DNA of 64,000 nucleotides, taken from the NCBI GenBank assembly GCA_002869065.1, contig PKTR01000002.1:992001-1056000 (forward strand). The letters run 5' to 3'. A program made the translations under genes and the position numbers. How positions within the stretch are numbered: the stretch's first letter is position 1; each line of letters begins with the position of its first letter. The stretch is from Hyphomicrobiales bacterium. Its GTDB lineage: Bacteria; Pseudomonadota; Alphaproteobacteria; Rhizobiales; Rhodobiaceae. The notes beneath the pieces are model-generated. The model made no database searches and was not told the origin of the DNA. It saw only the letters and a program-made list of their open reading frames with translations. Positions 1-64,000 of the stretch are shown one piece after another.

Positions 1-2
1 AA

Positions 3-1073
3 GCAGGTGTTCGCCTGCGCGAACCGGGGGGCTATTTCTCCGGCGAATGCGGCAGCGGCGCGTTTCGTGCGAGCCTTGCCAAGGGCAAGGTGGCGCTGAC
101 CGAGTTCTGCGCCACAAGTCTTGGCGAATACGGACCGTCCGGCACGGTGCGCGCCGGCCTCCTGACTGGACCGCAGACGGCAGCGGCCGCGCCGGTGATT
201 GTCCCGGCGCCGGGCATCGCTCCGCCGGAAAGCCAGACGCTGCGCGTCATCCAGCCGCCGAAGGACACGGCCGCAAAGAAGGTGGCGCCACCGAAGACTG
301 GAGACAAGAAGGCCGAAGACAAGGAAGTCGCGCCGGGCATCCCGGCGAGCGCGCTCACCATCCTCACCGATCTGCCGCCGCTTCCCGAAGGCAAGACGGC
401 GGAAGACGTGCTCGGCTTCACGCCGGGTGCCCGTTCGGCGGAGGCCTGTGCGGCGCTCACCGGCGAACTTGCCGCGGAGAGCGCGGCGCTCGAGGCCGGC
501 AATCTGGCGGACAAGACCCGTACCGCGGTGCAGCTCGCCGCCCATATCAGGATCGCTGCCAGTGTCTGCCCGGGCGCGAGTGTTCCGGAAATGCCGCAGG
601 CGGTTGTCGATGCGGTGGCCGCGACCGGGCTCGAGGCCTGTCACATCGTGCTCGAGGCCGACAAGACGCTTGAGGCCGCCGGCCGCGATCTGCAGAAGGC
701 CAACGACTTCCTCAGCATGATCGCCAACACCGAGGGTCGCCTTTGGGCGCTGGAAGGCTTTGCGCCGACCTGCTCATCGGCAACCGAGCGCTCGATGTCC
801 TCAAAGGTTCGCTTCGCCAAGAGCCAGCTCGACCGCGAGAAGGAATTCTATGGCTGCCGGCTGTGGCAGGATCTGCAGCGTCAGGAAATGGACGGGCTGC
901 GCGTGCTGATGAAGGACAAGAAATGGGTCGAGGGCATCGCCCTCCTTGATGGCCGGATCGCGGCCGTGCTGCACGGCGCTCAGGCTGCCTGCGGCGACAA
1001 GGGCAGCGTCGACTCGATGAAGAAATACTGGCTCACCCAGCGCCAGTTCTTCCAGGGCCGGCTGATCCACTGA
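3..1073 (+). CDS. Hypothetical protein, 5' end outside the window
   Basis: This reading frame is open from the left edge, so the true start lies upstream; a GTG at 90 is only the first internal start codon. I do not recognise the family. The visible part begins with a Gly- and Cys-containing stretch, then a Pro/Ala/Lys-rich linker at about 200-340, then a mainly alpha-helical, Ala/Glu-rich region with scattered cysteines, suggesting an exported or envelope protein. No catalytic motif is seen. It ends 50 bases before the convergent hemF gene. Function is left open. Confidence 0.6.
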   Translation, partial: AGVRLREPGGYFSGECGSGAFRASLAKGKVALTEFCATSLGEYGPSGTVRAGLLTGPQTAAAAPVIVPAPGIAPPESQTLRVIQPPKDTAAKKVAPPKTGDKKAEDKEVAPGIPASALTILTDLPPLPEGKTAEDVLGFTPGARSAEACAALTGELAAESAALEAGNLADKTRTAVQLAAHIRIAASVCPGASVPEMPQAVVDAVAATGLEACHIVLEADKTLEAAGRDLQKANDFLSMIANTEGRLWALEGFAPTCSSATERSMSSKVRFAKSQLDREKEFYGCRLWQDLQRQEMDGLRVLMKDKKWVEGIALLDGRIAAVLHGAQAACGDKGSVDSMKKYWLTQRQFFQGRLIH

Positions 1074-1086
1074 TCGCGCTCACTCG

Positions 1087-1116
1087 ACGGGCGGATGTGT
1101 GAGCACCCACGCCCGT
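1087..1116. terminator. Possible hairpin between convergent genes
   Basis: ACGGGCG at 1087-1093 can pair with CGCCCGT at 1110-1116 around a 16-nt loop. It sits between the stop of the first gene and the stop of hemF. There is no strong T-run on either strand, so it is a weak bidirectional terminator candidate only. Confidence 0.3.
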
Positions 1117-1123
1117 TGGGCGA

Positions 1124-2020
1124 TCAAGGCCACTTAACGATCGGCGGCATAGACGACAGGATCGATGCGACGTTGCCGCCGGTCTTCAGCCCGAAGATCG
1201 TGCCCCGGTCGTAGAGCAGATTGTATTCGACATAACGGCCGCGACGGACGAGCTGCTCCTCGCGGTCGTCGTCGTTCCAGGGCGTCGTCATGTTGGCGCG
1301 CACGAGCTTTGGATAGATGTCGAGGAAGGCGCGGCCGACATCCTGGGTGAAGGCGAAGTCGGCGTCCCAGTCGCCTGAGTGCAGATAGTCGTAGAAGATG
1401 CCGCCGATGCCGCGCGCCTCGTTGCGGTGCTTGAGGAAGAAATAGTCGTCACACCAGGCCTTGTATTTCGGGTAGTCGGCGACCGCGTGCGCCTCGCAGG
1501 CCGCCTGCATGGCGGCATGGAAGGCGACCGTATCGGGATCTTCCTGGGTGCGTCGTCGGTCGAGCACGGGGGTCAGGTCGGCGCCGCCGCCGAACCACTG
1601 CTTCGTCGTCACCACCATGCGGGTGTTCATGTGCACTGCCGGCACATGCGGGTTCTGCATGTGGGCGATCAGCGAGATGCCGGAGGCCCAGAAGCGCGGA
1701 TCCTGATCGGCGCCGGGGATCTGCGAGCGGAACTCCGGCGAGAACTCGCCATGCACCGCCGAGACATGCACCCCGACCTTTTCGAACACGCGGCCGTTCA
1801 TCATCGACATGACGCCGCCGCCGCCCTTGGCGCCGCTGTGGTCGGTGCGCTCCCAGGGCGTGCGTTCGAAGCGGCCCGCCGGCCGGTCGCCGAACGGCAT
1901 GTCAGCCGGCAGTTCGTCCTCGATCTGTTCGAAGGCCGAGCAGATCGAATCGCGCAGTTCGGCAAACCACGCGGTGGCGCGGGCCTTCTTGTCTTCCAGC
2001 TCGGGCGGCATTTCGGTCAT
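1124..2020 (-). CDS. hemF: Oxygen-dependent coproporphyrinogen III oxidase
   Basis: The 298-residue protein catalyses the O2-dependent oxidative decarboxylation of coproporphyrinogen III to protoporphyrinogen IX in heme synthesis (cytosolic, homodimeric in the family). The family signatures are clear: [20 protein letters not shown], the [10 protein letters not shown] segment, and [16 protein letters not shown] followed by GLKTGGN near the C-terminus. Length is normal for the family. The ATG at 2018-2020 is chosen because GAGGAGG precedes it at good spacing; the frame runs open much further upstream but that extension has no HemF similarity. It is transcribed alone and converges on the first gene. 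Other heme genes (hemC, hemD, hemY) lie 10 kb away. Confidence 0.96.
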
Positions 2021-2503
2021 GGCGGTGTCCTCCTCGGATTTGCTCCGGTGATAGCCGCTGCGGCGCCATTGGGAAAGCCGCGATGGGACTTCGTGCCTGT
2101 TGTGCGGTGGCAACAGGATGTTCACGATCGCTTCAACGTGGCCCGTTTCCGTTTTCCTCGGCGGGCCGGCTCGGCTATAAGGTCCCTGCATCGGGCGCTC
2201 GGCCCGGATCATTTTTGGCGCCGCAACACAGGGGGAGCCGATGAAAATCCGTCTTGGATGTTTTTCTCCGCGTATCCCACGCATGCGAGCTGCCTGACCG
2301 CGAATTTTCTTCGCAAAATCGCATTCGGCATCCCCATTTCCGGCATTCGGCGCTGATTTAGCGCCCGCCGATCCGTATTCCGGCCCTGATACGGGCCTTT
2401 GTTCCGGTTCACACCTCCAACGCACGCTCCGGCCGGGGCGAGGAACGCGTTTTGCCTGTTTCACTGGCCTGGGTCGTGAACCGCCGTTCGCTTGGAGCAT
2501 GTC
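2021..2503. other. Intergenic region between divergent hemF and the ABC exporters
   Basis: This 483-base gap must hold the promoters of hemF (leftward) and of the ABC exporter pair (rightward). I found no convincing RNA fold or operator. One 18-codon frame at 2241-2297 on the + strand has a strong GGGGGAG ribosome site and an Arg-rich peptide. It could be a leader peptide but there is no other support for it. Confidence 0.5.
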
Positions 2504-4378
2504 ATGTTTCGCTGGTTCGAAAACCTGATGGATCCCTTCCCGCCCGAGGAACCCGGGCAACCCGCCTCGACGCTGGTCGCCTTCCTCTGGCACTATGCGC
2601 GCCCGGTCCGGCGGATTCTCGCCGTGATGGCGATGACCGCAGCCAGTGTCGCGATTATCGAGGTCGTGCTGTTCAGTTTCCTCGGCCGGATGGTTGACTG
2701 GCTGGCGACCGCCGACCGCGCGACCTTCCTTGCCGACGAAGCCGGCACGCTGATCACCATGGCTGTCGTCGTGCTTGTGCTGCTGCCGCTGGCGATCGCC
2801 TGCAACGCGCTGCTGCTGCACCAGTCGCTCGCCGGCAATTTTCCGATGGTCGTGCGCTGGCGGGCGCACCGCTATCTGCTCGGCCAGAGCCTGTCCTTCT
2901 ATCAGGACGACTTCGCCGGCCGTATCGCCACCAAGGTGATGCAGACGGCGCTTGCGGTGCGCGAATCCGTCGTCAAGCTGCTCGACGTGATGGTCTATGT
3001 CACCGTCTATTTCGGCGCGATGGTGGTGTTGGCCGGCGCGCTCGATCCGATCCTGGCGGTTCCGCTACTTGTCTGGCTTGCCGCCTATGTCGGCCTGCTG
3101 CGCTATTTCGTGCCGCGGCTGCGCGCCGTCGCGGAACTGCAGGCCGACGCGCGGTCGACCATGACCGGGCGTATCGTCGACTCCTACACCAATATCGGCA
3201 CGGTGAAGCTGTTCTCGCATACCGACCGCGAGGTCGCCTATGCGCGCGATGGCATGTCCGACTTCATGACCACAGTCTATCGCCAGATGCGCTACGTCAC
3301 CTGGTTCGACGTCGCCCTGCACACGCTCAACAGCCTGTTGATGTTCGCGATTGCCGCCACCGGAATCACGCTGTGGCTCAACGAGCAGATCGGGCCGGGC
3401 GCGATCGCGGTGGCGCTCGGCATGGCGATGCGGCTCGGCGGCATGTCGCAATGGATCATGTGGGAGGTCTCGGCGCTGTTCGAGAACATCGGCACCGTCG
3501 AGGACGGTATCTCGACGCTGGCGCGGCCGAAGAGCGTTGTCGATCATGCCGGTGCCAAACCGCTCGCGGTGCGTGATGGCGGTATCGATTTCGATCATAT
3601 GCGCTTCCACTACGGCAAGGCGGGCGGCGTCATCGAGGACCTGTCGCTGTCGATCCGGCCGGGCGAGAAGATCGCTGTCGTCGGCCGTTCCGGGGCCGGC
3701 AAGTCGACACTGGTCAATTTGCTCCTACGCTTCCACGATCTGGAAGGCGGGGCGATCCGTATCGATGGGCAGGACATCTCGGCCGTCACGCAGGGCTCGC
3801 TGCGCCGGGCTATCGGCATGGTGACGCAGGATACCTCTCTGCTGCACCGCTCGGTACGTGACAACATCCTCTATGGCGCACCCGATGCCGGCGAGGAGGC
3901 GATGATCGCGGCGGCGAAGAAGGCCGAGGCGCACGACTTCATTCAGGATCTTGTCGATGCCAAGGGCCGACGCGGCTACGACGCGCAGGTCGGTGAGCGT
4001 GGCGTCAAGCTCTCCGGCGGCCAACGGCAGCGCATCGCCATCGCCCGTGTGTTGCTGAAGAACGCGCCGATCCTGGTGCTCGATGAAGCCACCTCGGCGC
4101 TCGATTCCGAAGTCGAAGCGGCGATCCAGCAGAGCCTGTACACGCTGATGGAAGGCAAGACGGTGATCGCGATTGCCCACCGCCTCTCGACCATCGCAGC
4201 GATGGATCGCCTTGTGGTGATGGACAAGGGCGCCATCGTCGAAGAGGGTACGCATGGCGAACTGATCGAACGCGGCGGGCTCTATGCCAGCCTCTGGGCG
4301 CGCCAGTCGGGCGGGTTCCTCGCCGATCAGGAAGACGACACGGAAGGAGCGGAGCCGGACAGTGTTGCGGTTCTTTGA
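2504..4378 (+). CDS. ABC exporter half-transporter (TMD-NBD), first of a pair
   Basis: This 624-residue protein has a six-helix exporter membrane domain (about residues 20-340) followed by an ATPase domain. Walker A is GRSGAGKST at residues 394-402, the signature LSGGQ is at 503-507, and Walker B is [12 protein letters not shown]. It is a half-transporter that needs a partner, presumably the product of the next gene, which it overlaps by 17 bases. The ATG at 2504 follows a GGAG motif. The substrate is unknown; lipid, peptide or drug export are all possible. From Walker A onward it differs from its neighbour at only a few residues, whereas the membrane domains have diverged strongly, so the two ATPase domains look homogenised. 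Confidence 0.93.
3683..4324 (+). repeat. ATPase-domain repeat, copy 1
   Basis: This 642-base segment, from Walker A to the GGFLA motif near the C-terminus, is nearly identical to 5541-6182, with matching numbering in the two proteins. The two translations differ at about three residues across the roughly 210 conserved residues, all other changes being silent. Upstream of Walker A the identity falls sharply. Confidence 0.9.
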
Positions 4379-6215
4379 ACGGGCCATCGACCCGCTGAAA
4401 CAGCCGGATCGCCTCGAGCCGCCGTCGCAGCTCGGGGCGTTCATCTGGCATTATGCGCGGCAGGCGAAGTGGTGGTTCGTCGCCTTCTTCGTCAATGGCG
4501 CGCTGATCGCTGCGGTCGAATTGCTGCTGTTTGCCTTCATGGGCGAGGTCGTCGACCTGCTTGGCACCGCCGATCCGGCAACGATCTGGCACGACAACGC
4601 CACCCGCTTCGGCTGGATGGTGTTCGTCGTGCTGGTCGTGCGGGTCTTTGCGCTGATCGCCGGCGGCGTTCTCGAACAGCAGATCCTGGCGCCGAGCTTC
4701 TACAATCTGGTGCGCTGGCAGGCGCACAAGCACGTCGCCGGCCAGTCCTACGCCTATTTCCAGAACGACTTCGCCGGCCGGCTCGCCACCAAGGTGATGC
4801 AGTCGGGGCAGGCGATCGGCGATTTCCTCGTCAATCTGATGCAGAGCCTGTGGTTCTTCGTCATCTTTGCCTTTTCGAGCCTGGCGATCTTCTTCGATCT
4901 CGATTGGCGGCTGGCGCTGGCGATTGGGCTGTGGATGGTCGGCTATGTCGTCATCGCGGCCTATCTGATCCCGCGTATCCGCCGTGCGGCGCGCAAGGCC
5001 GCCGATATGCGCTCGGTCTTCAATGGCCGCATCGTCGACGCCTACACCAACATTCTGACGGTGAAGCTGTTCGACACGGCCGGGCGTGAGGACGATTTCG
5101 CCCGCGCCGGGCTGATGTGGATGGTGGACGCGATGCGCGGGTTGACCCGCATCATCACCACGATCCGCAGCGCTCTTGCAGTGCTCAACGGCGTCTTCAT
5201 CCTCTCCATCGGCTATCTCTGCATCACGTTGTGGCAGGCGGGTGACATCACCGCCGGCGCGGTCGCGCTCACCCTCGGCCTGGTGCTGCGTTTGAACAGC
5301 ATGTCCGGCTGGATGATGTTTTCGATCTCCAACCTGTTCCGCGATCTCGGCACCATCCACGACGCGATGGAGACGATTGCCAGGCCGCACGCGATTGCCG
5401 ATGAGCGCGGCGCCAAGGCACTGCTGCCGACCAAGGGCCGGATCGAGTTCGATCACATGCGCTTCCACTACGGGCGGGAGTCGGGCGTGATCGAGGATCT
5501 CACGCTCACCGTCCAACCGGGTGAAAAGGTCGCGCTGGTGGGCCGCTCGGGGGCGGGCAAGTCGACACTGGTCAATTTGCTCCTACGCTTCCACGATCTG
5601 GAAGGCGGGGCGATCCGTATCGATGGGCAGGATATCTCGGCGGTCACGCAGGGCTCGCTGCGCCGGTCGATCGGCATGGTGACGCAGGATACCTCGCTGC
5701 TGCACCGCTCGGTACGCGACAACATCCTCTACGGTGCGCCGGACGCCGGCGAGGACGCGATGATCGCCGCCGCGAAGAAAGCCGAGGCGCACGACTTTAT
5801 CCAGGATCTGGTCGATGCCAAGGGCCGGCAGGGCTATGACGCGCAGGTCGGCGAGCGTGGCGTCAAGCTTTCCGGCGGGCAGCGGCAGCGCATCGCCATT
5901 GCCCGTGTGCTGTTGAAGAACGCACCGATTCTGGTGCTGGATGAAGCCACCTCGGCGCTCGATTCCGAGGTCGAGGCGGCGATCCAGCAGAGCCTCTACA
6001 CGTTGATGGAAGGCAAGACGGTGATCGCGATTGCCCACCGTCTCTCGACCATCGCGGCGATGGATCGGCTGGTGGTAATGGACAAGGGCGCCATCGTCGA
6101 AGAGGGTACGCATGGCGAACTGATCGAGCGCGGCGGCCTCTATGCCAGCCTCTGGGCGCGCCAGTCGGGCGGGTTCCTCGCCAGCGACGCGGACGATACG
6201 GCTGCCGCGCAGTAA
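4362..6215 (+). CDS. ABC exporter half-transporter (TMD-NBD), second of a pair
   Basis: This 617-residue paralogue of the preceding gene has an exporter membrane domain (about residues 20-340) and an ATPase domain with Walker A at 394-402, LSGGQ and DEATSALD. The GTG at 4362 is chosen because GGAG at 4351-4354 is well spaced and because the N-termini then align (MFRWFE against VLRFFE). The start lies inside the 3' end of the upstream gene, so the two are translationally coupled and probably form a heterodimeric exporter. A strong intrinsic terminator follows 21 bases after the stop. Substrate cannot be inferred. Confidence 0.92.
   Translation: MLRFFERAIDPLKQPDRLEPPSQLGAFIWHYARQAKWWFVAFFVNGALIAAVELLLFAFMGEVVDLLGTADPATIWHDNATRFGWMVFVVLVVRVFALIAGGVLEQQILAPSFYNLVRWQAHKHVAGQSYAYFQNDFAGRLATKVMQSGQAIGDFLVNLMQSLWFFVIFAFSSLAIFFDLDWRLALAIGLWMVGYVVIAAYLIPRIRRAARKAADMRSVFNGRIVDAYTNILTVKLFDTAGREDDFARAGLMWMVDAMRGLTRIITTIRSALAVLNGVFILSIGYLCITLWQAGDITAGAVALTLGLVLRLNSMSGWMMFSISNLFRDLGTIHDAMETIARPHAIADERGAKALLPTKGRIEFDHMRFHYGRESGVIEDLTLTVQPGEKVALVGRSGAGKSTLVNLLLRFHDLEGGAIRIDGQDISAVTQGSLRRSIGMVTQDTSLLHRSVRDNILYGAPDAGEDAMIAAAKKAEAHDFIQDLVDAKGRQGYDAQVGERGVKLSGGQRQRIAIARVLLKNAPILVLDEATSALDSEVEAAIQQSLYTLMEGKTVIAIAHRLSTIAAMDRLVVMDKGAIVEEGTHGELIERGGLYASLWARQSGGFLASDADDTAAAQ
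5541..6182 (+). repeat. ATPase-domain repeat, copy 2
   Basis: This is the second copy of the near-identical 642-base ATPase segment; copy 1 is at 3683-4324. The spacing between copies is 1858 bases, matching the gene length, so the repeat is in register within the two paralogous genes. Confidence 0.9.
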
Positions 6216-6236
6216 GGATCGATTCGGAGCCAAAAC

Positions 6237-6266
6237 AAAAACGGCGGGGAATTCCCCGCCGTTTTT
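6237..6266 (+). terminator. Intrinsic terminator of the ABC exporter operon
   Basis: This is a perfect palindrome centred on GGGGAATTCCCC, with A-runs on the left and a five-T run on the right, 21 bases after the exporter stop. It can work on both strands. Confidence 0.88.
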
Positions 6267-6463
6267 GGTCGTGCCGTTCGAACGCAGCACGAGTTCCAAC
6301 CACTCTCCGTCACCCCGGGCGTTTTATTTGTCTCACGGCCGAGCGTTCGCTTGCCGCTCACTGGCCTGCGAAGGCGCGCCCTTATGGGCGACGGCCGGTC
6401 GGCCTTGTGGCCCTACGGGCCGGTTGTGCCTAAAGAAGGTGCTGCGCCTGCCCACACTCTCCC

Positions 6464-6493
6464 CGTCACCCCGGCCTTGAGCCGGGGTCCAAT
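6464..6493. repeat. Palindromic intergenic repeat (CCCCGGCCTTGAGCCGGGG type)
   Basis: This is an interrupted palindrome in which CCCCGGC pairs with GCCGGGG around a short loop. Elements of this form, usually beginning GTCACCCCGG, are widespread between genes in alphaproteobacteria. Confidence 0.65.
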
Positions 6494-6597
6494 GCTCCTC
6501 TCGAAACGGTACGCCGGGCGTTGTGAACAGGTGTGCTGTGTGCGGCGCAGGTCCTGTCGCGCTGCGGCGGCGGCATACCGCGCTGAAGCGGGCAATG

Positions 6598-6634
6598 GAT
6601 CCCGGGTCTCCGCTGCCGCGTCGCCCGGGATGAC
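6598..6634. repeat. Palindromic intergenic repeat (CCCGGGTCTCCGC type)
   Basis: ATCCCGGG pairs with CCCGGGAT across a loop rich in CGCTGCCGCG. It ends in GATGAC, the usual end of this repeat class, which suggests a family member rather than chance. Confidence 0.65.
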
Positions 6635-6664
6635 GGCGGCTACCGAATGGGTTCCACTCACTTC

Positions 6665-6693
6665 CGTCATCCTCCGGCTCGACCGGAGGATCG
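6665..6693. repeat. Palindromic intergenic repeat (ATCCTCCGG type)
   Basis: ATCCTCCGG pairs with CCGGAGGAT around CTCGA. An inverted relative lies about 120 bases further on at 6783-6810. Confidence 0.7.
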
Positions 6694-6782
6694 TTTTCAA
6701 CTCGCGCGGTGGTGGGTGAAGGCAATGCAGCCCGGCTCATCGTGGTGCGTACCCCTCTCGACGGGCTCGACCTTGGCTGGCC

Positions 6783-6810
6783 GATCCTCCGGTCAAGCCG
6801 GAGGATGACG
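6783..6810. repeat. Palindromic intergenic repeat (GATCCTCCGG type), opposite orientation
   Basis: GATCCTCCGG pairs with CCGGAGGATG around a TCAAG loop. It is the same family as 6665-6693 in reverse orientation, judging by the GTCATC end lying on the other side. Confidence 0.7.
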
Positions 6811-6840
6811 AGGGAGAGGCCGGAGGATGGCGGGGGGAAC

Positions 6841-6875
6841 CAAAACAAAAACGGCGGGGAACTCCCCGCCGTTTT
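6841..6875 (-). terminator. Intrinsic terminator of typA
   Basis: A 13-bp stem (6848-6860 with 6863-6875) has a two-base loop. On the minus strand it is followed by the T-rich run TTTTGTTTTG, 25 bases beyond the typA stop. The hairpin and flank are nearly identical to those at 6231-6266. Confidence 0.85.
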
Positions 6876-6899
6876 CATATCGAAAAACCTGTTCGCCGC

Positions 6900-8723
6900 T
6901 TATGCCGCGTCGTCGTCCTTGGCGCGTTCGGCGCGCTTGCGCTCGTGCGGGTCGAGATGGGCCTTCCTGAGGCGGATGTGGTTCGGCGTCACCTCGACGA
7001 GTTCGTCGTCGTTGATGTAGGCGAGCGCCTTTTCCAGCGTCAGCTTGATCGGCGTGGTCAGCGACACGGCCTCGTCCTTGCCGGAGGAGCGGATGTTGGT
7101 GAGCTGCTTGCCCTTCAGCACGTTGACGGCGAGGTCGTTGCCGCGCGTGTGCTCGCCGACGATCATGCCTTCATAGACCTTCACGCCCGGTTCGATCAGC
7201 ATCGGGCCGCGGTCTTCCAGCTTCCACAGCGCGTAGGCGACCGCGTCGCCGTCACCATTGGAGATCAGCACGCCGGTGTGGCGGCTCGAGATCTCGCCCT
7301 TGTGCGGGGCGTATTCGTGGAACAGGCGGTTGAAGATCGCGGTGCCGCGGGTGTCCGACATCAGCTCCGACTGGTAGCCGATGAGGCCGCGGGTCGGGGC
7401 GTGGAAGACGAGGCGGGTGCGCTCGTGTCCGGACGGGCGCATCTCGATGAGGTCGGCCTTGCGCTCCTGCAGCTTCTGCACGACGGCGCCGGAGAATTCC
7501 TCATCGACGTCGATGATGACTTCCTCGATCGGTTCCAGCTTCTGGCCGTTCTCGCCGGTCTGGTAGACGACGTGCGGGCGGCCGACGGTGAGCTCGAAGC
7601 CCTCGCGGCGCATGGTCTCGATCAGGATGGCGAGCTGCAATTCGCCACGGCCCGACACCTCGAAGGAATCGGCGTCGGCGGTTTCCTTGATCTGCAGGGC
7701 GACGTTGCCCTCGGCTTCCTTCAAAAGGCGGGCGCGGATCACGCGGCTCTGCACCTTGTCGCCGTCCTGGCCGGCAAGCGGGCCGTCATTAACGCGGAAG
7801 GTCATGGAGAGAGTCGGCGGATCGATCGGCTGGGCGGCGATCGGTTCGGTCACCGACGGATCGGCCAGCGTGTCGGCGACGGTCGCCACCTGCAGGCCGG
7901 CGATGGAGACGATGTCGCCCGCTTCGCCCGCCTCGATCGGCTGGCGCTCGAGGCCGCGGAAGGCGAGCACCTTGGAGACACGGCCGCGCTCGATCACCTT
8001 GCCGTCGCGCGACAGGGCGTGGATGGCCATGTTCGGCGTCACGGTGCCGGCCGCGACGCGGCCGGTGAGGATGCGGCCGAGGAACGGGTTTGCCTCGATG
8101 GTGGTGGCGAGCAGCTTGAACTCGCCCGGGCGCACGGTCGGCGCGGAGACGTGTTCGACGACGAGGTCGAGCAGCGGGCCGACGTCTTCCTTCGGGCCGG
8201 CCGGTTCGACGGCCATCCAGCCCTGCTTCGCCGACCCGTAGAGGACGGGGAAGTCGAGCTGTTCGTGGTTGGCGTCGAGCGAGGCGAAGAGGTCGAAGAT
8301 CTCGTTCAGAACGTCGTCATGGCGCTCGTCCGGCTTGTCGATCTTGTTGATGGCGACGATCGGCTTCAGGCCGACCTTAAGCGCCTTCGACAGCACGAAT
8401 TTGGTCTGCGGCATCGGGCCTTCGGCGGCGTCGACCAGGATGATCACGCCGTCGACCATGTGCAGGATGCGCTCGACCTCGCCGCCGAAATCGGCGTGGC
8501 CCGGCGTGTCGACGATGTTGATGCGGGTGTCTTTCCAGACCAACGAGGTCACCTTGGCAAGAATGGTGATGCCGCGCTCGCGCTCCAGATCGTTGGAGTC
8601 CATCATGCGCTCTTCGGTGCGCTGGTTGTCGCGGAACGAGCCGGACTGCTTCAGCAGCACGTCGATGAGGGTGGTCTTGCCATGGTCGACGTGAGCGATG
8701 ATGGCGATATTGCGCAGTTTCAT
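6900..8723 (-). CDS. typA: Translational GTPase TypA/BipA
   Basis: This 607-residue ribosome-binding GTPase of the EF-G family acts in stress adaptation and in late ribosome assembly in other bacteria. The G1 loop AHVDHGKT is at residues 10-17, followed by the switch region [16 protein letters not shown] (G3) and NKID (G4). The C-terminal half contains the family-specific [12 protein letters not shown] and RGLIGYQSE stretches. Length equals the usual family length when the ATG at 8721-8723 is used; the longer open frame upstream is not family-like. The ribosome site is weak. The gene stands alone with an intrinsic terminator. Confidence 0.97.
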
Positions 8724-9077
8724 ATGTCTGTCTGCCTGTGCTTTGCGAACGGCCGGGGAACGCGGAACGACGTTGGGATCGTCGGTGCCGGGTTCGAGTG
8801 CGGCCAAGCGTTCCGGTTGCGTCCTGAGACGGAACCGCCCGCTCGAAATTCTGGTCCGTTTGGAATGCCAAAGGGCGCGCCGCGGCAAGCGATCGCGCCC
8901 GTTTGCGCGGCTTATACGCGCAAATGCCGTTTTCGGCAAGCAAACAGCCGGCAAGGGAGCGTATGGCTCCGGGCGGGCGCTGCGGAAATCCCCGTCTTCT
9001 GACTTCGATCAGGGTGCGGCGAGGTCTCCCGCGTATAGGCTTGGTGTGAAACCGTCTGCCGCTATGGAGCGCTTGCC
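8724..9077. other. Divergent promoter region of typA and the TlpA-like gene
   Basis: This 354-base gap separates two divergently transcribed genes and must contain both promoters. I see no strong hairpin, small gene or operator in it. Confidence 0.4.
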
Positions 9078-9716
9078 ATGATTTTTGCCCGATCGAAACG
9101 CCGGTTCGTCGCGGCGGTCCTGCCGGTTCTGGCAGCAGTCGCGCTCATGTGCGGCGGAGCCGGGGCAATGGCGGAGCCGACGCGCGGCTGCGGCGGGGTC
9201 AAGACGGCGCTCGGCGGGCTCTACCCGCTCGATACCACGCGCCAGGCGCCCGACATCAAGTTCACCGACCATCGTGGACGCGAGTTCCATCTGTCGGATT
9301 TCCGCGGCCGGCCGATGGTGATCACCTTCTGGAAGACGACCTGCGTGCCGTGCATCAAGGAGATGCCGCATCTCGACAGGCTGCAGGTCGACATGCGCGA
9401 CGAAAAGGTGTTGGTGCTGGCGATTAACCGCGACCGGCGGGCGCCGAAGGTGCTCGACTTCTACAATACGTACGGCATCCGCAATCTGGCGCTCGTCACC
9501 GATCCGTTCGGACTTGCCGCGCGCGACATGGGTATTTCGGCGTTGCCGATGAGTGTGGTCGTCGACGGTGAGGGCGTCGAACAGGCGCGTGTTATCGGCG
9601 CGCTGGACTGGAGCCTTCCGGAGGTTCAGTCGGCGCTGCGCAGTTGCGTCGGCCTGCCGGAGAAGACCGCCGAGGTGGACGCAGAAGTAAAGCCGGAACA
9701 GCCGGTTACGAATTGA
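9078..9716 (+). CDS. TlpA/ResA-type membrane-exported thioredoxin
   Basis: This 212-residue protein has a signal sequence or anchor (about residues 10-32, hydrophobic after an Arg/Lys-rich start). It then has a peroxiredoxin/thioredoxin fold with the redox motif CVPC at Cys89 and Cys92 in the context FWKTTCVPC, and the cis-Pro region ALPMSVVVD. Proteins of this family reduce periplasmic disulfides, often for cytochrome c or cytochrome oxidase assembly; its specific target is not shown by the context. It is a single gene, converging on the gpsA operon. The C-terminal tail (about 25 residues) is charged and dispensable-looking. Confidence 0.85.
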   Translation: MIFARSKRRFVAAVLPVLAAVALMCGGAGAMAEPTRGCGGVKTALGGLYPLDTTRQAPDIKFTDHRGREFHLSDFRGRPMVITFWKTTCVPCIKEMPHLDRLQVDMRDEKVLVLAINRDRRAPKVLDFYNTYGIRNLALVTDPFGLAARDMGISALPMSVVVDGEGVEQARVIGALDWSLPEVQSALRSCVGLPEKTAEVDAEVKPEQPVTN

Positions 9717-9773
9717 TATCCTGACTATACATCTTTGACGACGCCTGTCGCGCCGACGCGATGGCGTTGACGG

Positions 9774-10139
9774 CTATCTCGTCGTGAGCACGATCAGGGC
9801 GGCGGCGAAGACGATGCCTGCCGCCAGCACAAGCGGGATCCACAACCGCTCGAAAACTCCGGTCTCGACGGTGATCATGACATCGTGGTCGGGGATGATT
9901 TCGACCCGGTAGATGGTGTCCCAGAAGCCCTTTGCGACCTCGTTGCGCGCTTCGAGGGGCTGGGTCCTTGCGGGTTTTGGAAAAATCCACGCCGATCCGC
10001 GCACCTCGACCGTCCCGGAAAGCGGGGCGTCGGGTTCGAGCGGCGTTGCCGTGAACCGGTAGCGGGCGACGAGACTGCTGCTGAATCGGGTGATGATCCG
10101 TTTGCGCTCGCCCGCTTCGATGAGGATCGTGCGCGACAT
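9774..10139 (-). CDS. Small protein with a C-terminal membrane helix
   Basis: I do not recognise this 121-residue protein. The first ~90 residues look like a soluble beta-rich domain. One hydrophobic segment (about residues 98-118) would anchor it at the C-terminus, leaving a very short tail. It begins 14 bases after the gpsA stop on the same strand, so it is probably the last gene of a tsaD-gpsA operon. No catalytic motif is visible, and no function is proposed. Confidence 0.65.
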   Translation of the reverse strand: MSRTILIEAGERKRIITRFSSSLVARYRFTATPLEPDAPLSGTVEVRGSAWIFPKPARTQPLEARNEVAKGFWDTIYRVEIIPDHDVMITVETGVFERLWIPLVLAAGIVFAAALIVLTTR

Positions 10140-10153
10140 GACGACAGGGTCGC

Positions 10154-11161
10154 CTACCAGTCTTCCCGTTTCAAGGGCCGCTGCATCAGCCGGTCGATGG
10201 CGCCGGCAATTGTGAGGCGACCGGCGACCACGTCGTCGACGGCCTCCGAGATCGGCAGGTCGATGCCGTGATCATGGGCGAGGCGCACGGCGATGGCGGC
10301 GGTGTGGACGCCTTCGGCGAGTTTCGCGCCGGGGCCGGTTAGCGTCTCGAGCGGCTTGCCCTCGCCGAGCGCCATGCCGAAGGCGAAGTTGCGCGACTGC
10401 GGCGTCGAACAGGTCAGCACCAGATCGCCAAGGCCGGACAGGCCGGTCAGGGTTTCCGGGCGGGCGCCAAGCACTCTGCCGAGCCGGGTCATTTCGGCGA
10501 AGCCGCGCGCGGTCAGCGCGGCCTGCGCGCTCGCGCCGAGCTTGCGGCCCGACACCGCGCCGCAGGCAATCGCGAGCACGTTCTTCAGCGCGCCGCCGAT
10601 CTGCGCCCCGGTGACGTCGGCCGAGGCATAGGGTCGGAACGCGCCACCGGAAAGGGCCGCCGCCAGCCGGTCGGCGATCGATTCCATCGGGGCGGCGATA
10701 GTGACGGCGGTTGGCAGGCCGCGCGCGACATCGGCGGCAAAGCTCGGCCCCGACAGCACGCAGGGAATGGCCTGCGGCACCACTTCCTCGACGATTTCGG
10801 TCAAAAGCCGGCCGGTGCCGGCCTCGATTCCCTTGGCGCACAGCACCAGCGGGGTGCCGGGCGCCAGCGTTTCGGCAATTTCCTCAAGCACGGTGCGGGT
10901 CGTCTGCGCCGGCGTGACGAGCAGCACGATCGCCGCGCGCGCGGCGTCGTTGGCGTCGTTCGATGTTCGGAAGGTGGTATCGAGGCGGATACCGGGCAGA
11001 TAGGCCGGGTTCTCGCCCTTTTCGATGGCGGCGAGCGTTTCGGCGTCCCGGCCGGCAAGCGTGACGTCTCGGCCGGCGCGGGCTGCCGTGAGCGCAAGGG
11101 CCGTGCCCCAGGCGCCGGCGCCGATGACGCCGACCGTGTTGTAGGGGTCGTCGTTGCTCAT
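10154..11161 (-). CDS. gpsA: Glycerol-3-phosphate dehydrogenase [NAD(P)+]
   Basis: This 335-residue cytosolic enzyme reduces dihydroxyacetone phosphate to sn-glycerol 3-phosphate for phospholipid synthesis. The N-terminal Rossmann motif [13 protein letters not shown], the [13 protein letters not shown] segment, the catalytic-lysine region [12 protein letters not shown] and [12 protein letters not shown] are all present. Length is typical. The ATG overlaps the tsaD stop by four bases (ATGA), so it is translationally coupled to tsaD, an arrangement found in many alphaproteobacteria. Confidence 0.97.
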
Positions 11162-12234
11162 ACCTTTGCCCCCCGGCGTCCATAGCCGACCACAGCGCCG
11201 GCATTCTGATCAAGCGGCCAGCGCGAGCGCGGTCCGACCGAGAGCGGATCGCTGTTTCCCTCTGCCAGCTGCTCGGCGCCGGCCCAGGCGATCATCGCGG
11301 CATTGTCGGTGCACAGGTCGATCGGCGGGGCGAGGAAGCGTGCGCCGGCCTCTTGCGCGACCTTTTCCAGCGTTGCGCGGATCGCCTTGTTGGCGGCGAC
11401 ACCACCGGCAGCGACGAAAGCCGGAACGGTTTCGGGACAGCTCGCGGCAAACTTCCCCAATGCATCCCTTAGCCGGCTCTCGATAACGTCGCAGACGGCC
11501 GCCTGGAACGACGCGCAGATGTCGGAAATGTCCTGTTCGGTGACCGGCGCGATCCGTTCCGCAGCCTGCCGAACGGCTGTCTTTAAGCCGGCAAAAGAAA
11601 AATTCAGATCGTCTCGATCCAACAAGGGCCTTGGAAATTTGAATTTTTTCGGATCACCGCCTTTTGCGGCGATCTCAACGGCCGGACCACCGGGGTAGGG
11701 AAGCCCAAGAAGCTTAGCCGTCTTATCGAATGCCTCACCGAGTGCATCGTCGATCGTCGTACCCCAGCGCTCGTATCGTCCGACACCGCTGATAAAAATG
11801 AGCTGGGTGTGGCCGCCTGAGACGAGAAACAGCAGATAGGGAAAGTCGAGATCATCGGTCAGGCGTGCGGTGAGGGCGTGGCCTTCGAGATGGTTGACGG
11901 CGACGAGGGGCTTGCCGGTAGCGGCGGCGATGCCCTTTGCCGTCATCAGGCCGACAATGAGACCGCCGATGAGCCCTGGTCCCGCGGTCGCGGCGATGCC
12001 GTCGAGATCGTCATAACTCTTGCCGGCGTCGCTCATCGCGGCGCGAATGATGCCGTCGAGGGCCTCGATATGGGCGCGGGCGGCGATTTCCGGCACGACG
12101 CCGCCGAAGGCCGCGTGTTCCTCGATCTGGCTCAGCACCACGTTCGAGAGGATTTCACCGCGCCCGTCGGCATGGCGACGTACCACCGCGGCGGCGGTTT
12201 CGTCGCAACTGGTTTCGATGCCGAGCACGATCAT
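11158..12234 (-). CDS. tsaD: tRNA N6-adenosine threonylcarbamoyltransferase
   Basis: This 358-residue protein transfers the threonylcarbamoyl group to A37 of ANN-decoding tRNAs together with TsaB and TsaE, which are not in this window. The ASKHA-fold start [10 protein letters not shown], the metal ligands His115 and His119 in NHLEGH, the SGGHTQL phosphate loop and the late [12 protein letters not shown] stretch identify it. The ATG at 12232-12234 gives the family length; AAGGAAGGA lies upstream at rather long spacing. It is the first gene of the operon with gpsA and diverges from hemC. Confidence 0.96.
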
Positions 12235-12422
12235 CGGCGGGGGCGGTCCTTCCTTTGGCGCTTTGGCCGTCGGCGCGTTCGGCCGGCGCGGCCGTCTTGC
12301 TGCCGGACAATGCGGTAAACCGGCGGGTTGGTATTCGTTGCCGGCTTGCGGTAAAAGCAGGCGGGCTCGCCTTCGGCGGCCGCGCTTTTCCTTGTTCTCG
12401 CCTAACACCCGGATAACGACCC

Positions 12423-13349
12423 TTGCAAACGAAACCTGTACGAATCGGCACGAGAGGCAGCCTGCTTGCACTTGCGCAGGCGCATGAAACCCGCGACCGG
12501 CTCGCCGCCGCGCACGGATTGCCCGAGGAGGCGTTCGAAATCGTCGTCATCAAGACGACGGGCGACGCCATTCTCGACCGGCCGTTGTCGGAGGCCGGCG
12601 GCAAGGGGCTGTTCACCAAGGAGATCGAGGAAGCGCTGCTCGACGGCCGCATTGATCTCGCGGTTCATTCGGCCAAGGACATGCCGACCGTGCTGCCGGA
12701 CGGCCTGGTGCTGTCGACCTATCTGCCGCGCGAAGATGTTCGCGACGCGTTCATCAGCCCGAAGGCGAAGACGCTCGCCGATCTGCCGCAGGGCGCGGTG
12801 GTCGGTTCGGCCTCGCTGCGTCGCGGGGCGCTCGTGCTGCGCCTGCGCCCGGATCTGCAGGTGGTCAATTTCCGCGGCAATGTGCAGTCGCGCCTGCGCA
12901 AGCTCGAGGACGGCGTCGTCGATGCGACGCTTCTCGCCTGCGCCGGCCTAAATCGCCTTGGCCAGACCGATGTCATCACCTCGCGGCTCGACATCGATGC
13001 CTTTCCGCCGGCCGTCGGCCAGGGCGCGATCGTCATCGAGGCCCGCGCCGACAACGATGCGACCCGCACGATGCTCGACGCCATCCACGACCGGGCGACG
13101 GAAATCTGCCTGACGGCGGAACGCGCCTTCCTTGCTGAGCTCGACGGGTCGTGCCGCACGCCGATCGCCGGCCACGCCACCCTCGACGGCGACACCATGG
13201 TGTTCCGCGGCATGATCCTGAAGCCGGACGGCTCCGAGGTGCACGAGATCTCGCGCAGCTGCGCGGCGATCGACGCGTTCGATACGGGCGCCGAGGCCGG
13301 CCGGGTGCTGAAGGAAAAGGGCGGCCCGGATTTCTTCGTCGCGGTCTGA
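12423..13349 (+). CDS. hemC: Hydroxymethylbilane synthase (porphobilinogen deaminase)
   Basis: This 308-residue enzyme condenses four porphobilinogen molecules to hydroxymethylbilane. The cofactor-attachment cysteine is Cys244 in [12 protein letters not shown]. The N-terminal [14 protein letters not shown], the AVHSAKDMP and the SLRR motifs are intact. The start is TTG at 12423: an in-frame TAA lies three codons upstream and no ATG or GTG fits before the conserved RIGTRGS, so TTG is forced. No clear ribosome site is visible, which may mean weak translation or a leaderless message. It precedes hemD by 288 bases. Confidence 0.95.
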
Positions 13350-13637
13350 CAGTCTTAATTCGGCCATTGCTGCCGCGTTATCATTTCGAACTCTTTCGTT
13401 GGCGGTTCCGTCCGAGGGAACTGCCCGCGAAGGTGGACTTGTGTGTAGAGCAGTGCGTTCACTTCCGGTCGGGGCATCGGCTGGTCCCTTTTTCGGGTCA
13501 TAGCCGGCAGACCATTTCGGAAATGCGATTTCCTGGCCCCGTCCCGGTGGACGGGCAGGGTTCATTCGGCAAAAACCGTCCGCGTCCGGGGTTGCGGAAA
13601 ACGGCAACCGTCGGCGGCGCTTCCTAGGACATCACTC

Positions 13638-14378
13638 ATGCAGTTTCTCGTTACAAGGCCGAAACCGGGTGCCGGCAAGACGGCCGCCATGTTGAAAGCC
13701 AAGGGCCACCGCGCCATCGTCGACCCGATGCTGAAGATCGTATTCGACGATACGGCACCGATCGCACTCGACGGCGTTCAGGCGATCGCGGCGACCAGCG
13801 CCAATGCGGTGCGGGCGCTTGGCGCGCGCTCCGACAAGGCGGCGCTCACGGCCCTGCCGCTGTTCACCGTCGGCAAGGCGACGGCGCGGGCGGCGGAAAA
13901 CGCCGGCTTCACCAAGGTGATCAGCGCCGATGGCGACGTCATGGCGCTGGCCGGTCTCGTCTCGAACACGCTCGAGGCCGGCGACGGCCCGGTGCTTTAC
14001 GCCGGTGGGCGCGATCGCAAGGGCGACCTCGAAGGGTTGCTGCGCAATCTTGGCTTCGAGATGCGGCTGGCCGAAGTCTACGCCGCGGAACCGGCGAGCG
14101 ACCTCGGCGAAAAGACCGTCGAGGCGCTGAAGGCCGGCAAGCTCGGCGGCGCGCTGATCTTTTCCGCCCGCACGGGAACGGCACTGATTGCGGCCGCGAA
14201 CAAAGCCGGGCTCGATCAGGCGTTGAAGGGCGTGCGCGTTATCGCCATTTCCAAAGCCGCGGCAAAGCCTTTCGAAGATCTTGGCTGCGAGAAGATCCGC
14301 GTTGCCAAGAAGCCGAATGCGCGCGCGATGATGGCGCTGATCAAGGATGCCGGGCAGAAGGCTGTCGCGGCCGGCTAG
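13638..14378 (+). CDS. hemD: Uroporphyrinogen-III synthase
   Basis: This 246-residue protein cyclises hydroxymethylbilane with inversion of ring D. It has the usual weakly conserved two-domain pattern: an N-terminal LVTRPKPGAGKTA, a middle SANAVRAL, VLYAGGRDRKGDL and a late FSARTGTAL segment. The position after hemC and before the Mic60-like gene supports the call. The 288 bases before it contain no convincing gene; the gap may carry its own promoter. Confidence 0.9.
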   Translation: MQFLVTRPKPGAGKTAAMLKAKGHRAIVDPMLKIVFDDTAPIALDGVQAIAATSANAVRALGARSDKAALTALPLFTVGKATARAAENAGFTKVISADGDVMALAGLVSNTLEAGDGPVLYAGGRDRKGDLEGLLRNLGFEMRLAEVYAAEPASDLGEKTVEALKAGKLGGALIFSARTGTALIAAANKAGLDQALKGVRVIAISKAAAKPFEDLGCEKIRVAKKPNARAMMALIKDAGQKAVAAG

Positions 14379-14575
14379 TGCGGGCGGGACCGGGAGCGTT
14401 GACCGTCGCCGAATGGCGGATTGATCTGAATCCCTGTCGGTCCGACCATTACGGAGTATAAAGACTCTGCCGGCCATGAAACTTGTGGCTGGCGGAGTGC
14501 CTCTTTGTTGGAATGTAATGCCGATACGCTCAAGGCAGGGCGGGCGGATCGCGCAGCGGAACTGTTGAGGGAAGA

Positions 14576-16498
14576 ATGGCAACGAAAAAGGAAGATGGTC
14601 AGGCAAAGACCTCGCGGCCGGCCCGCAAGCCGGTGACCATCGATCTCGAAGCCAAGGACGTCAAGGAAGTGACGGCGCCGGGCGCTGCGCCTGAGGCGAA
14701 AGCGACGGACGCCAAAGCGGACACGACGAAACCCACCGAATCAAAACCTGCCGAGAATACGCCTGGTGATGCAAAGCCGGGCGACGCAAAGCTAGCGGCG
14801 TCCGCGAAACCCGAGCCGGCGAAGTCGGAACCGGCGAAAACCGGGCCAGAGAGCAAAACCGGCGCGGATGCTGCAAAGGCAGGCCCTGCGACGGAGAGCA
14901 AATCCGGCGGTGACGCTGCGGTCGGTGTGAAGGATCCGGCGGCGCCGAAGTCAGCTGCGCAGACGGCTGAAAAGGCGGCGGAAAGCGCCAAGCCGGATAC
15001 GAAGGCTCCCATTTCCCGCGATGAGACACCGAAGAAGGATGAACCGAAGCGTCCCGAGCCGACGCTCGGCGCTGCATCCGCGCCAAAGGGCGAAAAACGC
15101 GGCGGTCTGATCGGCTGGTTCGCGGCGGCTCTGGCCGGTGGCGTGGTTGCCTTCGGCGCGGGTTACGGCCTGCAGAGCGCCGGGGTGCTCCCGGCACCCG
15201 GTGCGCCGAGCGAGACCGTGGCACCGGCGGATCTCGCCGCGCTCACGACCCGTACCGCCGATCTCGAAGGCAAGCTCGCGGAGCTCGGCGCCCGTCCGGC
15301 GCCGGAGGCCAGCGTTCCCGCCGATCTGAGTGAAACGCTGACGGCACTCGCCGCCCGTGTCGAGGCGATGGAAAAGACCATCGCGGCGCTGCCCGATCCG
15401 GCAGCGGCCGTCGAGGCGCGTATCGCCGAGGTCGAAAAGAAGGCCGCCGGGCTCGATGAGCTGACCGGCCAGGTCGCCGATTTGCGCCGTCTCGTTTCGT
15501 CGGGCACGCAGGGTCCTGAAGTGGCGCTTGAAAGCCTGCAGGGCGAACTGACCGATTTGCGTGGAAAGATTGCCGCCGTCGCTGAGACAGCATCGGCGGT
15601 GCCTGCGGTCGATCCGGCGCTTGGCGACGCAATCAAGGGCGTTGAGACCACGATTGCCGGGCTGAATGAGACGGTGAGCGCGCAGGCCGCGCGGCTCGAT
15701 GGTGTCGAAGCGAAACTTGCCGAAGCTGGTGCCGATGAGGCGACCAAGTCGGCGATTGGTGCTGTCGAAACCCGCGTCGGCGAACTGGCAACAGCGGCAG
15801 AGGCACGCGATGCGGTGCTGACGGCGGCCACGGCCAAGGCCGAGGAAACGGCGGCAGCACTCAGCGGTGTTGGCGAACAGATCACCGAGCTTGCCGGCAA
15901 GGTCGACGCGGCTGCCGGCCGGATCGACGGGCTTGAGAAGACCGTCGGCGGGCCGGGTGCGCGCGAAATCGCCGCCCGCGCGGTGGCGGTGTCGTCGCTC
16001 GGTCGTGCGGTCGAAGCCGGAAAGCCCTATCAGGCCGAACTTGCGGCCGTCTCGGCGACGCTCGGTGAGGGTGTCGATCTTTCGCCGCTTGCCGCGCACG
16101 CGGAAAAGGGCATTGCGACAACCAGCGCGCTCGTCGCCGGGTTCCCGGCGGCTGCCGACAAGGTTCGCGCGACGCTGGCGAAGCCGGCCGAGGATGCCGG
16201 GGTGCTAGACCGTCTGTGGTCGAATGCGCAGTCGGCGGTGCAGGTGCGCGCCACCGGCGAGGGGGCAGGCGCAGGTGTTGATGCCGCGCTCGGCGAGATG
16301 GGCCGCAAGGCTGCGGCCGGCGATCTCGCTGGTGCCGTGGCTGCCTGGGATGCGCTTGGTGAAGCGGATGTCTCCGCCGAGGCTAAAGCCGCCATCGAGC
16401 CCTGGCTGTCCGCCGTTCGTGCCCGTCTTGCCGCCGATCGACTTGTCGAAACGGTAACCGGCGACGTGCTGTCCTTGCTCGCTGAAAGCGGCAACTGA
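14576..16498 (+). CDS. Mitofilin/Mic60-like inner membrane protein (COG4223)
   Basis: This 640-residue protein has a long Ala/Lys/Pro/Glu-rich cytoplasmic N-terminal region (about 1-175) and a single membrane helix (about 178-202, starting GGLIGWFAAALAG). A long Ala/Glu/Leu-rich coiled coil (about 225-470) and a conserved helical C-terminal mitofilin-type domain (about 500-640) follow. Alphaproteobacterial homologues of Mic60 shape intracytoplasmic membranes or envelope contact sites and are characteristically placed beside hemC/hemD/hemY, as here. The ATG at 14576 follows GAGGGA. It lies 197 bases after hemD and 23 before hemY, with which it probably forms an operon. Confidence 0.85.
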   Translation: MATKKEDGQAKTSRPARKPVTIDLEAKDVKEVTAPGAAPEAKATDAKADTTKPTESKPAENTPGDAKPGDAKLAASAKPEPAKSEPAKTGPESKTGADAAKAGPATESKSGGDAAVGVKDPAAPKSAAQTAEKAAESAKPDTKAPISRDETPKKDEPKRPEPTLGAASAPKGEKRGGLIGWFAAALAGGVVAFGAGYGLQSAGVLPAPGAPSETVAPADLAALTTRTADLEGKLAELGARPAPEASVPADLSETLTALAARVEAMEKTIAALPDPAAAVEARIAEVEKKAAGLDELTGQVADLRRLVSSGTQGPEVALESLQGELTDLRGKIAAVAETASAVPAVDPALGDAIKGVETTIAGLNETVSAQAARLDGVEAKLAEAGADEATKSAIGAVETRVGELATAAEARDAVLTAATAKAEETAAALSGVGEQITELAGKVDAAAGRIDGLEKTVGGPGAREIAARAVAVSSLGRAVEAGKPYQAELAAVSATLGEGVDLSPLAAHAEKGIATTSALVAGFPAAADKVRATLAKPAEDAGVLDRLWSNAQSAVQVRATGEGAGAGVDAALGEMGRKAAAGDLAGAVAAWDALGEADVSAEAKAAIEPWLSAVRARLAADRLVETVTGDVLSLLAESGN

Positions 16499-16521
16499 GT
16501 TTTTTGCGGGAGTCCTCCCCT

Positions 16522-18357
16522 ATGATCCGTCTGATCGTCTTTTTCGCCATCCTGTTCGCGGTCGCGCTCGGTGCATCCTGGCTCGCCGACAGGCCCGGCA
16601 CCCTGATGCTCGATTGGCAGGGCTACCAGCTCGAGACCAGCGTGATGGTCGCGCTGCTTTCGGTGGCGGTGCTGGTGGTTGCCGGCATCATCCTGTGGTC
16701 GGTGTTGCGTGGTGTCGTCGGCTCGCCGCGCGCGCTGCAGCACTTCTTCGGCCGCCGGCGGCGCGAAAAGGGTACCGCGGCGCTGAAGCATGGTTTCATC
16801 GCGGTGGGCTCCGGCAACGTACGCGACGCGCAGAAGGCCGCCAAGGAGGCCCGCAAGTTTCTCAAGCACGAACCGGCGACGCTGCTTCTTACCGCGCAGT
16901 CGGCGCAGCTTTCGGGCGATCGCGAGACCGCGCGCAAGACGTTTGAATCCATGCTCGATGACGACGAGACCCGGCTGCTCGGTCTGCACGGTCTGTTCGT
17001 CGAGGCAAAGCGCGAGGGCGAGAGCGAGGCCGCCCGGCACTATGTCGAGGAAGCCGCCGCGCTGGCGCCCTCGGTGCCGTGGGCGGGCAAGGCGCAGCTC
17101 GAATTCCGCTCCGCCGATGGCGACTGGGAAGGCGCGCTGAAGACGCTGGCCGAAAACGTTGCCAATAAGCTGGTCGACAAGAAGACGGCGCGGCGTCAGC
17201 GAGCAGTGCTTCTGACCGCGCGCGGGCTGGAGCTTGAAGACGGCAATCCGGACGAGGCGCGCAAGATGGCGGTCGAGGCGCACGGTCTGGCGCCGGAACT
17301 GGTGACGGCGGCGGCGCTTGCCGGGCGGCTTCTGTCGCGCGCTGGCGATTTCCGCAAGGCGGCGAAGATCCTCGAGGCCGCGTGGAAGAAGGAGCCGCAC
17401 CCCGAGATCGCGGAGGCCTACCTCTATCTGCGACCGGGCGATTCGGCGCGCGACCGGCTGAAACGGGCGAAGACGCTCAACACACTACGCAGCCATCACG
17501 CGGAAGGCGCGCTGGCGCTCGCCCGCGTGGCGATCGAGCTGCACGATTTCGAGACCGCGCGCGAGGCGTTGACCCGTGTGCTGCGTTCCGATCCGACCGA
17601 ACGCGCCTGTCTGATGATGGCCGAGGTGGAAGAGGGCGAACATGGCGACCAGGGCCGGATGCGCGAATGGCTTGCCCGCGCCGTCAAGATGCCGCGCGAC
17701 CCGGCGTGGATCGCCGATGGCTATGTGGCCGAGGAATGGGCGCCGATCTCGCCGGTGACCGGCCGTCTCGACGCGTTCGAGTGGAAGGTGCCGGTGGCGA
17801 TGCTGGCCGGCGCGCAAGGCCCAACGATCGAGGACGACCTGCTGAAGCCCCGCCCCGTCGCGCCCGTGGCCGGACCGGCTTTGGCGGCGGCGCCCGCCGC
17901 AGCCACTGCGGTTGGCGATGAAAAGCTCGATGCTGCGCCGGCCGAAAAGGCCGAGGAACCCGTGGTTATCGAGGCCGAACCGGCACCTGCGCCTGCGGCT
18001 GAAAAGGTCGTCGAAGCGGAAGACGCGGTCGTGATCGAGGCTGAAGCCGCTCCGACAGCCACCCCGGTGGAAAAGGAAACGTCGAAGGCCGAGGCAGCGG
18101 CAAAGCCGGCGGAAGCCAAGTCTGCGCCTGAGGCCCCGGTTGAGGCGAAGGAGCCTGCTGCTGCGGAACCCGCGAAGGCGGCGAAACCGGCCGATGTGGT
18201 CGAGGCGTCGGCGATCGAAGCAACGCCCGAAGGCGCGGCCAAGACGGATGATGAGGATTACTCCGGCCTGCCGTTTGGCGGTCACGCGCCGGACGATCCG
18301 GGTCCGCTGGCCGACGACGACGACGTCATGGGGCGCGGGCGGCCGCGCTACAATTGA
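16522..18357 (+). CDS. hemY: HemY N-terminal domain protein with TPR-like repeats
   Basis: This 611-residue membrane protein has two N-terminal helices (about 1-22 and 42-67), then a TPR-like alpha-solenoid (about 100-420) with the family segments RKFLKHEP and LARAVKMPRDPAW. A 180-residue Ala/Glu/Pro-rich low-complexity tail ends in GRGRPRYN. HemY is linked genetically to late heme synthesis, but its biochemical role is unclear. The ATG at 16522 is chosen because GGGAG lies nine bases upstream and the membrane helix begins at once. This is unrelated to the protoporphyrinogen oxidase also called HemY in Gram-positives. Confidence 0.88.
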   Translation: MIRLIVFFAILFAVALGASWLADRPGTLMLDWQGYQLETSVMVALLSVAVLVVAGIILWSVLRGVVGSPRALQHFFGRRRREKGTAALKHGFIAVGSGNVRDAQKAAKEARKFLKHEPATLLLTAQSAQLSGDRETARKTFESMLDDDETRLLGLHGLFVEAKREGESEAARHYVEEAAALAPSVPWAGKAQLEFRSADGDWEGALKTLAENVANKLVDKKTARRQRAVLLTARGLELEDGNPDEARKMAVEAHGLAPELVTAAALAGRLLSRAGDFRKAAKILEAAWKKEPHPEIAEAYLYLRPGDSARDRLKRAKTLNTLRSHHAEGALALARVAIELHDFETAREALTRVLRSDPTERACLMMAEVEEGEHGDQGRMREWLARAVKMPRDPAWIADGYVAEEWAPISPVTGRLDAFEWKVPVAMLAGAQGPTIEDDLLKPRPVAPVAGPALAAAPAAATAVGDEKLDAAPAEKAEEPVVIEAEPAPAPAAEKVVEAEDAVVIEAEAAPTATPVEKETSKAEAAAKPAEAKSAPEAPVEAKEPAAAEPAKAAKPADVVEASAIEATPEGAAKTDDEDYSGLPFGGHAPDDPGPLADDDDVMGRGRPRYN

Positions 18358-18532
18358 CGTCGCGCTACGCGGGGTGTTGCTGAGGGCGGTCGGCCCCGTG
18401 CGGTCCCGCCTTGCCGCGATTTCCCGCCGGCGGTGTTTTGCCGCCAGCTGTATTTTGGCTTCACTCCGTGCTTGAAAAGCCGGAGAACTCCCGTTATCAG
18501 GAGGCGTTCGGGCACAGCCCCGCACCTGGTGC

Positions 18533-18608
18533 GCCGCATTAGCTCAGTTGGTAGAGCACGTCATTCGTAATGATGGGGTCGGCGGTTCGAATCCGTCATG
18601 CGGCACCA
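18533..18608 (+). tRNA. tRNA-Thr (anticodon CGT)
   Basis: The 76-base cloverleaf is complete. The acceptor stem GCCGCAT (18533-18539) pairs with ATGCGGC (18598-18604), the D-arm is GCTCAGTTGGTAGAGC, and the anticodon loop TTCGTAA gives CGT. The T-arm contains GGTTCGAATCC, and CCA is encoded at 18606-18608. It reads ACG threonine codons. Confidence 0.97.
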
Positions 18609-18742
18609 TTCCCCCCTTCCGGTTTTGCAGATCATATGTTTCGTCCATGGCGAATGCGCGGCTGCATGCAACGTGGAAAAACGCCGGCACAGACCACCGA
18701 TATGAGATGCGGATGGTTTCCCGGCGGCGGCATTCATGGTTA

Positions 18743-18771
18743 GTCTCTGTGAAAATTCGTTTTCGCGAGAC
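18743..18771. promoter_or_regulatory. Candidate RpiR autoregulatory operator
   Basis: An imperfect inverted repeat, GTCTC...GAAAA-TTCG-TTTTC...GAGAC, lies directly upstream of the RpiR-family start at 18778. RpiR/MurR proteins commonly bind palindromes containing GAAA and TTTC half-sites. This one also covers the likely ribosome-binding region. Confidence 0.5.
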
Positions 18772-18777
18772 TGATCG

Positions 18778-19623
18778 ATGCCGGCCAAACAGAAGCTCTC
18801 GTTCGTGACCCGAGTTCGCGGGGAACTGCACCGCATGCATCCGACCGAGCGCCGGTTGGCCGATTTCGTTCTCAACTTCCCCGGCGAACTCGCCAGCTAC
18901 ACAGCGACCGAACTCGCCCGGCTGGCGAATGTTTCCAATGCGACCGTATCGCGTTTCGTCCAGAAGCTCGGCTACGCCAGCTACGAGGAAGCGCGCAGGC
19001 ATGTTCGTGCCGAGCGTCATACCGGCGCGGCGCTCTATCTTTCCGGCTCATCATCTAAGATTTCGGAAAGCGTGCTGCACGACCATGTCGAGCAGGGCAA
19101 GGCCAATCTCGAAAAGACGTTTCTGGGCATATCACTTACGGAAATCGACGAGGTTGCGAAAACCATGCTGGCGGCAAGACGGGTCTGGGTGATCGGCTTC
19201 CGTACCAGCCAATCCTTCGCGACGTATCTGCAGTGGCAGTCTCTCCAGGTCATTGAGAACATAACCACCCTTCCCGCTGCCGGGCAGACGCTCGGTGAAA
19301 ACATCGCCAGCATGACCGACCGGGACTGTGTCGTGCTGTTCGGGTTGCGGCGCGGGCACACGCGTCTTGAGCAGATTCTCTATCAGACGATCGCGTCCGG
19401 AGCGGCGGTTCTCTACATCACGGATGCCGGTGTCGAGCGGATGCAGGGTCCGAAATGGCATTTCCAATGCCAAACGCAGGCTCCCGGCTCGCTGTTCAAT
19501 CACGTGTCGGTTCTGGCGCTTTGCCATCTGATCGCGACCCGTGTGATCGAACTTGCCGGTCCTGCCGGCCGCAAGCGCCTCGCTGCGATCGAGTTGGCGC
19601 ACGACTCCCTCGACGAGCTGTAG
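18778..19623 (+). CDS. MurR/RpiR family transcriptional regulator
   Basis: This 281-residue protein has an N-terminal RpiR helix-turn-helix domain (about 1-80, with TATELARLANVSNATVSRF) and a C-terminal SIS sugar-phosphate-binding domain (about 115-260, including VWVIGFRTSQS). It lies 242 bases upstream of, and in the same direction as, the peptide/opine ABC operon, and palindromes of RpiR type occur before both. It probably represses or activates that operon in response to a phosphorylated or acidic ligand. The ATG at 18778 is preferred as the first start of the HTH domain. Confidence 0.9.
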   Translation: MPAKQKLSFVTRVRGELHRMHPTERRLADFVLNFPGELASYTATELARLANVSNATVSRFVQKLGYASYEEARRHVRAERHTGAALYLSGSSSKISESVLHDHVEQGKANLEKTFLGISLTEIDEVAKTMLAARRVWVIGFRTSQSFATYLQWQSLQVIENITTLPAAGQTLGENIASMTDRDCVVLFGLRRGHTRLEQILYQTIASGAAVLYITDAGVERMQGPKWHFQCQTQAPGSLFNHVSVLALCHLIATRVIELAGPAGRKRLAAIELAHDSLDEL

Positions 19624-19781
19624 AGCGCGCCTGCCCAGTCTGCGGTCAATTGTCGGCATGGCGGATTCTTGGGCAATTGCGGCATCCGCATGCCCAAAAT
19701 CCATTCAGTCTCAGGATACCTGTGGTGCTCACCTATTTTGGCAAAATCTGATCAATACACTGAATTAAAATAGGAAAAATC

Positions 19782-19806
19782 TTTTCATAGAATATTAGTA
19801 TGAAAA
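19782..19806. promoter_or_regulatory. Candidate RpiR operator before the ABC uptake operon
   Basis: TTTTCATA (19782-19789) and TATGAAAA (19799-19806) form a perfect 8-bp inverted repeat around nine bases, 59 bases before the binding-protein ATG. It lies in a distinctly AT-rich stretch (about 19710-19815), as expected for a promoter. Confidence 0.55.
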
Positions 19807-19865
19807 ATGCTTACCGTATGGCATGGTCGGAAGCGTGTCCGGCTGACATTTGAAGGAATAGCGAT

Positions 19866-21545
19866 ATGACAATGAGTTCCCTCTTGGCCAGCCGTCCTGA
19901 TCCGGGTCGGAAGCCTGTACACAAGCGTGGCTGGTTCACCCTCCAGCGCGCAGGTCTCGTCGCCATGACGGCGGTTCTCTCGATCGGCCTCCTTGCCGCG
20001 ATGGGTCCGGCCAAGGCCGACGGTACGCTCCGGGTCGCCATGACCGCATCCGACGTGCCGCTGCCGAATGGACAGACCGACCAGGGTGCGGAAGGCATGC
20101 GCTTCATGGGCTACACGGTGTTTGAAGCCCTGGTCGCCTACGATCTCTCGTCCGCCGACAAGCCGGTCACCCTGATGCCGGGGCTTGCCACGGAATGGAG
20201 CGTTGATCCCGCCGATAAGACCAAGTGGACTTTCAAGCTCCGCGAGGGCGTCAAGTTCCACGATGGCTCCGACTTCAACGCCGACGCCGTCGTGTTCAAC
20301 CTCGACAAGATCCTGAACCCGCAGTCGCCGCAATATGACGAGAAGCAGGCTGCTCAGGGCCGCGGTCGTATCCCGACGATTGCCAGCTACTCCGTCGTCG
20401 ACCCGATGACGGTGGAGATCGTGACGAAAACCCCCGATGCGCTCATTCCCTTCGAGATCGCGTGGATCGTCATGTCGAGTCCTGCGCAGTGGAAAGCCTC
20501 AGGCGGGTGGGACGGATTTCTGAAGGCGCCTTCGGGAACCGGGCCTTTCAAGGTCAAGAGCTATGTACCGCGTGAGCGCGCCGTCCTCGTTCCGAACGAC
20601 GCCTACTGGAATCCTGACCGGATGCCCAAGGTGGATGAGCTGGTGATCCTTCCGGTACCCGATCCCTCGGCGCGTGTCGCCGCGCTGCGCTCGGGTCAGG
20701 TCGACTGGATCGAGGCCCCGCCGCCGGACGCGCTCGACAGCCTGAAGTCGGCCGGTTTCGAGATCACCTCGAACGTCTATCCGCATGTGTGGCCGTGGCA
20801 TTTCTCGATGCTGGAAGGTTCGCCCTGGGCCGACATCCGTGTCCGTAAGGCAGCGAATCTGGCGATCGATCGTGAAGGCATGAAATCGCTGCTCGGCGGC
20901 ATGATGCGGCCGGCGGAAGGCATGGTGCCGTCGACGAGCGACTGGTTCGGTTCGCCCGAGTTCAAGGTCACCTACGATCCCGAAGCGGCGAAGGTTCTGA
21001 TGGCCGAGGCCGGCTATTCGAAGGAAAATCCGCTCAAGGTGAAGGCGATCATTTCCCCCGCCGGATCGGGCCAGATGCAACCGATGCTGATGAACGAGCT
21101 GATCCAGCAGAACCTCGCCGAGATCGGTATCGCCGTCGAGTTCGACGTGCGCGACTGGAACGCGCTTCTGGCCAATTGGCGTGCCGGCGCGAAGGACCCG
21201 ACAACAAACGGCGCCCAGTCGACCAACAGCTCCTATTTCAGTCAGGACCCGTTTACCGCTCTCATGCGCCACATCGACAGCCGTCTTGTTGCGCCCAAGG
21301 GCACCAACTGGGGTTACTACTCCAACCCCGAGGCTGATGCGCTGATCGATACGATCCGCACGGAGTTCGACACCGCCAAGCAGCTGGAGGCGATCCAGGC
21401 CCTGCATGAGATCTATGTCAACGAGGCGCTGTTCCTGTTCGTCGCTCACGATGTCGGACCGCGGGCCATGTCGCCCAAGGTCAAAGGCTTCGTGCAGGCT
21501 CAGAACTGGTTCCAGGACCTGACCCCGGTGAGCGTCGAAAAGTAG
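19866..21545 (+). CDS. ABC transporter substrate-binding protein, peptide/opine/nickel family
   Basis: This 559-residue periplasmic protein of SBP family 5 has an unusually long signal region (about 51 residues, Arg/Lys-rich then hydrophobic, ending MGPAKA). The mature protein shows the family features TKWTFKLREGVKFHDGSDF, GTGPFKVKSY and RKAANLAIDRE. It delivers the ligand to the two permeases encoded next. The ligand is not obvious; such systems take up di/oligopeptides, opines, glutathione or hydantoin-like amides. The ATG at 19866 has GAAGGA upstream. It is the first gene of a five-gene operon. Confidence 0.93.
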   Translation: MTMSSLLASRPDPGRKPVHKRGWFTLQRAGLVAMTAVLSIGLLAAMGPAKADGTLRVAMTASDVPLPNGQTDQGAEGMRFMGYTVFEALVAYDLSSADKPVTLMPGLATEWSVDPADKTKWTFKLREGVKFHDGSDFNADAVVFNLDKILNPQSPQYDEKQAAQGRGRIPTIASYSVVDPMTVEIVTKTPDALIPFEIAWIVMSSPAQWKASGGWDGFLKAPSGTGPFKVKSYVPRERAVLVPNDAYWNPDRMPKVDELVILPVPDPSARVAALRSGQVDWIEAPPPDALDSLKSAGFEITSNVYPHVWPWHFSMLEGSPWADIRVRKAANLAIDREGMKSLLGGMMRPAEGMVPSTSDWFGSPEFKVTYDPEAAKVLMAEAGYSKENPLKVKAIISPAGSGQMQPMLMNELIQQNLAEIGIAVEFDVRDWNALLANWRAGAKDPTTNGAQSTNSSYFSQDPFTALMRHIDSRLVAPKGTNWGYYSNPEADALIDTIRTEFDTAKQLEAIQALHEIYVNEALFLFVAHDVGPRAMSPKVKGFVQAQNWFQDLTPVSVEK

Positions 21546-21581
21546 TCGGCTCATCGGCCAATCGAAGAAGGATCGGCACCA

Positions 21582-22526
21582 GTGTTGGGATATGTCATCA
21601 AGAGAATCGCCTACACGGTGCCGATCACCTTCGCGGTGAGCATCGTCTGTTTCCTGCTCGTTCAGCTCGCCCCGGGTGACCCGCTGTCCCTGGTGCTGCC
21701 GACCGACGCGACGCAGGACATCATTGATGCCACCAAGGCGCGCTACGGTCTCGATCAGTCCGTCCCCGTGCAATATTTCTATTGGCTTGCAAATGCGCTG
21801 ACGGGTGATCTCGGCACGTCGATCGCCTCGGGCCGCCCGGTGCTTTCCGAGATCGCAACGGCGATAACCTACTCGCTCAGTCTGGCATTGCTTGCCTCGA
21901 CGATCGCCTTCGTGGTCGGCGTGATGCTGGGCGTCGTCGCCGGCTACACCATCGGCACGCCGATCGACAAGCTCGTCTCGGCATTCGCGATATCGGGAGT
22001 CTCCATCCCCCACTACTGGCTTGGTATCGTTCTGGTCGTGCTCTTTTCCGTGCATTTGAACCTGCTTCCAGCCATGGGCGCCGGACCCGGCGGCGACATG
22101 AACATTACCGACCGCCTGCAATTCATGGTCTTGCCGGCGCTGACGCTGGCGGCAATGCCGGCCGCTATCGTCACGCGCTCCGTCCGGGCGCTGGTCGCCG
22201 ACACCCTTGCCAAAGAGTTTGTCACGGCGCTGGCGGCCAAGGGGCTGACCGGCAGGCAGATCTTCCTGCATGTCCTGAAGAACGCTGCGCCGACCGCGCT
22301 GGCCGTAATCGGCGTCCAGCTCGGCTATCTCATGGCCGGTTCGATCCTGGTCGAAACCGTCTTTTCTTGGCCGGGAACCGGGCTTCTCCTCAACAGCGCG
22401 ATCCTGCAGCGCGATATCCCGCTGCTGCAGGGAACCATCCTGGTGCTGGCGCTGTTCTTCGTCGGCCTGAATCTTCTCGTCGATATTCTCCAGCCGCTTC
22501 TCGATCCGAGGATCAGCCGCAAATGA
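21582..22526 (+). CDS. ABC transporter permease, DppB type
   Basis: This 314-residue integral membrane protein has about six helices. The N-terminal signature is YVIKRIAYTVPITF, and the EAA loop includes VTALAAKGLTGRQIFLHVLKNA. It pairs with the next permease to form the channel. The GTG at 21582 is chosen over the adjacent TTG because a GAAGGAT motif precedes it and the permease N-terminus starts at once. Its stop overlaps the next start (ATGA). Confidence 0.94.
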   Translation: MLGYVIKRIAYTVPITFAVSIVCFLLVQLAPGDPLSLVLPTDATQDIIDATKARYGLDQSVPVQYFYWLANALTGDLGTSIASGRPVLSEIATAITYSLSLALLASTIAFVVGVMLGVVAGYTIGTPIDKLVSAFAISGVSIPHYWLGIVLVVLFSVHLNLLPAMGAGPGGDMNITDRLQFMVLPALTLAAMPAAIVTRSVRALVADTLAKEFVTALAAKGLTGRQIFLHVLKNAAPTALAVIGVQLGYLMAGSILVETVFSWPGTGLLLNSAILQRDIPLLQGTILVLALFFVGLNLLVDILQPLLDPRISRK

Positions 22527-23407
22527 ACGCTCTGACAGATGCAGCCGCGGCGCCAGCCGACGTTATCGTTTCGCGCGGTTACTGGGCCGGCGTGCTCGGC
22601 CGACTTGCGCGCGATCCGGTCGCGATGCTCTGCCTTTTCGTGCTGGCGATCATCGTGCTCGGCGCCGTTGCCGCTCCACTGATCGCACCGTGCGATCCGG
22701 CAGTTGGCCGCGTCGTGATGAGGCTGAAACCGGTCGGTACGCCGGGCCACATACTCGGCACCGATGAACTCGGTCGGGACATGCTGACCCGGCTGCTCTA
22801 TGGCGGACGCCTGTCACTGTTGATGGGTATCGTCCCCGTCGCGCTGGCCGTCATCATCGGCGGGGCGCTGGGAACCGTCGCGGGCTTCGTCGGCGGCTTC
22901 ACCAACACCGCGATCATGCGGACGACGGACGTGTTTTTCGCGTTTCCGTCGGTTCTGCTTGCGGTCGCCATTGCCGGCGCGCTCGGTCCCGGCCTCGCCA
23001 ACACGCTGCTCGCCCTGACGATCGTTCTCGTCCCGCCGCTGGTGCGTGTCACCGAGGCTGCGACCACGCAGGTTCGATCGCACGACTATGTGGAAGCGGC
23101 GCGCGCCACCGGCGCCGGCAGCCTGACGATCATTCGCGTCCATATTCTCGGCAACATACTCGGGCCGATCCTCGTCTATGCGACGAGCCTGCTGTCGGTT
23201 TCGATCATCCTCGCCGCCGGGCTTTCCTTCATCGGCCTGGGCGCAAAGCCGCCGACCCCCGAATGGGGACTCATGCTCAACAATCTGCGAAACGCGATCT
23301 ACAGCCAGCCGCTGATCGCTGCCCTGCCGGGCGTTCTGATCTTCGCCGTTTCACTCAGTTTCAATCTGCTTTCCGACGGCCTGCGCGCCGCGATGGGTGT
23401 CGAATGA
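22523..23407 (+). CDS. ABC transporter permease, DppC type
   Basis: This 294-residue integral membrane protein carries the DppC family segments GTDELGRDMLTRLLYG, YVEAARATGAG (EAA loop) and GLSFIGLGAKPPTPEWG. The ATG at 22523 overlaps the preceding stop by four bases, and its own stop overlaps the next start in the same way, so translation is coupled. The N-terminal 25 residues are cytoplasmic. Confidence 0.94.
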   Translation: MNALTDAAAAPADVIVSRGYWAGVLGRLARDPVAMLCLFVLAIIVLGAVAAPLIAPCDPAVGRVVMRLKPVGTPGHILGTDELGRDMLTRLLYGGRLSLLMGIVPVALAVIIGGALGTVAGFVGGFTNTAIMRTTDVFFAFPSVLLAVAIAGALGPGLANTLLALTIVLVPPLVRVTEAATTQVRSHDYVEAARATGAGSLTIIRVHILGNILGPILVYATSLLSVSIILAAGLSFIGLGAKPPTPEWGLMLNNLRNAIYSQPLIAALPGVLIFAVSLSFNLLSDGLRAAMGVE

Positions 23408-24418
23408 ACGCCGGATCCGAAAAACCCGTCCTTGAGGTCATCGGCCTCGACAAGCGCTTCCATGTCCGTCCGACGGCATTCGGCGAAAAGGCGAAGACCG
23501 TCCATGCGGTCTCGGATGTGTCGTTTCGTCTGCCCGTCGGTTCGACGCTCGGCATTGTCGGCGAGAGCGGCTGCGGCAAGTCGACCACGGCGCGATTGAT
23601 CATGGGGCTGATCGAGCTCGATGCGGGGGACATCCTGCTCGATGATGAGAACGTGACGATGACCGGCGATGCGCTGAAGCGCCTCCGCCGCAATGTGCAG
23701 ATGGTGTTCCAGGACAGTTCGGCGTCCCTCAACCCGCGCCTGACAATCGAGGCATCCATCATGTTCGGCCCGGTCGTGCATGGAACGCCGAAGGCGGAAG
23801 CACGCGCGCGCGCACGCCCTTCTGGCCAAGGTCGGACTTGAGCCGCGCCTCTACGCCGGCCGCTATCCGCATGAGCTGTCCGGCGGCCAGCGCCAGCGCG
23901 TAAACATTGCCCGCGCGCTCGCCATGCAGCCGCGCATCGTGATCTTCGACGAGGCCGTGTCCGCACTGGACAAGTCCGTCGAAGCTCAGGTGCTGAACCT
24001 GCTCGCCGACCTGAAAACCGAGCTCGGGCTGAGCTACATTTTCATTTCCCATGACCTCAATGTGGTTCGATACATCTCCGACACGGTGATGGTGATGTAT
24101 CTCGGCAAGGTCGTGGAAGAGGGCCCTGTCGAGGAAATCTACGCGCGGCCGGCCCATCCCTATGCGAAAGCGCTGCTCGCTTCGATGCCAAGTCTCGATC
24201 CTGAGGCGCGAACGGTCAGCGCACCCATCACCGGCGACCCGCCAAGCCCCATCGATCCGCCTTCGGGATGCCGCTTCCATACCCGGTGCGATCACGCTGC
24301 TCCGGTCTGCATCACCCACGCGCCGGCGACGGTTCGTCTGCCTTCCCGCCGTGAAGTGAGTTGTCACATGGCGGATGCGGCGTCCGAACACAGCCTAGCC
24401 GGAAGCATTGCCCGATGA
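23404..24418 (+). pseudogene. DppF-type ABC ATPase gene interrupted by a frameshift
   Basis: The N-terminal part (23404-23841) reads MNAGSEKPVLEV with Walker A GESGCGKST at residues 53-61 and the Q-loop region MVFQDSSASL. The C-terminal part (signature LSGGQRQRV, Walker B IVIFDEAVSALD, and the oligopeptide-type Cys-containing tail) continues only in the +1 frame, up to 24418. The switch falls in the alternating CG run 23803-23813. Adding one CG unit would restore an uninterrupted ARARAHALLAKVGL. This fits loss of one CG unit, either genuine or a sequencing/assembly error. As written, no full ATPase is made; the next ATPase might substitute as a homodimer. Confidence 0.85.
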
Positions 24419-25404
24419 AGCCTGACACGACATCCCCACTCCTTTCAGTCGAGGACCTGACCGTCCGTTTCTCGACCGGGCGCGGTGCCGTCACCGCCGT
24501 GAACGGCATCAGCTTCACCCTGGAACGAGGCAAGGTCCTCGGTCTCATCGGCGAATCGGGCTCGGGAAAAAGCGTCACCATGCGGGCGCTGCTACGAATC
24601 CTGCCGGCACACCGGACAAGTGTTTCGGGACAGGTCACCATGGCGGGAACCGATGTCCTCGCCCTGAAGGGTCGGGCCCTGTCCAGCTATCGTGGCGGCG
24701 ACGTCGCGATGATCTTCCAGGAGCCGGCGCTGTCGCTCGATCCGGTGTTTACTATCGGTCGGCAGATTGCCGAGACGGTGGTTCGCCACAAGGGCGTTTC
24801 GTATGCCGAGGGCCGGGCACGGGCGCTGGAAATGCTCGAGATGGTCCGCATTCCTTCGGCGGCATCCCGGCTCGACGCCTATCCGCACGAAATGTCCGGC
24901 GGCATGCGCCAGCGTGCGATGATCGCGCTCGCCCTGTCCTGCTCGCCAAAACTCCTGCTTGCCGACGAGCCGACGACGGCACTGGACGCCACGGTGCAAA
25001 TCCAGGTCGTTCTGTTGCTTCGCGAACTGCAGCGCGAACTCGGAATGGCGGCTATCTTCGTCACCCATGACGTCGGCGTTGCCGCCGAGATCTCCGACGA
25101 CGTCGCGGTGATGTATGGCGGTCGGATCGTCGAAACGGGAACGGCTGCGGATGTTCTGAAACGCGCGGCGCATCCCTACGCTCAGGGGCTGCTGGCCTCG
25201 ACCATACATGGGGCGATGGAGGGCGAACGGATCGAGACGATACCGGGCATGCCACCCGATCTTGCAAACATGCCGCAGGGCTGCGCCTTCGCGCCTCGCT
25301 GCAGTCTTGCCGGCAGCGATTGCACCAACGGCGTCCCGCCGCTTGAAAACCTGCGCGCAACACATCGGGCTGCCTGCATCAAGGCAGAAGCGGGTGTCGC
25401 ATGA
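24415..25404 (+). CDS. ABC transporter ATP-binding protein, DppD type
   Basis: This 329-residue ATPase has Walker A GESGSGKS at about residues 46-53, the Q-loop MIFQEPALSLDP, signature MSGGMRQR, Walker B LLLADEPTTALD and the C-terminal oligopeptide-type extension with GCAFAPRCSLA. It energises the uptake system, normally as a heterodimer with the preceding ATPase, which is frameshifted here. The ATG overlaps the preceding stop by four bases and its stop overlaps the racemase start. Confidence 0.94.
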   Translation: MKPDTTSPLLSVEDLTVRFSTGRGAVTAVNGISFTLERGKVLGLIGESGSGKSVTMRALLRILPAHRTSVSGQVTMAGTDVLALKGRALSSYRGGDVAMIFQEPALSLDPVFTIGRQIAETVVRHKGVSYAEGRARALEMLEMVRIPSAASRLDAYPHEMSGGMRQRAMIALALSCSPKLLLADEPTTALDATVQIQVVLLLRELQRELGMAAIFVTHDVGVAAEISDDVAVMYGGRIVETGTAADVLKRAAHPYAQGLLASTIHGAMEGERIETIPGMPPDLANMPQGCAFAPRCSLAGSDCTNGVPPLENLRATHRAACIKAEAGVA

Positions 25405-26057
25405 TGCCGGTCCCCCGCATTGCGCTGATCAATCCGAATACCAGCGTTGAAACGACGCGGATCATGACCGAAATCGCGCGCGGTGAGGTGGGCGATGCCG
25501 CCGACATCTTCGGGCACACTGCTTCGCGCGGTCCCGACGTCATCACCGATGAGATCAGTCTGGAGGAAGCCGCAAAACATGTCGCCGAACTTGGCCGGCA
25601 GTTTCTTGAGCAGAGCTACCGGGGGATCCTTATCTCCGGCTTTGGAGATCCGGGGCTACGGCGGCTGCGCGAAGAGATGCCGATCCCGGTAACGGGCATT
25701 GCCGAGGCCGGGATGGCGGAGGCATCGGCGGCGGGGCGGCGTTTTTCGATTGTCACGACAACGCCGCTGCTGGAGCGTTCGATCGAGGAGACCGCGTTCC
25801 GCTACGGCTACGCCGACTTGCTGGTCTCGGTTCGCATCACGCCCGGCGTTGCCGAGGAAACAATGGCAAATGAAGACGCGATGACCGACGCGCTCTGGAA
25901 CGCGTGTATGGACGCTGTCACTGAAGACGGGGCGGAGGCGATCCTCATCGGTGGCGGTCCACTGGCAAAGGCCGGGGAGAACATTCGCTCGAAGATTGCG
26001 GTTCCTCTGGTCAATCCGGTTTGTGCGGGTGCAAGGCTCGCCCTTGCGCGACTTTGA
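25401..26057 (+). CDS. Asp/Glu/hydantoin racemase family protein lacking the catalytic cysteines
   Basis: This 218-residue protein belongs to the hydantoin racemase (HyuE) family, with the N-terminal LINPNTS motif and the GFGDPGL segment. Family racemases use two cysteines, typically in CF(S/G)DPG and GCAG contexts. Here the first position is Gly80 (SGFGDPG) and the second is about Gly185 (IGGGPLA), so neither is present. It is therefore unlikely to racemise by the two-cysteine mechanism. It may act on another substrate, use another chemistry, or only bind. Its start overlaps the upstream ATPase, so it is part of the uptake operon and probably handles the imported ligand. Two other cysteines (Cys169, Cys208) lie elsewhere. 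Confidence 0.85.
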   Translation: MMPVPRIALINPNTSVETTRIMTEIARGEVGDAADIFGHTASRGPDVITDEISLEEAAKHVAELGRQFLEQSYRGILISGFGDPGLRRLREEMPIPVTGIAEAGMAEASAAGRRFSIVTTTPLLERSIEETAFRYGYADLLVSVRITPGVAEETMANEDAMTDALWNACMDAVTEDGAEAILIGGGPLAKAGENIRSKIAVPLVNPVCAGARLALARL

Positions 26058-26062
26058 GTCTG

Positions 26063-26081
26063 CCCGAGGGGTCCCCTCGGG
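26063..26081. terminator. Hairpin between the ABC operon and torT
   Basis: CCCGAGGGG and CCCCTCGGG form an almost loopless inverted repeat just after the racemase stop, between convergent genes. No T-run follows, so it is a weak terminator or a 3'-end stabilising hairpin. Confidence 0.4.
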
Positions 26082-26154
26082 GTGCGATTCTGCTTGTCCC
26101 GCGCGCGCCGCGCCGTGTCACAACCGCTCGCGTAGGCGGCGGGTGGCGCCGCGC

Positions 26155-27174
26155 CTATTCCAGTTCGGGAAAGAACGCCGAAGGGGAAAGGCCGATCCTG
26201 TCGATCGTGCGCGAGCCGGCTTCGACCGCGATGGTCCGCGGGCCGGAGAGCCCCGGAAAGCGCTCGCCTTCGATGCTGCGCAGGGCGAGTTTCAAACCCA
26301 GCCGCCCCTGCGCGATCGGATCGTCGAACGGGACCATCTCGACCTGGCCGCGTTTCAACCCGCGCAGGACCGAGTGGCTGATATAGGTCGCCAGCAATCT
26401 GGGTGCGCGCGTGTCGTTGCCATGGCGGCGGAGCAGTGCCATCGCACCCTCCACGGCCGGCGCGCTGCCGATCAGATAGTCGGCGTCGGGGTATTCGGCG
26501 AGCGCCCGCTCGACTTGTCGCAATTGTTCGCGCAGGCCCGTATCGGCGCGGTAGGTTTCGACGATGTTGAGGGATGAGTTCTTCAGCCCTTCGGCAAGTC
26601 CGGAATCGAGAATCGGCCCCCAGCCGCTCTCCGTGGGACCGGTGACGAGAACGGCGCGCACCGGTTCGCTGCCTTTGGGATGACGGGAGCTGAGGAACGC
26701 GCCGACGGCCAAGCCCATCTTGCGCCAGTCGACGCCGACCCAGCCGGCGAGTCCCGGCGCATCGAGCGCGTTGACGAGGGCAAGTACCGGAACATGCTTT
26801 TCGGTTTCCACGACCGCCTGGATGAGGCGCGCGTCGTCGGCCGATACGGCTCCGAGAAGGATTGCCTGTGCGCCCTCGGCGCGGCAGATGTCGAGGAGTT
26901 CGATCTGGCGCTCGAGCGAATGATAACCGCCGGATTCATAGGTCAGCAGTTCAGCGCCGGTTTCTTCAGCGGCGGTGTGCAGCCCGAACCCGACGCTCAG
27001 CCAGTACTCGTCCTTGAAATGGGGGACGATGACACAGATCCGCGCCGCCGCCGGCGCGCCCGTGTCCTGAGCGGCAACCGGCGACATGGGCATGAGAAAC
27101 GCGGCGACCGCGCAGATCGCGAGGATGCGGGCGTAGGCGAAAAAGCCGGACGCGCGGCGTGCGCGTTTCGGCAA
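26155..27174 (-). CDS. torT: TorT-like periplasmic TMAO-sensing protein
   Basis: TorT is a periplasmic type-1 binding-protein fold that senses trimethylamine N-oxide and activates the TorS kinase. Family features include IVPHFKDEYWLSVGFG, then LLTYESGGYHSLERQI, and WVGVDWRKMG. The start is uncertain. The frame stays open to 27288 with an ATG at 27237. However, the region upstream of about 27170 is the reverse of a decayed torS 5' end, so the TTG at 27174 is preferred: it gives a compact signal peptide (PKRARR, then a hydrophobic run, cleavage near VAAQD). The gene converges on the ABC operon. torS and torR downstream on the map support the role. Confidence 0.82.
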   Translation of the reverse strand: MPKRARRASGFFAYARILAICAVAAFLMPMSPVAAQDTGAPAAARICVIVPHFKDEYWLSVGFGLHTAAEETGAELLTYESGGYHSLERQIELLDICRAEGAQAILLGAVSADDARLIQAVVETEKHVPVLALVNALDAPGLAGWVGVDWRKMGLAVGAFLSSRHPKGSEPVRAVLVTGPTESGWGPILDSGLAEGLKNSSLNIVETYRADTGLREQLRQVERALAEYPDADYLIGSAPAVEGAMALLRRHGNDTRAPRLLATYISHSVLRGLKRGQVEMVPFDDPIAQGRLGLKLALRSIEGERFPGLSGPRTIAVEAGSRTIDRIGLSPSAFFPELE

Positions 27175-27290
27175 GCAGTTGCGCAGGGTTTTCGCCTTGA
27201 TCACGGTCCTCACCGTCCTGGTGGACGCGGTGGCCATCGGCTCGATCCGCTGTCCGACAGAGAACCACAGAGGGTCGGTCCGAGACAACC
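27100..27290. repeat. torT/torS junction direct repeat, copy A
   Basis: This stretch matches 30007-30197 in the same orientation at a constant offset of 2907 bases, with an estimated 75-80% identity. It covers the torT signal-peptide codons and, on the + strand, a decayed start of torS. Copies A and B bracket the TcuA-TcuB fusion gene. Confidence 0.8.
27167..27290 (+). pseudogene. Remnant of the torS 5' end
   Basis: Reading TTC GGC AAG CAG from 27167 gives [19 protein letters not shown] and then DAVAIGS...TENHR. This closely follows the real torS N-terminus ([31 protein letters not shown]). The start codon and the codons after about position 45 are lost, so it is a dead fragment antisense to the torT 5' region. 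It shows where torS originally began. Confidence 0.8.
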
Positions 27291-27455
27291 GTCCGGCAGA
27301 TGTAAAACGGCTGCGTTCGATGTCGCAACAGGCATGAGGCGGTGAGTGCGTCCGGCGTTTGCCGCGGTGCGACCGTCGGCGCAGGGCTGTGGTGGTGCAC
27401 GCGATAGCGCGACTGCGCTATGAAGGGCCGGTGAATTCCAAACGAATGCGGGCAC

Positions 27456-30014
27456 ATGGGTTTGAGCACAGGCGTTCTGGTGATCGGCGGCGGCTTCGCC
27501 GGCCTTTGCGCTGCAATCGAGGCGCGGCTGGCTGGGGCTTCGGTCGTCCTGCTCGACGCCGCGCCGTTTCATATGCGGGGCGGCAATGCGCGCCATTCCC
27601 GCAACATCCGGCTTGCCCATGATGGCGAAACGCCGTGGCAGCGCACGCAGTATCCGGTCACCGAGTTTGCCGCCGATCTCATACGCGTCGGCGCGCCCGA
27701 TCCGGTGCTTTCGAAGCTTGTCGCGGATGAATCGACGGTGCTCGGAAGCTGGCTTGCCGCGCAGGGCGTGGCTTTCGAGCCATGGAGCGACGGCAATCTC
27801 CCGTGGTCGCCACGCACCGCGTTTTTCCGTGGCGGCGGGCAGGCGCTCGTCAACGTGCTCTATCGGCGGGCGGAACGGCTTGGGGTCGATATCCGCCATG
27901 GCTGGCGGGTTGAAGCGCTCGACCCCGCACTCCTTGTTGCCGAAAACGCCGGCCCCCTGCGGATTGCGGCAGTGACGGCGGAGGGAGCCGAGACCATCGA
28001 CACGGCAGCGCTGGTGCTCGCCTGCGGCGGCTACGGCGCCGACCGGTCGGCGCTGGCCGGCCATCTGGGGCCCGGCGCGCGCGGTTTCGCCAATCGCGGG
28101 ACACCGTTCCAGCGCGGCGAACCGCTGTTGTGGTTGCTCGCCAATGGGGCGGCGCCGGCTGGGCGGGCGGGCGACGGGCACCTCGTTGCGGTCGACGCGC
28201 GTGCACCGATGGATGATGCGGGGATCGTCAGCCGGATCGACGGCATGCATCTGGGGATCGTGGTCGATGTCCACGGGCGGCGGTTCTGCGACGAGGGCGC
28301 TGTCGTCGGGCAGACGCGTCATTCTCATCTTGGCCACATACTTGGCGAGCGGGAGGACCCGCGCGCCTGGCTGGTGCTCGGTGCCGAAGTGGCCAATACT
28401 TTGCCGGCAATGCTCTACCCGCCAATCACGGGGGAAAGCCCTGAAATACTGGCGGAACGCTGCGGTATCGATCCGGCAGGGCTCGCCGAAACCCTGGCGG
28501 AACTCGAGACTTACCTTGCCGGCGGTCCGGCGCCGGCAGTTCCGCGCAGCCGGTCCGCCGATGCGCCGCTGTCGCTGCAGGCGCCCTATGCCGCGATCCC
28601 GTTGCAGCCCGGCCTTGGCTTCACCCGTTTTGGGGTTGCCGTCGATGGCATGGCCCGCGTTCGTCTGACGGGAGGGGGTGTCGCGCCGGGTCTTTTCGCG
28701 TCGGGAGCGGCAATGTTCGGCGCTGTGTTGGGCGAGGGCTATCTTTCCGGCGGGGCGCTGACGATCGGCGGTGTCTTTGGCCGCATTGCCGGGCGTAATG
28801 CCGCCGCGCTGGCCGGGGACGCATTCGTTGGCTCCGGCGGGACTTTATGCCAACCGAGGCTGGCGTCCGGCGCCGTGCCGGACAACCCGCCCGCCGATCC
28901 GGTCGCCGAAGCGCGGCGCGCGCTGAACATCTGCAACACGTGCGGGTTCTGCACTGGCCTTTGCGACGTGTTCCCGGCCGCCGAGCTGCGCACCGCGCTG
29001 CGCGACGGAGACCTGCACCATCTGGCGCATCTGTGTCACGACTGCCGGTCCTGCCACGACGATTGCCAGTACGCACCGCCGCATGCCTTCGCGGTCAATC
29101 TCCCCGCTGCGTTGGCCGGGATGCGGCTCGAACAGTATCGCGGCGGGGTGCTGGCGCGCGGATCGGGGACCACCTGGCTTGCCGCGCTCTATGCGCTCTG
29201 CCTGTTTGGTGTTCCGCTCGCGGTCCTGCTGATGGTGCCATTGCAGACGGTGTTGTCCGCCCACACCGGACCGGGCGGTTTCTTTGCCGTCATTCCGCAC
29301 AGGGTGATGGCGGTCGGCGCCGGGCTCGCCTTTGGTCTTGCGGCTCTCGTTCTCGCCGTCCGCATCGGGCGGTTCTGGCGGAGCGGAGCCGGGCCTGATG
29401 CCCGCTATTCGTTGCGAAGCTGGGCGAAAGCGCTGGCGGATGTCCTGACGCTGCGCAATCTCGGTGGCGGCGGACCCGGCTGCGAAACCCGCGACGGTCC
29501 GACGGGACCTCTCCGTCGCATCGCTCATCACCTCACCGCCTACGGCTTCGGCCTGACCTTTCTCGCAACCCTTGCCGGTTCCGTGCAGCACTATCTGTTC
29601 GGCCAGATCGCGCCCTATCCGTTGCTCAGCCCGCCCGTCGTATTGGGTAATCTTGGCGGCGTTGCAATGCTCATCGGTCTCGCGGGACTCGAATGGTACC
29701 GGCTGCGTGCCGACCGGCGTCCGGCGGCGCGGCGCATGGAAGCCGCCGACCGGATTACGCGGGCAAGTCTCGCGGTGGTCGCGCTTAGCGGGCTCGTTCT
29801 TCTGGCATTCCGGGAGACGTCCGCGATGGGGCTTCTGCTGGCGCTCCACCTCGGCAGCGTGCTCGGGCTGGTCGTGACCCTTCCCTTCTCCAAACTCTCG
29901 CATGGGGCCTATCGTGCCGCCGCGCTTCTGCGCAATGCGGGCGAACGGGGGGCGATCGCACGAAGGATGCCGCTTCGGCCGGGGCCGGGGGCGGCTGGAA
30001 AAGACACGCGGTGA
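27456..30014 (+). CDS. TcuA-TcuB fusion (CobZ-like): FAD dehydrogenase, 2x[4Fe-4S], membrane cytochrome b-type domain
   Basis: This 852-residue fusion has three parts. Residues 1-~455 form a TcuA-type flavoprotein of the fumarate reductase/succinate dehydrogenase class (GGGFAGLCAA at about 11-20, GGNARHSRN, ACGGYGAD). Residues ~490-540 carry two four-cysteine sets (Cys493/496/499/503 and Cys527/530/533/537). From about 570 there are several membrane helices with histidines, as in TcuB. Separate TcuA and TcuB oxidise tricarballylate; a similar fusion in Rhodobacter, CobZ, makes precorrin-3B. No cobalamin gene or tcuC is nearby, so neither role is proven. Its stop lies at the edge of the downstream direct repeat. 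The ATG at 27456 has no strong ribosome site. Confidence 0.82.
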   Translation: MGLSTGVLVIGGGFAGLCAAIEARLAGASVVLLDAAPFHMRGGNARHSRNIRLAHDGETPWQRTQYPVTEFAADLIRVGAPDPVLSKLVADESTVLGSWLAAQGVAFEPWSDGNLPWSPRTAFFRGGGQALVNVLYRRAERLGVDIRHGWRVEALDPALLVAENAGPLRIAAVTAEGAETIDTAALVLACGGYGADRSALAGHLGPGARGFANRGTPFQRGEPLLWLLANGAAPAGRAGDGHLVAVDARAPMDDAGIVSRIDGMHLGIVVDVHGRRFCDEGAVVGQTRHSHLGHILGEREDPRAWLVLGAEVANTLPAMLYPPITGESPEILAERCGIDPAGLAETLAELETYLAGGPAPAVPRSRSADAPLSLQAPYAAIPLQPGLGFTRFGVAVDGMARVRLTGGGVAPGLFASGAAMFGAVLGEGYLSGGALTIGGVFGRIAGRNAAALAGDAFVGSGGTLCQPRLASGAVPDNPPADPVAEARRALNICNTCGFCTGLCDVFPAAELRTALRDGDLHHLAHLCHDCRSCHDDCQYAPPHAFAVNLPAALAGMRLEQYRGGVLARGSGTTWLAALYALCLFGVPLAVLLMVPLQTVLSAHTGPGGFFAVIPHRVMAVGAGLAFGLAALVLAVRIGRFWRSGAGPDARYSLRSWAKALADVLTLRNLGGGGPGCETRDGPTGPLRRIAHHLTAYGFGLTFLATLAGSVQHYLFGQIAPYPLLSPPVVLGNLGGVAMLIGLAGLEWYRLRADRRPAARRMEAADRITRASLAVVALSGLVLLAFRETSAMGLLLALHLGSVLGLVVTLPFSKLSHGAYRAAALLRNAGERGAIARRMPLRPGPGAAGKDTR

Positions 30015-30197
30015 CAGCGCAGATTGCGCGCCGCCGCGCGTGCGCGTAAGAACCGGATATGCGACGCGCGGGTTTCGACAAGCAGTTACGCAGGGTTTTC
30101 GCCTTTATCACGGTTCTCACCGTCCTCGTCGCTGCGGTGGCGATCGGCTCCATCTGGTATCTGACGGAAAACCACAGGGCGCTGGTCCAGGAGAACC
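30007..30197. repeat. torT/torS junction direct repeat, copy B
   Basis: This is the partner of 27100-27290. Here the torS side is the functional start (ATG at 30059), while the torT side (antisense, 30007-30075) is a remnant that still encodes a torT-like signal region on the minus strand. The TcuA-TcuB stop codon (30012-30014) falls within its first bases. Confidence 0.8.
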
Positions 30198-32875
30198 TTC
30201 CCGCGGCTGCCCTGGCGCGCGAGATCCAGGCCGACAGCGCCTATGTCGCCAGCCTTGGAACGTCCTTTACGGAGGTCGGCGATCCGGCGGATCTCGCTCT
30301 CCTCAAGAATGCCCTCTTGAACCGCGTCGAGGCGCTGGGACGTTCGGTCAACGACCTCGTCGCGCGGGCGCCGAAGCTGCAGCGCTCGACGCCGCTGGCG
30401 CTTTCAAAGGTCGAGGCGACCGTCATGAGCCAGTATGAGGCGGCGCTTGCCCGTCTCGAGACGCGTGAGGTGATCCGCCGGCGCCTGCGCGAAACCGTCA
30501 CGCGGCTCGGCGAGCTGGAAGACATCCTCACCCAGCAAACCGATACGGCGCGGGTTCAGATCACCGCCGCCATTGCCGATCTCTACGACCAGAATGGCGA
30601 CGACATCGCGCCGCGCCTCGATGATCTCGCCGATCTGAACTTCTTTACCTACGACCGGCTTTATGAACTGGGCCGGGCGATCGAAAGGCTGCGCGCGACG
30701 CTGCTCACGGCCGACACCCTGCAGACGCTGGATGCGCTGGCCGCCGCCCGGCGAACCGTCGTCGAGGAAATCGCCAATGCGCGCGGCCGTATCGAGTATC
30801 TGCCCTCGACCCGCGCCCGCAACCGGGTCACGATCCTGCTCGAAGGCATTTCCTCCGAGACCGATCCCGACGGTATCCTGACTGCACAGGCGGGGTATCT
30901 CGCGACATCGAAGACGCTCGGGCAAGCGCTCAAGCGCATGCAGGGGCAGACGCGGACGCTCGTGGCGTTTTCGGACAGCCTGTTCGACCGGATGCACGCC
31001 GAAGCCCTTGCCAGCCAGGCCTGGACCGAGCGGCTGGCGCGCTGGATCACGCTTGGTATGGCCGGCTTCCTGCTGGTCGCGATTGCCGCCGCCGGCCTTG
31101 CCTGGGCCAGTGTCAGCCGGCGCACGCTCGACCGTCTGGCCAACGTCAAGACCCATATCACCGCGCTGGCTCTCGGCGACTATGAACGGGCCATCCCGGA
31201 AACCGGCAGCGACGAGATCGGGCGGATGGAGCGTGCGCTGCATGTTCTGCGCTTGCGGGCGGCCGAGGCCAAGCGTCTGCGCGACGAGCTTGAGACCGCG
31301 GTCACCCAGCGAACCCGTGAAGTGGTGACGGAAATGCACGCGCATGACCGGGCGCGCGAGGAAGCCGAGGCCGCCAACCGCGCGAAGTCGGAATTCCTCG
31401 CCATGATGGGGCATGAAATCCGCACGCCGCTGAACGGTGTCGTCGGCATGCTGCGCCTGCTTGAGGCCGAAGCCTAAACGGACGAGCGGAAAAACCGCGC
31501 CACGATCGCCCGTCAGAGCGCGGAAAACCTGCTCGTCCTGTCGAATGACATCCTCGACTACGCGGCGACGCAGAGCCGTCGGCCGGTGCTGAGCCCGACC
31601 CATTTCGACGTGCGCGAACTGATGGCACAGCTGGCCGGCTATCTGCGTGCCAATGCCGCCGAAAAAGGCCTCGAGACGGCGATCGACATGGCGCCGGGCG
31701 TGCCGCCGGTGTTGCTCGGCGATGTCCAGAAGATCCGCCAGATCGTCGTCAATCTGTTGTCGAACGCCGTGAAATACACGCAGGCGGGCAGCGTTGCGAT
31801 CATTCTCGACCATGCGCCCGATCCCGCGAGCGGCGACCCGGTGATCAGTTTCACGATTGCCGATACCGGCATCGGCATTCCGCTGAACGACCACGCCCGC
31901 ATCTTCGATGCCTATGCGCGCGGTACGGGGCGGCCGGAAAACGCGATCGAGGGGCTCGGTCTCGGGCTCAGCATCAGCCGCCGACTGACCGAGGCGCTCG
32001 GCGGGTCGCTTTCGCTGGAAAGCGCGCCGGGCGAAGGCTCCCGGTTCACGCTCACCGTGCCGCTCAAGATCGGCGATCCCGAGCGGGTGTCCCATCAACG
32101 CGAGACCGCTGCGGTGGCATCCCTCGACAAGCGGGTTCTGGTGGTCGAGGACCAGGCGGTCAACCGCATGGTCGCGCGCGGTTATCTGGAGCGGCTCGGT
32201 TGTACGGCGGTCGAGGCGGAGACCGGAGCGGACGCGATCCGGCTTGCCCTCGACGGTGCGTTCGACCTCGTCCTGATGGATATCGATCTTCCCGACATGT
32301 CCGGCGGAGAGGCGGCGGGCCGGATCCGTGCCGAGCTCACTCATCCGCCGCGTATCGTCGCGCTGACGGCGCATCACATGGAGGATACTGCCGCGCGCCG
32401 GGCCGAACTCAACGTCGACCGCATCCTGCACAAGCCGCTATCGCCGCGCTCGCTTGCCGCGTTGCTCGGGACCGAGCCGGGTACTGCCTCTGAAAGCGAG
32501 CCGGGTGCCGATGCGATCCATGAGACGCTCGCAGCCGATGTCGCCGATATCGGCCGCGAAGAAACGGCGGCCATCGTCGACGCCTTTATCGAGGAGACGG
32601 AACGTGCGCTGGCGGCGATGCAGGCCGCATTCGCGTCGTCGGATCTGGACGGCATCGCGCGGCAGGCGCATCGGCTGAAGGGAGCTGCGTCGAATTTCGC
32701 CTTGTCGGACTTCTGCGCGGCGCTCGGCGAGATCGAAGCCGCGGCGCGCAATGGCAGCGATGTGTCCGGTGCTCTCGCCGGCATCGATGACAAGGCGGCC
32801 GCGGTCGTTGCCCGGCTGAGGGATGCTGCCCGTGGCCTGGATCTTCAGCTGTCGGAGAGTTCGGCGAGCATGTAG
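30059..32875 (+). pseudogene. torS: TorS hybrid sensor histidine kinase with an internal in-frame stop
   Basis: The 938-codon frame encodes an N-terminal helix (about 13-35), a long helical periplasmic sensor, and a second helix (about 325-347). A HAMP region, the H-box [12 protein letters not shown] (His452), HATPase motifs (NLLSNAVKYT, DTGIGI, GLGLGL), a receiver (Asp741 in LMDIDLPDMSG) and an Hpt domain (His871 in AHRLKGAASN) follow. Codon 473 is TAA (31475-31477), in the same frame on both sides, with the conserved ARQSAENLLVL continuing directly after it. As written the kinase is split between its phospho-acceptor and ATP-binding domains and should be inactive. A single base change (for example CAA to TAA) would explain it. 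A GTG at 31586 could start the second half. It converges on and overlaps torR by 31 bases. Confidence 0.88.
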
Positions 32876-33558
32876 CCCTCGCCGTGGATCGTGATGATCC
32901 ATTCCGGGCGCGAGGGATCGGGTTCGATCTTCTTGCGCAACCGGCCGACCAGAACGTCGATGGTCCGGTTGTCGGGCGCCCAGCGCTGGTTCTGGATCAT
33001 GTCGAGCAGCCGGTCGCGGCTCAGGATCACGCCGGGGTGGCCGGCGAATGCGTCGAGCAGCTCGAATTCGGCGCGGGTCAGGGCTTCGATGTCGCCGTCA
33101 TCGTTGACGAGGCGGCGGCGTGCCCGGTCGAGCTTCCAGCGTCCGAGCTGCACGGCCGGCGGTGCCGCGCTTTCGGTTTCCATCGCGCGCAAAGCCGCGA
33201 CCCGCGCGGCCAGGTTCTTGATGCGGGCGAAAAGCTCGCGCTTGTCGAACGGCTTCGTCACGTAGTCGTCGGCGCCGAGCTCGAGCCCGACAATGCGGTC
33301 GATCTGATCGGTCCGGCTGGTAAGAAGGATGATGCCGACATCGGAGCGGGCGCGCTGCTCGCGGGTGATGGTGAGCCCGTCCTTGCCTTCCAGATTGATG
33401 TCGACCAGCAGCACGTCGGCCGGATCGCGGGCGATGATCTCTTCCATCACCGTGGCGTCGGCGGCCTCGCTGACGCGGTACATCTGCTGCTTGAGCTGGG
33501 CGGCCAGGCGGCGGCGCGTGACGGGATCGTCTTCGATGATCACGATGTGATGGCTCAT
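32845..33558 (-). CDS. torR: OmpR-family response regulator TorR
   Basis: This 237-residue regulator has an N-terminal receiver (IIEDDPVT acidic pocket, LLVDINLEGKDG with the phosphorylated Asp, LTSRTDQID, TKPFDKREL). Its C-terminal winged helix-turn-helix contains LTRAEFELLDAF, RWAPDNRTIDVLVGRLRKKI and IHGEGYML. In the Tor system TorR activates torCAD when phosphorylated by TorS. It diverges from torA across a 141-base gap that contains short direct repeats suited to TorR binding, and it overlaps the torS 3' end by 31 bases. The ATG at 33556-33558 is the natural start. Confidence 0.92.
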   Translation of the reverse strand: MSHHIVIIEDDPVTRRRLAAQLKQQMYRVSEAADATVMEEIIARDPADVLLVDINLEGKDGLTITREQRARSDVGIILLTSRTDQIDRIVGLELGADDYVTKPFDKRELFARIKNLAARVAALRAMETESAAPPAVQLGRWKLDRARRRLVNDDGDIEALTRAEFELLDAFAGHPGVILSRDRLLDMIQNQRWAPDNRTIDVLVGRLRKKIEPDPSRPEWIITIHGEGYMLAELSDS

Positions 33559-33584
33559 CCCCCGACTTCTCCCGGCGCCGTTCC

Positions 33585-33606
33585 GTTTACATTCTTTTAC
33601 ATCTTC
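33585..33606. promoter_or_regulatory. Candidate TorR-binding direct repeats
   Basis: TTTACATTCT (33586-33595) is followed immediately by TTTACATCTT (33596-33605), a ten-base direct repeat, exactly one helical turn. A looser related TACACAT lies at about 33616-33623. They lie between divergent torR and torA. Enteric tor boxes are also ten-base direct repeats (consensus near CTGTTCATAT), but the sequence here differs. Confidence 0.5.
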
Positions 33607-33699
33607 CTACAGCGCGTACACATCCCCCGCAAGACCGGTTCACACGCCGGGCGTAGCGTCATGGCAATCGAATTTTCCGAAGGGGCAAGGAGAACTGCC

Positions 33700-36366
33700 A
33701 TGACATTCGCTCATACGACACGTCGCGGCTTTCTGATCGGTACCGGGGCGCTTGGCCTGTCGAGCCTGTGGAACACCACGGCGCTCGCGTCCATCGACCC
33801 GAACTCGTTCCAGGACCGCATCTTTCACGCCACCCATTTCGGCCCGTTCGAGGCCGTCGTGCGCGATGGCAAGATCGTCAACATCTCGCCGATGATCGAG
33901 CTCGATTCGCGCCCGACCGAGATGCTGTCATTGGGTATCCTCGACCGCACCAACGACAAGACGCGGGTCGACTATCCGATGGTGCGCAAGTCCTACCTCG
34001 AGGGCTGGCAGAGCGGCGACACCAAGCGCGAGCTGCGCGGCAAGGAAGAGTGGGTCCGTGTCGATTGGGACACCGCCCTCAGCCTGACGGCGAAAGCCAT
34101 CCTCGATACGATCGAGAAGCACGGAAACGAGGGCATCTTCAGCTCGTCCTATGGCGGCTGGGCGAATGCCGGCGTGTTCCGTCCGAACGTGATGCAGGGC
34201 CGGTTCTTCAACCTGATTGGCGGCTGCTCGGTCACTGCCGGCGACTGGTCGGCCGGTGCAAGCCAGGTCGCGCTGCCGCACATCATCGGCGACATGGAGG
34301 TCTACTCGGCCCAGACTGCATGGGAGGTCATCCGCGACCACACCGAGGTGTTCGTTCTCGTCGGCGCCGATCCGATCAAGAACAACCGCGTCGAATATCG
34401 CGTCGCCGACCACGGCATGTATGCCCATTGGGAAGAGATCCGCGATGCCGGCGTGAAGTTTGTCTCGATCAATCCGCAGCGTACAGCGACCGACGAGTTC
34501 CTCGATGCCGAGTGGGTGAAGATCGTTCCCAATACCGACGTCGCCCTGTTCCTGGCGATGGCCTATCACGTGCTCGATGCCGGTCTCGACGACAAGGACT
34601 ACATCGCCAAATACACGACGGGCGCCGACAAGTGGATCGCCTATGTGAAGGGCGAGACGGACGGCACGCCGAAGACCCCGGCCTGGGCGGCGGCGATGAC
34701 CGGCATGGACGAGGCCAAGATCAAGGAACTGGCCGAACTGTTCGCCAAGTCGAAGACCCAAATCGCCGGTGCCTGGTCGCTGCAGCGTGCCCATCACGGC
34801 GAGATGACCCACTGGGCCATCGTCAATTTCGCCGCGCTTACCGGTAAGATCGGTGTTCCGGGCGCAGGCGTCGGTTTCTCGTGGCATTACGGCAATGGCG
34901 GCATGCCGCAGGGCGGCAACGCGACGCCGGTCGGCCTCAGCCAGGGCAAGAACTTCGTCGACAAGATCGCGCCGGCAAGCCGCATCACCGAGATGCTGGA
35001 AAATCCGGGCGGCGAGTTCCGCTATAACGGCATCGCACGGGAGTATCCGGACGTCTACATGATCGTCAACGCCGGCAACAACTTCATGTCGCATCAGCAG
35101 GACACCAACCGGTTGATCAAGGCGCTCGCCAAGGTCGACGCGATCGTCAGCGTCGATGTGTGGTGGACGGCGGCGACGCGCTGGGCCGACATCGTCCTGC
35201 CGGCGTCCTCGACGCTCGAACGCAACGACATCACTTCAGGCGGTACGTATTCGAATGACCGCGTCTACGCGATGAAGCGGGTCGTCGAGCCGATGGGCGA
35301 GGCCAAGAGCGATTACGAGATCTTCGAGGCGCTGGCGGAAAAGATGGGGTTCTGGGCGAAGTTCACCGACTCGCTCGAATTCATGGACCACGTCAAGGCG
35401 GCCTATTCGAAGTCCGGCGCGGCGAAGGAGACGCCGTTCGAGGAGTTCTGGGAGAAGGGTTATGCCCGCATGCCGATGCCGGCCGCGGCCCGCAAATGGG
35501 TGCGCCACGGGGCGTTCTACGAGGACCCCGAAGCGAACCCGCTGCACACCGTCACCGGCAAGATCGAGATGTTCTGCAGTACCATCGCGGACATGAATAT
35601 CGAGGATTGCCCGGGCATGCCGGTGTGGCAGGAACCGGCCGAATTCCTCGGCAACGCCAAGGACGGCCAGCTCCACATGGTCAGCCCGCACCCGTGGTAC
35701 CGGCTGCACAGCCAGATGGACCAGTCGGCGAATCTGCGCGCCCTCTACAAGGTGCAGGGTCGCGAGCCGGTGCGGATCAACGCCGAAGATGCCGCTGCCC
35801 GCGGTATCGCCGACGGCGATCTGGTCGAGCTCTACAACGAACGCGGCACGGTGATTGCCGGTGCGGTCGTGTCCGACGAGATCATGCCGGGCGTGGTGTC
35901 GCTCTACGAGGGCTGCTGGCCGTCGCTCGACAGCAAGGGGCGGGACAATTCCGGCCTCGCCAACTTCCTGACCTCGGCGCGGCCGGCCTCCGGGCTGTCG
36001 AATGCCACGACGGCGAACACCGTGCTGGTCTCGATGCGCAAATGCGAGGATGCGGAAGGGCCGAACCTGGCCTACGACAAGCCCGCCATCGTCGAGATGG
36101 AGCTGGCCGCGATCGATGAAGAGGTGCTCGGGCTCGGCCGGGTCGAGGGGATCTTCGAGCACATCATGGCCGACATGACGCCGGAGGAAAAGCTCTTCTA
36201 CGAACGCTGCACGGTGTGTCATGCGCCGCGCGAGCCGAGCCACTACACCCAGCTGCAGTGGAAAGCCGTGCTGCCATCGATGTTCGAACGAGCCGGGCTG
36301 GACGATGCCGAACGGGCAACGGTCGAAACGTTCCTGATGGCCCGCGCCGCCGACGCGAAGAAGTAA
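33700..36366 (+). CDS. torA: TMAO/DMSO-type molybdoreductase TorA with fused C-terminal cytochrome c domain
   Basis: This 888-residue periplasmic molybdenum enzyme is predicted to reduce trimethylamine N-oxide or a related oxide. A twin-arginine signal (TTRRGFLIG, residues 7-15) directs folded export. The catalytic domain has the family stretches VRVDWDTAL, GGWANAGVF and GDWSAGASQ, where Ser184 is the likely molybdenum ligand, and many MGD-binding segments. Residues ~822-888 form an extra domain with a heme c site (CTVCH, Cys837/Cys840/His841) resembling the last heme domain of TorC/TorY. E. coli TorA (848 residues) lacks it. No torC or torD is in the window. The ATG at 33700 follows AAGGAG. 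The frame runs open far upstream, but that part has no similarity. Confidence 0.92.
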   Translation: MTFAHTTRRGFLIGTGALGLSSLWNTTALASIDPNSFQDRIFHATHFGPFEAVVRDGKIVNISPMIELDSRPTEMLSLGILDRTNDKTRVDYPMVRKSYLEGWQSGDTKRELRGKEEWVRVDWDTALSLTAKAILDTIEKHGNEGIFSSSYGGWANAGVFRPNVMQGRFFNLIGGCSVTAGDWSAGASQVALPHIIGDMEVYSAQTAWEVIRDHTEVFVLVGADPIKNNRVEYRVADHGMYAHWEEIRDAGVKFVSINPQRTATDEFLDAEWVKIVPNTDVALFLAMAYHVLDAGLDDKDYIAKYTTGADKWIAYVKGETDGTPKTPAWAAAMTGMDEAKIKELAELFAKSKTQIAGAWSLQRAHHGEMTHWAIVNFAALTGKIGVPGAGVGFSWHYGNGGMPQGGNATPVGLSQGKNFVDKIAPASRITEMLENPGGEFRYNGIAREYPDVYMIVNAGNNFMSHQQDTNRLIKALAKVDAIVSVDVWWTAATRWADIVLPASSTLERNDITSGGTYSNDRVYAMKRVVEPMGEAKSDYEIFEALAEKMGFWAKFTDSLEFMDHVKAAYSKSGAAKETPFEEFWEKGYARMPMPAAARKWVRHGAFYEDPEANPLHTVTGKIEMFCSTIADMNIEDCPGMPVWQEPAEFLGNAKDGQLHMVSPHPWYRLHSQMDQSANLRALYKVQGREPVRINAEDAAARGIADGDLVELYNERGTVIAGAVVSDEIMPGVVSLYEGCWPSLDSKGRDNSGLANFLTSARPASGLSNATTANTVLVSMRKCEDAEGPNLAYDKPAIVEMELAAIDEEVLGLGRVEGIFEHIMADMTPEEKLFYERCTVCHAPREPSHYTQLQWKAVLPSMFERAGLDDAERATVETFLMARAADAKK

Positions 36367-36376
36367 GCATCAAGGA

Positions 36377-36406
36377 AGGTGGCCGGTCCACGCCGGCCAC
36401 CTTTTT
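36377..36406 (+). terminator. Intrinsic terminator of torA
   Basis: AGGTGGCCGG (36377-36386) pairs with CCGGCCACCT (36393-36402) around TCCACG and is followed by TTTTT. It begins 11 bases after the torA stop. Confidence 0.9.
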
Positions 36407-36416
36407 CACGAAACGA

Positions 36417-36441
36417 GCCGGGCCTTTGTGCCCGGCTTTTT
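36417..36441 (+). terminator. Second intrinsic terminator after torA
   Basis: GCCGGGC pairs with GCCCGGC around CTTTGT and is followed by TTTTT. It forms a tandem terminator with the hairpin at 36377-36406. Confidence 0.8.
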
Positions 36442-36843
36442 GCTGCAAAATCCGGCTGATTGGATGCGGTGAAAGGGCGTGGCGACAATCACGAAGAATC
36501 TCTCAGTCGAATTGTGTCGCCGGTGGGCGCGGAGATGCGCGCTCCCGTATGCGTTGACTCAATTGCGCTTCGAGCCGTTCGACCCTTGATGGCTCTGTCG
36601 CGGAGCTCATGCAACCAGTGCCTTTTTCAGATACAACGCAGACATGATGGTATTTCGAATGGAAACTCCGCTCGTTGGGGTATTTCCCCCATAATTTCAA
36701 TGTCTTTATTGGTCGATCGAAATACGCTTGTCAGAATATCCGAAATTTTCAGAAAACTTCCGGCCTCCTTGTTGATAGAAATTTACAACCCGAATAGGGT
36801 CGATGGACACGTTTAGAATGTATTTTCTCCGGGGGATTTTCAG
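36442..36843. other. AT-rich leader and promoter region of the RTX gene
   Basis: This 402-base gap contains no plausible gene. From about 36630 it is much richer in A+T than its surroundings, like the RTX gene it precedes. TTGATA at 36772-36777 could be a -35 element with a poor TAGGGT 17 bases on, and TGGGG-TATTT-CCCC at 36676-36689 is a small hairpin. A strong CCGGGGGAT ribosome site precedes the ATG at 36844. Confidence 0.5.
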
Positions 36844-39800
36844 ATGGCGACCAATGGCACTTCAGGCGCAGACACGCTGAACGGCACTTCAGGCGCAGAC
36901 ACGATTTCAGGCTTGTCGGGGAACGACACGATCAAAGGGTACGCGGGCGCAGACTCTCTGGAGGGGAACCAGGGCGACGATATCATTGCGGGCGGCGACG
37001 GCAATGACACCATTCGGGGCGGGGATGACAATGATTCAATCGCCGGCGGCAACGGCAACGATACAATTTTCGGTGGCGACGGCAACGACACCGTGGCGGG
37101 AAACGTCGGGGATGACGAAATTTCCGGAGGCGCCGGGCAAGATACCCTTCGAGGCTGGGACGGCAACGATTGGGTCGACGGTGATGGTGGCGCCGATCAA
37201 GTCTATGGCGACGCCGGTGACGACACCCTTATCGGCGGGGCTGGCAACGACACCTTATATGGTGGAAACGGGATCGACTGGGCCTACTACACTGATGCCT
37301 CGGGCGGCGTAACAGTGAACCTTGAGGACGGCACCGCTACCGGACAAGGCTCGGACTCTCTTTTCGGTATTGAAAACGTCAAGGGTGGTGCCGGCGACGA
37401 CGAGATCACCGGCACGTCCGCTGCCAATCATCTGTTGGGAAATGATGGCGACGACTCGCTGAACGGCGGGGGCGGCAACGATTCCATCCGTGGTGGAACC
37501 GGCAATGATCTTGTCGTTGGTGGTGGTGGAAACGACAGCATCTATGGTGACGCTGATAACGACACTCTTATCGGCGGAGCTGGCGACGACTTCATCTATG
37601 GTGGCAACGGTACGGACTGGGCGTACTACACTGACGCCTCGGGTGGCGTATTGGTTGACCTTGAGGAGGGCACCGCCGCCGGACAAGGCTCGGACTCTCT
37701 TTTCGGTATTGAAAACGTCAAGGGCGGCGCCGGCGATGACGAAATCATCGGCTCTTCAGACGCCAATCGTCTGGTGGGAGATAACGGCGACGATAAACTT
37801 AGCGGCGGCGATGGCAATGACACGCTGAGTGGTGGTGCCGGTAACGACACGCTGTACGGCAATGTTCACCACGACACGCTGTATGGTGGCGGCGGCGGCG
37901 ATTTGCTGAACGGTGGCGTCGGCAACGATAGCGTCAATGGTGACGGTGGCGACGATACTCTCATTGGCGGCACCGGAGACGACACCCTGGATGGCGGTGA
38001 CGGCGTCGACTGGGCGTATTACAGCGCTGCATCAAGTGGTGTGACAGTGAACCTCGTCGAGGGTACCGCGGCTGGTATCGGCTCGGACAGTCTTGTCAGT
38101 ATCGAAAACATCAAGGGCGGTGCGAGCGATGATGAAATCACAGGCTCTGCCGCCGCCAATTATCTGGTGGGCGACGACGGCAACGATACGCTGTCTGGCA
38201 ATGGCGGCAACGACACGCTGAGCGGCGGCGCTGGTTCCGACTCGCTGAAAGGCGGCGGTGACGACGATTTTCTGAGTGGCCAGGGAGACGACGACTGGCT
38301 CTTCGGCGGAGATGGCGACGATACCGTGTCCGGTGATGCCGGCAACGACACCCTTCATGGTGGCAACGGCAATGACACGCTGGGCGGTGGCGCGGACGAT
38401 GATTTCGTCAACGGGGGTGACGGAAATGATGTCATCTCAGGCGATTCGGGCGTCGATACACTTATGGGTGGCGACGGAAACGACACCATGGATGGTGGCG
38501 ACGGTGTCGACTGGGCATCTTACACCAATGCTACGAGCGGGGTGACGGTCAATCTTGAATTGGGGACTGCCACCGGACATGGCTCGGACGTCCTTTCCAA
38601 TATCGAGAACGTCAAGGGTAGTGACAGCAACGATGCCATCACCGGTTCTTCCGATGCCAACTATCTGGAGGGCAGAGGTGGCAGCGATACGCTTATCGGC
38701 GGCGGCGGCAACGACACGCTGAGCGGTGGTGATGGTGTCGACACGGCAGTCTTTACCGGAGACTGGGCGGATTACGACGTCACGGTCAACGGCGACAGCT
38801 CCTACACGCTGGTCGACACTCGCGGCGGCTCGCCGGACGGAACGACGACAGTGCTCGCCGATGTCGAGAACTTCCAGTTCAGCGATGGCACGGTGGCGCG
38901 GGCGGATGTCCCGAATGATGCGCCGAGCGATATCACACTGTCGAACGACACTATTCTGGAGAATGCGCAGCCGGGCGACGTTGTCGGCACGGTTGCCGTC
39001 AGCGATGCCGACAGTGGCATCGCATCCGAGGGGCACAGCTATCAGATTACCGGGGGAACCGGTGCTGGCCTCTTTGACATCGATGGCTCGACCGGTGCGA
39101 TTACGGTCGCCGGCGCGCTCGACTACGAGACGACCAATACCTATGACCTGAGCGTTGACGTGACCGACGCCCATGGTGCGACCTATACCGAGACGGTGAC
39201 GATCTCGGTGGGCGATGTCAACGAAGCGCCGGACAGCCTTGGCATCGCGTTTAATGCCGATGTCGTTACGAATAACGGTCTCGACGAGAACACAGCTCTC
39301 GGCACGGTGGTCGGCACGGCGACGGGCAGCGACCCGGATGCGGGGGATGTTCTGAGCTACAGTCTGACCGACGATGCCGGTGGCGCGTTTGCCATCGACG
39401 GCACGACGGGCGTGATTACGGTGGCCGGCGCGCTCAATCATGAGGCGACGGAAACCCTCGACCTGACGGTTCGCGTGACGGACACGGGCGGGCTGACGCG
39501 CGACGAGACGGTCACGCTCGAAATCCGGGACATCGACGAGGTGCCGGACAGCTTGGCTGTCTCGGTCAATGCGATCGATGAAAACTCGGAAGTCGGCACG
39601 GTTGTCGGCACGGCGACGGGCAGCGACCCGGATGCGGGCGATGTGCTGAGCTACAGCCTGACCGACGATGCGAATGGCGCGTTTGCCATCGACAGCGTGA
39701 CGGGCGTGATTACGGTCGCCGATCCGCTGCAGCTTGACTACGAGACGGCGCAAACCCTCGACATCACGGTTCGCGTGACGGACGCCGAAGGTCTCTATAT

Positions 39801-42800
39801 CGAGGCCAATCAGGCCGTGACCCTCAACAATGTCATACCCGAAACGATCACGGGATCCTCTGGCGACGACAGCATTACAGGCGCTGACGGCAACGACACG
39901 CTCATCGGCGGAGGTGGCAACGACACGCTGAGCGGTGGTGACGGAGTCGACACGGCGGTCTTCACCGGGACCTGGGCGGATTACGACGTCACGGTCAATG
40001 GCGACAGCTCGTATTTGCTGGTCGACACGCGCGGTGGTTCGCCGGATGGAACGACGACGGTTCTCGCCAATGTCGAAAACTTCCAGTTCAGCGACGGCAC
40101 GGTGGCGCGGGTGGACGTCCCGAATGATGTGCCGAGCGATATCACACTGTCGAACAACACCATTCTGGAGAATGCGCAGCCGGGCGACGTCGTCGGCACG
40201 GTTGCCGTCAGCGACGCCGACAGTGCCATTGCGTCCGAGACGCATAGCTTCCAGTTCACCGAGAATACGGACTCCGGTCCCTTTGCCATCGATGGTGCGA
40301 CCGGTGTGATCACGGTCGCCGGCGCACTCGACTACGAGACGACCAATACCTACGACCTGAGCGTTGACGTAACCGACGCCCACGGTGCGACCTATACCGA
40401 GACGGTGACAATCTCGGTGGGGGATGTCAACGAAGCGGGAGCCTATCCAGCTGAACTCAGTCTCTCCAGCCTTGATGGCACCAACGGCTTTCAAATCAAC
40501 GGCGAGGCTGCAGAAGACTATAGCGGGTATTCCGTCTCCAGTGCCGGTGATATCAACGGCGATGGCTTCGATGATGTGATCATCGGTGCTTTCCGTGCGG
40601 ATCCGAACGGAAGCGAGTCAGGCGCGTCGTATGTGGTATTCGGTAAGGCGACCGGTTATTCCGCCAGTATTGAACTCTCAAACCTTGACGGCACCGATGG
40701 TTTCCAGATCAACGGAGAGGCCGTGGGTGACCGCAGTGGCTGGTCCGTTTCCAACGCCTGCGATGTCAATGGCGACGGTTATGATGATCTGATCATCGGC
40801 GCTTATTTCGCAGATCCGAATGGGAACACCTCCGGCGCGTCGTATGTGGTATTCGGTAAGGCGACCGGTTATTCCGCCAGTATTGAACTCTCAAACCTTG
40901 ACGGCACCGATGGTTTCCAGATCAACGGTGAGGCCGCGAGTGACCTGAATGGCGATTCAGTTTCCAGCGCTGGCGATATCAATGGTGACGGTTTCGATGA
41001 TCTGATCGTTGGTGCCTTCGGTGCCGATCCGAATGGGGATGCCTCTGGTGCATCCTATGTGGTTTTCGGCAAAGCATCGGGTTTCGCAGCCAATCTGGAA
41101 CTGTCCAGTCTTGACGGGGCCAACGGATTCCAGATCAACGGTGAGACAGTAGACGATAACAGCGGGCATTCCGTCTCTAGTGCTGGCGATATCAACGGTG
41201 ACGGCTTCGATGATCTGATTGTCGGCGCGCCCTATGCCGATCCGAACGGAGTTGCTTCTGGTGCATCCTATGTGGTTTTCGGCAAAGCATCGGGTTTCGC
41301 AGCCAATCTGGAACTGTCCAGTCTTGACGGTACCAACGGATTCCAGATCAACGGTGGGGCTGCGGACGATCGAAGCGGATGGTCGGTCTCCAGCGCCGGA
41401 GATATCAACGGGGACGGCTTCGATGATCTTATTCTTGGTGCCGACTTCGCCGATCCAAATGGGGATCTCTCCGGTGCGTCCTATGTGGTGTTCGGTCAGG
41501 CTTCGGGTTTCGCAGCCAGTCTCGAACTGTCCAGCCTTGATGGCACCAACGGCTTCCAGATCAACGGAGAGGCAACGGGCGACCAGAGCGGTCATTCCGT
41601 CTCCAGTGCCGGTGATGTTGATGGCGATGGCTACGATGATCTGATCATCGGTTCTTTCGGTGCCGATCCGAATGGGGATCTCTCCGGTGCATCCTATGTG
41701 GTTTTCGGCAAAGCATCGGGTTTCACTGCCAATCTGGAACTCTCCAGCCTCGGCGGTATCAACGGGTTCCAGATCAACGGGGAGGCAGCAGGTGACCAAA
41801 GCGGTGTTTCTGTCTCCGGTGCCGGCGATGTCAACGGCGATGGCTTTGATGACTTGATCATTGGCGCTTCCCACGCCGATCCAAATGGCGACGGCTCCGG
41901 CGCGTCCTATGTGGTGTTCGGCGGGCCCGGTGCGGTTGATCCCATAATTGGCGGTGACACAGATGACTCACTCATCGGCGGTGAGGGCGACGACTATATC
42001 GATGGCGGCGATGGCAGAGACGAAATACTCGGCAATGGCGGTGATGACACGTTAATTGGCGGCTCCGGGAAGGATACGATTTACGGCGGAACGGGTGCTG
42101 ATAGCATTGATGGCGAGGAGCACGGCGATGAAGTTTATGGGGAAGAAGGCGACGACACCATCACTGGTGGTCATGGATACGACACGCTTGACGGTGGCGC
42201 CGGCAACGACTTCATCGACGGAGGAGAATTCGACGATAGTGTTCTAGGTGGTGACGGCAACGATACCCTTTGGGGCGGCGATGGCAATGACACCGTCAAC
42301 GGCGGTACTGGAAATGACGTTCTCTATGGCAACGCTGGTGATGATTGGCTGAATGCCGCTGGCGGCAACGATACCATCTATCACTTCGTCGGCGATGGCG
42401 ATGATCAAGTGGACGGTCGCAATGACGACGACTTGCTCATCGTTGCTAACCACACGCTTTACGCCGATGGAAGCACCGCCGCAAACGCTTCATCGCAGAC
42501 CTTTGCGGTAGAGGGTTTCATCAACGGCGAGATTTACATCGACTATGACGGCTTGGATGCCCCCGATGTTTCCGTGCTCAAAAACACGGAAGTTATCGAA
42601 ATCGTCTTGGGCGATGGTGGTGACGCGGTCGAACTCTCTGGTGATTTCTCACTGACGGACTTAACGGGAGGGATCACGGTCAACGGTGGCAACGGTGACG
42701 ATCTTCTGATCGTCAATCTTGACGCTGCGGGTCATGTTTTTGCTGGGGGCGCAGGCGAAGATACGCTCGATTATTCAAAACAAACAGCTGCCGTCACCGC

Positions 42801-43200
42801 CGATCTTGCGGCCGGGACGGGAACCGGCATGGCCTTGATCATCAATGTCGAGAACCTGACGGGCGGCGCCGGCGACGATACGCTGTCCGGTGACAATGGC
42901 GACAATCGGCTTGCCGGCGGGCTCGGCGACGACAGCCTCACCGGCGTGCTCGGGTCGGACAGCTTCGTCTATGCCGATGGCGCATTCGGCCACGATACCC
43001 TGACCGATTTCCAGACGGGCGCCGCCTCGGACGACGTGATCGAGTTCAGCACCGATGTCTTTGCGGACTACGCTGCCGTGCTTGCGGCCGCGACGGACGA
43101 TGGCACGGATACGACCATCACGTTCGACGCCGACAACACGATCGTTCTTGAAGACGTTCTGGTTGCCGATCTCGATAGCGACGACTTCGTCTTCGTGTAA
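36844..43200 (+). CDS. Giant RTX / cadherin-like / FG-GAP repeat protein, predicted type I secreted
   Basis: This 2118-residue acidic protein has no N-terminal signal. Residues 1-~635 are RTX nonapeptides (GGxGxDxLx), interrupted four times by a WA-Y/S-YTDAS-type module ending in IENVKGG. Residues ~690-1195 are cadherin-like domains (DENxxxGTVVGT, GVITVAG, DVNEA) with an embedded RTX island. Residues ~1205-1695 hold seven 71-residue FG-GAP/integrin-alpha-like repeats, each with a calcium loop such as DINGDGFDDLIIG. Then more RTX, a linker, final RTX, and a C-terminal end (ADLDSDDFVFV) typical of type I secretion signals. It is likely a calcium-stabilised surface adhesin or matrix protein. No HlyB/HlyD-type exporter lies nearby. 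It is a lone gene with lower GC and repetitive DNA. Confidence 0.92.
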   Translation: MATNGTSGADTLNGTSGADTISGLSGNDTIKGYAGADSLEGNQGDDIIAGGDGNDTIRGGDDNDSIAGGNGNDTIFGGDGNDTVAGNVGDDEISGGAGQDTLRGWDGNDWVDGDGGADQVYGDAGDDTLIGGAGNDTLYGGNGIDWAYYTDASGGVTVNLEDGTATGQGSDSLFGIENVKGGAGDDEITGTSAANHLLGNDGDDSLNGGGGNDSIRGGTGNDLVVGGGGNDSIYGDADNDTLIGGAGDDFIYGGNGTDWAYYTDASGGVLVDLEEGTAAGQGSDSLFGIENVKGGAGDDEIIGSSDANRLVGDNGDDKLSGGDGNDTLSGGAGNDTLYGNVHHDTLYGGGGGDLLNGGVGNDSVNGDGGDDTLIGGTGDDTLDGGDGVDWAYYSAASSGVTVNLVEGTAAGIGSDSLVSIENIKGGASDDEITGSAAANYLVGDDGNDTLSGNGGNDTLSGGAGSDSLKGGGDDDFLSGQGDDDWLFGGDGDDTVSGDAGNDTLHGGNGNDTLGGGADDDFVNGGDGNDVISGDSGVDTLMGGDGNDTMDGGDGVDWASYTNATSGVTVNLELGTATGHGSDVLSNIENVKGSDSNDAITGSSDANYLEGRGGSDTLIGGGGNDTLSGGDGVDTAVFTGDWADYDVTVNGDSSYTLVDTRGGSPDGTTTVLADVENFQFSDGTVARADVPNDAPSDITLSNDTILENAQPGDVVGTVAVSDADSGIASEGHSYQITGGTGAGLFDIDGSTGAITVAGALDYETTNTYDLSVDVTDAHGATYTETVTISVGDVNEAPDSLGIAFNADVVTNNGLDENTALGTVVGTATGSDPDAGDVLSYSLTDDAGGAFAIDGTTGVITVAGALNHEATETLDLTVRVTDTGGLTRDETVTLEIRDIDEVPDSLAVSVNAIDENSEVGTVVGTATGSDPDAGDVLSYSLTDDANGAFAIDSVTGVITVADPLQLDYETAQTLDITVRVTDAEGLYIEANQAVTLNNVIPETITGSSGDDSITGADGNDTLIGGGGNDTLSGGDGVDTAVFTGTWADYDVTVNGDSSYLLVDTRGGSPDGTTTVLANVENFQFSDGTVARVDVPNDVPSDITLSNNTILENAQPGDVVGTVAVSDADSAIASETHSFQFTENTDSGPFAIDGATGVITVAGALDYETTNTYDLSVDVTDAHGATYTETVTISVGDVNEAGAYPAELSLSSLDGTNGFQINGEAAEDYSGYSVSSAGDINGDGFDDVIIGAFRADPNGSESGASYVVFGKATGYSASIELSNLDGTDGFQINGEAVGDRSGWSVSNACDVNGDGYDDLIIGAYFADPNGNTSGASYVVFGKATGYSASIELSNLDGTDGFQINGEAASDLNGDSVSSAGDINGDGFDDLIVGAFGADPNGDASGASYVVFGKASGFAANLELSSLDGANGFQINGETVDDNSGHSVSSAGDINGDGFDDLIVGAPYADPNGVASGASYVVFGKASGFAANLELSSLDGTNGFQINGGAADDRSGWSVSSAGDINGDGFDDLILGADFADPNGDLSGASYVVFGQASGFAASLELSSLDGTNGFQINGEATGDQSGHSVSSAGDVDGDGYDDLIIGSFGADPNGDLSGASYVVFGKASGFTANLELSSLGGINGFQINGEAAGDQSGVSVSGAGDVNGDGFDDLIIGASHADPNGDGSGASYVVFGGPGAVDPIIGGDTDDSLIGGEGDDYIDGGDGRDEILGNGGDDTLIGGSGKDTIYGGTGADSIDGEEHGDEVYGEEGDDTITGGHGYDTLDGGAGNDFIDGGEFDDSVLGGDGNDTLWGGDGNDTVNGGTGNDVLYGNAGDDWLNAAGGNDTIYHFVGDGDDQVDGRNDDDLLIVANHTLYADGSTAANASSQTFAVEGFINGEIYIDYDGLDAPDVSVLKNTEVIEIVLGDGGDAVELSGDFSLTDLTGGITVNGGNGDDLLIVNLDAAGHVFAGGAGEDTLDYSKQTAAVTADLAAGTGTGMALIINVENLTGGAGDDTLSGDNGDNRLAGGLGDDSLTGVLGSDSFVYADGAFGHDTLTDFQTGAASDDVIEFSTDVFADYAAVLAAATDDGTDTTITFDADNTIVLEDVLVADLDSDDFVFV
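38686..39228 (+). repeat. Intragenic duplication, copy 1
   Basis: This 543-base segment of the RTX gene, from an RTX motif through a VFTGDWADYDVTVNGD module to the end of a cadherin-like domain (GDVNEA), is repeated at 39895-40437 at an offset of exactly 1209 bases. The middle of the segment has diverged more than the ends. Confidence 0.9.
39895..40437 (+). repeat. Intragenic duplication, copy 2
   Basis: Second copy of 38686-39228. It includes the same VFTG-WADYDV module, the ILENAQPGDVVGT cadherin motif and DAHGATYTETVTISVGD, with scattered substitutions. Confidence 0.9.
40462..41930 (+). repeat. Seven tandem 213-bp FG-GAP repeats
   Basis: Units begin at 40462, 40675, 40888, 41101, 41314, 41527 and 41740, each exactly 213 bases (71 residues). 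Every unit reads S-LDGTNGFQING, SVSSAGDINGDG-DDLIIGA, ADPNG-SGASYVVFG. Some neighbouring units share long identical DNA stretches, which points to recent unit duplication or exchange. Confidence 0.93.
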
Positions 43201-43550
43201 CGGCTACGGTCTCTGGTTCGTTTTGTCACGGGGCGGTTGCCGTTGATGGGAAATCATCGGCAGCCGTGGTCGGGAGCGTTGCCGCGCTGACACGACGACC
43301 GGCTGAACATTTCACACAACAGGGCGCCGGCGCCGGTTCCCGCGCAGTGACGCCCGGTCGCCGCGCGGGTGCGGCCGCGCGTGCTTTTCGCGGGGAAACG
43401 GGCACTGAAAATCTCAGTTTGTCGCGGCCGTGAGCTCCCGCACTACGGCGGAAACCCTAACGCACGCCCATATGTCAGACATGGATTGCATGTATGTCTG
43501 AATTATGCGATCATATGTTCAAATAAGAATACATATGGGAGGGGCGTGCC
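43201..43550. other. Intergenic region before the aldonate cluster
   Basis: These 350 bases contain no plausible gene. The left part is GC-rich with no terminator I can defend after the RTX gene. The right part (43470-43540) is AT-rich and carries palindromes that probably serve the GntR regulator encoded next. Two CATATG copies (43512 and 43532) are 20 bases apart. Confidence 0.5.
43472..43501. promoter_or_regulatory. Candidate operator of the GntR regulator
   Basis: ATGTCAGACAT (43472-43482) is a perfect palindrome on its own. Its TCAGACAT half also forms an 8-bp inverted repeat with ATGTCTGA (43494-43501) across 11 bases. The site is about 50 bases before the GntR-family ATG, consistent with autoregulation. 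Confidence 0.55.
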
Positions 43551-44339
43551 ATGGGTTCTCAAACCCAGCCCGCCGGATTTACCTCAGCGACCCGCGATCT
43601 CGCGAACCGGGTGGCGGAGAAGCTTGCCGAGGAAATCTTTTCCGGCGGCTACAATCCCGGCGACATGCTGCCGAAGGAAACCGACCTTGTGGAAAGCCTC
43701 GGCATCAGCCGGGCCTCTATTCGGAGCGGACTGCAGGTTCTGACCTCGCTCGGCATCATCCGGCGTCTGGTCGGCCAGGGCACGGTCGTTGAAGAATTCC
43801 GCGAATGGAGCCTGCTCGATCCCACCGTCACCCGCTGGATGGTCGACTACGCCAATCCCAATCCGGATTTTCTGCGTGAGGTGTTCGATTTCCGCTACGC
43901 CATCGAGCCGTATATCTCGGCGATCGCGGCGACCCGGGCGACGGCGCAGGACCTTGCCGCCATGGAAGCGGCTTATCTCGACATGGAAAAGGCACTCGGC
44001 GGCGATCCGACCGATTTCAGCCTTGCCGACATCGCCTTCCACACGGCGATCTACCGGGCGACCCACAACCTTATCTGGTCGCAGCTCGCCCACATCCTCA
44101 ACCCCGCCATCATGCTGGTGATCCGCAAGTCGAATGCGACGGCGGATGAACTGAGCGACAGTCTCGGGCGCCACCGCATGGTGATGGAATATATTCGCCT
44201 GCGCAAACCGGAAGAAGCCTACGACGCGTCGATCAGCGTCATGGACCGCACCGCCTTCGACCTTGGTGTGCAACTCACGGAAAAAGCGGACGAACTCCTC
44301 GCCTTGGTGAAGGCGCGGTCGCTGCCGGCTCGATCCTGA
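43551..44339 (+). CDS. GntR/FadR-family (FCD) regulator, DgoR-like
   Basis: This 262-residue protein has an N-terminal GntR winged helix (about 20-85, with LPKETDLVESLGISRASIRSG) and an alpha-helical FCD ligand domain (about 105-245) with the metal-binding pattern of Asp and His residues (FRYAIEPYISAIAA, IAFHTAIYRATHN, GRHRMV). Position and type resemble DgoR, the repressor of galactonate utilisation, which is relieved by galactonate. The palindromes upstream and the TRAP/dgo genes downstream in the same direction support control of the whole cluster. Confidence 0.88.
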   Translation: MGSQTQPAGFTSATRDLANRVAEKLAEEIFSGGYNPGDMLPKETDLVESLGISRASIRSGLQVLTSLGIIRRLVGQGTVVEEFREWSLLDPTVTRWMVDYANPNPDFLREVFDFRYAIEPYISAIAATRATAQDLAAMEAAYLDMEKALGGDPTDFSLADIAFHTAIYRATHNLIWSQLAHILNPAIMLVIRKSNATADELSDSLGRHRMVMEYIRLRKPEEAYDASISVMDRTAFDLGVQLTEKADELLALVKARSLPARS

Positions 44340-44408
44340 GCCCGGCCTTGCCTAACGAGAACCGGGCTTGGGAACGAACATGGGCTCGGAAAGATAGGGA
44401 GAACTTCG

Positions 44409-45434
44409 ATGAAATCCTCACGTTTCGCACTGGCTCTTGCCGCTACGGTGGGCCTTGCCGTGCTCGGCCAGCCCGCGCTGGCGGCCGACTACGAGTTCAA
44501 GTTCCAGTCGAGCGATCCGGCTGGCAACCCGAACTTCATCCTGCAGACCGGCTGGACCAAGGCGCTGGCGGAGAAAACCGGCGGCAAGGTAATGGTTGAA
44601 CTGCTGCCGGTCGGCTCAATCGTCGAGCACAACGAGACCCAGGACGCGATCGCGGCCGGTATTCTCGACGGCCACATCACCGACACGTCCTACTTCTCCG
44701 GCAAGGATGCCGCGTTCAGCCTGATCGCCAATCCGGTCGGCGCCTGGTCGGATCCGCAGCAGATGTTCGACTTCATGGAGAAGGGCGGCGGCAAGGAGTT
44801 GATGAATGAACTCGTCGAGCCCTATGGCCTGCACTTCATCGGCGCTACGACGCCGGGCCTCGAAGCCTTCGTCTCGGCCGTGCCGATCGACACCGTCGAC
44901 GGTCTGAAGGGCGTCAAGATGCGTGCGCCGGAAGGCCTCGTGCAGCAGGTGTTCGCCGCCGCCGGCGCAGCGCCGGTCAACCTGCCGGGCTCGGAAGTCT
45001 TCACCGCGCTCGACAAGGGCGTTATCGAGGCGGCCGATTACACCGTCTTCTCGACCAATCAGGCGCAGGGTCTCAACGACATCGCCACGCACCCGATCTA
45101 TCCGGGCTTCCACTCGATGCCGCTCGTCGAGGTTTCGATGAACAAGGAGAAGTGGGACGCCCTGCCGGCCGACATCAAGGCGGCGTTCGAGGAAACCGTG
45201 AAGGACTTCTCGCGCAGCCAGGTCGCGGCTCTTGCAGCCAAGGACAAGGAAGCTGTCGCGGCGGCTGAAGCCGGCGGCAAGATCACCGTCCACAACTGGT
45301 CGGACGAAGAGCGTGCCAAGTTCCGCGCCATTGCCATCGGCGAATGGAAGAAGGTCGCGGAGCGCAGCGAGAACGCCAAGAAGGTGTACGACGTGCTGAC
45401 CACGTATCTGAAAGAAAACGGTCTGGTGAAGTAA
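44409..45434 (+). CDS. TRAP transporter substrate-binding protein (DctP family), aldonate cluster
   Basis: This 341-residue periplasmic binding protein has a signal peptide (about 1-25, ending QPALAA) and the DctP fold. It includes the conserved MRAPEG segment with the carboxylate-binding Arg, then the ALDKGVIEAADYT region. It should bind galactonate or a related sugar acid and pass it to the DctQM permease downstream. The ATG at 44409 is preceded by AGGGAGAA. A strong hairpin follows the stop, consistent with making more binding protein than permease. Confidence 0.92.
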   Translation: MKSSRFALALAATVGLAVLGQPALAADYEFKFQSSDPAGNPNFILQTGWTKALAEKTGGKVMVELLPVGSIVEHNETQDAIAAGILDGHITDTSYFSGKDAAFSLIANPVGAWSDPQQMFDFMEKGGGKELMNELVEPYGLHFIGATTPGLEAFVSAVPIDTVDGLKGVKMRAPEGLVQQVFAAAGAAPVNLPGSEVFTALDKGVIEAADYTVFSTNQAQGLNDIATHPIYPGFHSMPLVEVSMNKEKWDALPADIKAAFEETVKDFSRSQVAALAAKDKEAVAAAEAGGKITVHNWSDEERAKFRAIAIGEWKKVAERSENAKKVYDVLTTYLKENGLVK

Positions 45435-45449
45435 CACCGTTCGGAAAAA

Positions 45450-45477
45450 GCCGGTGGCGGGTTGGCCTGCCGCCGGC
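45450..45477 (+). terminator. Hairpin between TRAP binding protein and permease genes (aldonate cluster)
   Basis: A 12-bp stem (two G-U pairs) with loop TTGG starts 15 bases after the dctP-type stop. It has no long T-run, so it may be an attenuator or an mRNA-stabilising 3' structure rather than a full terminator. Confidence 0.6.
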
Positions 45478-45499
45478 CTTCCGTGTGGAGGATGCGCGC

Positions 45500-46126
45500 A
45501 TGTCGGGCGACGAAACGGACCTGGCGATCGAGCGCCCGGTCATCGAAGACAGAACAAAACTCGGGGCAATCAAGGAGGCCGGCCGCCTTGGCTGGCTGAT
45601 CGACAAGGGCGGAATCATTTTCGCCGTCGGCATCTTCCTGTCGATGATCATTCTGATCCAGGAAGTGTTCCTGCGTTACGTGCTCAACGCGCCGACCATC
45701 TGGGCGCATGAGACGACGATCTTTCTGTGCGCCATCGCCTTCATCTATGGCGGCCTCTATTGCGCGTCGCGCAACACCCATATCCGCGTCGTCATCATCT
45801 ACGACCGGATCGGTCCGCGCGCGCGCCGCGCGCTCGACGTGGTGATCTCGCTGGTATGCGCGGTCTCGGCGGGCTTTTTCGCCTACGCGGCGTGGCTGAT
45901 GGTGCAGCGCGCGGCCTTTGCGCCCGGCGGCCGGTTCCGGCTCGAAACCTCGGGCAGTGCCTGGAACCCGCCGACGCCGGCGCTTTTGAAGATCTTCATG
46001 CTGGTGATCCTCGTCGTTCTGGCGCTGCAGTTCCTGATCCTGGCGTTCAATTACGCACGCGGCGCGCTTGCGAAAGACCCCGCCAAGGCGGCTGATGACG
46101 CCGACGCGCAAGAGGGAGACGCGTGA
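45500..46126 (+). CDS. TRAP transporter small permease (DctQ family)
   Basis: This 208-residue protein has four predicted helices (first about 35-58) and the DctQ feature VFLRYVLNAPTIWAHET. It links the binding protein to the large permease. The ATG at 45500 is chosen because GTGGAGGA precedes it. The N-terminal ~30 residues are cytoplasmic and charged. The stop overlaps the next start by one base (TGATG). Confidence 0.9.
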   Translation: MSGDETDLAIERPVIEDRTKLGAIKEAGRLGWLIDKGGIIFAVGIFLSMIILIQEVFLRYVLNAPTIWAHETTIFLCAIAFIYGGLYCASRNTHIRVVIIYDRIGPRARRALDVVISLVCAVSAGFFAYAAWLMVQRAAFAPGGRFRLETSGSAWNPPTPALLKIFMLVILVVLALQFLILAFNYARGALAKDPAKAADDADAQEGDA

Positions 46127-47451
46127 TGGAATCCCTCGATTTCCTGTTCAATCTCAAAGCGCTCGGTATCGAAGGCGGCACGCTGTTGATGTTCGCCATG
46201 CTGCTCGGCCTTCTCTTGACCGGCATGCCGCTTGCCTTCGTCACCCTGCTAGTCGCGCTGATTTTCGCGCTCGGCTGGTTCGGACCGATGGCCGTGCCGC
46301 TGATCACCAGCCGCGTCTATTCCTTCGTCTCCTCCTTCGTGTTCGTCTCGGTGCCGATGTTCGTGCTGATGGCGGCGCTGCTCGACCGATCGGGCATCGC
46401 GCGCGACCTGTTCGACGCGATGAAGCTGTTCGGCGGCCGGCTGCGCGGCGCGGTTGCCGTACAGACGATCTTCGTTGCCGTGATCCTGGCGGCGATGAGC
46501 GGCATCATCGGCGGCGAGATCGTGCTTCTTGGCCTGCTCGCCCTGCCGCAGATGCTGCGGCTCGGTTACGACAAGCACCTCGCCATCGGCGTAATCTGCG
46601 CCGGCGGCTCGCTCGGCACCATGGTGCCGCCGTCGATCGTGCTGATCATCTACGGCCTGACGGCCAACGTCTCGATCGGCGAATTGTTCACCTCCGCCTT
46701 CGTCCCCGGCTTCATGCTGGCGTCGTTCTACGTCGTGTTCATTTTGATCCGCTGTTACGTCAACCCGGAGCTGGCGCCGGATCCGGTGCCCGACACGACC
46801 CCGCTGAAGGACAAGCTGAAGCTCCTCAAGGGCATCATCCTGCCGATCATGGTCGTTGCCTTCGTGCTCGGTTCGATCTATGGCGGCATCGCCTCGGTGA
46901 CGGAAGCCTCGGCGGTCGGCGTGCTCGGGGTGCTGATCTCGACCATCGTTCGGCGGGAGTTCACACTCGATATGCTGCGCGGGGCGGCACTTCAGACGCT
47001 CGCCACCTGCGGGATGATCGTGTGGATCGGCATCGGCGCCAGCGCGCTGGTCGGCGTTTTCAACCTAATGGGCGGCATCAAGTTCGTCTCGGCGCTGATC
47101 ACCGGCATTTCCGACAACCCGACGATCATCATCCTGTTCATGATGCTGATCCTGTTCATCCTCGGCATGTTCCTCGACTGGGTTGGCATCGCGCTTCTGA
47201 CCATGCCGATCTTCGTGCCGATCGTGAACGACCTTGGCTACGATCCGGTGTGGTTCGGCGTCGTGTTCGCCATGAACATGCAGATCAGCTTCCTGTCGCC
47301 GCCGTTCGGGCCGGCCGCATTCTATCTCAAGAGCGTGGCTCCACCCGATATATCGCTCGGGACGATCTTCCGCTCGCTGCTGCCGTTCATCGCGATCCAG
47401 ATATTCGCCGTCGGCCTGCTGATCGTCTTCCCGGGGATCACCGGCCGCTGA
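46126..47451 (+). CDS. TRAP transporter large permease (DctM family)
   Basis: This 441-residue protein has about 12 membrane helices. Family segments include SGSA-like 'AAMSGIIGGEIV', GGSLGTMVPPSI and the late FLDWVGIALLTMP and PPFGPAAFYLKS. It is the sodium- or proton-coupled translocating subunit. A GTG at 46123 precedes the ATG at 46126; the ATG is preferred, with GAGGGA eight bases upstream and a one-base overlap with the small permease stop. Confidence 0.92.
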   Translation: MESLDFLFNLKALGIEGGTLLMFAMLLGLLLTGMPLAFVTLLVALIFALGWFGPMAVPLITSRVYSFVSSFVFVSVPMFVLMAALLDRSGIARDLFDAMKLFGGRLRGAVAVQTIFVAVILAAMSGIIGGEIVLLGLLALPQMLRLGYDKHLAIGVICAGGSLGTMVPPSIVLIIYGLTANVSIGELFTSAFVPGFMLASFYVVFILIRCYVNPELAPDPVPDTTPLKDKLKLLKGIILPIMVVAFVLGSIYGGIASVTEASAVGVLGVLISTIVRREFTLDMLRGAALQTLATCGMIVWIGIGASALVGVFNLMGGIKFVSALITGISDNPTIIILFMMLILFILGMFLDWVGIALLTMPIFVPIVNDLGYDPVWFGVVFAMNMQISFLSPPFGPAAFYLKSVAPPDISLGTIFRSLLPFIAIQIFAVGLLIVFPGITGR

Positions 47452-47517
47452 TACAAAATATCTAGGGTCGGCGCGGTATCCGTGCCGGCTCCTTCACCAC
47501 CCGCGGGAGAGGCTCTC

Positions 47518-48666
47518 GTGAAGATCACCAAGCTGACCACCTATCTCGTGCCGCCGCGCTGGCTGTTCCTCAAGATCGATACGGATGAGGGCGTTTGCGG
47601 CTGGGGCGAGCCGGTTCTCGAGGGCCGTGCGGCGACCGTTGCCGCGGCGGTCGACGAATTCGCCGACATGCTCATTGGCCGCGACCCGCGCCGCATCGAG
47701 GACATCTGGCAGACGCTCTATCGCGGCTCGTTCTATCGCGGCGGGCCGATCCTGATGTCGGCCATTGCCGGCATCGACCAGGCGCTGTGGGACATCAAAG
47801 GCAAGGCGCTCGGCGTGCCGGTGCACGAGCTGCTCGGTGGCGCCGTGCGCGACCGCATGCGGATGTATTGCTGGATCGGAGGCGACCGGCCGCACGATAT
47901 CGGCCGGCAGGCCCGCGAGGTGGTCGAAAAGGGATTCACGGCCTTCAAGATGAACGGCACGCCGGAACTTGCCATCATCGACAGCCATGCGCGTATCGAC
48001 GAGGCGGTGGCGCGGGTTGCCGAAGCCCGCACGGCGGTCGGCCCGGAGGTCGGTATCGCCATCGATTTCCATGGCCGGGTGCACCGGCCGATGGCGAAGG
48101 CGCTGCTGAAGGAGCTGGAGCCGTTCCACCCGCTGTTCGTCGAGGAGCCGGTTCTGCCCGAGCATCTGCATGCCTTGCCGCAGATCGCCGGGGGGCTCGG
48201 CTATCCGATCGCTACCGGCGAGCGGCTGCACACCCGCTTCCAGTTCCGCGATCTCCTCGAAGCGCGCATGGTCGATATCATCCAGCCCGATATCAGCCAT
48301 TGCGGCGGTCTGACCGAGGCCCGCAAGATCGCCGTCATGGCCGAGGCCTATGACGTGGCGCTGGCGCCGCATTGCCCGCTTGGACCGCTGACGCTCGCCG
48401 CCTCGCTGCATCTCGACTTCCTGTCGCACAATGCGTTCATCCAGGAGCAGTCGATGGGCATCCACTACAATGTCGACAATGACGTGCTGGACTATCTCGT
48501 CGACCCGGCGCCGCTGCAGATCCGCGATGGCTACCTGCCGCTGCTTGAGCGGCCCGGCCTCGGCGTCGAGATCAACGAGGCCTTCGTTATCGAGCAGGCG
48601 AAAAAGGGCCATCGCTGGCGCAATCCGCTGTGGCGGCACGAAGACGGGAGCGTTGCCGAATGGTAG
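47518..48666 (+). CDS. dgoD: D-galactonate dehydratase
   Basis: This 382-residue enolase-superfamily enzyme dehydrates D-galactonate to 2-keto-3-deoxygalactonate. With the GTG start at 47518 (GGGAGAGG upstream), the metal ligands fall at Asp183, Glu209 and Glu235, and catalytic histidines at His185 and His285. This is the same numbering and total length as the E. coli enzyme. The neighbours dgoA and dgoK complete the De Ley-Doudoroff-type pathway. Related acid-sugar dehydratases cannot be fully excluded, but residue numbering and context agree. Confidence 0.94.
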
Positions 48667-49304
48667 GAGCGCAGGACGCCTTTGCACGGGCAATGTCGAC
48701 ATTGCCGCTGGTCGCGATCCTGCGCGGCGTGCGGCCTGACGAGGTTGTCGGCATCGCGGACGCGCTGATGGCCGCCGGTTTCACGCTCATCGAGGTGCCG
48801 CTCAATTCGCCCGATCCCTTCGACAGCATCGCCCGTCTCGTGGACCATTGCCCGGACGATGTGGTGGTCGGCGCGGGAACGGTACTGTCTGTCGCCGATG
48901 CCGAGCGGCTTGGCACGATCGGTGCGCGGCTGATGGTGACGCCGATAATCGATCCCGAGGTTGTCCGCGCTGCGACCGATGCGGGTATTGCGACCGCGAT
49001 CGGCTGCATGACGCCAGGCGAGGTGTTCACGGCCATCAATGCCGGGGCGACCGCGGTGAAGATCTTTCCCGCCAATGCCTTGCCGATCCGCTATGCGGCG
49101 GATCTGAAGGCGGTGATGCCGCGCCGCTGTCCGGTTCTTGCCGTCGGCGGTGTCGGGGCCGGGGATTTCGCAGCCTATACGGCAGGCGGTTATGACGGCT
49201 TCGGGCTCGGCAGCTCACTCTATGCGCCGGGTCTCGCGGCAGACGAAGTCGGCGCCCGCGCGGCGGCCGTCGTCGCGGCGTGGCGGCAGGTGGAGGGTTC
49301 CTGA
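48660..49304 (+). CDS. dgoA: 2-dehydro-3-deoxy-6-phosphogalactonate aldolase
   Basis: This 214-residue class I aldolase (KDPG/KDPGal aldolase fold) cleaves 2-keto-3-deoxy-6-phosphogalactonate to pyruvate and glyceraldehyde 3-phosphate. The catalytic Glu45 lies in IEVPLNSP, the Schiff-base Lys134 in AVKIFPA, and PVLAVGGV binds phosphate. The ATG at 48660 overlaps the dgoD stop, with a later ATG at codon 12 as the alternative. It is a single-domain protein, not a DgoA-DgoD fusion. It could also act on the gluconate-derived epimer. Confidence 0.92.
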
Positions 49305-49306
49305 CG

Positions 49307-50218
49307 ATGGGCGGGCCGGTCATCCTTGTCGATTGGGGAACGACCAATTTCCGGGCCTGGCTCGCGACCGGTCCCGGGGTGCCGCCCGAACAGATCGTCA
49401 GCGATGGTCCGGGGATGGCATCGTTGGCGCCCGGTGAATTTCCAGAGGCATTTTCGCGCGCCCTCGACCCCTGGCGGAGCGGATCATCGCCGGTGCCCGT
49501 CTACATGGCCGGCATGGTCGGTGCGGCGACCGGCTGGCAGGCGGCGCCGCAATTGCCGCTGCCGGTCACCCTTGCAGACCTCGCTGGCGCAGTGGTTCCG
49601 GTCGACGGGTTCGAGGAGGTCTGGATCGTTCCCGGCGTGCGTGTCCCCGGCGAAGCGCCCGACGTGATGCGTGGCGAGGAGGTGCAGATCTTCGGCGCGT
49701 TCGGCCTCACCGGGCGGCGCGACGCGATGCTCTGTCTGCCGGGCACCCACAGCAAATGGGCGCGCGTTGAAGACGACACGCTGATTACCTTCACCACGTC
49801 GATGACGGGGGAAGTGCACGCCGTCATGATGGCGCACTCGCTTCTTGGCCGCGAAGCCTCCGGCGATAGCGGCCCGCTCGGTGCGGCCTTCGATGAAGGC
49901 CTTGCAGCGGGAGCAGGCAGCGGCGGTTTGCTGCATCAGCTTTTCGCGGCCCGTTCGCGGCGGCTCTTTGGCGATCTCGGCCCGGACGACGTGCGGCCGT
50001 TCCTCTCCGGCGTGCTCATCGCGTCGGAGATCGCCGCGATGGCGACGGACTATCCGCCCGGCGACGGCGAGGTGCTGCTGGTCGGCTCGCAAACCCTGCG
50101 CGGTCCTTATGAACGGGCGCTCGAGCATTTCGGCTACGTGTATCGCTGGATCGATGCCAGCGACGCGACGCTGCGGGGGCTTTTCGACATTCTGCAATGC
50201 CGCAGCGGGGGGCGTTGA
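49307..50218 (+). CDS. dgoK: 2-dehydro-3-deoxygalactonokinase
   Basis: This 303-residue kinase of the DgoK family phosphorylates 2-keto-3-deoxygalactonate with ATP. Recognisable parts are the N-terminal ILVDWGTTNFRAWL phosphate loop, the MAGMVGAATGW stretch, MRGEEVQIFGA and LPGTHSKWA. The ATG at 49307 has TGGAGGG upstream and follows the aldolase stop by two bases. It acts between dgoD and dgoA in the pathway. Confidence 0.93.
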   Translation: MGGPVILVDWGTTNFRAWLATGPGVPPEQIVSDGPGMASLAPGEFPEAFSRALDPWRSGSSPVPVYMAGMVGAATGWQAAPQLPLPVTLADLAGAVVPVDGFEEVWIVPGVRVPGEAPDVMRGEEVQIFGAFGLTGRRDAMLCLPGTHSKWARVEDDTLITFTTSMTGEVHAVMMAHSLLGREASGDSGPLGAAFDEGLAAGAGSGGLLHQLFAARSRRLFGDLGPDDVRPFLSGVLIASEIAAMATDYPPGDGEVLLVGSQTLRGPYERALEHFGYVYRWIDASDATLRGLFDILQCRSGGR

Positions 50219-50219
50219 G

Positions 50220-50759
50220 ATGGCCCGATCCAGCACGTCTTCGAGCCGCCTGATCGTCGTGATGGGCGTTGCCGGCTGCGGAAAATCGACCGTTGGCGCG
50301 GCGCTCGCCGGAAGGCTCCACAAGCCGTTTCTCGACGCCGACGATTTTCATCCTCCGGCCAACATCGAGAAGATGTCGCATGGCGTACCGCTCAGCGACG
50401 AGGATCGCTGGCCGTGGCTCGACAGGCTCGGCCAGGAGCTGCACGCCGCGGCCGACAGGGACGGCATGGCGGTCTGTGCCTGCTCGGCGCTGCGACGTGC
50501 CTATCGCGAACGCATGATCGCGGCGGCCGGCGAACCGATCCTGTTCGTCTACCTGAAGGGCACGCGCGAAATCATTGCTGGCCGGATGTCGGCGCGTACC
50601 GATCATTTCATGCCCACCGCGCTGCTCGACAGCCAGTTCGCGACCCTGGAACCGCCGGGCGACGACGAACTGTCGCTCAGCGTCGACATCGGTCCCTCGG
50701 TCACGACGGTGGCCGAAACCATCCATTCTCATTTGACGAGCCGGGGAGATACGCCGTGA
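50220..50759 (+). CDS. gntK: Gluconokinase
   Basis: This 179-residue P-loop kinase phosphorylates D-gluconate to 6-phosphogluconate. Walker A is GVAGCGKST at residues 16-24. The family-specific FLDADDFHP, LSDEDRWPWLDRL and CSALRRAYRE follow. The ATG at 50220 follows the dgoK stop by one base, and its stop overlaps the next start. It provides the substrate of the following dehydrogenase. Confidence 0.93.
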   Translation: MARSSTSSSRLIVVMGVAGCGKSTVGAALAGRLHKPFLDADDFHPPANIEKMSHGVPLSDEDRWPWLDRLGQELHAAADRDGMAVCACSALRRAYRERMIAAAGEPILFVYLKGTREIIAGRMSARTDHFMPTALLDSQFATLEPPGDDELSLSVDIGPSVTTVAETIHSHLTSRGDTP

Positions 50760-52159
50760 TCGACACGCAGCCAGCCATGGGCATCGTCGGGCTCGGGGTG
50801 ATGGGCCACAATCTCGCGCTCAACATGGTCGACAAGGGCGTGCGCGCGGTCGTCTACGATCCGTGGCCGCAGGTGCGCGCCCGCTTTGCCGAAAACCCTG
50901 GCCCGCTCGAAGTTGCCGACAGTCTTGCCGCGCTGGTCGAGGCCCTGCCTTCGCCGCGCTCCCTTCTCATCATGGTCAAGGCGGGCGAGCCGGTTGACGA
51001 TGTCGCTGCGCAACTGGCGCCGCTGCTCTCTCCCGGAGACACGCTGATCGACGGCGGCAACTCGCACTATCGCGACACCATGCGGCGGGAAGCTTCTCTG
51101 CGCGAAAAGGGCCTCAATTTCATCGGTCTTGGCGTATCGGGCGGCGAGGAAGGCGCTCGGCACGGGCCCTCGCTGATGGCCGGGGGAGACGAGACCGCCT
51201 ATGCACGCGTCAGCCCGGTGCTTGAAGCGATCGCCGCGCGCCACGAGGGCGCGCCCTGCTGCGCGCTGGTCGGCAGCGATGGCGCCGGCCATTTCGTCAA
51301 GATGGTCCATAACGGCATCGAATATGCCGTCATGCAGTTGATCTCGGAGATCTACGTGCTGCTGCGCGACGTTGCCGGGCTCGATTACCCGGCGATGGCG
51401 CGGGTGTTCCGCGACTGGAACGAAACGACGGTCGCCTCCTATCTGGTCGAGATCACCGCCGGCATTCTCGACCGTGCCGACGATCTCGGCAGCGGTCCGT
51501 TGGTCGAGAAGATCCTCGACAAGGCGGGCCAGAAGGGCACCGGGCAATGGAGCTCGGAGGCAGCGCTTTCGCTCGGTGTGCCGACACCGACCATCACCGA
51601 GGCGGTGTTCGCGCGCAATCTCGCCGCTCGCAAGGACGAGCGCGTGGCGGCCAGTGCGGCGCTCGCAGGTCCAGACGCGGCAAAGCGGCCTGACGATGTC
51701 GATGGGTTCGTGGAGGATGCGCGCCGCGCGCTTCTGTGCGGGACGGTGATTGCCTATGCGCAAGGCCTTGCGACGATCGCTGCGGCTGCCAATGAGCGCG
51801 GCTGGGCGGTCGATCTCGCGGCGGTCGCCGGTGTCTGGCGGGCCGGCTGTATCATCCGCGCGCGTTTGCTCGACGATGTCATGCACGCCTTCGAAGGTCC
51901 CGAACCCCCGGCGAACCTGTTGCTGGCGCCGTATTTCGGCGCTCTGGTGGCGGAACAGCAGGGCGGATGGCGGCGCATCGTTGCGGATGCGGTCCGGGCC
52001 GGCGTTCCCGTCCCGGGACTTTCCTCCGCGCTTGCCTATTACGATGGCTATCGCAGTGCCCGACTCGGCGCCAATCTCATCCAGGCGCAGCGGGACTGTT
52101 TCGGTGCCCATAGCTATGAGCGCACCGACCGGCCCGGCAGCTTCCACACCGAGTGGTAG
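50756..52159 (+). CDS. gnd: 6-phosphogluconate dehydrogenase, decarboxylating
   Basis: This 467-residue enzyme oxidises 6-phosphogluconate to ribulose 5-phosphate, CO2 and NAD(P)H. It has the N-terminal GIVGLGVMGHNLALN Rossmann motif, GVSGGEEGARHGPS, the catalytic-lysine region HFVKMVHNGIEYA and the C-terminal YERTDRPGSFHTEW. It is of the long (about 470-residue) form. The GTG at 50756 overlaps the gluconokinase stop by four bases (GTGA) with CCGGGGA upstream. It makes the pathway end of the aldonate operon and converges on the P-type ATPase. Confidence 0.96.
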   Translation: MIDTQPAMGIVGLGVMGHNLALNMVDKGVRAVVYDPWPQVRARFAENPGPLEVADSLAALVEALPSPRSLLIMVKAGEPVDDVAAQLAPLLSPGDTLIDGGNSHYRDTMRREASLREKGLNFIGLGVSGGEEGARHGPSLMAGGDETAYARVSPVLEAIAARHEGAPCCALVGSDGAGHFVKMVHNGIEYAVMQLISEIYVLLRDVAGLDYPAMARVFRDWNETTVASYLVEITAGILDRADDLGSGPLVEKILDKAGQKGTGQWSSEAALSLGVPTPTITEAVFARNLAARKDERVAASAALAGPDAAKRPDDVDGFVEDARRALLCGTVIAYAQGLATIAAAANERGWAVDLAAVAGVWRAGCIIRARLLDDVMHAFEGPEPPANLLLAPYFGALVAEQQGGWRRIVADAVRAGVPVPGLSSALAYYDGYRSARLGANLIQAQRDCFGAHSYERTDRPGSFHTEW

Positions 52160-52221
52160 GGCCGGGGAAGGGACCCGTGGCGGTCATGCGGCGGTCCTTG
52201 TCTGCATGCGGGTGAGCGGCC

Positions 52222-54942
<2,721 letters not shown>

Positions 54943-55167
54943 GCCCGCTTTCCCGGAGCGCTTTCGCTCCGAAGAGGACCAATTTGGAAATCAGAGATGC
55001 TGGACCTGGGATGATAGGGTCCTGCCGCCGTTCACACGCGGCAATTGAACGCTGTATAGCAACCGATCCCTAATGTAGGTTTAATTCTTTTTAAAACAAG
55101 GTCTTAGCAAAAATGCGTAGGTCCCGCTCGCGGCGTGCGCCGTATGTCGTTGCGACGATGGGCGTGG
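54943..55167. other. Upstream region of the P-type ATPase
   Basis: This 225-base gap lies between the TetR stop and the ATPase start, both on the minus strand. It has an inverted repeat (CGGAGCG-CTTT-CGCTCCG, 54956-54973) just before the start codon and an AT-rich stretch at about 55070-55115. On the minus strand that stretch contains TTGTTT and TACATT 16 bases apart, a weak promoter candidate. Confidence 0.4.
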
Positions 55168-55848
55168 TCAGTTAGCCGACCATGTTTCCGGCTTTATGAG
55201 GATCGAGCGCAGGATGCTGTCGACGGCGCGGCGGCGCAGGCTTGCCTGGCCTTCAGCTGAGAACAGGGCGTCACCGAAATTGAGCGCGAAGGTGGTGCGG
55301 TTGGCAACGTTGAAGAAGCTCATGGCGCTGATCTGCCAGTGAAGTTCGAGCGGTGAGACATCGTCGCGGAAGAGGCCCGCCTCGCGGCCGCGGGCGCAGA
55401 TGTCCTCGAGCTGTTCGATGGCCGAGGTGTTGGTGTCACCGAGCGAGACGGCTTCCTTCAGGTGGCGGCCGTGGTGGATGTTCTCGATCATCACCAGACG
55501 GATGAACTCGGGATTGTTGGAGTGGTGGTCGAAAGTGAACTCGACCAGCCGGGCGAGCGCCCGGTCGGGTGGCAGCTCGGCCAGATCGAGCGCCTTTTCG
55601 CCTTCGCGCACCTGCCGGTAGGCGGCTTCAAGCACGGCCCGGTAGAGCGTCTCCTTGTCGGTGAAATAGTAGAAGATCATCCGCTTGGAGGTCTCGATGC
55701 GGTCGGCAATGTCCTGCACGCGAGCGCCGGAAAGCCCGTGTTCGGCGAACTCCGCGCGGGCGGCACGCAGGATATCGGCTTTCACCGCTTCGGGATCCTG
55801 CCGCCAGGTGCGGGTGTTTTCGCGAGTGTTTTTAAGCAGTTTTGCCAT
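55168..55848 (-). CDS. TetR-family regulator of the shikimate/quinate cluster
   Basis: This 226-residue protein has an N-terminal TetR helix-turn-helix (about residues 20-65, with GARVQDIADRIETSKRMIFYYF) and an alpha-helical ligand-binding domain. It diverges from the dehydrogenase-TRAP-dehydratase genes, and the gap between carries two matching palindromes on the promoter. It therefore most likely represses these genes and itself, released by shikimate, 3-dehydroshikimate or protocatechuate. The ATG at 55846-55848 is chosen because AAGGAAGG lies directly upstream; an ATG ten codons further up is less likely. Confidence 0.9.
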   Translation of the reverse strand: MAKLLKNTRENTRTWRQDPEAVKADILRAARAEFAEHGLSGARVQDIADRIETSKRMIFYYFTDKETLYRAVLEAAYRQVREGEKALDLAELPPDRALARLVEFTFDHHSNNPEFIRLVMIENIHHGRHLKEAVSLGDTNTSAIEQLEDICARGREAGLFRDDVSPLELHWQISAMSFFNVANRTTFALNFGDALFSAEGQASLRRRAVDSILRSILIKPETWSAN

Positions 55849-55883
55849 CACACCTTCCTTGTCGCCTATTCGGCGCATAGTAG

Positions 55884-55903
55884 CAAATTAACCGGGTGGT
55901 TCA
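55884..55903. promoter_or_regulatory. TetR operator copy 1
   Basis: CAAATTAACCGGGTGGTTCA contains the inverted repeat AACC-N4-GGTT. It is a near-copy of 55914-55933, exactly 30 bases away, so the two sites lie on the same face of the helix. Confidence 0.75.
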
Positions 55904-55909
55904 ATTTGA

Positions 55910-55937
55910 TTGACAAATTAACCGCACGGTTCATTAT
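55910..55937 (+). promoter_or_regulatory. Promoter of the shikimate/quinate operon
   Basis: A perfect -35 TTGACA (55910-55915) is followed after 16 bases by CATTAT (55932-55937, four of six matches). It points toward the dehydrogenase gene 45 bases on, and operator copy 2 lies between the two hexamers. Confidence 0.65.
55914..55933. promoter_or_regulatory. TetR operator copy 2
   Basis: CAAATTAACCGCACGGTTCA carries AACCG-N2-CGGTT. Its position inside the promoter spacer fits repression by blocking RNA polymerase. Confidence 0.75.
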
Positions 55938-55981
55938 GGAGCGCAACGGACGTATGAAGCCGGTTGGAGGAAAGCGTGGGC

Positions 55982-56896
55982 ATGCCGCTTCGAGCGACAT
56001 CTGAAGGCCGCGAAACGGTGCTTCTCGGCCTTGTCGGCTGCGGGATCGCGAAATCGCGCACGCCCGAGATGCACATGGCGGAGGCCGAGGCGCATGGCCT
56101 GCGCGCGGTCTATCGGCTGATCGATGTCGATGTCCGCCAGCCCAATGCCCCGTCGCTGGAAGCCATCCTGCAGGCCGCCGAGCTGACCGGTTTCGATGGC
56201 CTCAACATCACCTATCCCTTCAAGGTCGACATCCTGCCGCTGCTCGACGATGTGTCGCCGAATGCCGCGGCTGTTGGTGCCGTCAACACGGTGGTTCTCC
56301 GCAATGGCCGCCGGATCGGGCACAACACGGATCTGTGGGGGTTCTCGGAAAGCTTCCGGCGCGGTATGGCCGATACGGCGCGCGACCACGTTCTGCTTAT
56401 CGGGGCGGGCGGTGCCGGTGGCGCGGTGGCGCATGCGCTTGCCGATTGCGGGGTGAAGCGCCTGTCGATCTTCGATGCCGACGAGCGCCGGTCTGCCGCG
56501 CTTGCCGAACAGCTCGGCCGCAACCGTCCCGATGTCATTGCCGAGGCCAGCCCGTCGATCGAGGAGACTTTCGCCGAAGGTCTCGACGGCATCGTCAATG
56601 CGACGCCCATCGGCATGGTGGCGACGCCCGGCTCGGTGGTGCCCGCCGCCTTGTTCGACCCGGCCGTCTGGTTCGCCGATATCGTCTATTTCCCGCTCGA
56701 AACCGAACTTCTGGCGACGGCCCGCGCGCGCGGCTGTCGTGTGCTGCCCGGCTCCGGCATGGCCGTGTTCCAGGCGGTGCGGGCGTTCGAGCTTTTCACC
56801 GGTCGGCGCGCCGATCCAAATCGCATGACGGCGACGTTCGATGCCTTCGAACAACAAACCCGCCAGCAACAAACCCGCCAGGTGGCGGAAACCTGA
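55982..56896 (+). CDS. Shikimate/quinate dehydrogenase (AroE family, catabolic type)
   Basis: This 304-residue two-domain oxidoreductase interconverts shikimate (or quinate) and the 3-dehydro compound with NAD(P). Visible features are SRTPEMHMAEAEAHGL (substrate site; the SRTP form is typical of catabolic quinate/shikimate dehydrogenases), NITYPFK with the catalytic Lys, GAVNTVV, GHNTDLWGF and the Rossmann loop LIGAGGAGGA. The ATG at 55982 is used, but GTG at 55976 is closer to the GGAGG site and is an alternative. It begins an operon with TRAP genes and a 3-dehydroshikimate dehydratase-type protein, which argues for catabolism rather than biosynthesis. An odd Gln/Thr repeat (TRQQQTRQ) ends the protein. 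Confidence 0.88.
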   Translation: MPLRATSEGRETVLLGLVGCGIAKSRTPEMHMAEAEAHGLRAVYRLIDVDVRQPNAPSLEAILQAAELTGFDGLNITYPFKVDILPLLDDVSPNAAAVGAVNTVVLRNGRRIGHNTDLWGFSESFRRGMADTARDHVLLIGAGGAGGAVAHALADCGVKRLSIFDADERRSAALAEQLGRNRPDVIAEASPSIEETFAEGLDGIVNATPIGMVATPGSVVPAALFDPAVWFADIVYFPLETELLATARARGCRVLPGSGMAVFQAVRAFELFTGRRADPNRMTATFDAFEQQTRQQQTRQVAET

Positions 56897-56919
56897 TAAA
56901 TCACTGTGGGAGGAAGACC

Positions 56920-57927
56920 ATGAAATTCAAACTCGCAACCTTTGCCGCTGCCGCGGCGCTGACCTTCGGGCTTGCCACGGCGGCCTCGGCCCAGACGATC
57001 CGCGTCGCCCATGTCGACCCGGACGAGTGGACCGCCTCGAAGAAGGGCGCCGCGGCGCACGTCTTCAAGAACATCGTCGAAGGCGAAACCGATCTGACGG
57101 TGGAAATCTTCCCGGCCGGCGCGCTCGGCAACGAGACCGAGCTGGTCGGTCAGGCGCAGGAAGGCATCACCCAGGTGGTGCTGGTGTCGGGCGCCATGTC
57201 GAAGGTCTGCCCGGCGGCGTCCGTGCTCGACATTCCCTACACCTTCTCTTCGGCGACGGTTGCCTGGGACGTGCTCGACGGTGAGTTCGGCTCGGCGCTT
57301 GCCGCCCATTGCCTTGAAAAGACCGGGCTTCGGACGCTTGCTTTCGGCGAAACCGGGTTCCGCAACTTCACCAACAACACCCGCGAGATCCGTTCGCCGG
57401 CCGATATGGCGGGCCTGAAGTTCCGCGTGCAGCCGATCCCGCTCTATGTCGAGATGGTCAAGGGCCTCGGCGGCGAGCCGACCCCGATCGCCTGGACCGA
57501 ACTGCCGAACGCGCTGTCGACCGGCGTGGTCGACGGCCAGGAAAATCCGGTCGGCGTGATCTACAATAACGGTCTGCACAAGCTGCAGAAGTTCATGACG
57601 CTCGACGGTCACGTCTATGCCGCCGACTTCATCCTGATCAGCGACGAGTTCTTCCAGTCGCTGAGCCCGGCCGAGCAGCAGGTGGTGCAGAAGGCCGCCC
57701 GCGTTGCCGGCACCATGGGCCGCGCGATCCAGCAGTGGGGCACGGCCGAGGGCGTCAACAAGGTGCAGGCGGAAGGCATGCAGGTCTATTCGCCGACCGC
57801 GGACGAGATCAAGGCGTTCGCCGACAAGGCGCAGCCGGCGGTGGTCGAATATCTGCGTGGCGAACTCGGTGACGACGCCGTGTGGATCGACCGTCTCGGC
57901 GAGGCGGTTGCCGCGGCGACGAAGTAA
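56920..57927 (+). CDS. TRAP transporter substrate-binding protein (DctP family), shikimate cluster
   Basis: This 335-residue protein has a clear signal peptide (1-24, ending ASA-Q) and the DctP fold with LKFRVQPIPLYVEM, TELPNALSTGVVDGQENP and the conserved Arg for a carboxylate. Given its neighbours, its ligand is probably shikimate, quinate or 3-dehydroshikimate. The ATG at 56920 has GGGAGGAAG directly upstream. A perfect 11-bp hairpin follows the stop, as in the other TRAP operon here. Confidence 0.92.
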   Translation: MKFKLATFAAAAALTFGLATAASAQTIRVAHVDPDEWTASKKGAAAHVFKNIVEGETDLTVEIFPAGALGNETELVGQAQEGITQVVLVSGAMSKVCPAASVLDIPYTFSSATVAWDVLDGEFGSALAAHCLEKTGLRTLAFGETGFRNFTNNTREIRSPADMAGLKFRVQPIPLYVEMVKGLGGEPTPIAWTELPNALSTGVVDGQENPVGVIYNNGLHKLQKFMTLDGHVYAADFILISDEFFQSLSPAEQQVVQKAARVAGTMGRAIQQWGTAEGVNKVQAEGMQVYSPTADEIKAFADKAQPAVVEYLRGELGDDAVWIDRLGEAVAAATK

Positions 57928-57936
57928 CAACGACTG

Positions 57937-57962
57937 CCGGGCCGGAATCCCTTCCGGCCCGG
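57937..57962 (+). terminator. Hairpin between TRAP binding protein and permease genes (shikimate cluster)
   Basis: CCGGGCCGGAA (57937-57947) pairs perfectly with TTCCGGCCCGG (57952-57962) around TCCC, followed by TCTTT. It can act as a partial terminator or a 3' stabiliser of the binding-protein message. Confidence 0.7.
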
Positions 57963-57984
57963 TCTTTACGGGGAGCATCGCGAG

Positions 57985-58512
57985 ATGCGCGCAATCACCC
58001 TTGCCGCCCGTCGTGTCTTTGCCTTTGGCGCGGGGCTGTCGATGGCGCTCGTCTTCGCCATCATCTTCGTCAATTCGGTGCGCCGCTACACGGTCGGCCA
58101 GTCGGTCGCCTGGGGCGAGGAGCTGCCGATCTATCTGACGATCTACGGCGTGATGTTCGGCGTCGCGCTCGCCTATCTGCAGGACCGGCATATCCGCTTC
58201 ACCCTGTTCATCGATTTCCTCACGCCGCGGACCCGCAACCGGCTGTTTGCGCTGGTCGATCTGGTGACGCTCGCCGCCGGTGTGACGCTTGCCTATGCCG
58301 GCCACGCCTTTGCCATGCGGCGCGGCAATCTCGACGCGTCTGGGCTCAAATCCGCCGCCTCCTGGCTGGTCGATACGACGGGTATTCCGATGCTGTCGTG
58401 GATCGGCAAGGTCGGCACCTGGCAATACGCGGTCGCGATCGGCGGTGTGATGCTTGCCATTGCCGCGCTGCTGAAACTTCTCGAACGGCTGCAATCCGGC
58501 GGGGCCGAGTGA
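57985..58512 (+). CDS. TRAP transporter small permease (DctQ family)
   Basis: This 175-residue protein has four predicted helices, with the DctQ segment VNSVRRYTVGQSVAWGEELP. A GGGGAG ribosome site is present before the ATG at 57985. It ends one base before the large permease start, so the two are coupled. Confidence 0.9.
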   Translation: MRAITLAARRVFAFGAGLSMALVFAIIFVNSVRRYTVGQSVAWGEELPIYLTIYGVMFGVALAYLQDRHIRFTLFIDFLTPRTRNRLFALVDLVTLAAGVTLAYAGHAFAMRRGNLDASGLKSAASWLVDTTGIPMLSWIGKVGTWQYAVAIGGVMLAIAALLKLLERLQSGGAE

Positions 58513-58513
58513 C

Positions 58514-59788
58514 ATGGTCTACGCCGTCCTCCTCGTTGCTCTTGCCATCGGCGTGCCGATCGCCTTTGCGATCATCGCCGCCCTGTTCGCCTTCATGGCC
58601 GCCAACGACGCGCCCTATGCGCTGCGCATCGTTGCGACGGAAATGTTCAAGGGGCTGAACTCCTTTCCGCTGCTCGCCATCCCGCTATTCGTGCTCGCCG
58701 GCGAGGTGATGAACGAGAGCGGCATCACCGGGCGCATCATCGCCTTCGCCAATGTGCTGGTCGGGCGGATGCGCGCCGGGTTGGCGCTCGTCAACATCTG
58801 GGCCTCGGTGATCTTTGCCGGGCTGTCCGGCTCGGCGGTGGCCGATACCTCGGCAATCGGCCGGGTGTTCATCCCCGAAATGCAGAAGCACGGCTACGAC
58901 CGCGCCTTCGCTGCCGCCATCACCGCGGCGTCCTCGGTGATCGGGCCGATCATCCCGCCGTCCATCCCCGTCATCATCTACGCGCTGATCGTCACCGGCG
59001 TGTCGGTTCCGGCGCTGTTCATCGCCGGGGTTATTCCGGGTCTCTTGCTGGCGCTGTTCCTGTCGGCCTATGTCATGCTGGTGGTGCGCACCGATCACGG
59101 CGATCAGGCGAGCGAGCTTACCTCGCAGCCGGCGGCAAAGGCGCTGCTCGACGGTATCCTGCCGCTCTTGATGCCGGTGTTTGTCGTCGGCTCGATCCTC
59201 GCCGGTGTCGTCACGCCGACGGAAGCGGCGAGCTTCGCGGTTGCCTACGCGCTTTTCCTCGGCCTGTTCGTCTACCGCAAGATCCGGCTCTCGGCGTTGC
59301 CCCGGCTGTTTTCAGAGGCGATGCGCGACAGTGCGGTCATTCTCGTCATCATCGCTGCGGTGTCGGCGGCGAACTGGCTGTTGACCTACAACCGGGTGCC
59401 CAATCTCCTGACCGACTGGGTGCTGTCCAATGTCAGCGGCCAGACCACCTTCCTGCTGGCGACCATCGTGCTGTTTCTCTTCGTCGGGCTGTTCCTTGAA
59501 GGGATCGCGGCGATGCTGGTGCTGGTGCCGATCCTGCACCCGATTGCCGTCTCGCTCGGCGTCGACCCGGTGCATTTCGGCATTCTGGTGATCTTCAACC
59601 TGATGATCGGGCTCATTACGCCGCCGCTCGGGCTGTGCCTGTTCGTGGCCGAATCGATCGCCAATGTGGGGATGGCGAAGCTGGTGCGTGCGATCCTGCC
59701 GCTGTTCCTCGTCGAAGTTCTCGTCCTCGTCATCCTGACCTTCGTGCCCGAGACGGTCGTCTGGCTGCCGCGGGTACTCGGATACTGA
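58514..59788 (+). CDS. TRAP transporter large permease (DctM family)
   Basis: This 424-residue protein has about 12 helices and family segments AGLSGSAVADTSAIG, GPIIPPSIP, VTPTEAA and GLITPPLGLCLF. It is the ion-coupled translocating subunit partnered with the preceding small permease. The ATG at 58514 is one base after the small permease stop, and the downstream gene starts one base after its own stop. Confidence 0.94.
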   Translation: MVYAVLLVALAIGVPIAFAIIAALFAFMAANDAPYALRIVATEMFKGLNSFPLLAIPLFVLAGEVMNESGITGRIIAFANVLVGRMRAGLALVNIWASVIFAGLSGSAVADTSAIGRVFIPEMQKHGYDRAFAAAITAASSVIGPIIPPSIPVIIYALIVTGVSVPALFIAGVIPGLLLALFLSAYVMLVVRTDHGDQASELTSQPAAKALLDGILPLLMPVFVVGSILAGVVTPTEAASFAVAYALFLGLFVYRKIRLSALPRLFSEAMRDSAVILVIIAAVSAANWLLTYNRVPNLLTDWVLSNVSGQTTFLLATIVLFLFVGLFLEGIAAMLVLVPILHPIAVSLGVDPVHFGILVIFNLMIGLITPPLGLCLFVAESIANVGMAKLVRAILPLFLVEVLVLVILTFVPETVVWLPRVLGY

Positions 59789-59789
59789 C

Positions 59790-61673
59790 ATGAAGACATC
59801 TATCGCCACGGTTTCGATCTCCGGCAATTTGCGCGAAAAACTCGCCGCCATCGCCGCCGCCGGCTTCGACGGCATCGAGATCTTCGAGCAGGATTTCATC
59901 GCCTTCGACGGCGGACCGCGCGAGGTCGGCGCGATGGTGCGCGACCACGGGCTGGAGATCACGCTGTTCCAGCCGTTTCGCGATTTCGAGGGGTTGCCGG
60001 AGCCGCTGCGCGCCAAGGCGTTCGACCGCGCGGAGCGCAAGTTCGACCTGATGGAGGAACTCGGTACCGATCTCGTTCTGGTCTGTTCGAGCGTCCATGC
60101 GGCGGGGCTTGGCGGAATCGACCGGGCGGCGGCCGATTTCCACGAACTGGGCGAACGGGCGGCGAAGCGGGGCCTGCGGGTCGGTTTCGAGGCGCTCGCC
60201 TGGGGCCGCTATGTCAACGATCACCGTGACGCCTGGGAGATCGTGCGGCGCGCCGAGCACGATCATGTCGGCGTAATCCTCGACAGTTTCCATACGCTGG
60301 CGCGTAAGATCGATCCCGACAGCATCCGGCGCATTCCCGGCGACAAGATCTTCTTCATCCAGCTCGCCGACGCGCCGGCAATCGACATGGACCTGCTCTA
60401 CTGGTCGCGCCATTTCCGCAACATGCCGGGCGAGGGCGATCTCCCGGTCACCGACTTCATGCGGGCGGTGATGGCGACCGGCTATGCCGGGCCGATCAGC
60501 CTTGAGATTTTCAACGACCAGTTCCGCGGCGGCTCGAACCAGCAGGTCGCCCGCGACGGTCATCGCTCGCTTGTCGCGCTGATGGACGATGTGCGCCGGG
60601 CCGAACCGGCGGTCAGCGTCGACCTGCCGGCGTTTCCGGCCCGCCAGCGGCCCGAGGGTGTGGCGTTTCTCGAATTCGCCAGCCGTGGCGCGGAGGCGCG
60701 TTCGCTGGAAGCGCTTCTCGGAACGCTCGGCTTCGAGCGCGCCGGTAGTCATCGCAACAAGCAGGTGACGCTGTTCCAGCAGGGTGACATCCGCATCGTG
60801 CTCAACGAGGAGACGGAAGGGCATGCGGCGCACGCGTGGAACGCGCGCGGCACCATCGTCTGCGATATCGGCATTGCGGTGGCGTCGGCTGCCGACACAC
60901 TGCAGCGCGCCACCGAACTCGGCGCCGAACCCTTTTCGCAGCCGATCGGGCCCGGCGAACTCGACATTCCGGCGATCCGCGGGCTGTCGGGGTCGGTGCT
61001 GCATTTCCTCGATGAAACGAGCGGGCTTTCGCGCGTGTGGCAGCAGGAGTTCGATGCCGCCGCACCGGTCGGCGGGGCGGGGCTGACGCGGGTCGATCAC
61101 ATCGCGCAGACCATGAGCTACGACGAGATGCTGTCGTGGACGCTGTTCTACAACTCGCTGTTCGAGACCGAGAAGTCGGCGATGGTCGACGTCTTCGATC
61201 CCGACGGCCTGGTGCGCAGCCAGGTGGTCGCGACGGCGGACGGTTCGCTTCGGATCACGCTCAATGGCGCCGACAGTCACCGTACGCTCGCCGGCAGTTT
61301 TCTCGCCGAGACCTTCGGTGCCTCGGTTCAGCATCTGGCGCTGGCGAGCGACGATATCTTCGCCACCCTCGAAACCCTCGGCGAACGTGGCTTCGAGCCG
61401 CTCGCCATGCCGCAGAATTACTACGACGACCTGGCGGCACGGTTCGATTTCCCGCCCGGCCTGATCGAACGTATGCGGGCGGCGAATGTGCTCTACGACC
61501 GGGATGCCGGTGGCGAGTTCTTCCAGTGTTACAGCCGCGCCTTCGCCGGCGGTCTGTTCTTCGAGATCGTCCAGCGCGGCCCCGGCTATCGGGGCTTCGG
61601 GGCTCCCAACGCGCCGTTCCGTATCGCCGCGCAAAAGCGGCTGGTACGCTCCAAGGGCATGCCGCGCGTCTGA
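59790..61673 (+). CDS. 3-dehydroshikimate dehydratase-type fusion (sugar-phosphate-isomerase TIM barrel + HPPD-like domain)
   Basis: This 627-residue protein has an N-terminal xylose-isomerase-like TIM barrel (about 1-275, with FDGIEIFEQDF, VGFEALAWGRYVND, VILDSFHTL, ISLEIFND). A C-terminal VOC domain related to 4-hydroxyphenylpyruvate dioxygenase (about 285-625) has metal-ligand candidates in VDHIA, VQHLAL and FFEIVQRG. This architecture is that of QuiC-type 3-dehydroshikimate dehydratases of Pseudomonas, which give protocatechuate. The neighbours (shikimate/quinate dehydrogenase, TRAP uptake, TetR) fit this role. Automated annotation may call it a 4-hydroxyphenylpyruvate dioxygenase. Confidence 0.88.
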   Translation: MKTSIATVSISGNLREKLAAIAAAGFDGIEIFEQDFIAFDGGPREVGAMVRDHGLEITLFQPFRDFEGLPEPLRAKAFDRAERKFDLMEELGTDLVLVCSSVHAAGLGGIDRAAADFHELGERAAKRGLRVGFEALAWGRYVNDHRDAWEIVRRAEHDHVGVILDSFHTLARKIDPDSIRRIPGDKIFFIQLADAPAIDMDLLYWSRHFRNMPGEGDLPVTDFMRAVMATGYAGPISLEIFNDQFRGGSNQQVARDGHRSLVALMDDVRRAEPAVSVDLPAFPARQRPEGVAFLEFASRGAEARSLEALLGTLGFERAGSHRNKQVTLFQQGDIRIVLNEETEGHAAHAWNARGTIVCDIGIAVASAADTLQRATELGAEPFSQPIGPGELDIPAIRGLSGSVLHFLDETSGLSRVWQQEFDAAAPVGGAGLTRVDHIAQTMSYDEMLSWTLFYNSLFETEKSAMVDVFDPDGLVRSQVVATADGSLRITLNGADSHRTLAGSFLAETFGASVQHLALASDDIFATLETLGERGFEPLAMPQNYYDDLAARFDFPPGLIERMRAANVLYDRDAGGEFFQCYSRAFAGGLFFEIVQRGPGYRGFGAPNAPFRIAAQKRLVRSKGMPRV

Positions 61674-61737
61674 GCGCGGGCGGTGAGCCGGCTGGCGCCG
61701 GGCCTGACCGGCACGCCCCTGTGGACGGTTCCTGCCA

Positions 61738-61755
61738 TTGTCATCGAAGTGTCAT
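61738..61755 (+). promoter_or_regulatory. Pho box upstream of phnG
   Basis: TTGTCAT (61738-61744), four bases CGAA, then GTGTCAT (61749-61755): two 7-base half-sites at the standard 11-base pitch of PhoB sites (consensus CTGTCAT-N4-CTGTCAT). It lies 51 bases before phnG and predicts phosphate-starvation induction of the C-P lyase genes. Confidence 0.8.
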
Positions 61756-61806
61756 TGCGGGTCCTTAAGGGATGGCTCCTGCCGTTTCACAGAGCTCGCC
61801 GATGCC

Positions 61807-62274
61807 ATGATTCTCGACAAGACGATTTCGCCCGCAGCAGATAGCGGGGCCCGCGCCGAGGCGCTGCGCTCGCTGGGTCTGGCATCCGCCGAAGACCTGG
61901 CCGAGGCCTGGCAGGCGTGGTCGGACAAGCCCGAGGTTGCCGATATCCGCCGCCCCGAAATCGGTCTTGTGATGCTTCAGGGCCGTATCGGCGGCGACGG
62001 TTCGCCGTTCAATTTCGGCGAGACGACGGTCACCCGCGCGGCGGTGCGCATCGGCGAGGCGGTCGGTCATGGTCACGTGCTCGGTCGCGACCGCGAAAAG
62101 GCCCGGCTGGTCGCCATTTTCGATGCGCTCTGGCAGGGTCCGCAGCGCGGCCGCGTTGAGGCCGACGTTCTCGCGGTGATGCGGGCCCGTCAGGCCGAGG
62201 CCGACAGCAAGCGCGCGGCGGAGACGGCGGCGACCAAGGTCGATTTCTTCACAATGGTGCGGGGTGACGACTGA
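61807..62274 (+). CDS. phnG: Phosphonate C-P lyase system protein PhnG
   Basis: This 155-residue subunit of the PhnGHIJ core complex exchanges adenine of ATP for the phosphonate with PhnI, PhnH and PhnL. Family signatures are RRPEIGLVMLQGRIGGDGSPFNFGE, then TVTRAAVR and GHGHVLGRDREKA. The ATG at 61807 gives the normal length of about 150; a longer open frame starts within the Pho box and is rejected. The ribosome site is weak. It begins the phn operon here and ends in an overlap with phnH (TGATG). Confidence 0.93.
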   Translation: MILDKTISPAADSGARAEALRSLGLASAEDLAEAWQAWSDKPEVADIRRPEIGLVMLQGRIGGDGSPFNFGETTVTRAAVRIGEAVGHGHVLGRDREKARLVAIFDALWQGPQRGRVEADVLAVMRARQAEADSKRAAETAATKVDFFTMVRGDD

Positions 62275-62867
62275 TGACCCTTGCCGCCGGTTTTGCCGAT
62301 CCTGTTTTCCAGTCTCAGGCCGTGTTCCGGGCGGTCGCCGCGGCGATGGCCGAACCGGGCCGGCCGGTCGCTCTTGCCAGCGATCTGGCACCGCCAGCGC
62401 CGCTGTTGCCGACAACGGCGGCGGTGCTGCTCACCCTGATCGATTTCGAAACGCCGGTCTGGCTCGACGATGCTCTCGGCGGCGAACCGGTTAGCGACTG
62501 GCTGCGCTTCAACACCGCCTGCCCGCTGGTCGCGACGCCGGAAGGGGCGGCCTTTGCCGTGCTCGCCGATCCGGCGGCCTGCCCGGCGTTCGATGTCTTT
62601 GCACAAGGGACGGCGGAATATCCCGACCGTTCGACGACGCTGATCCTGCAGGTTCAGGCGATGACCGCGTCCACCGGACAGAGGCTTTCGGGGCCCGGCA
62701 TCGACGGGGAAATCCGCTTCGACGCGATGCCGCTGCCGGACGGGTTCTGGACGTCGGTGGCGGACAACCGTTCGCTGTTTCCGCTCGGTGTCGACGTCAT
62801 CCTGTGTGCGGCTGACGCGATTGCGGCGCTGCCGCGCTCGGTGCGCCCGCTCGGGGAGGTTCGCTAA
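62274..62867 (+). CDS. phnH: Phosphonate C-P lyase system protein PhnH
   Basis: This 197-residue subunit of the C-P lyase core complex has the N-terminal ADPVFQSQAVFRAVAAAMAEPG feature, LLTLIDFETPVWLDD in the middle and LSGPGIDG, then FPLGVDVILCA near the end. It binds with PhnG and PhnI. Its ATG overlaps the phnG stop by one base. Confidence 0.94.
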   Translation: MTLAAGFADPVFQSQAVFRAVAAAMAEPGRPVALASDLAPPAPLLPTTAAVLLTLIDFETPVWLDDALGGEPVSDWLRFNTACPLVATPEGAAFAVLADPAACPAFDVFAQGTAEYPDRSTTLILQVQAMTASTGQRLSGPGIDGEIRFDAMPLPDGFWTSVADNRSLFPLGVDVILCAADAIAALPRSVRPLGEVR

Positions 62868-62868
62868 C

Positions 62869-63975
62869 ATGTATGTTGCGGTCAAAGGCGGCGAAAAAGC
62901 CATCGCCAACGCTCACCGTCTGCTCGCCGACCGGCGCCGCGGCGACCGGTCTCTGCCCGGAATGACGCTGGAGCAGATCGTCGAACAGCTCGCGCTTGCC
63001 GTTGACCGGGTGATGTCCGAGGGCTCGCTCTATGACCGCGAGCTTGCAGCGCTGGCGATCAAGCAGGCGCGCGGCGATCTCATCGAGGCGATCTTCCTGG
63101 TCCGCGCCTACCGCACGACGCTGCCGCGCTTCGGCACGTCGGTGCCGGTCGAGACCTCCGAGATGTCTGTCGAACGGCGCATTTCCGCGACCTTCAAGGA
63201 TCTGCCGGGCGGTCAGCTGCTTGGTCCCACCTTCGACTACACCCACCGGCTGCTCGATTTCGCGCTTGCCGCCGATGGCGAGACGGAGTTGCCGGAAATG
63301 GGTCCGGTCGATGACGGACCGATGCCGCCAGTGTCGTCGCTGCTCGCCGGTGAAGGTCTGCTCGAAGAGGCGCTTGTTGTCGACGATGCCGCACCGGTCG
63401 GCGATCTGACGCGCACGCCGCTCGAATTTCCCGCCGACCGCGATCTCCGCCTGCAGAACCTGGCGCGCGGCGACGAAGGGTTCCTTTTGGCGCTCGGCTA
63501 TTCGACGCAGCGCGGCTATGCCCGCTCGCATCCCTTTGCCGGCGAGATCCGCTGCGGCGAGGTCGAGGTCGAGTTCTTCGTCGAGGAACTCGGCTTTGCC
63601 GTGCCGCTCGGCCGCATCCAGGTGACCGAGTGCCAGATGATCAACCAGTTCAAGGGATCGGCGAAGGCGCCGCCGCAATTCACCCGCGGCTACGGGCTGG
63701 TGTTCGGCCAGTCTGAGCGCAAGGCGATGGCGATGGCGCTGGTCGACCGCGCGCTGCGCGCCGGGGAACTCGGCGAGGAACGCACCGCGCCGGCACAGGA
63801 CGAGGAATTCGTGCTGTCGCATTCCGACAACGTGCAGGCGACCGGCTTCGTCGAGCATTTGAAGCTGCCGCACTATGTCGACTTCCAGTCGGAGCTCGAA
63901 CTGGTGCGACGGATGCGGCGCGAATTCGCCGAGCGCGAGGCCGACGAGGGTAGCGAGCGGGAGGCGGCGGAATGA
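62869..63975 (+). CDS. phnI: Phosphonate C-P lyase system protein PhnI
   Basis: This 368-residue nucleosidase-type subunit of the core complex starts MYVAVKGGEKAI and contains the family stretches RVMSEGSLYDRELAALAIKQ, ISATFKDLPGGQ and NVQATGFVEHLKLPHYVDFQ. Together with PhnGHL it makes the phosphonate-ribose triphosphate. The ATG at 62869 follows GGGAGG at good spacing and the phnH stop by one base. The stop overlaps phnJ by four bases. Confidence 0.95.
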   Translation: MYVAVKGGEKAIANAHRLLADRRRGDRSLPGMTLEQIVEQLALAVDRVMSEGSLYDRELAALAIKQARGDLIEAIFLVRAYRTTLPRFGTSVPVETSEMSVERRISATFKDLPGGQLLGPTFDYTHRLLDFALAADGETELPEMGPVDDGPMPPVSSLLAGEGLLEEALVVDDAAPVGDLTRTPLEFPADRDLRLQNLARGDEGFLLALGYSTQRGYARSHPFAGEIRCGEVEVEFFVEELGFAVPLGRIQVTECQMINQFKGSAKAPPQFTRGYGLVFGQSERKAMAMALVDRALRAGELGEERTAPAQDEEFVLSHSDNVQATGFVEHLKLPHYVDFQSELELVRRMRREFAEREADEGSEREAAE

Positions 63976-64000
63976 CCGAGAGCTTCGAACAGGCCTACAA
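63972..64000 (+). CDS. phnJ: C-P lyase PhnJ, N-terminal fragment only
   Basis: The ATG overlaps the phnI stop (ATGA) and the frame reads MTESFEQAY to the window edge. Gene order phnG-H-I-J is conserved, and PhnJ is the radical-SAM enzyme that cleaves the C-P bond. Only nine full codons are visible, so the call rests on position. Confidence 0.75.

Follow-up and report, generated by a model that had tools for sequence, protein, structure and literature searches.

A conserved subfamily of TorA/DorA-type reductases with a predicted TorC-type heme module built into the same chain

The window analyzed here (the whole 64,000-nucleotide stretch of DNA, from a Hyphomicrobiales bacterium) encodes a molybdoenzyme in which, judged from its sequence, a TorA/DorA-type reductase has a TorC-type heme module built in. 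The enzyme gene, at 33700-36366, is intact in the window's copy, and the fused enzyme is a conserved subfamily rather than the local oddity the initial annotation took it for, being encoded on 58 named genome contigs and six plasmids. Our preferred reading, to which we assign a probability of about 0.6, is a TorA/DorA-like periplasmic N-/S-oxide reductase equipped with a heme of its own for electron entry, with soluble carriers replacing TorC. We hold the electron route at that value, and weigh rivals to it (a NapC-type donor, another oxidant, an oxidative direction), because of a thermodynamic caveat. Public annotation names the subfamily just "molybdopterin-dependent oxidoreductase," and its scores fall under the curated cut-offs. 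We found no description of the fusion in the open-access literature (subscription papers were outside the scope), which is not proof of novelty.

Domain organization of the fused enzyme

The gene and its parts are as follows.

33700..36366, plus strand: fused TorA-type molybdoenzyme with a predicted C-terminal heme c domain, 888 amino acids
33700..33792, plus strand: predicted Tat signal peptide region (T-R8-R9-G-F-L), twin-Arg in 55/55 family members
33817..36090, plus strand: catalytic Mo-bisMGD region, residues about 40 to 797, from Pfam and NCBIfam matches
36091..36180, plus strand: linker from catalytic core to heme domain, of lower conservation
36181..36357, plus strand: TorC-type monoheme c domain, residues 828 to 886, from profile, alignment, and fold matches
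36208..36222, plus strand: CTVCH heme-attachment motif (C837, C840, H841), read from the sequence and conserved in 55/55
36280..36282, plus strand: Met861, predicted distal (sixth) heme ligand, conserved in 55/55, from alignment with DHC

We take ATG 33700 as the start codon. A Shine-Dalgarno-like AAGGAG lies upstream of it, and its residue is where the alignment starts for most alphaproteobacterial relatives; the longer reading frame from GTG 32884 overlaps torR and was rejected. The AlphaFold model of the whole protein has a mean pLDDT of 79. The catalytic domain is full length, running to about residue 797, and CTVCH follows it with Cys837, Cys840, and His841 exactly where the initial annotation had placed them. 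The start it gave for the feature, 35950, is still within the catalytic domain, and the heme domain proper occupies about 36181 to 36357.

Catalytic core

Pfam families Molybdopterin_N, Molybdopterin, and Molydop_binding cover residues 43 to 797, and NCBIfam bisC_fam spans residues 44 to 797 (model positions 1 to 769 of 772). The bisC_fam model TIGR00509 scores 862 bits, below its curated cut-off of 1018, and the TorA equivalog TIGR02164 scores 635 bits, below its cut-off of 1465. The best superpositions of the whole model were on MtsZ (Z 38.5), the DMSO reductase of Rhodobacter (37.8), and TorA of E. coli (37.6). In alignments, Ser184 (34249-34251) falls opposite the Mo-ligand serine of DorA and TorA and, like Trp154, Arg363, and His664, is present in 55/55 family members. 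By sequence and model, the core is a complete TorA/DorA/BisC-type architecture and fold. Based on the fold matches, Ser184, and the pocket residues, the enzyme is predicted by homology to be an N-/S-oxide reductase. We regard these assignments of structure by homology as strong, close to certain.

Tyr151 of the subfamily is shared with DorA and absent from E. coli TorA, and all 55 members have one extra glycine, reading SYGGW rather than SYGW. Rhodobacter DorA/DorC and Haemophilus MtsZ provide the closest solved core structures, and DorA has the same Tyr and Trp pocket residues. DorA and MtsZ differ in having Mo-bisMGD as sole cofactor, a separate multiheme donor, and no C-terminal heme domain. 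Mo-bisMGD is the sole cofactor throughout the TorA/DorA/BisC group (PMC10609526), whereas the fused enzymes have a conserved C-terminal heme c motif and domain, with the heme itself predicted.

The C-terminal heme c domain

A resemblance of the tail to the last heme domain of TorC had been proposed from the sequence, and profile searches bear this out. Searched alone, the 88 C-terminal residues hit NCBIfam torC (TIGR02162), aligning to positions 326 to 382 of its 387 (E 6.9e-7), a match restricted to the fifth-heme domain of TorC. When a profile of 24 family tails was compared with a profile of 12 TorC/DorC tails, hhalign gave a probability of 98.8% and an E of 9e-17 over 58 columns. Both sets have a common C-x2-CH-x12-W-x6-M spacing, with Met at the Met861-equivalent position in 12/12 TorC/DorC tails. 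The AlphaFold model of the isolated tail is compact and helical (pLDDT 85). Profile, spacing, and predicted fold together make the tail a homologue of the TorC fifth-heme domain. Unlike that domain in pentaheme TorC, it is not attached to a NapC-type tetraheme membrane domain but is fused to TorA.

The tail also resembles DHC. The last 88 residues match the DHC cytochrome family PF09626 at E 7.5e-4 (21.0 bits, below the cut-off of 22.2), and a single-sequence search matched the DHC structures 2fw5 and 2fwt (E about 5e-4). The DHC first-heme domain is the best PDB fold match of the tail model (2fwt, Z 8.1, rmsd 2.1 over 59 residues), with 3u99 second (Z 7.4); the Foldseek E is a weak 0.02. Because a PDB sequence search with the tail profile scored DHC weakly (E 0.04-0.05), the link to DHC rests on the single-sequence search and the fold match. 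In DHC, H51 is the sixth ligand of the first heme domain, and the last helix of the heme domain carries an aromatic-Leu signature (PMC2909971). Met861 aligns opposite the His of DHC's LPNHF, and F878-L879 is an aromatic-Leu pair in the tail's counterpart of the last helix. Since the invariant Met861 sits at the DHC sixth-ligand position, we infer that the tail heme is a His/Met heme c. DHC, from Rhodobacter and Shewanella, differs in its His sixth ligand at that position, its two hemes, and its partner SHP.

The twin-Arg, CXXCH (both Cys and His841), Trp854, and Met861 are kept in 55/55 aligned members. Mean pairwise identity is 0.70 in the heme domain and 0.70 in the catalytic core, against 0.50 in the linker (residues 782-825). 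Because CXXCH is found in every relative read to its C terminus and the heme domain is conserved like the core, a chance CXXCH is ruled out. Other terminal reductases have a fused electron-donor cytochrome c domain, for example, cNosZ of Epsilonproteobacteria and NirK-cytochrome c, but these are copper enzymes with unrelated catalytic folds.

Distribution and phylogeny

Our scan of genome contigs found 58 loci, with the tail present in every copy read to its C terminus. The hosts are mostly Rhodobacterales and also include Kiloniella, Pseudovibrio, Cohaesibacter, Azospirillum, Thauera, Aromatoleum, Azoarcus, Zoogloea, Acidovorax, and Alcaligenaceae; plasmid records with fused torA include Leisingera, Paracoccus, and Photobacterium. 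The subfamily thus occurs in many marine and denitrifying bacteria. We surveyed how often TorA carries the tail in evenly sampled genomes and found the fused form in 5/385 of the class and 4/398 of the phylum, or about 1% of the Pseudomonadota species sampled, while 61 of the 398 phylum genomes have any TorA/DorA-like match at E 1e-100. Sampled relatives from the host's own order yielded no fusion, only unfused homologues of at most 43% identity.

In a tree built from core columns only, the 55 fused proteins group together with SH-aLRT 100, to the exclusion of E. coli TorA, DorA, and every unfused homologue; the tree came from a short search and contains some long branches. A single fusion, passed on afterward both vertically and horizontally, would fit this pattern. 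The fused TorA of a Saprospiraceae (Bacteroidota) metagenome-assembled genome is nested among the proteobacterial sequences, from either transfer or binning contamination.

Regulators and neighboring genes

The regulatory genes and candidate site of the window's locus are as follows.

26155..27288, minus strand: torT, periplasmic TMAO-binding protein (NF008185, 290.9 bits, cut-off 200)
30059..32875, plus strand: torS, hybrid sensor kinase, with one in-frame TAA at 31475-31477
32845..33558, minus strand: torR, response regulator (NF008034, 264.5 bits, below the cut-off of 275)
33586..33601, plus strand: TTTACA-N4-TTTACA direct repeat ahead of torA, a candidate binding site for TorR, from repeat statistics

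Across 61 loci, a TorS homologue occurs at 54, TorR at 52, and TorT at 50. The torTSR linkage of the canonical Tor system is therefore present, whereas its linked torC and torD are absent: torC was not found at any family locus, and neither was an own torD, the single TorD match (at L109) lying beside a second torA. The direct repeat occurs upstream of torA in 16/34 alphaproteobacterial regions, where shuffling gives an expectation of 0.003, and in 0/3357 control stretches. Given the decameric boxes of E. coli, it is a plausible candidate TorR site.

The E. coli TorA-TorC system (torCAD, torTSR) is alike in catalytic fold, Ser Mo ligand, Tat export, and torT/torS/torR regulation, and E. coli TorC ends in the fifth-heme domain homologous to the fused tail. 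It differs in that the heme domain is separate from TorA, which lacks Tyr151 and falls in another clade. Compared with torCAD, the fused system has neither the quinol-dehydrogenase half of TorC nor a torD at the locus.

In Rhodobacterales, the operon continues with molybdenum cofactor (Moco) genes for MoeA/Glp, DUF2478, MoaA, MoaD, a ThiF-like protein, and MoaE, of which MoaD, ThiF-like, and MoaE were named by sequence inspection only. At L064 (10744-12536) and similar Rhodobacterales loci, fused torA and these genes together come close to a self-contained Moco operon. DUF2478 is found at 17 loci, and its role may be connected with Moco.

Candidate electron donors

The initial annotation reported no torC nearby, and our whole-genome search of the 99%-complete host genome extended this, finding no full-length torC near the fused gene or elsewhere; a canonical TorC at another site in the host was accordingly rejected. 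The search returned four tetraheme NapC/NirT-type proteins and the fused tail. Among 24 fusion genomes, 6 encode a full or nearly full-length TorC and 18 are without a full-length one.

Carrier genes lie near fused torA at 6/61 loci. Pseudoazurin-like cupredoxins are encoded in the operon region at three of these (L124, L086, L063) and cytochrome c2 at two (L077 and L078, the L078 protein matching solved cytochrome c2 at E 2e-47), and at L099 a small cytochrome c gene is directly 3' of torA. Two donors had been suggested, a soluble cytochrome or the TcuB-like membrane domain encoded in the window. These operon contents from other lineages favor a soluble carrier, and the CobZ/TcuAB-like protein (27456-30014) was rejected as a dedicated donor, having no homologue at any relative's locus. 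Pseudoazurin as a universal partner is not supported: 1/24 genomes passed the curated cut-off and 12/24 had some match, with none in the host genome. Cytochrome c1 is present in 24/24 fusion genomes, but this is permissive and not discriminating, since it is nearly universal in these clades.

In the preferred reading, the Ccm system would attach the heme c (C837/C840/H841, M861) once the protein is in the periplasm, and the tethered heme would receive single electrons from cytochrome c2, a similar c-type cytochrome, or a pseudoazurin-like cupredoxin. The heme domain would then swing to the substrate funnel and reduce Mo, like the TorC C-terminal domain. The tether would substitute for both halves of TorC, the heme module being fused and the NapC-like quinol-oxidizing half dispensed with, and TorT/TorS/TorR would induce the enzyme, most likely with TMAO. 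The E. coli TorC C-terminal domain has been modeled as moving between an "out" position 35 Å and an "in" position 17 Å from Mo (PMC11727998); by analogy, the fused tail, on its variable linker, could swing in the same way. Transfer from TorC heme to TorA Mo has so far been modeled as a two-protein complex alone (PMC11727998). With both centers in one chain, the heme-to-Mo step would be directly measurable.

Thermodynamics tempers this route. The hosts are expected to use mainly ubiquinone, and cytochrome c2 and pseudoazurin are still more oxidizing than ubiquinone. TMAO/TMA lies at +130 mV (PMC6195509) and UQ at +90 mV, and ubiquinol-driven TMAO reduction via bc1 has been called unfavorable (PMC6195509). 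A chain that runs from ubiquinone through bc1 and high-potential carriers to TMAO is energetically marginal or uphill. Given these potentials, a bc1 route requires an oxidant stronger than TMAO, a carrier of low potential, or a pool that is highly reduced. Campylobacter jejuni TorA (Cj0264) and TorB (Cj0265) likewise use a TorC C-terminal-type heme module without TorC: TorB corresponds to the TorC C-terminal domain but is a protein in its own right, and its electrons are proposed to come from the Qcr (bc) complex, QcrABC (PMC6195509). The differences are that TorB is a separate soluble protein in a menaquinone-based chain, whereas here there is one polypeptide. The link between TorB and the fused tail runs only through the TorC C-terminal domain (PMC6195509).

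A further proposal, that the protein is a TorC- and TorD-independent one-chain oxide reductase or dehydrogenase whose electrons pass to or from the high-potential carriers serving the bc1 segment in the periplasm, is tentative, and we place it somewhat short of even odds. If it is true, either N-/S-oxide respiration in Alpha- and Betaproteobacteria would become electrogenic through coupling to a proton-pumping complex, or the substrate would be oxidized and cytochrome c fed.

Maturation

Known TorA/DorA enzymes require or benefit from TorD/DorD (PMC10609526). No TorD/NarJ-family protein was found in 5/24 fusion genomes, and of the four TorD-family proteins in the host genome, at least three lie beside other Mo enzymes by coordinate. 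By gene content, the fused family thus seems to do without a dedicated TorD in maturation, and it casts doubt on the rule that TorC and TorD are needed for TMAO respiration in these bacteria. The family is further predicted to combine Tat export with periplasmic heme attachment. That this poses an assembly problem was a valid point of the initial annotation, and the family would let one test how Tat exports a Mo-loaded protein that acquires heme c in its last domain outside.

Alternative donors and roles

The tethered heme could instead be fed by a non-electrogenic NapC/NirT tetraheme quinol dehydrogenase shared with denitrification, which would be thermodynamically easier than bc1. Four such proteins are encoded in the host, and at least one family member is found in 15/24 fusion genomes. 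However, 9/24 have none, including a complete chromosome (L076/G450), which means that dependence on the NapC/NirT/TorC family cannot be general for the fused enzyme. In addition, no such gene was found at the family loci, and at least three of the host's four proteins adjoin other systems (nap, a nir-type cluster, and a SoxF-like flavocytochrome gene). We therefore consider this donor unlikely, although it is the best placed of the alternatives. As a separate observation, a 622-aa NirT-type tetraheme cytochrome of the host genome (L002:217-2085), adjoining a nir-type gene, is joined to a large C-terminal region containing one or more additional CXXCH motifs.

The enzyme might also run in the oxidative direction (e.g., sulfide or amine to oxide), with electrons leaving via the heme to high-potential carriers. 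DMS dehydrogenase, which feeds cytochrome c2, is a parallel. With TMAO/TMA at the potential given above (PMC6195509), the cytochrome c2 and pseudoazurin-like genes near some copies suit electron export better. Nevertheless, the linked TorT/TorS/TorR (50-54/61 loci) normally induces reduction, and Ser184, Trp154, Arg363, and the DorA-shared Tyr151 are residues of N-/S-oxide reductases, making this direction improbable.

A mainly regulatory tail is a slimmer prospect still. In such a maturation checkpoint, the heme-free tail would act like E. coli apo-TorC, binding TorS and keeping the operon off, with electron transfer secondary. E. coli apo-TorC does bind the TorS periplasmic domain (PMC11727998), and TorS is kept with the fusion at 54/61 loci despite the loss of torC. 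Yet CXXCH, Trp, and the residue presumed to be the sixth ligand never vary, as for a redox domain, and a checkpoint would leave Mo reduction without TorC unexplained; both roles could coexist. Finally, a relic tail that binds no heme is barely credible: heme binding is so far predicted and the window's locus may be decaying, since its torS is interrupted, but both Cys, His841, Trp854, and Met861 persist in 55/55 members, at a conservation equal to that of the catalytic core.

The window's own locus

The torT product matches TorT of PDB 3o1h (E 1e-48). The in-frame TAA of torS falls inside the kinase core, just past the H-box, and the frame is otherwise open to 32875; it is either a nonsense change or an assembly error. 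Between torT and torS lies the CobZ-type gene (27456-30014), which encodes an 852-aa fusion of a TcuA-like flavoprotein and a TcuB-like Fe-S/heme membrane protein and scores above the curated cut-offs of TIGR02485 and TIGR02484. A 208-bp direct repeat of 77% identity links 27095-27302, beside torT, and 30002-30209, at the torS start. The CobZ-like gene looks like a local insertion, as it is absent at relatives' loci and adjoins this duplicated stretch; an insertion that duplicated the torT/torS boundary would leave such a repeat. Given the torS stop and the insertion with its repeat, control of the window's torA copy may be impaired.

Directly downstream of fused torA, 36844-43200 encodes a 2118-aa repeat-rich protein. 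By eye, its repeats resemble those of RTX, cadherin, and FG-GAP type, and it is probably an adhesin, either secreted or at the surface. Elsewhere in the window, two adjoining ABC exporter genes (2492-6215) have ATPase C-terminal halves almost identical in protein sequence, which suggests recent duplication or gene conversion.
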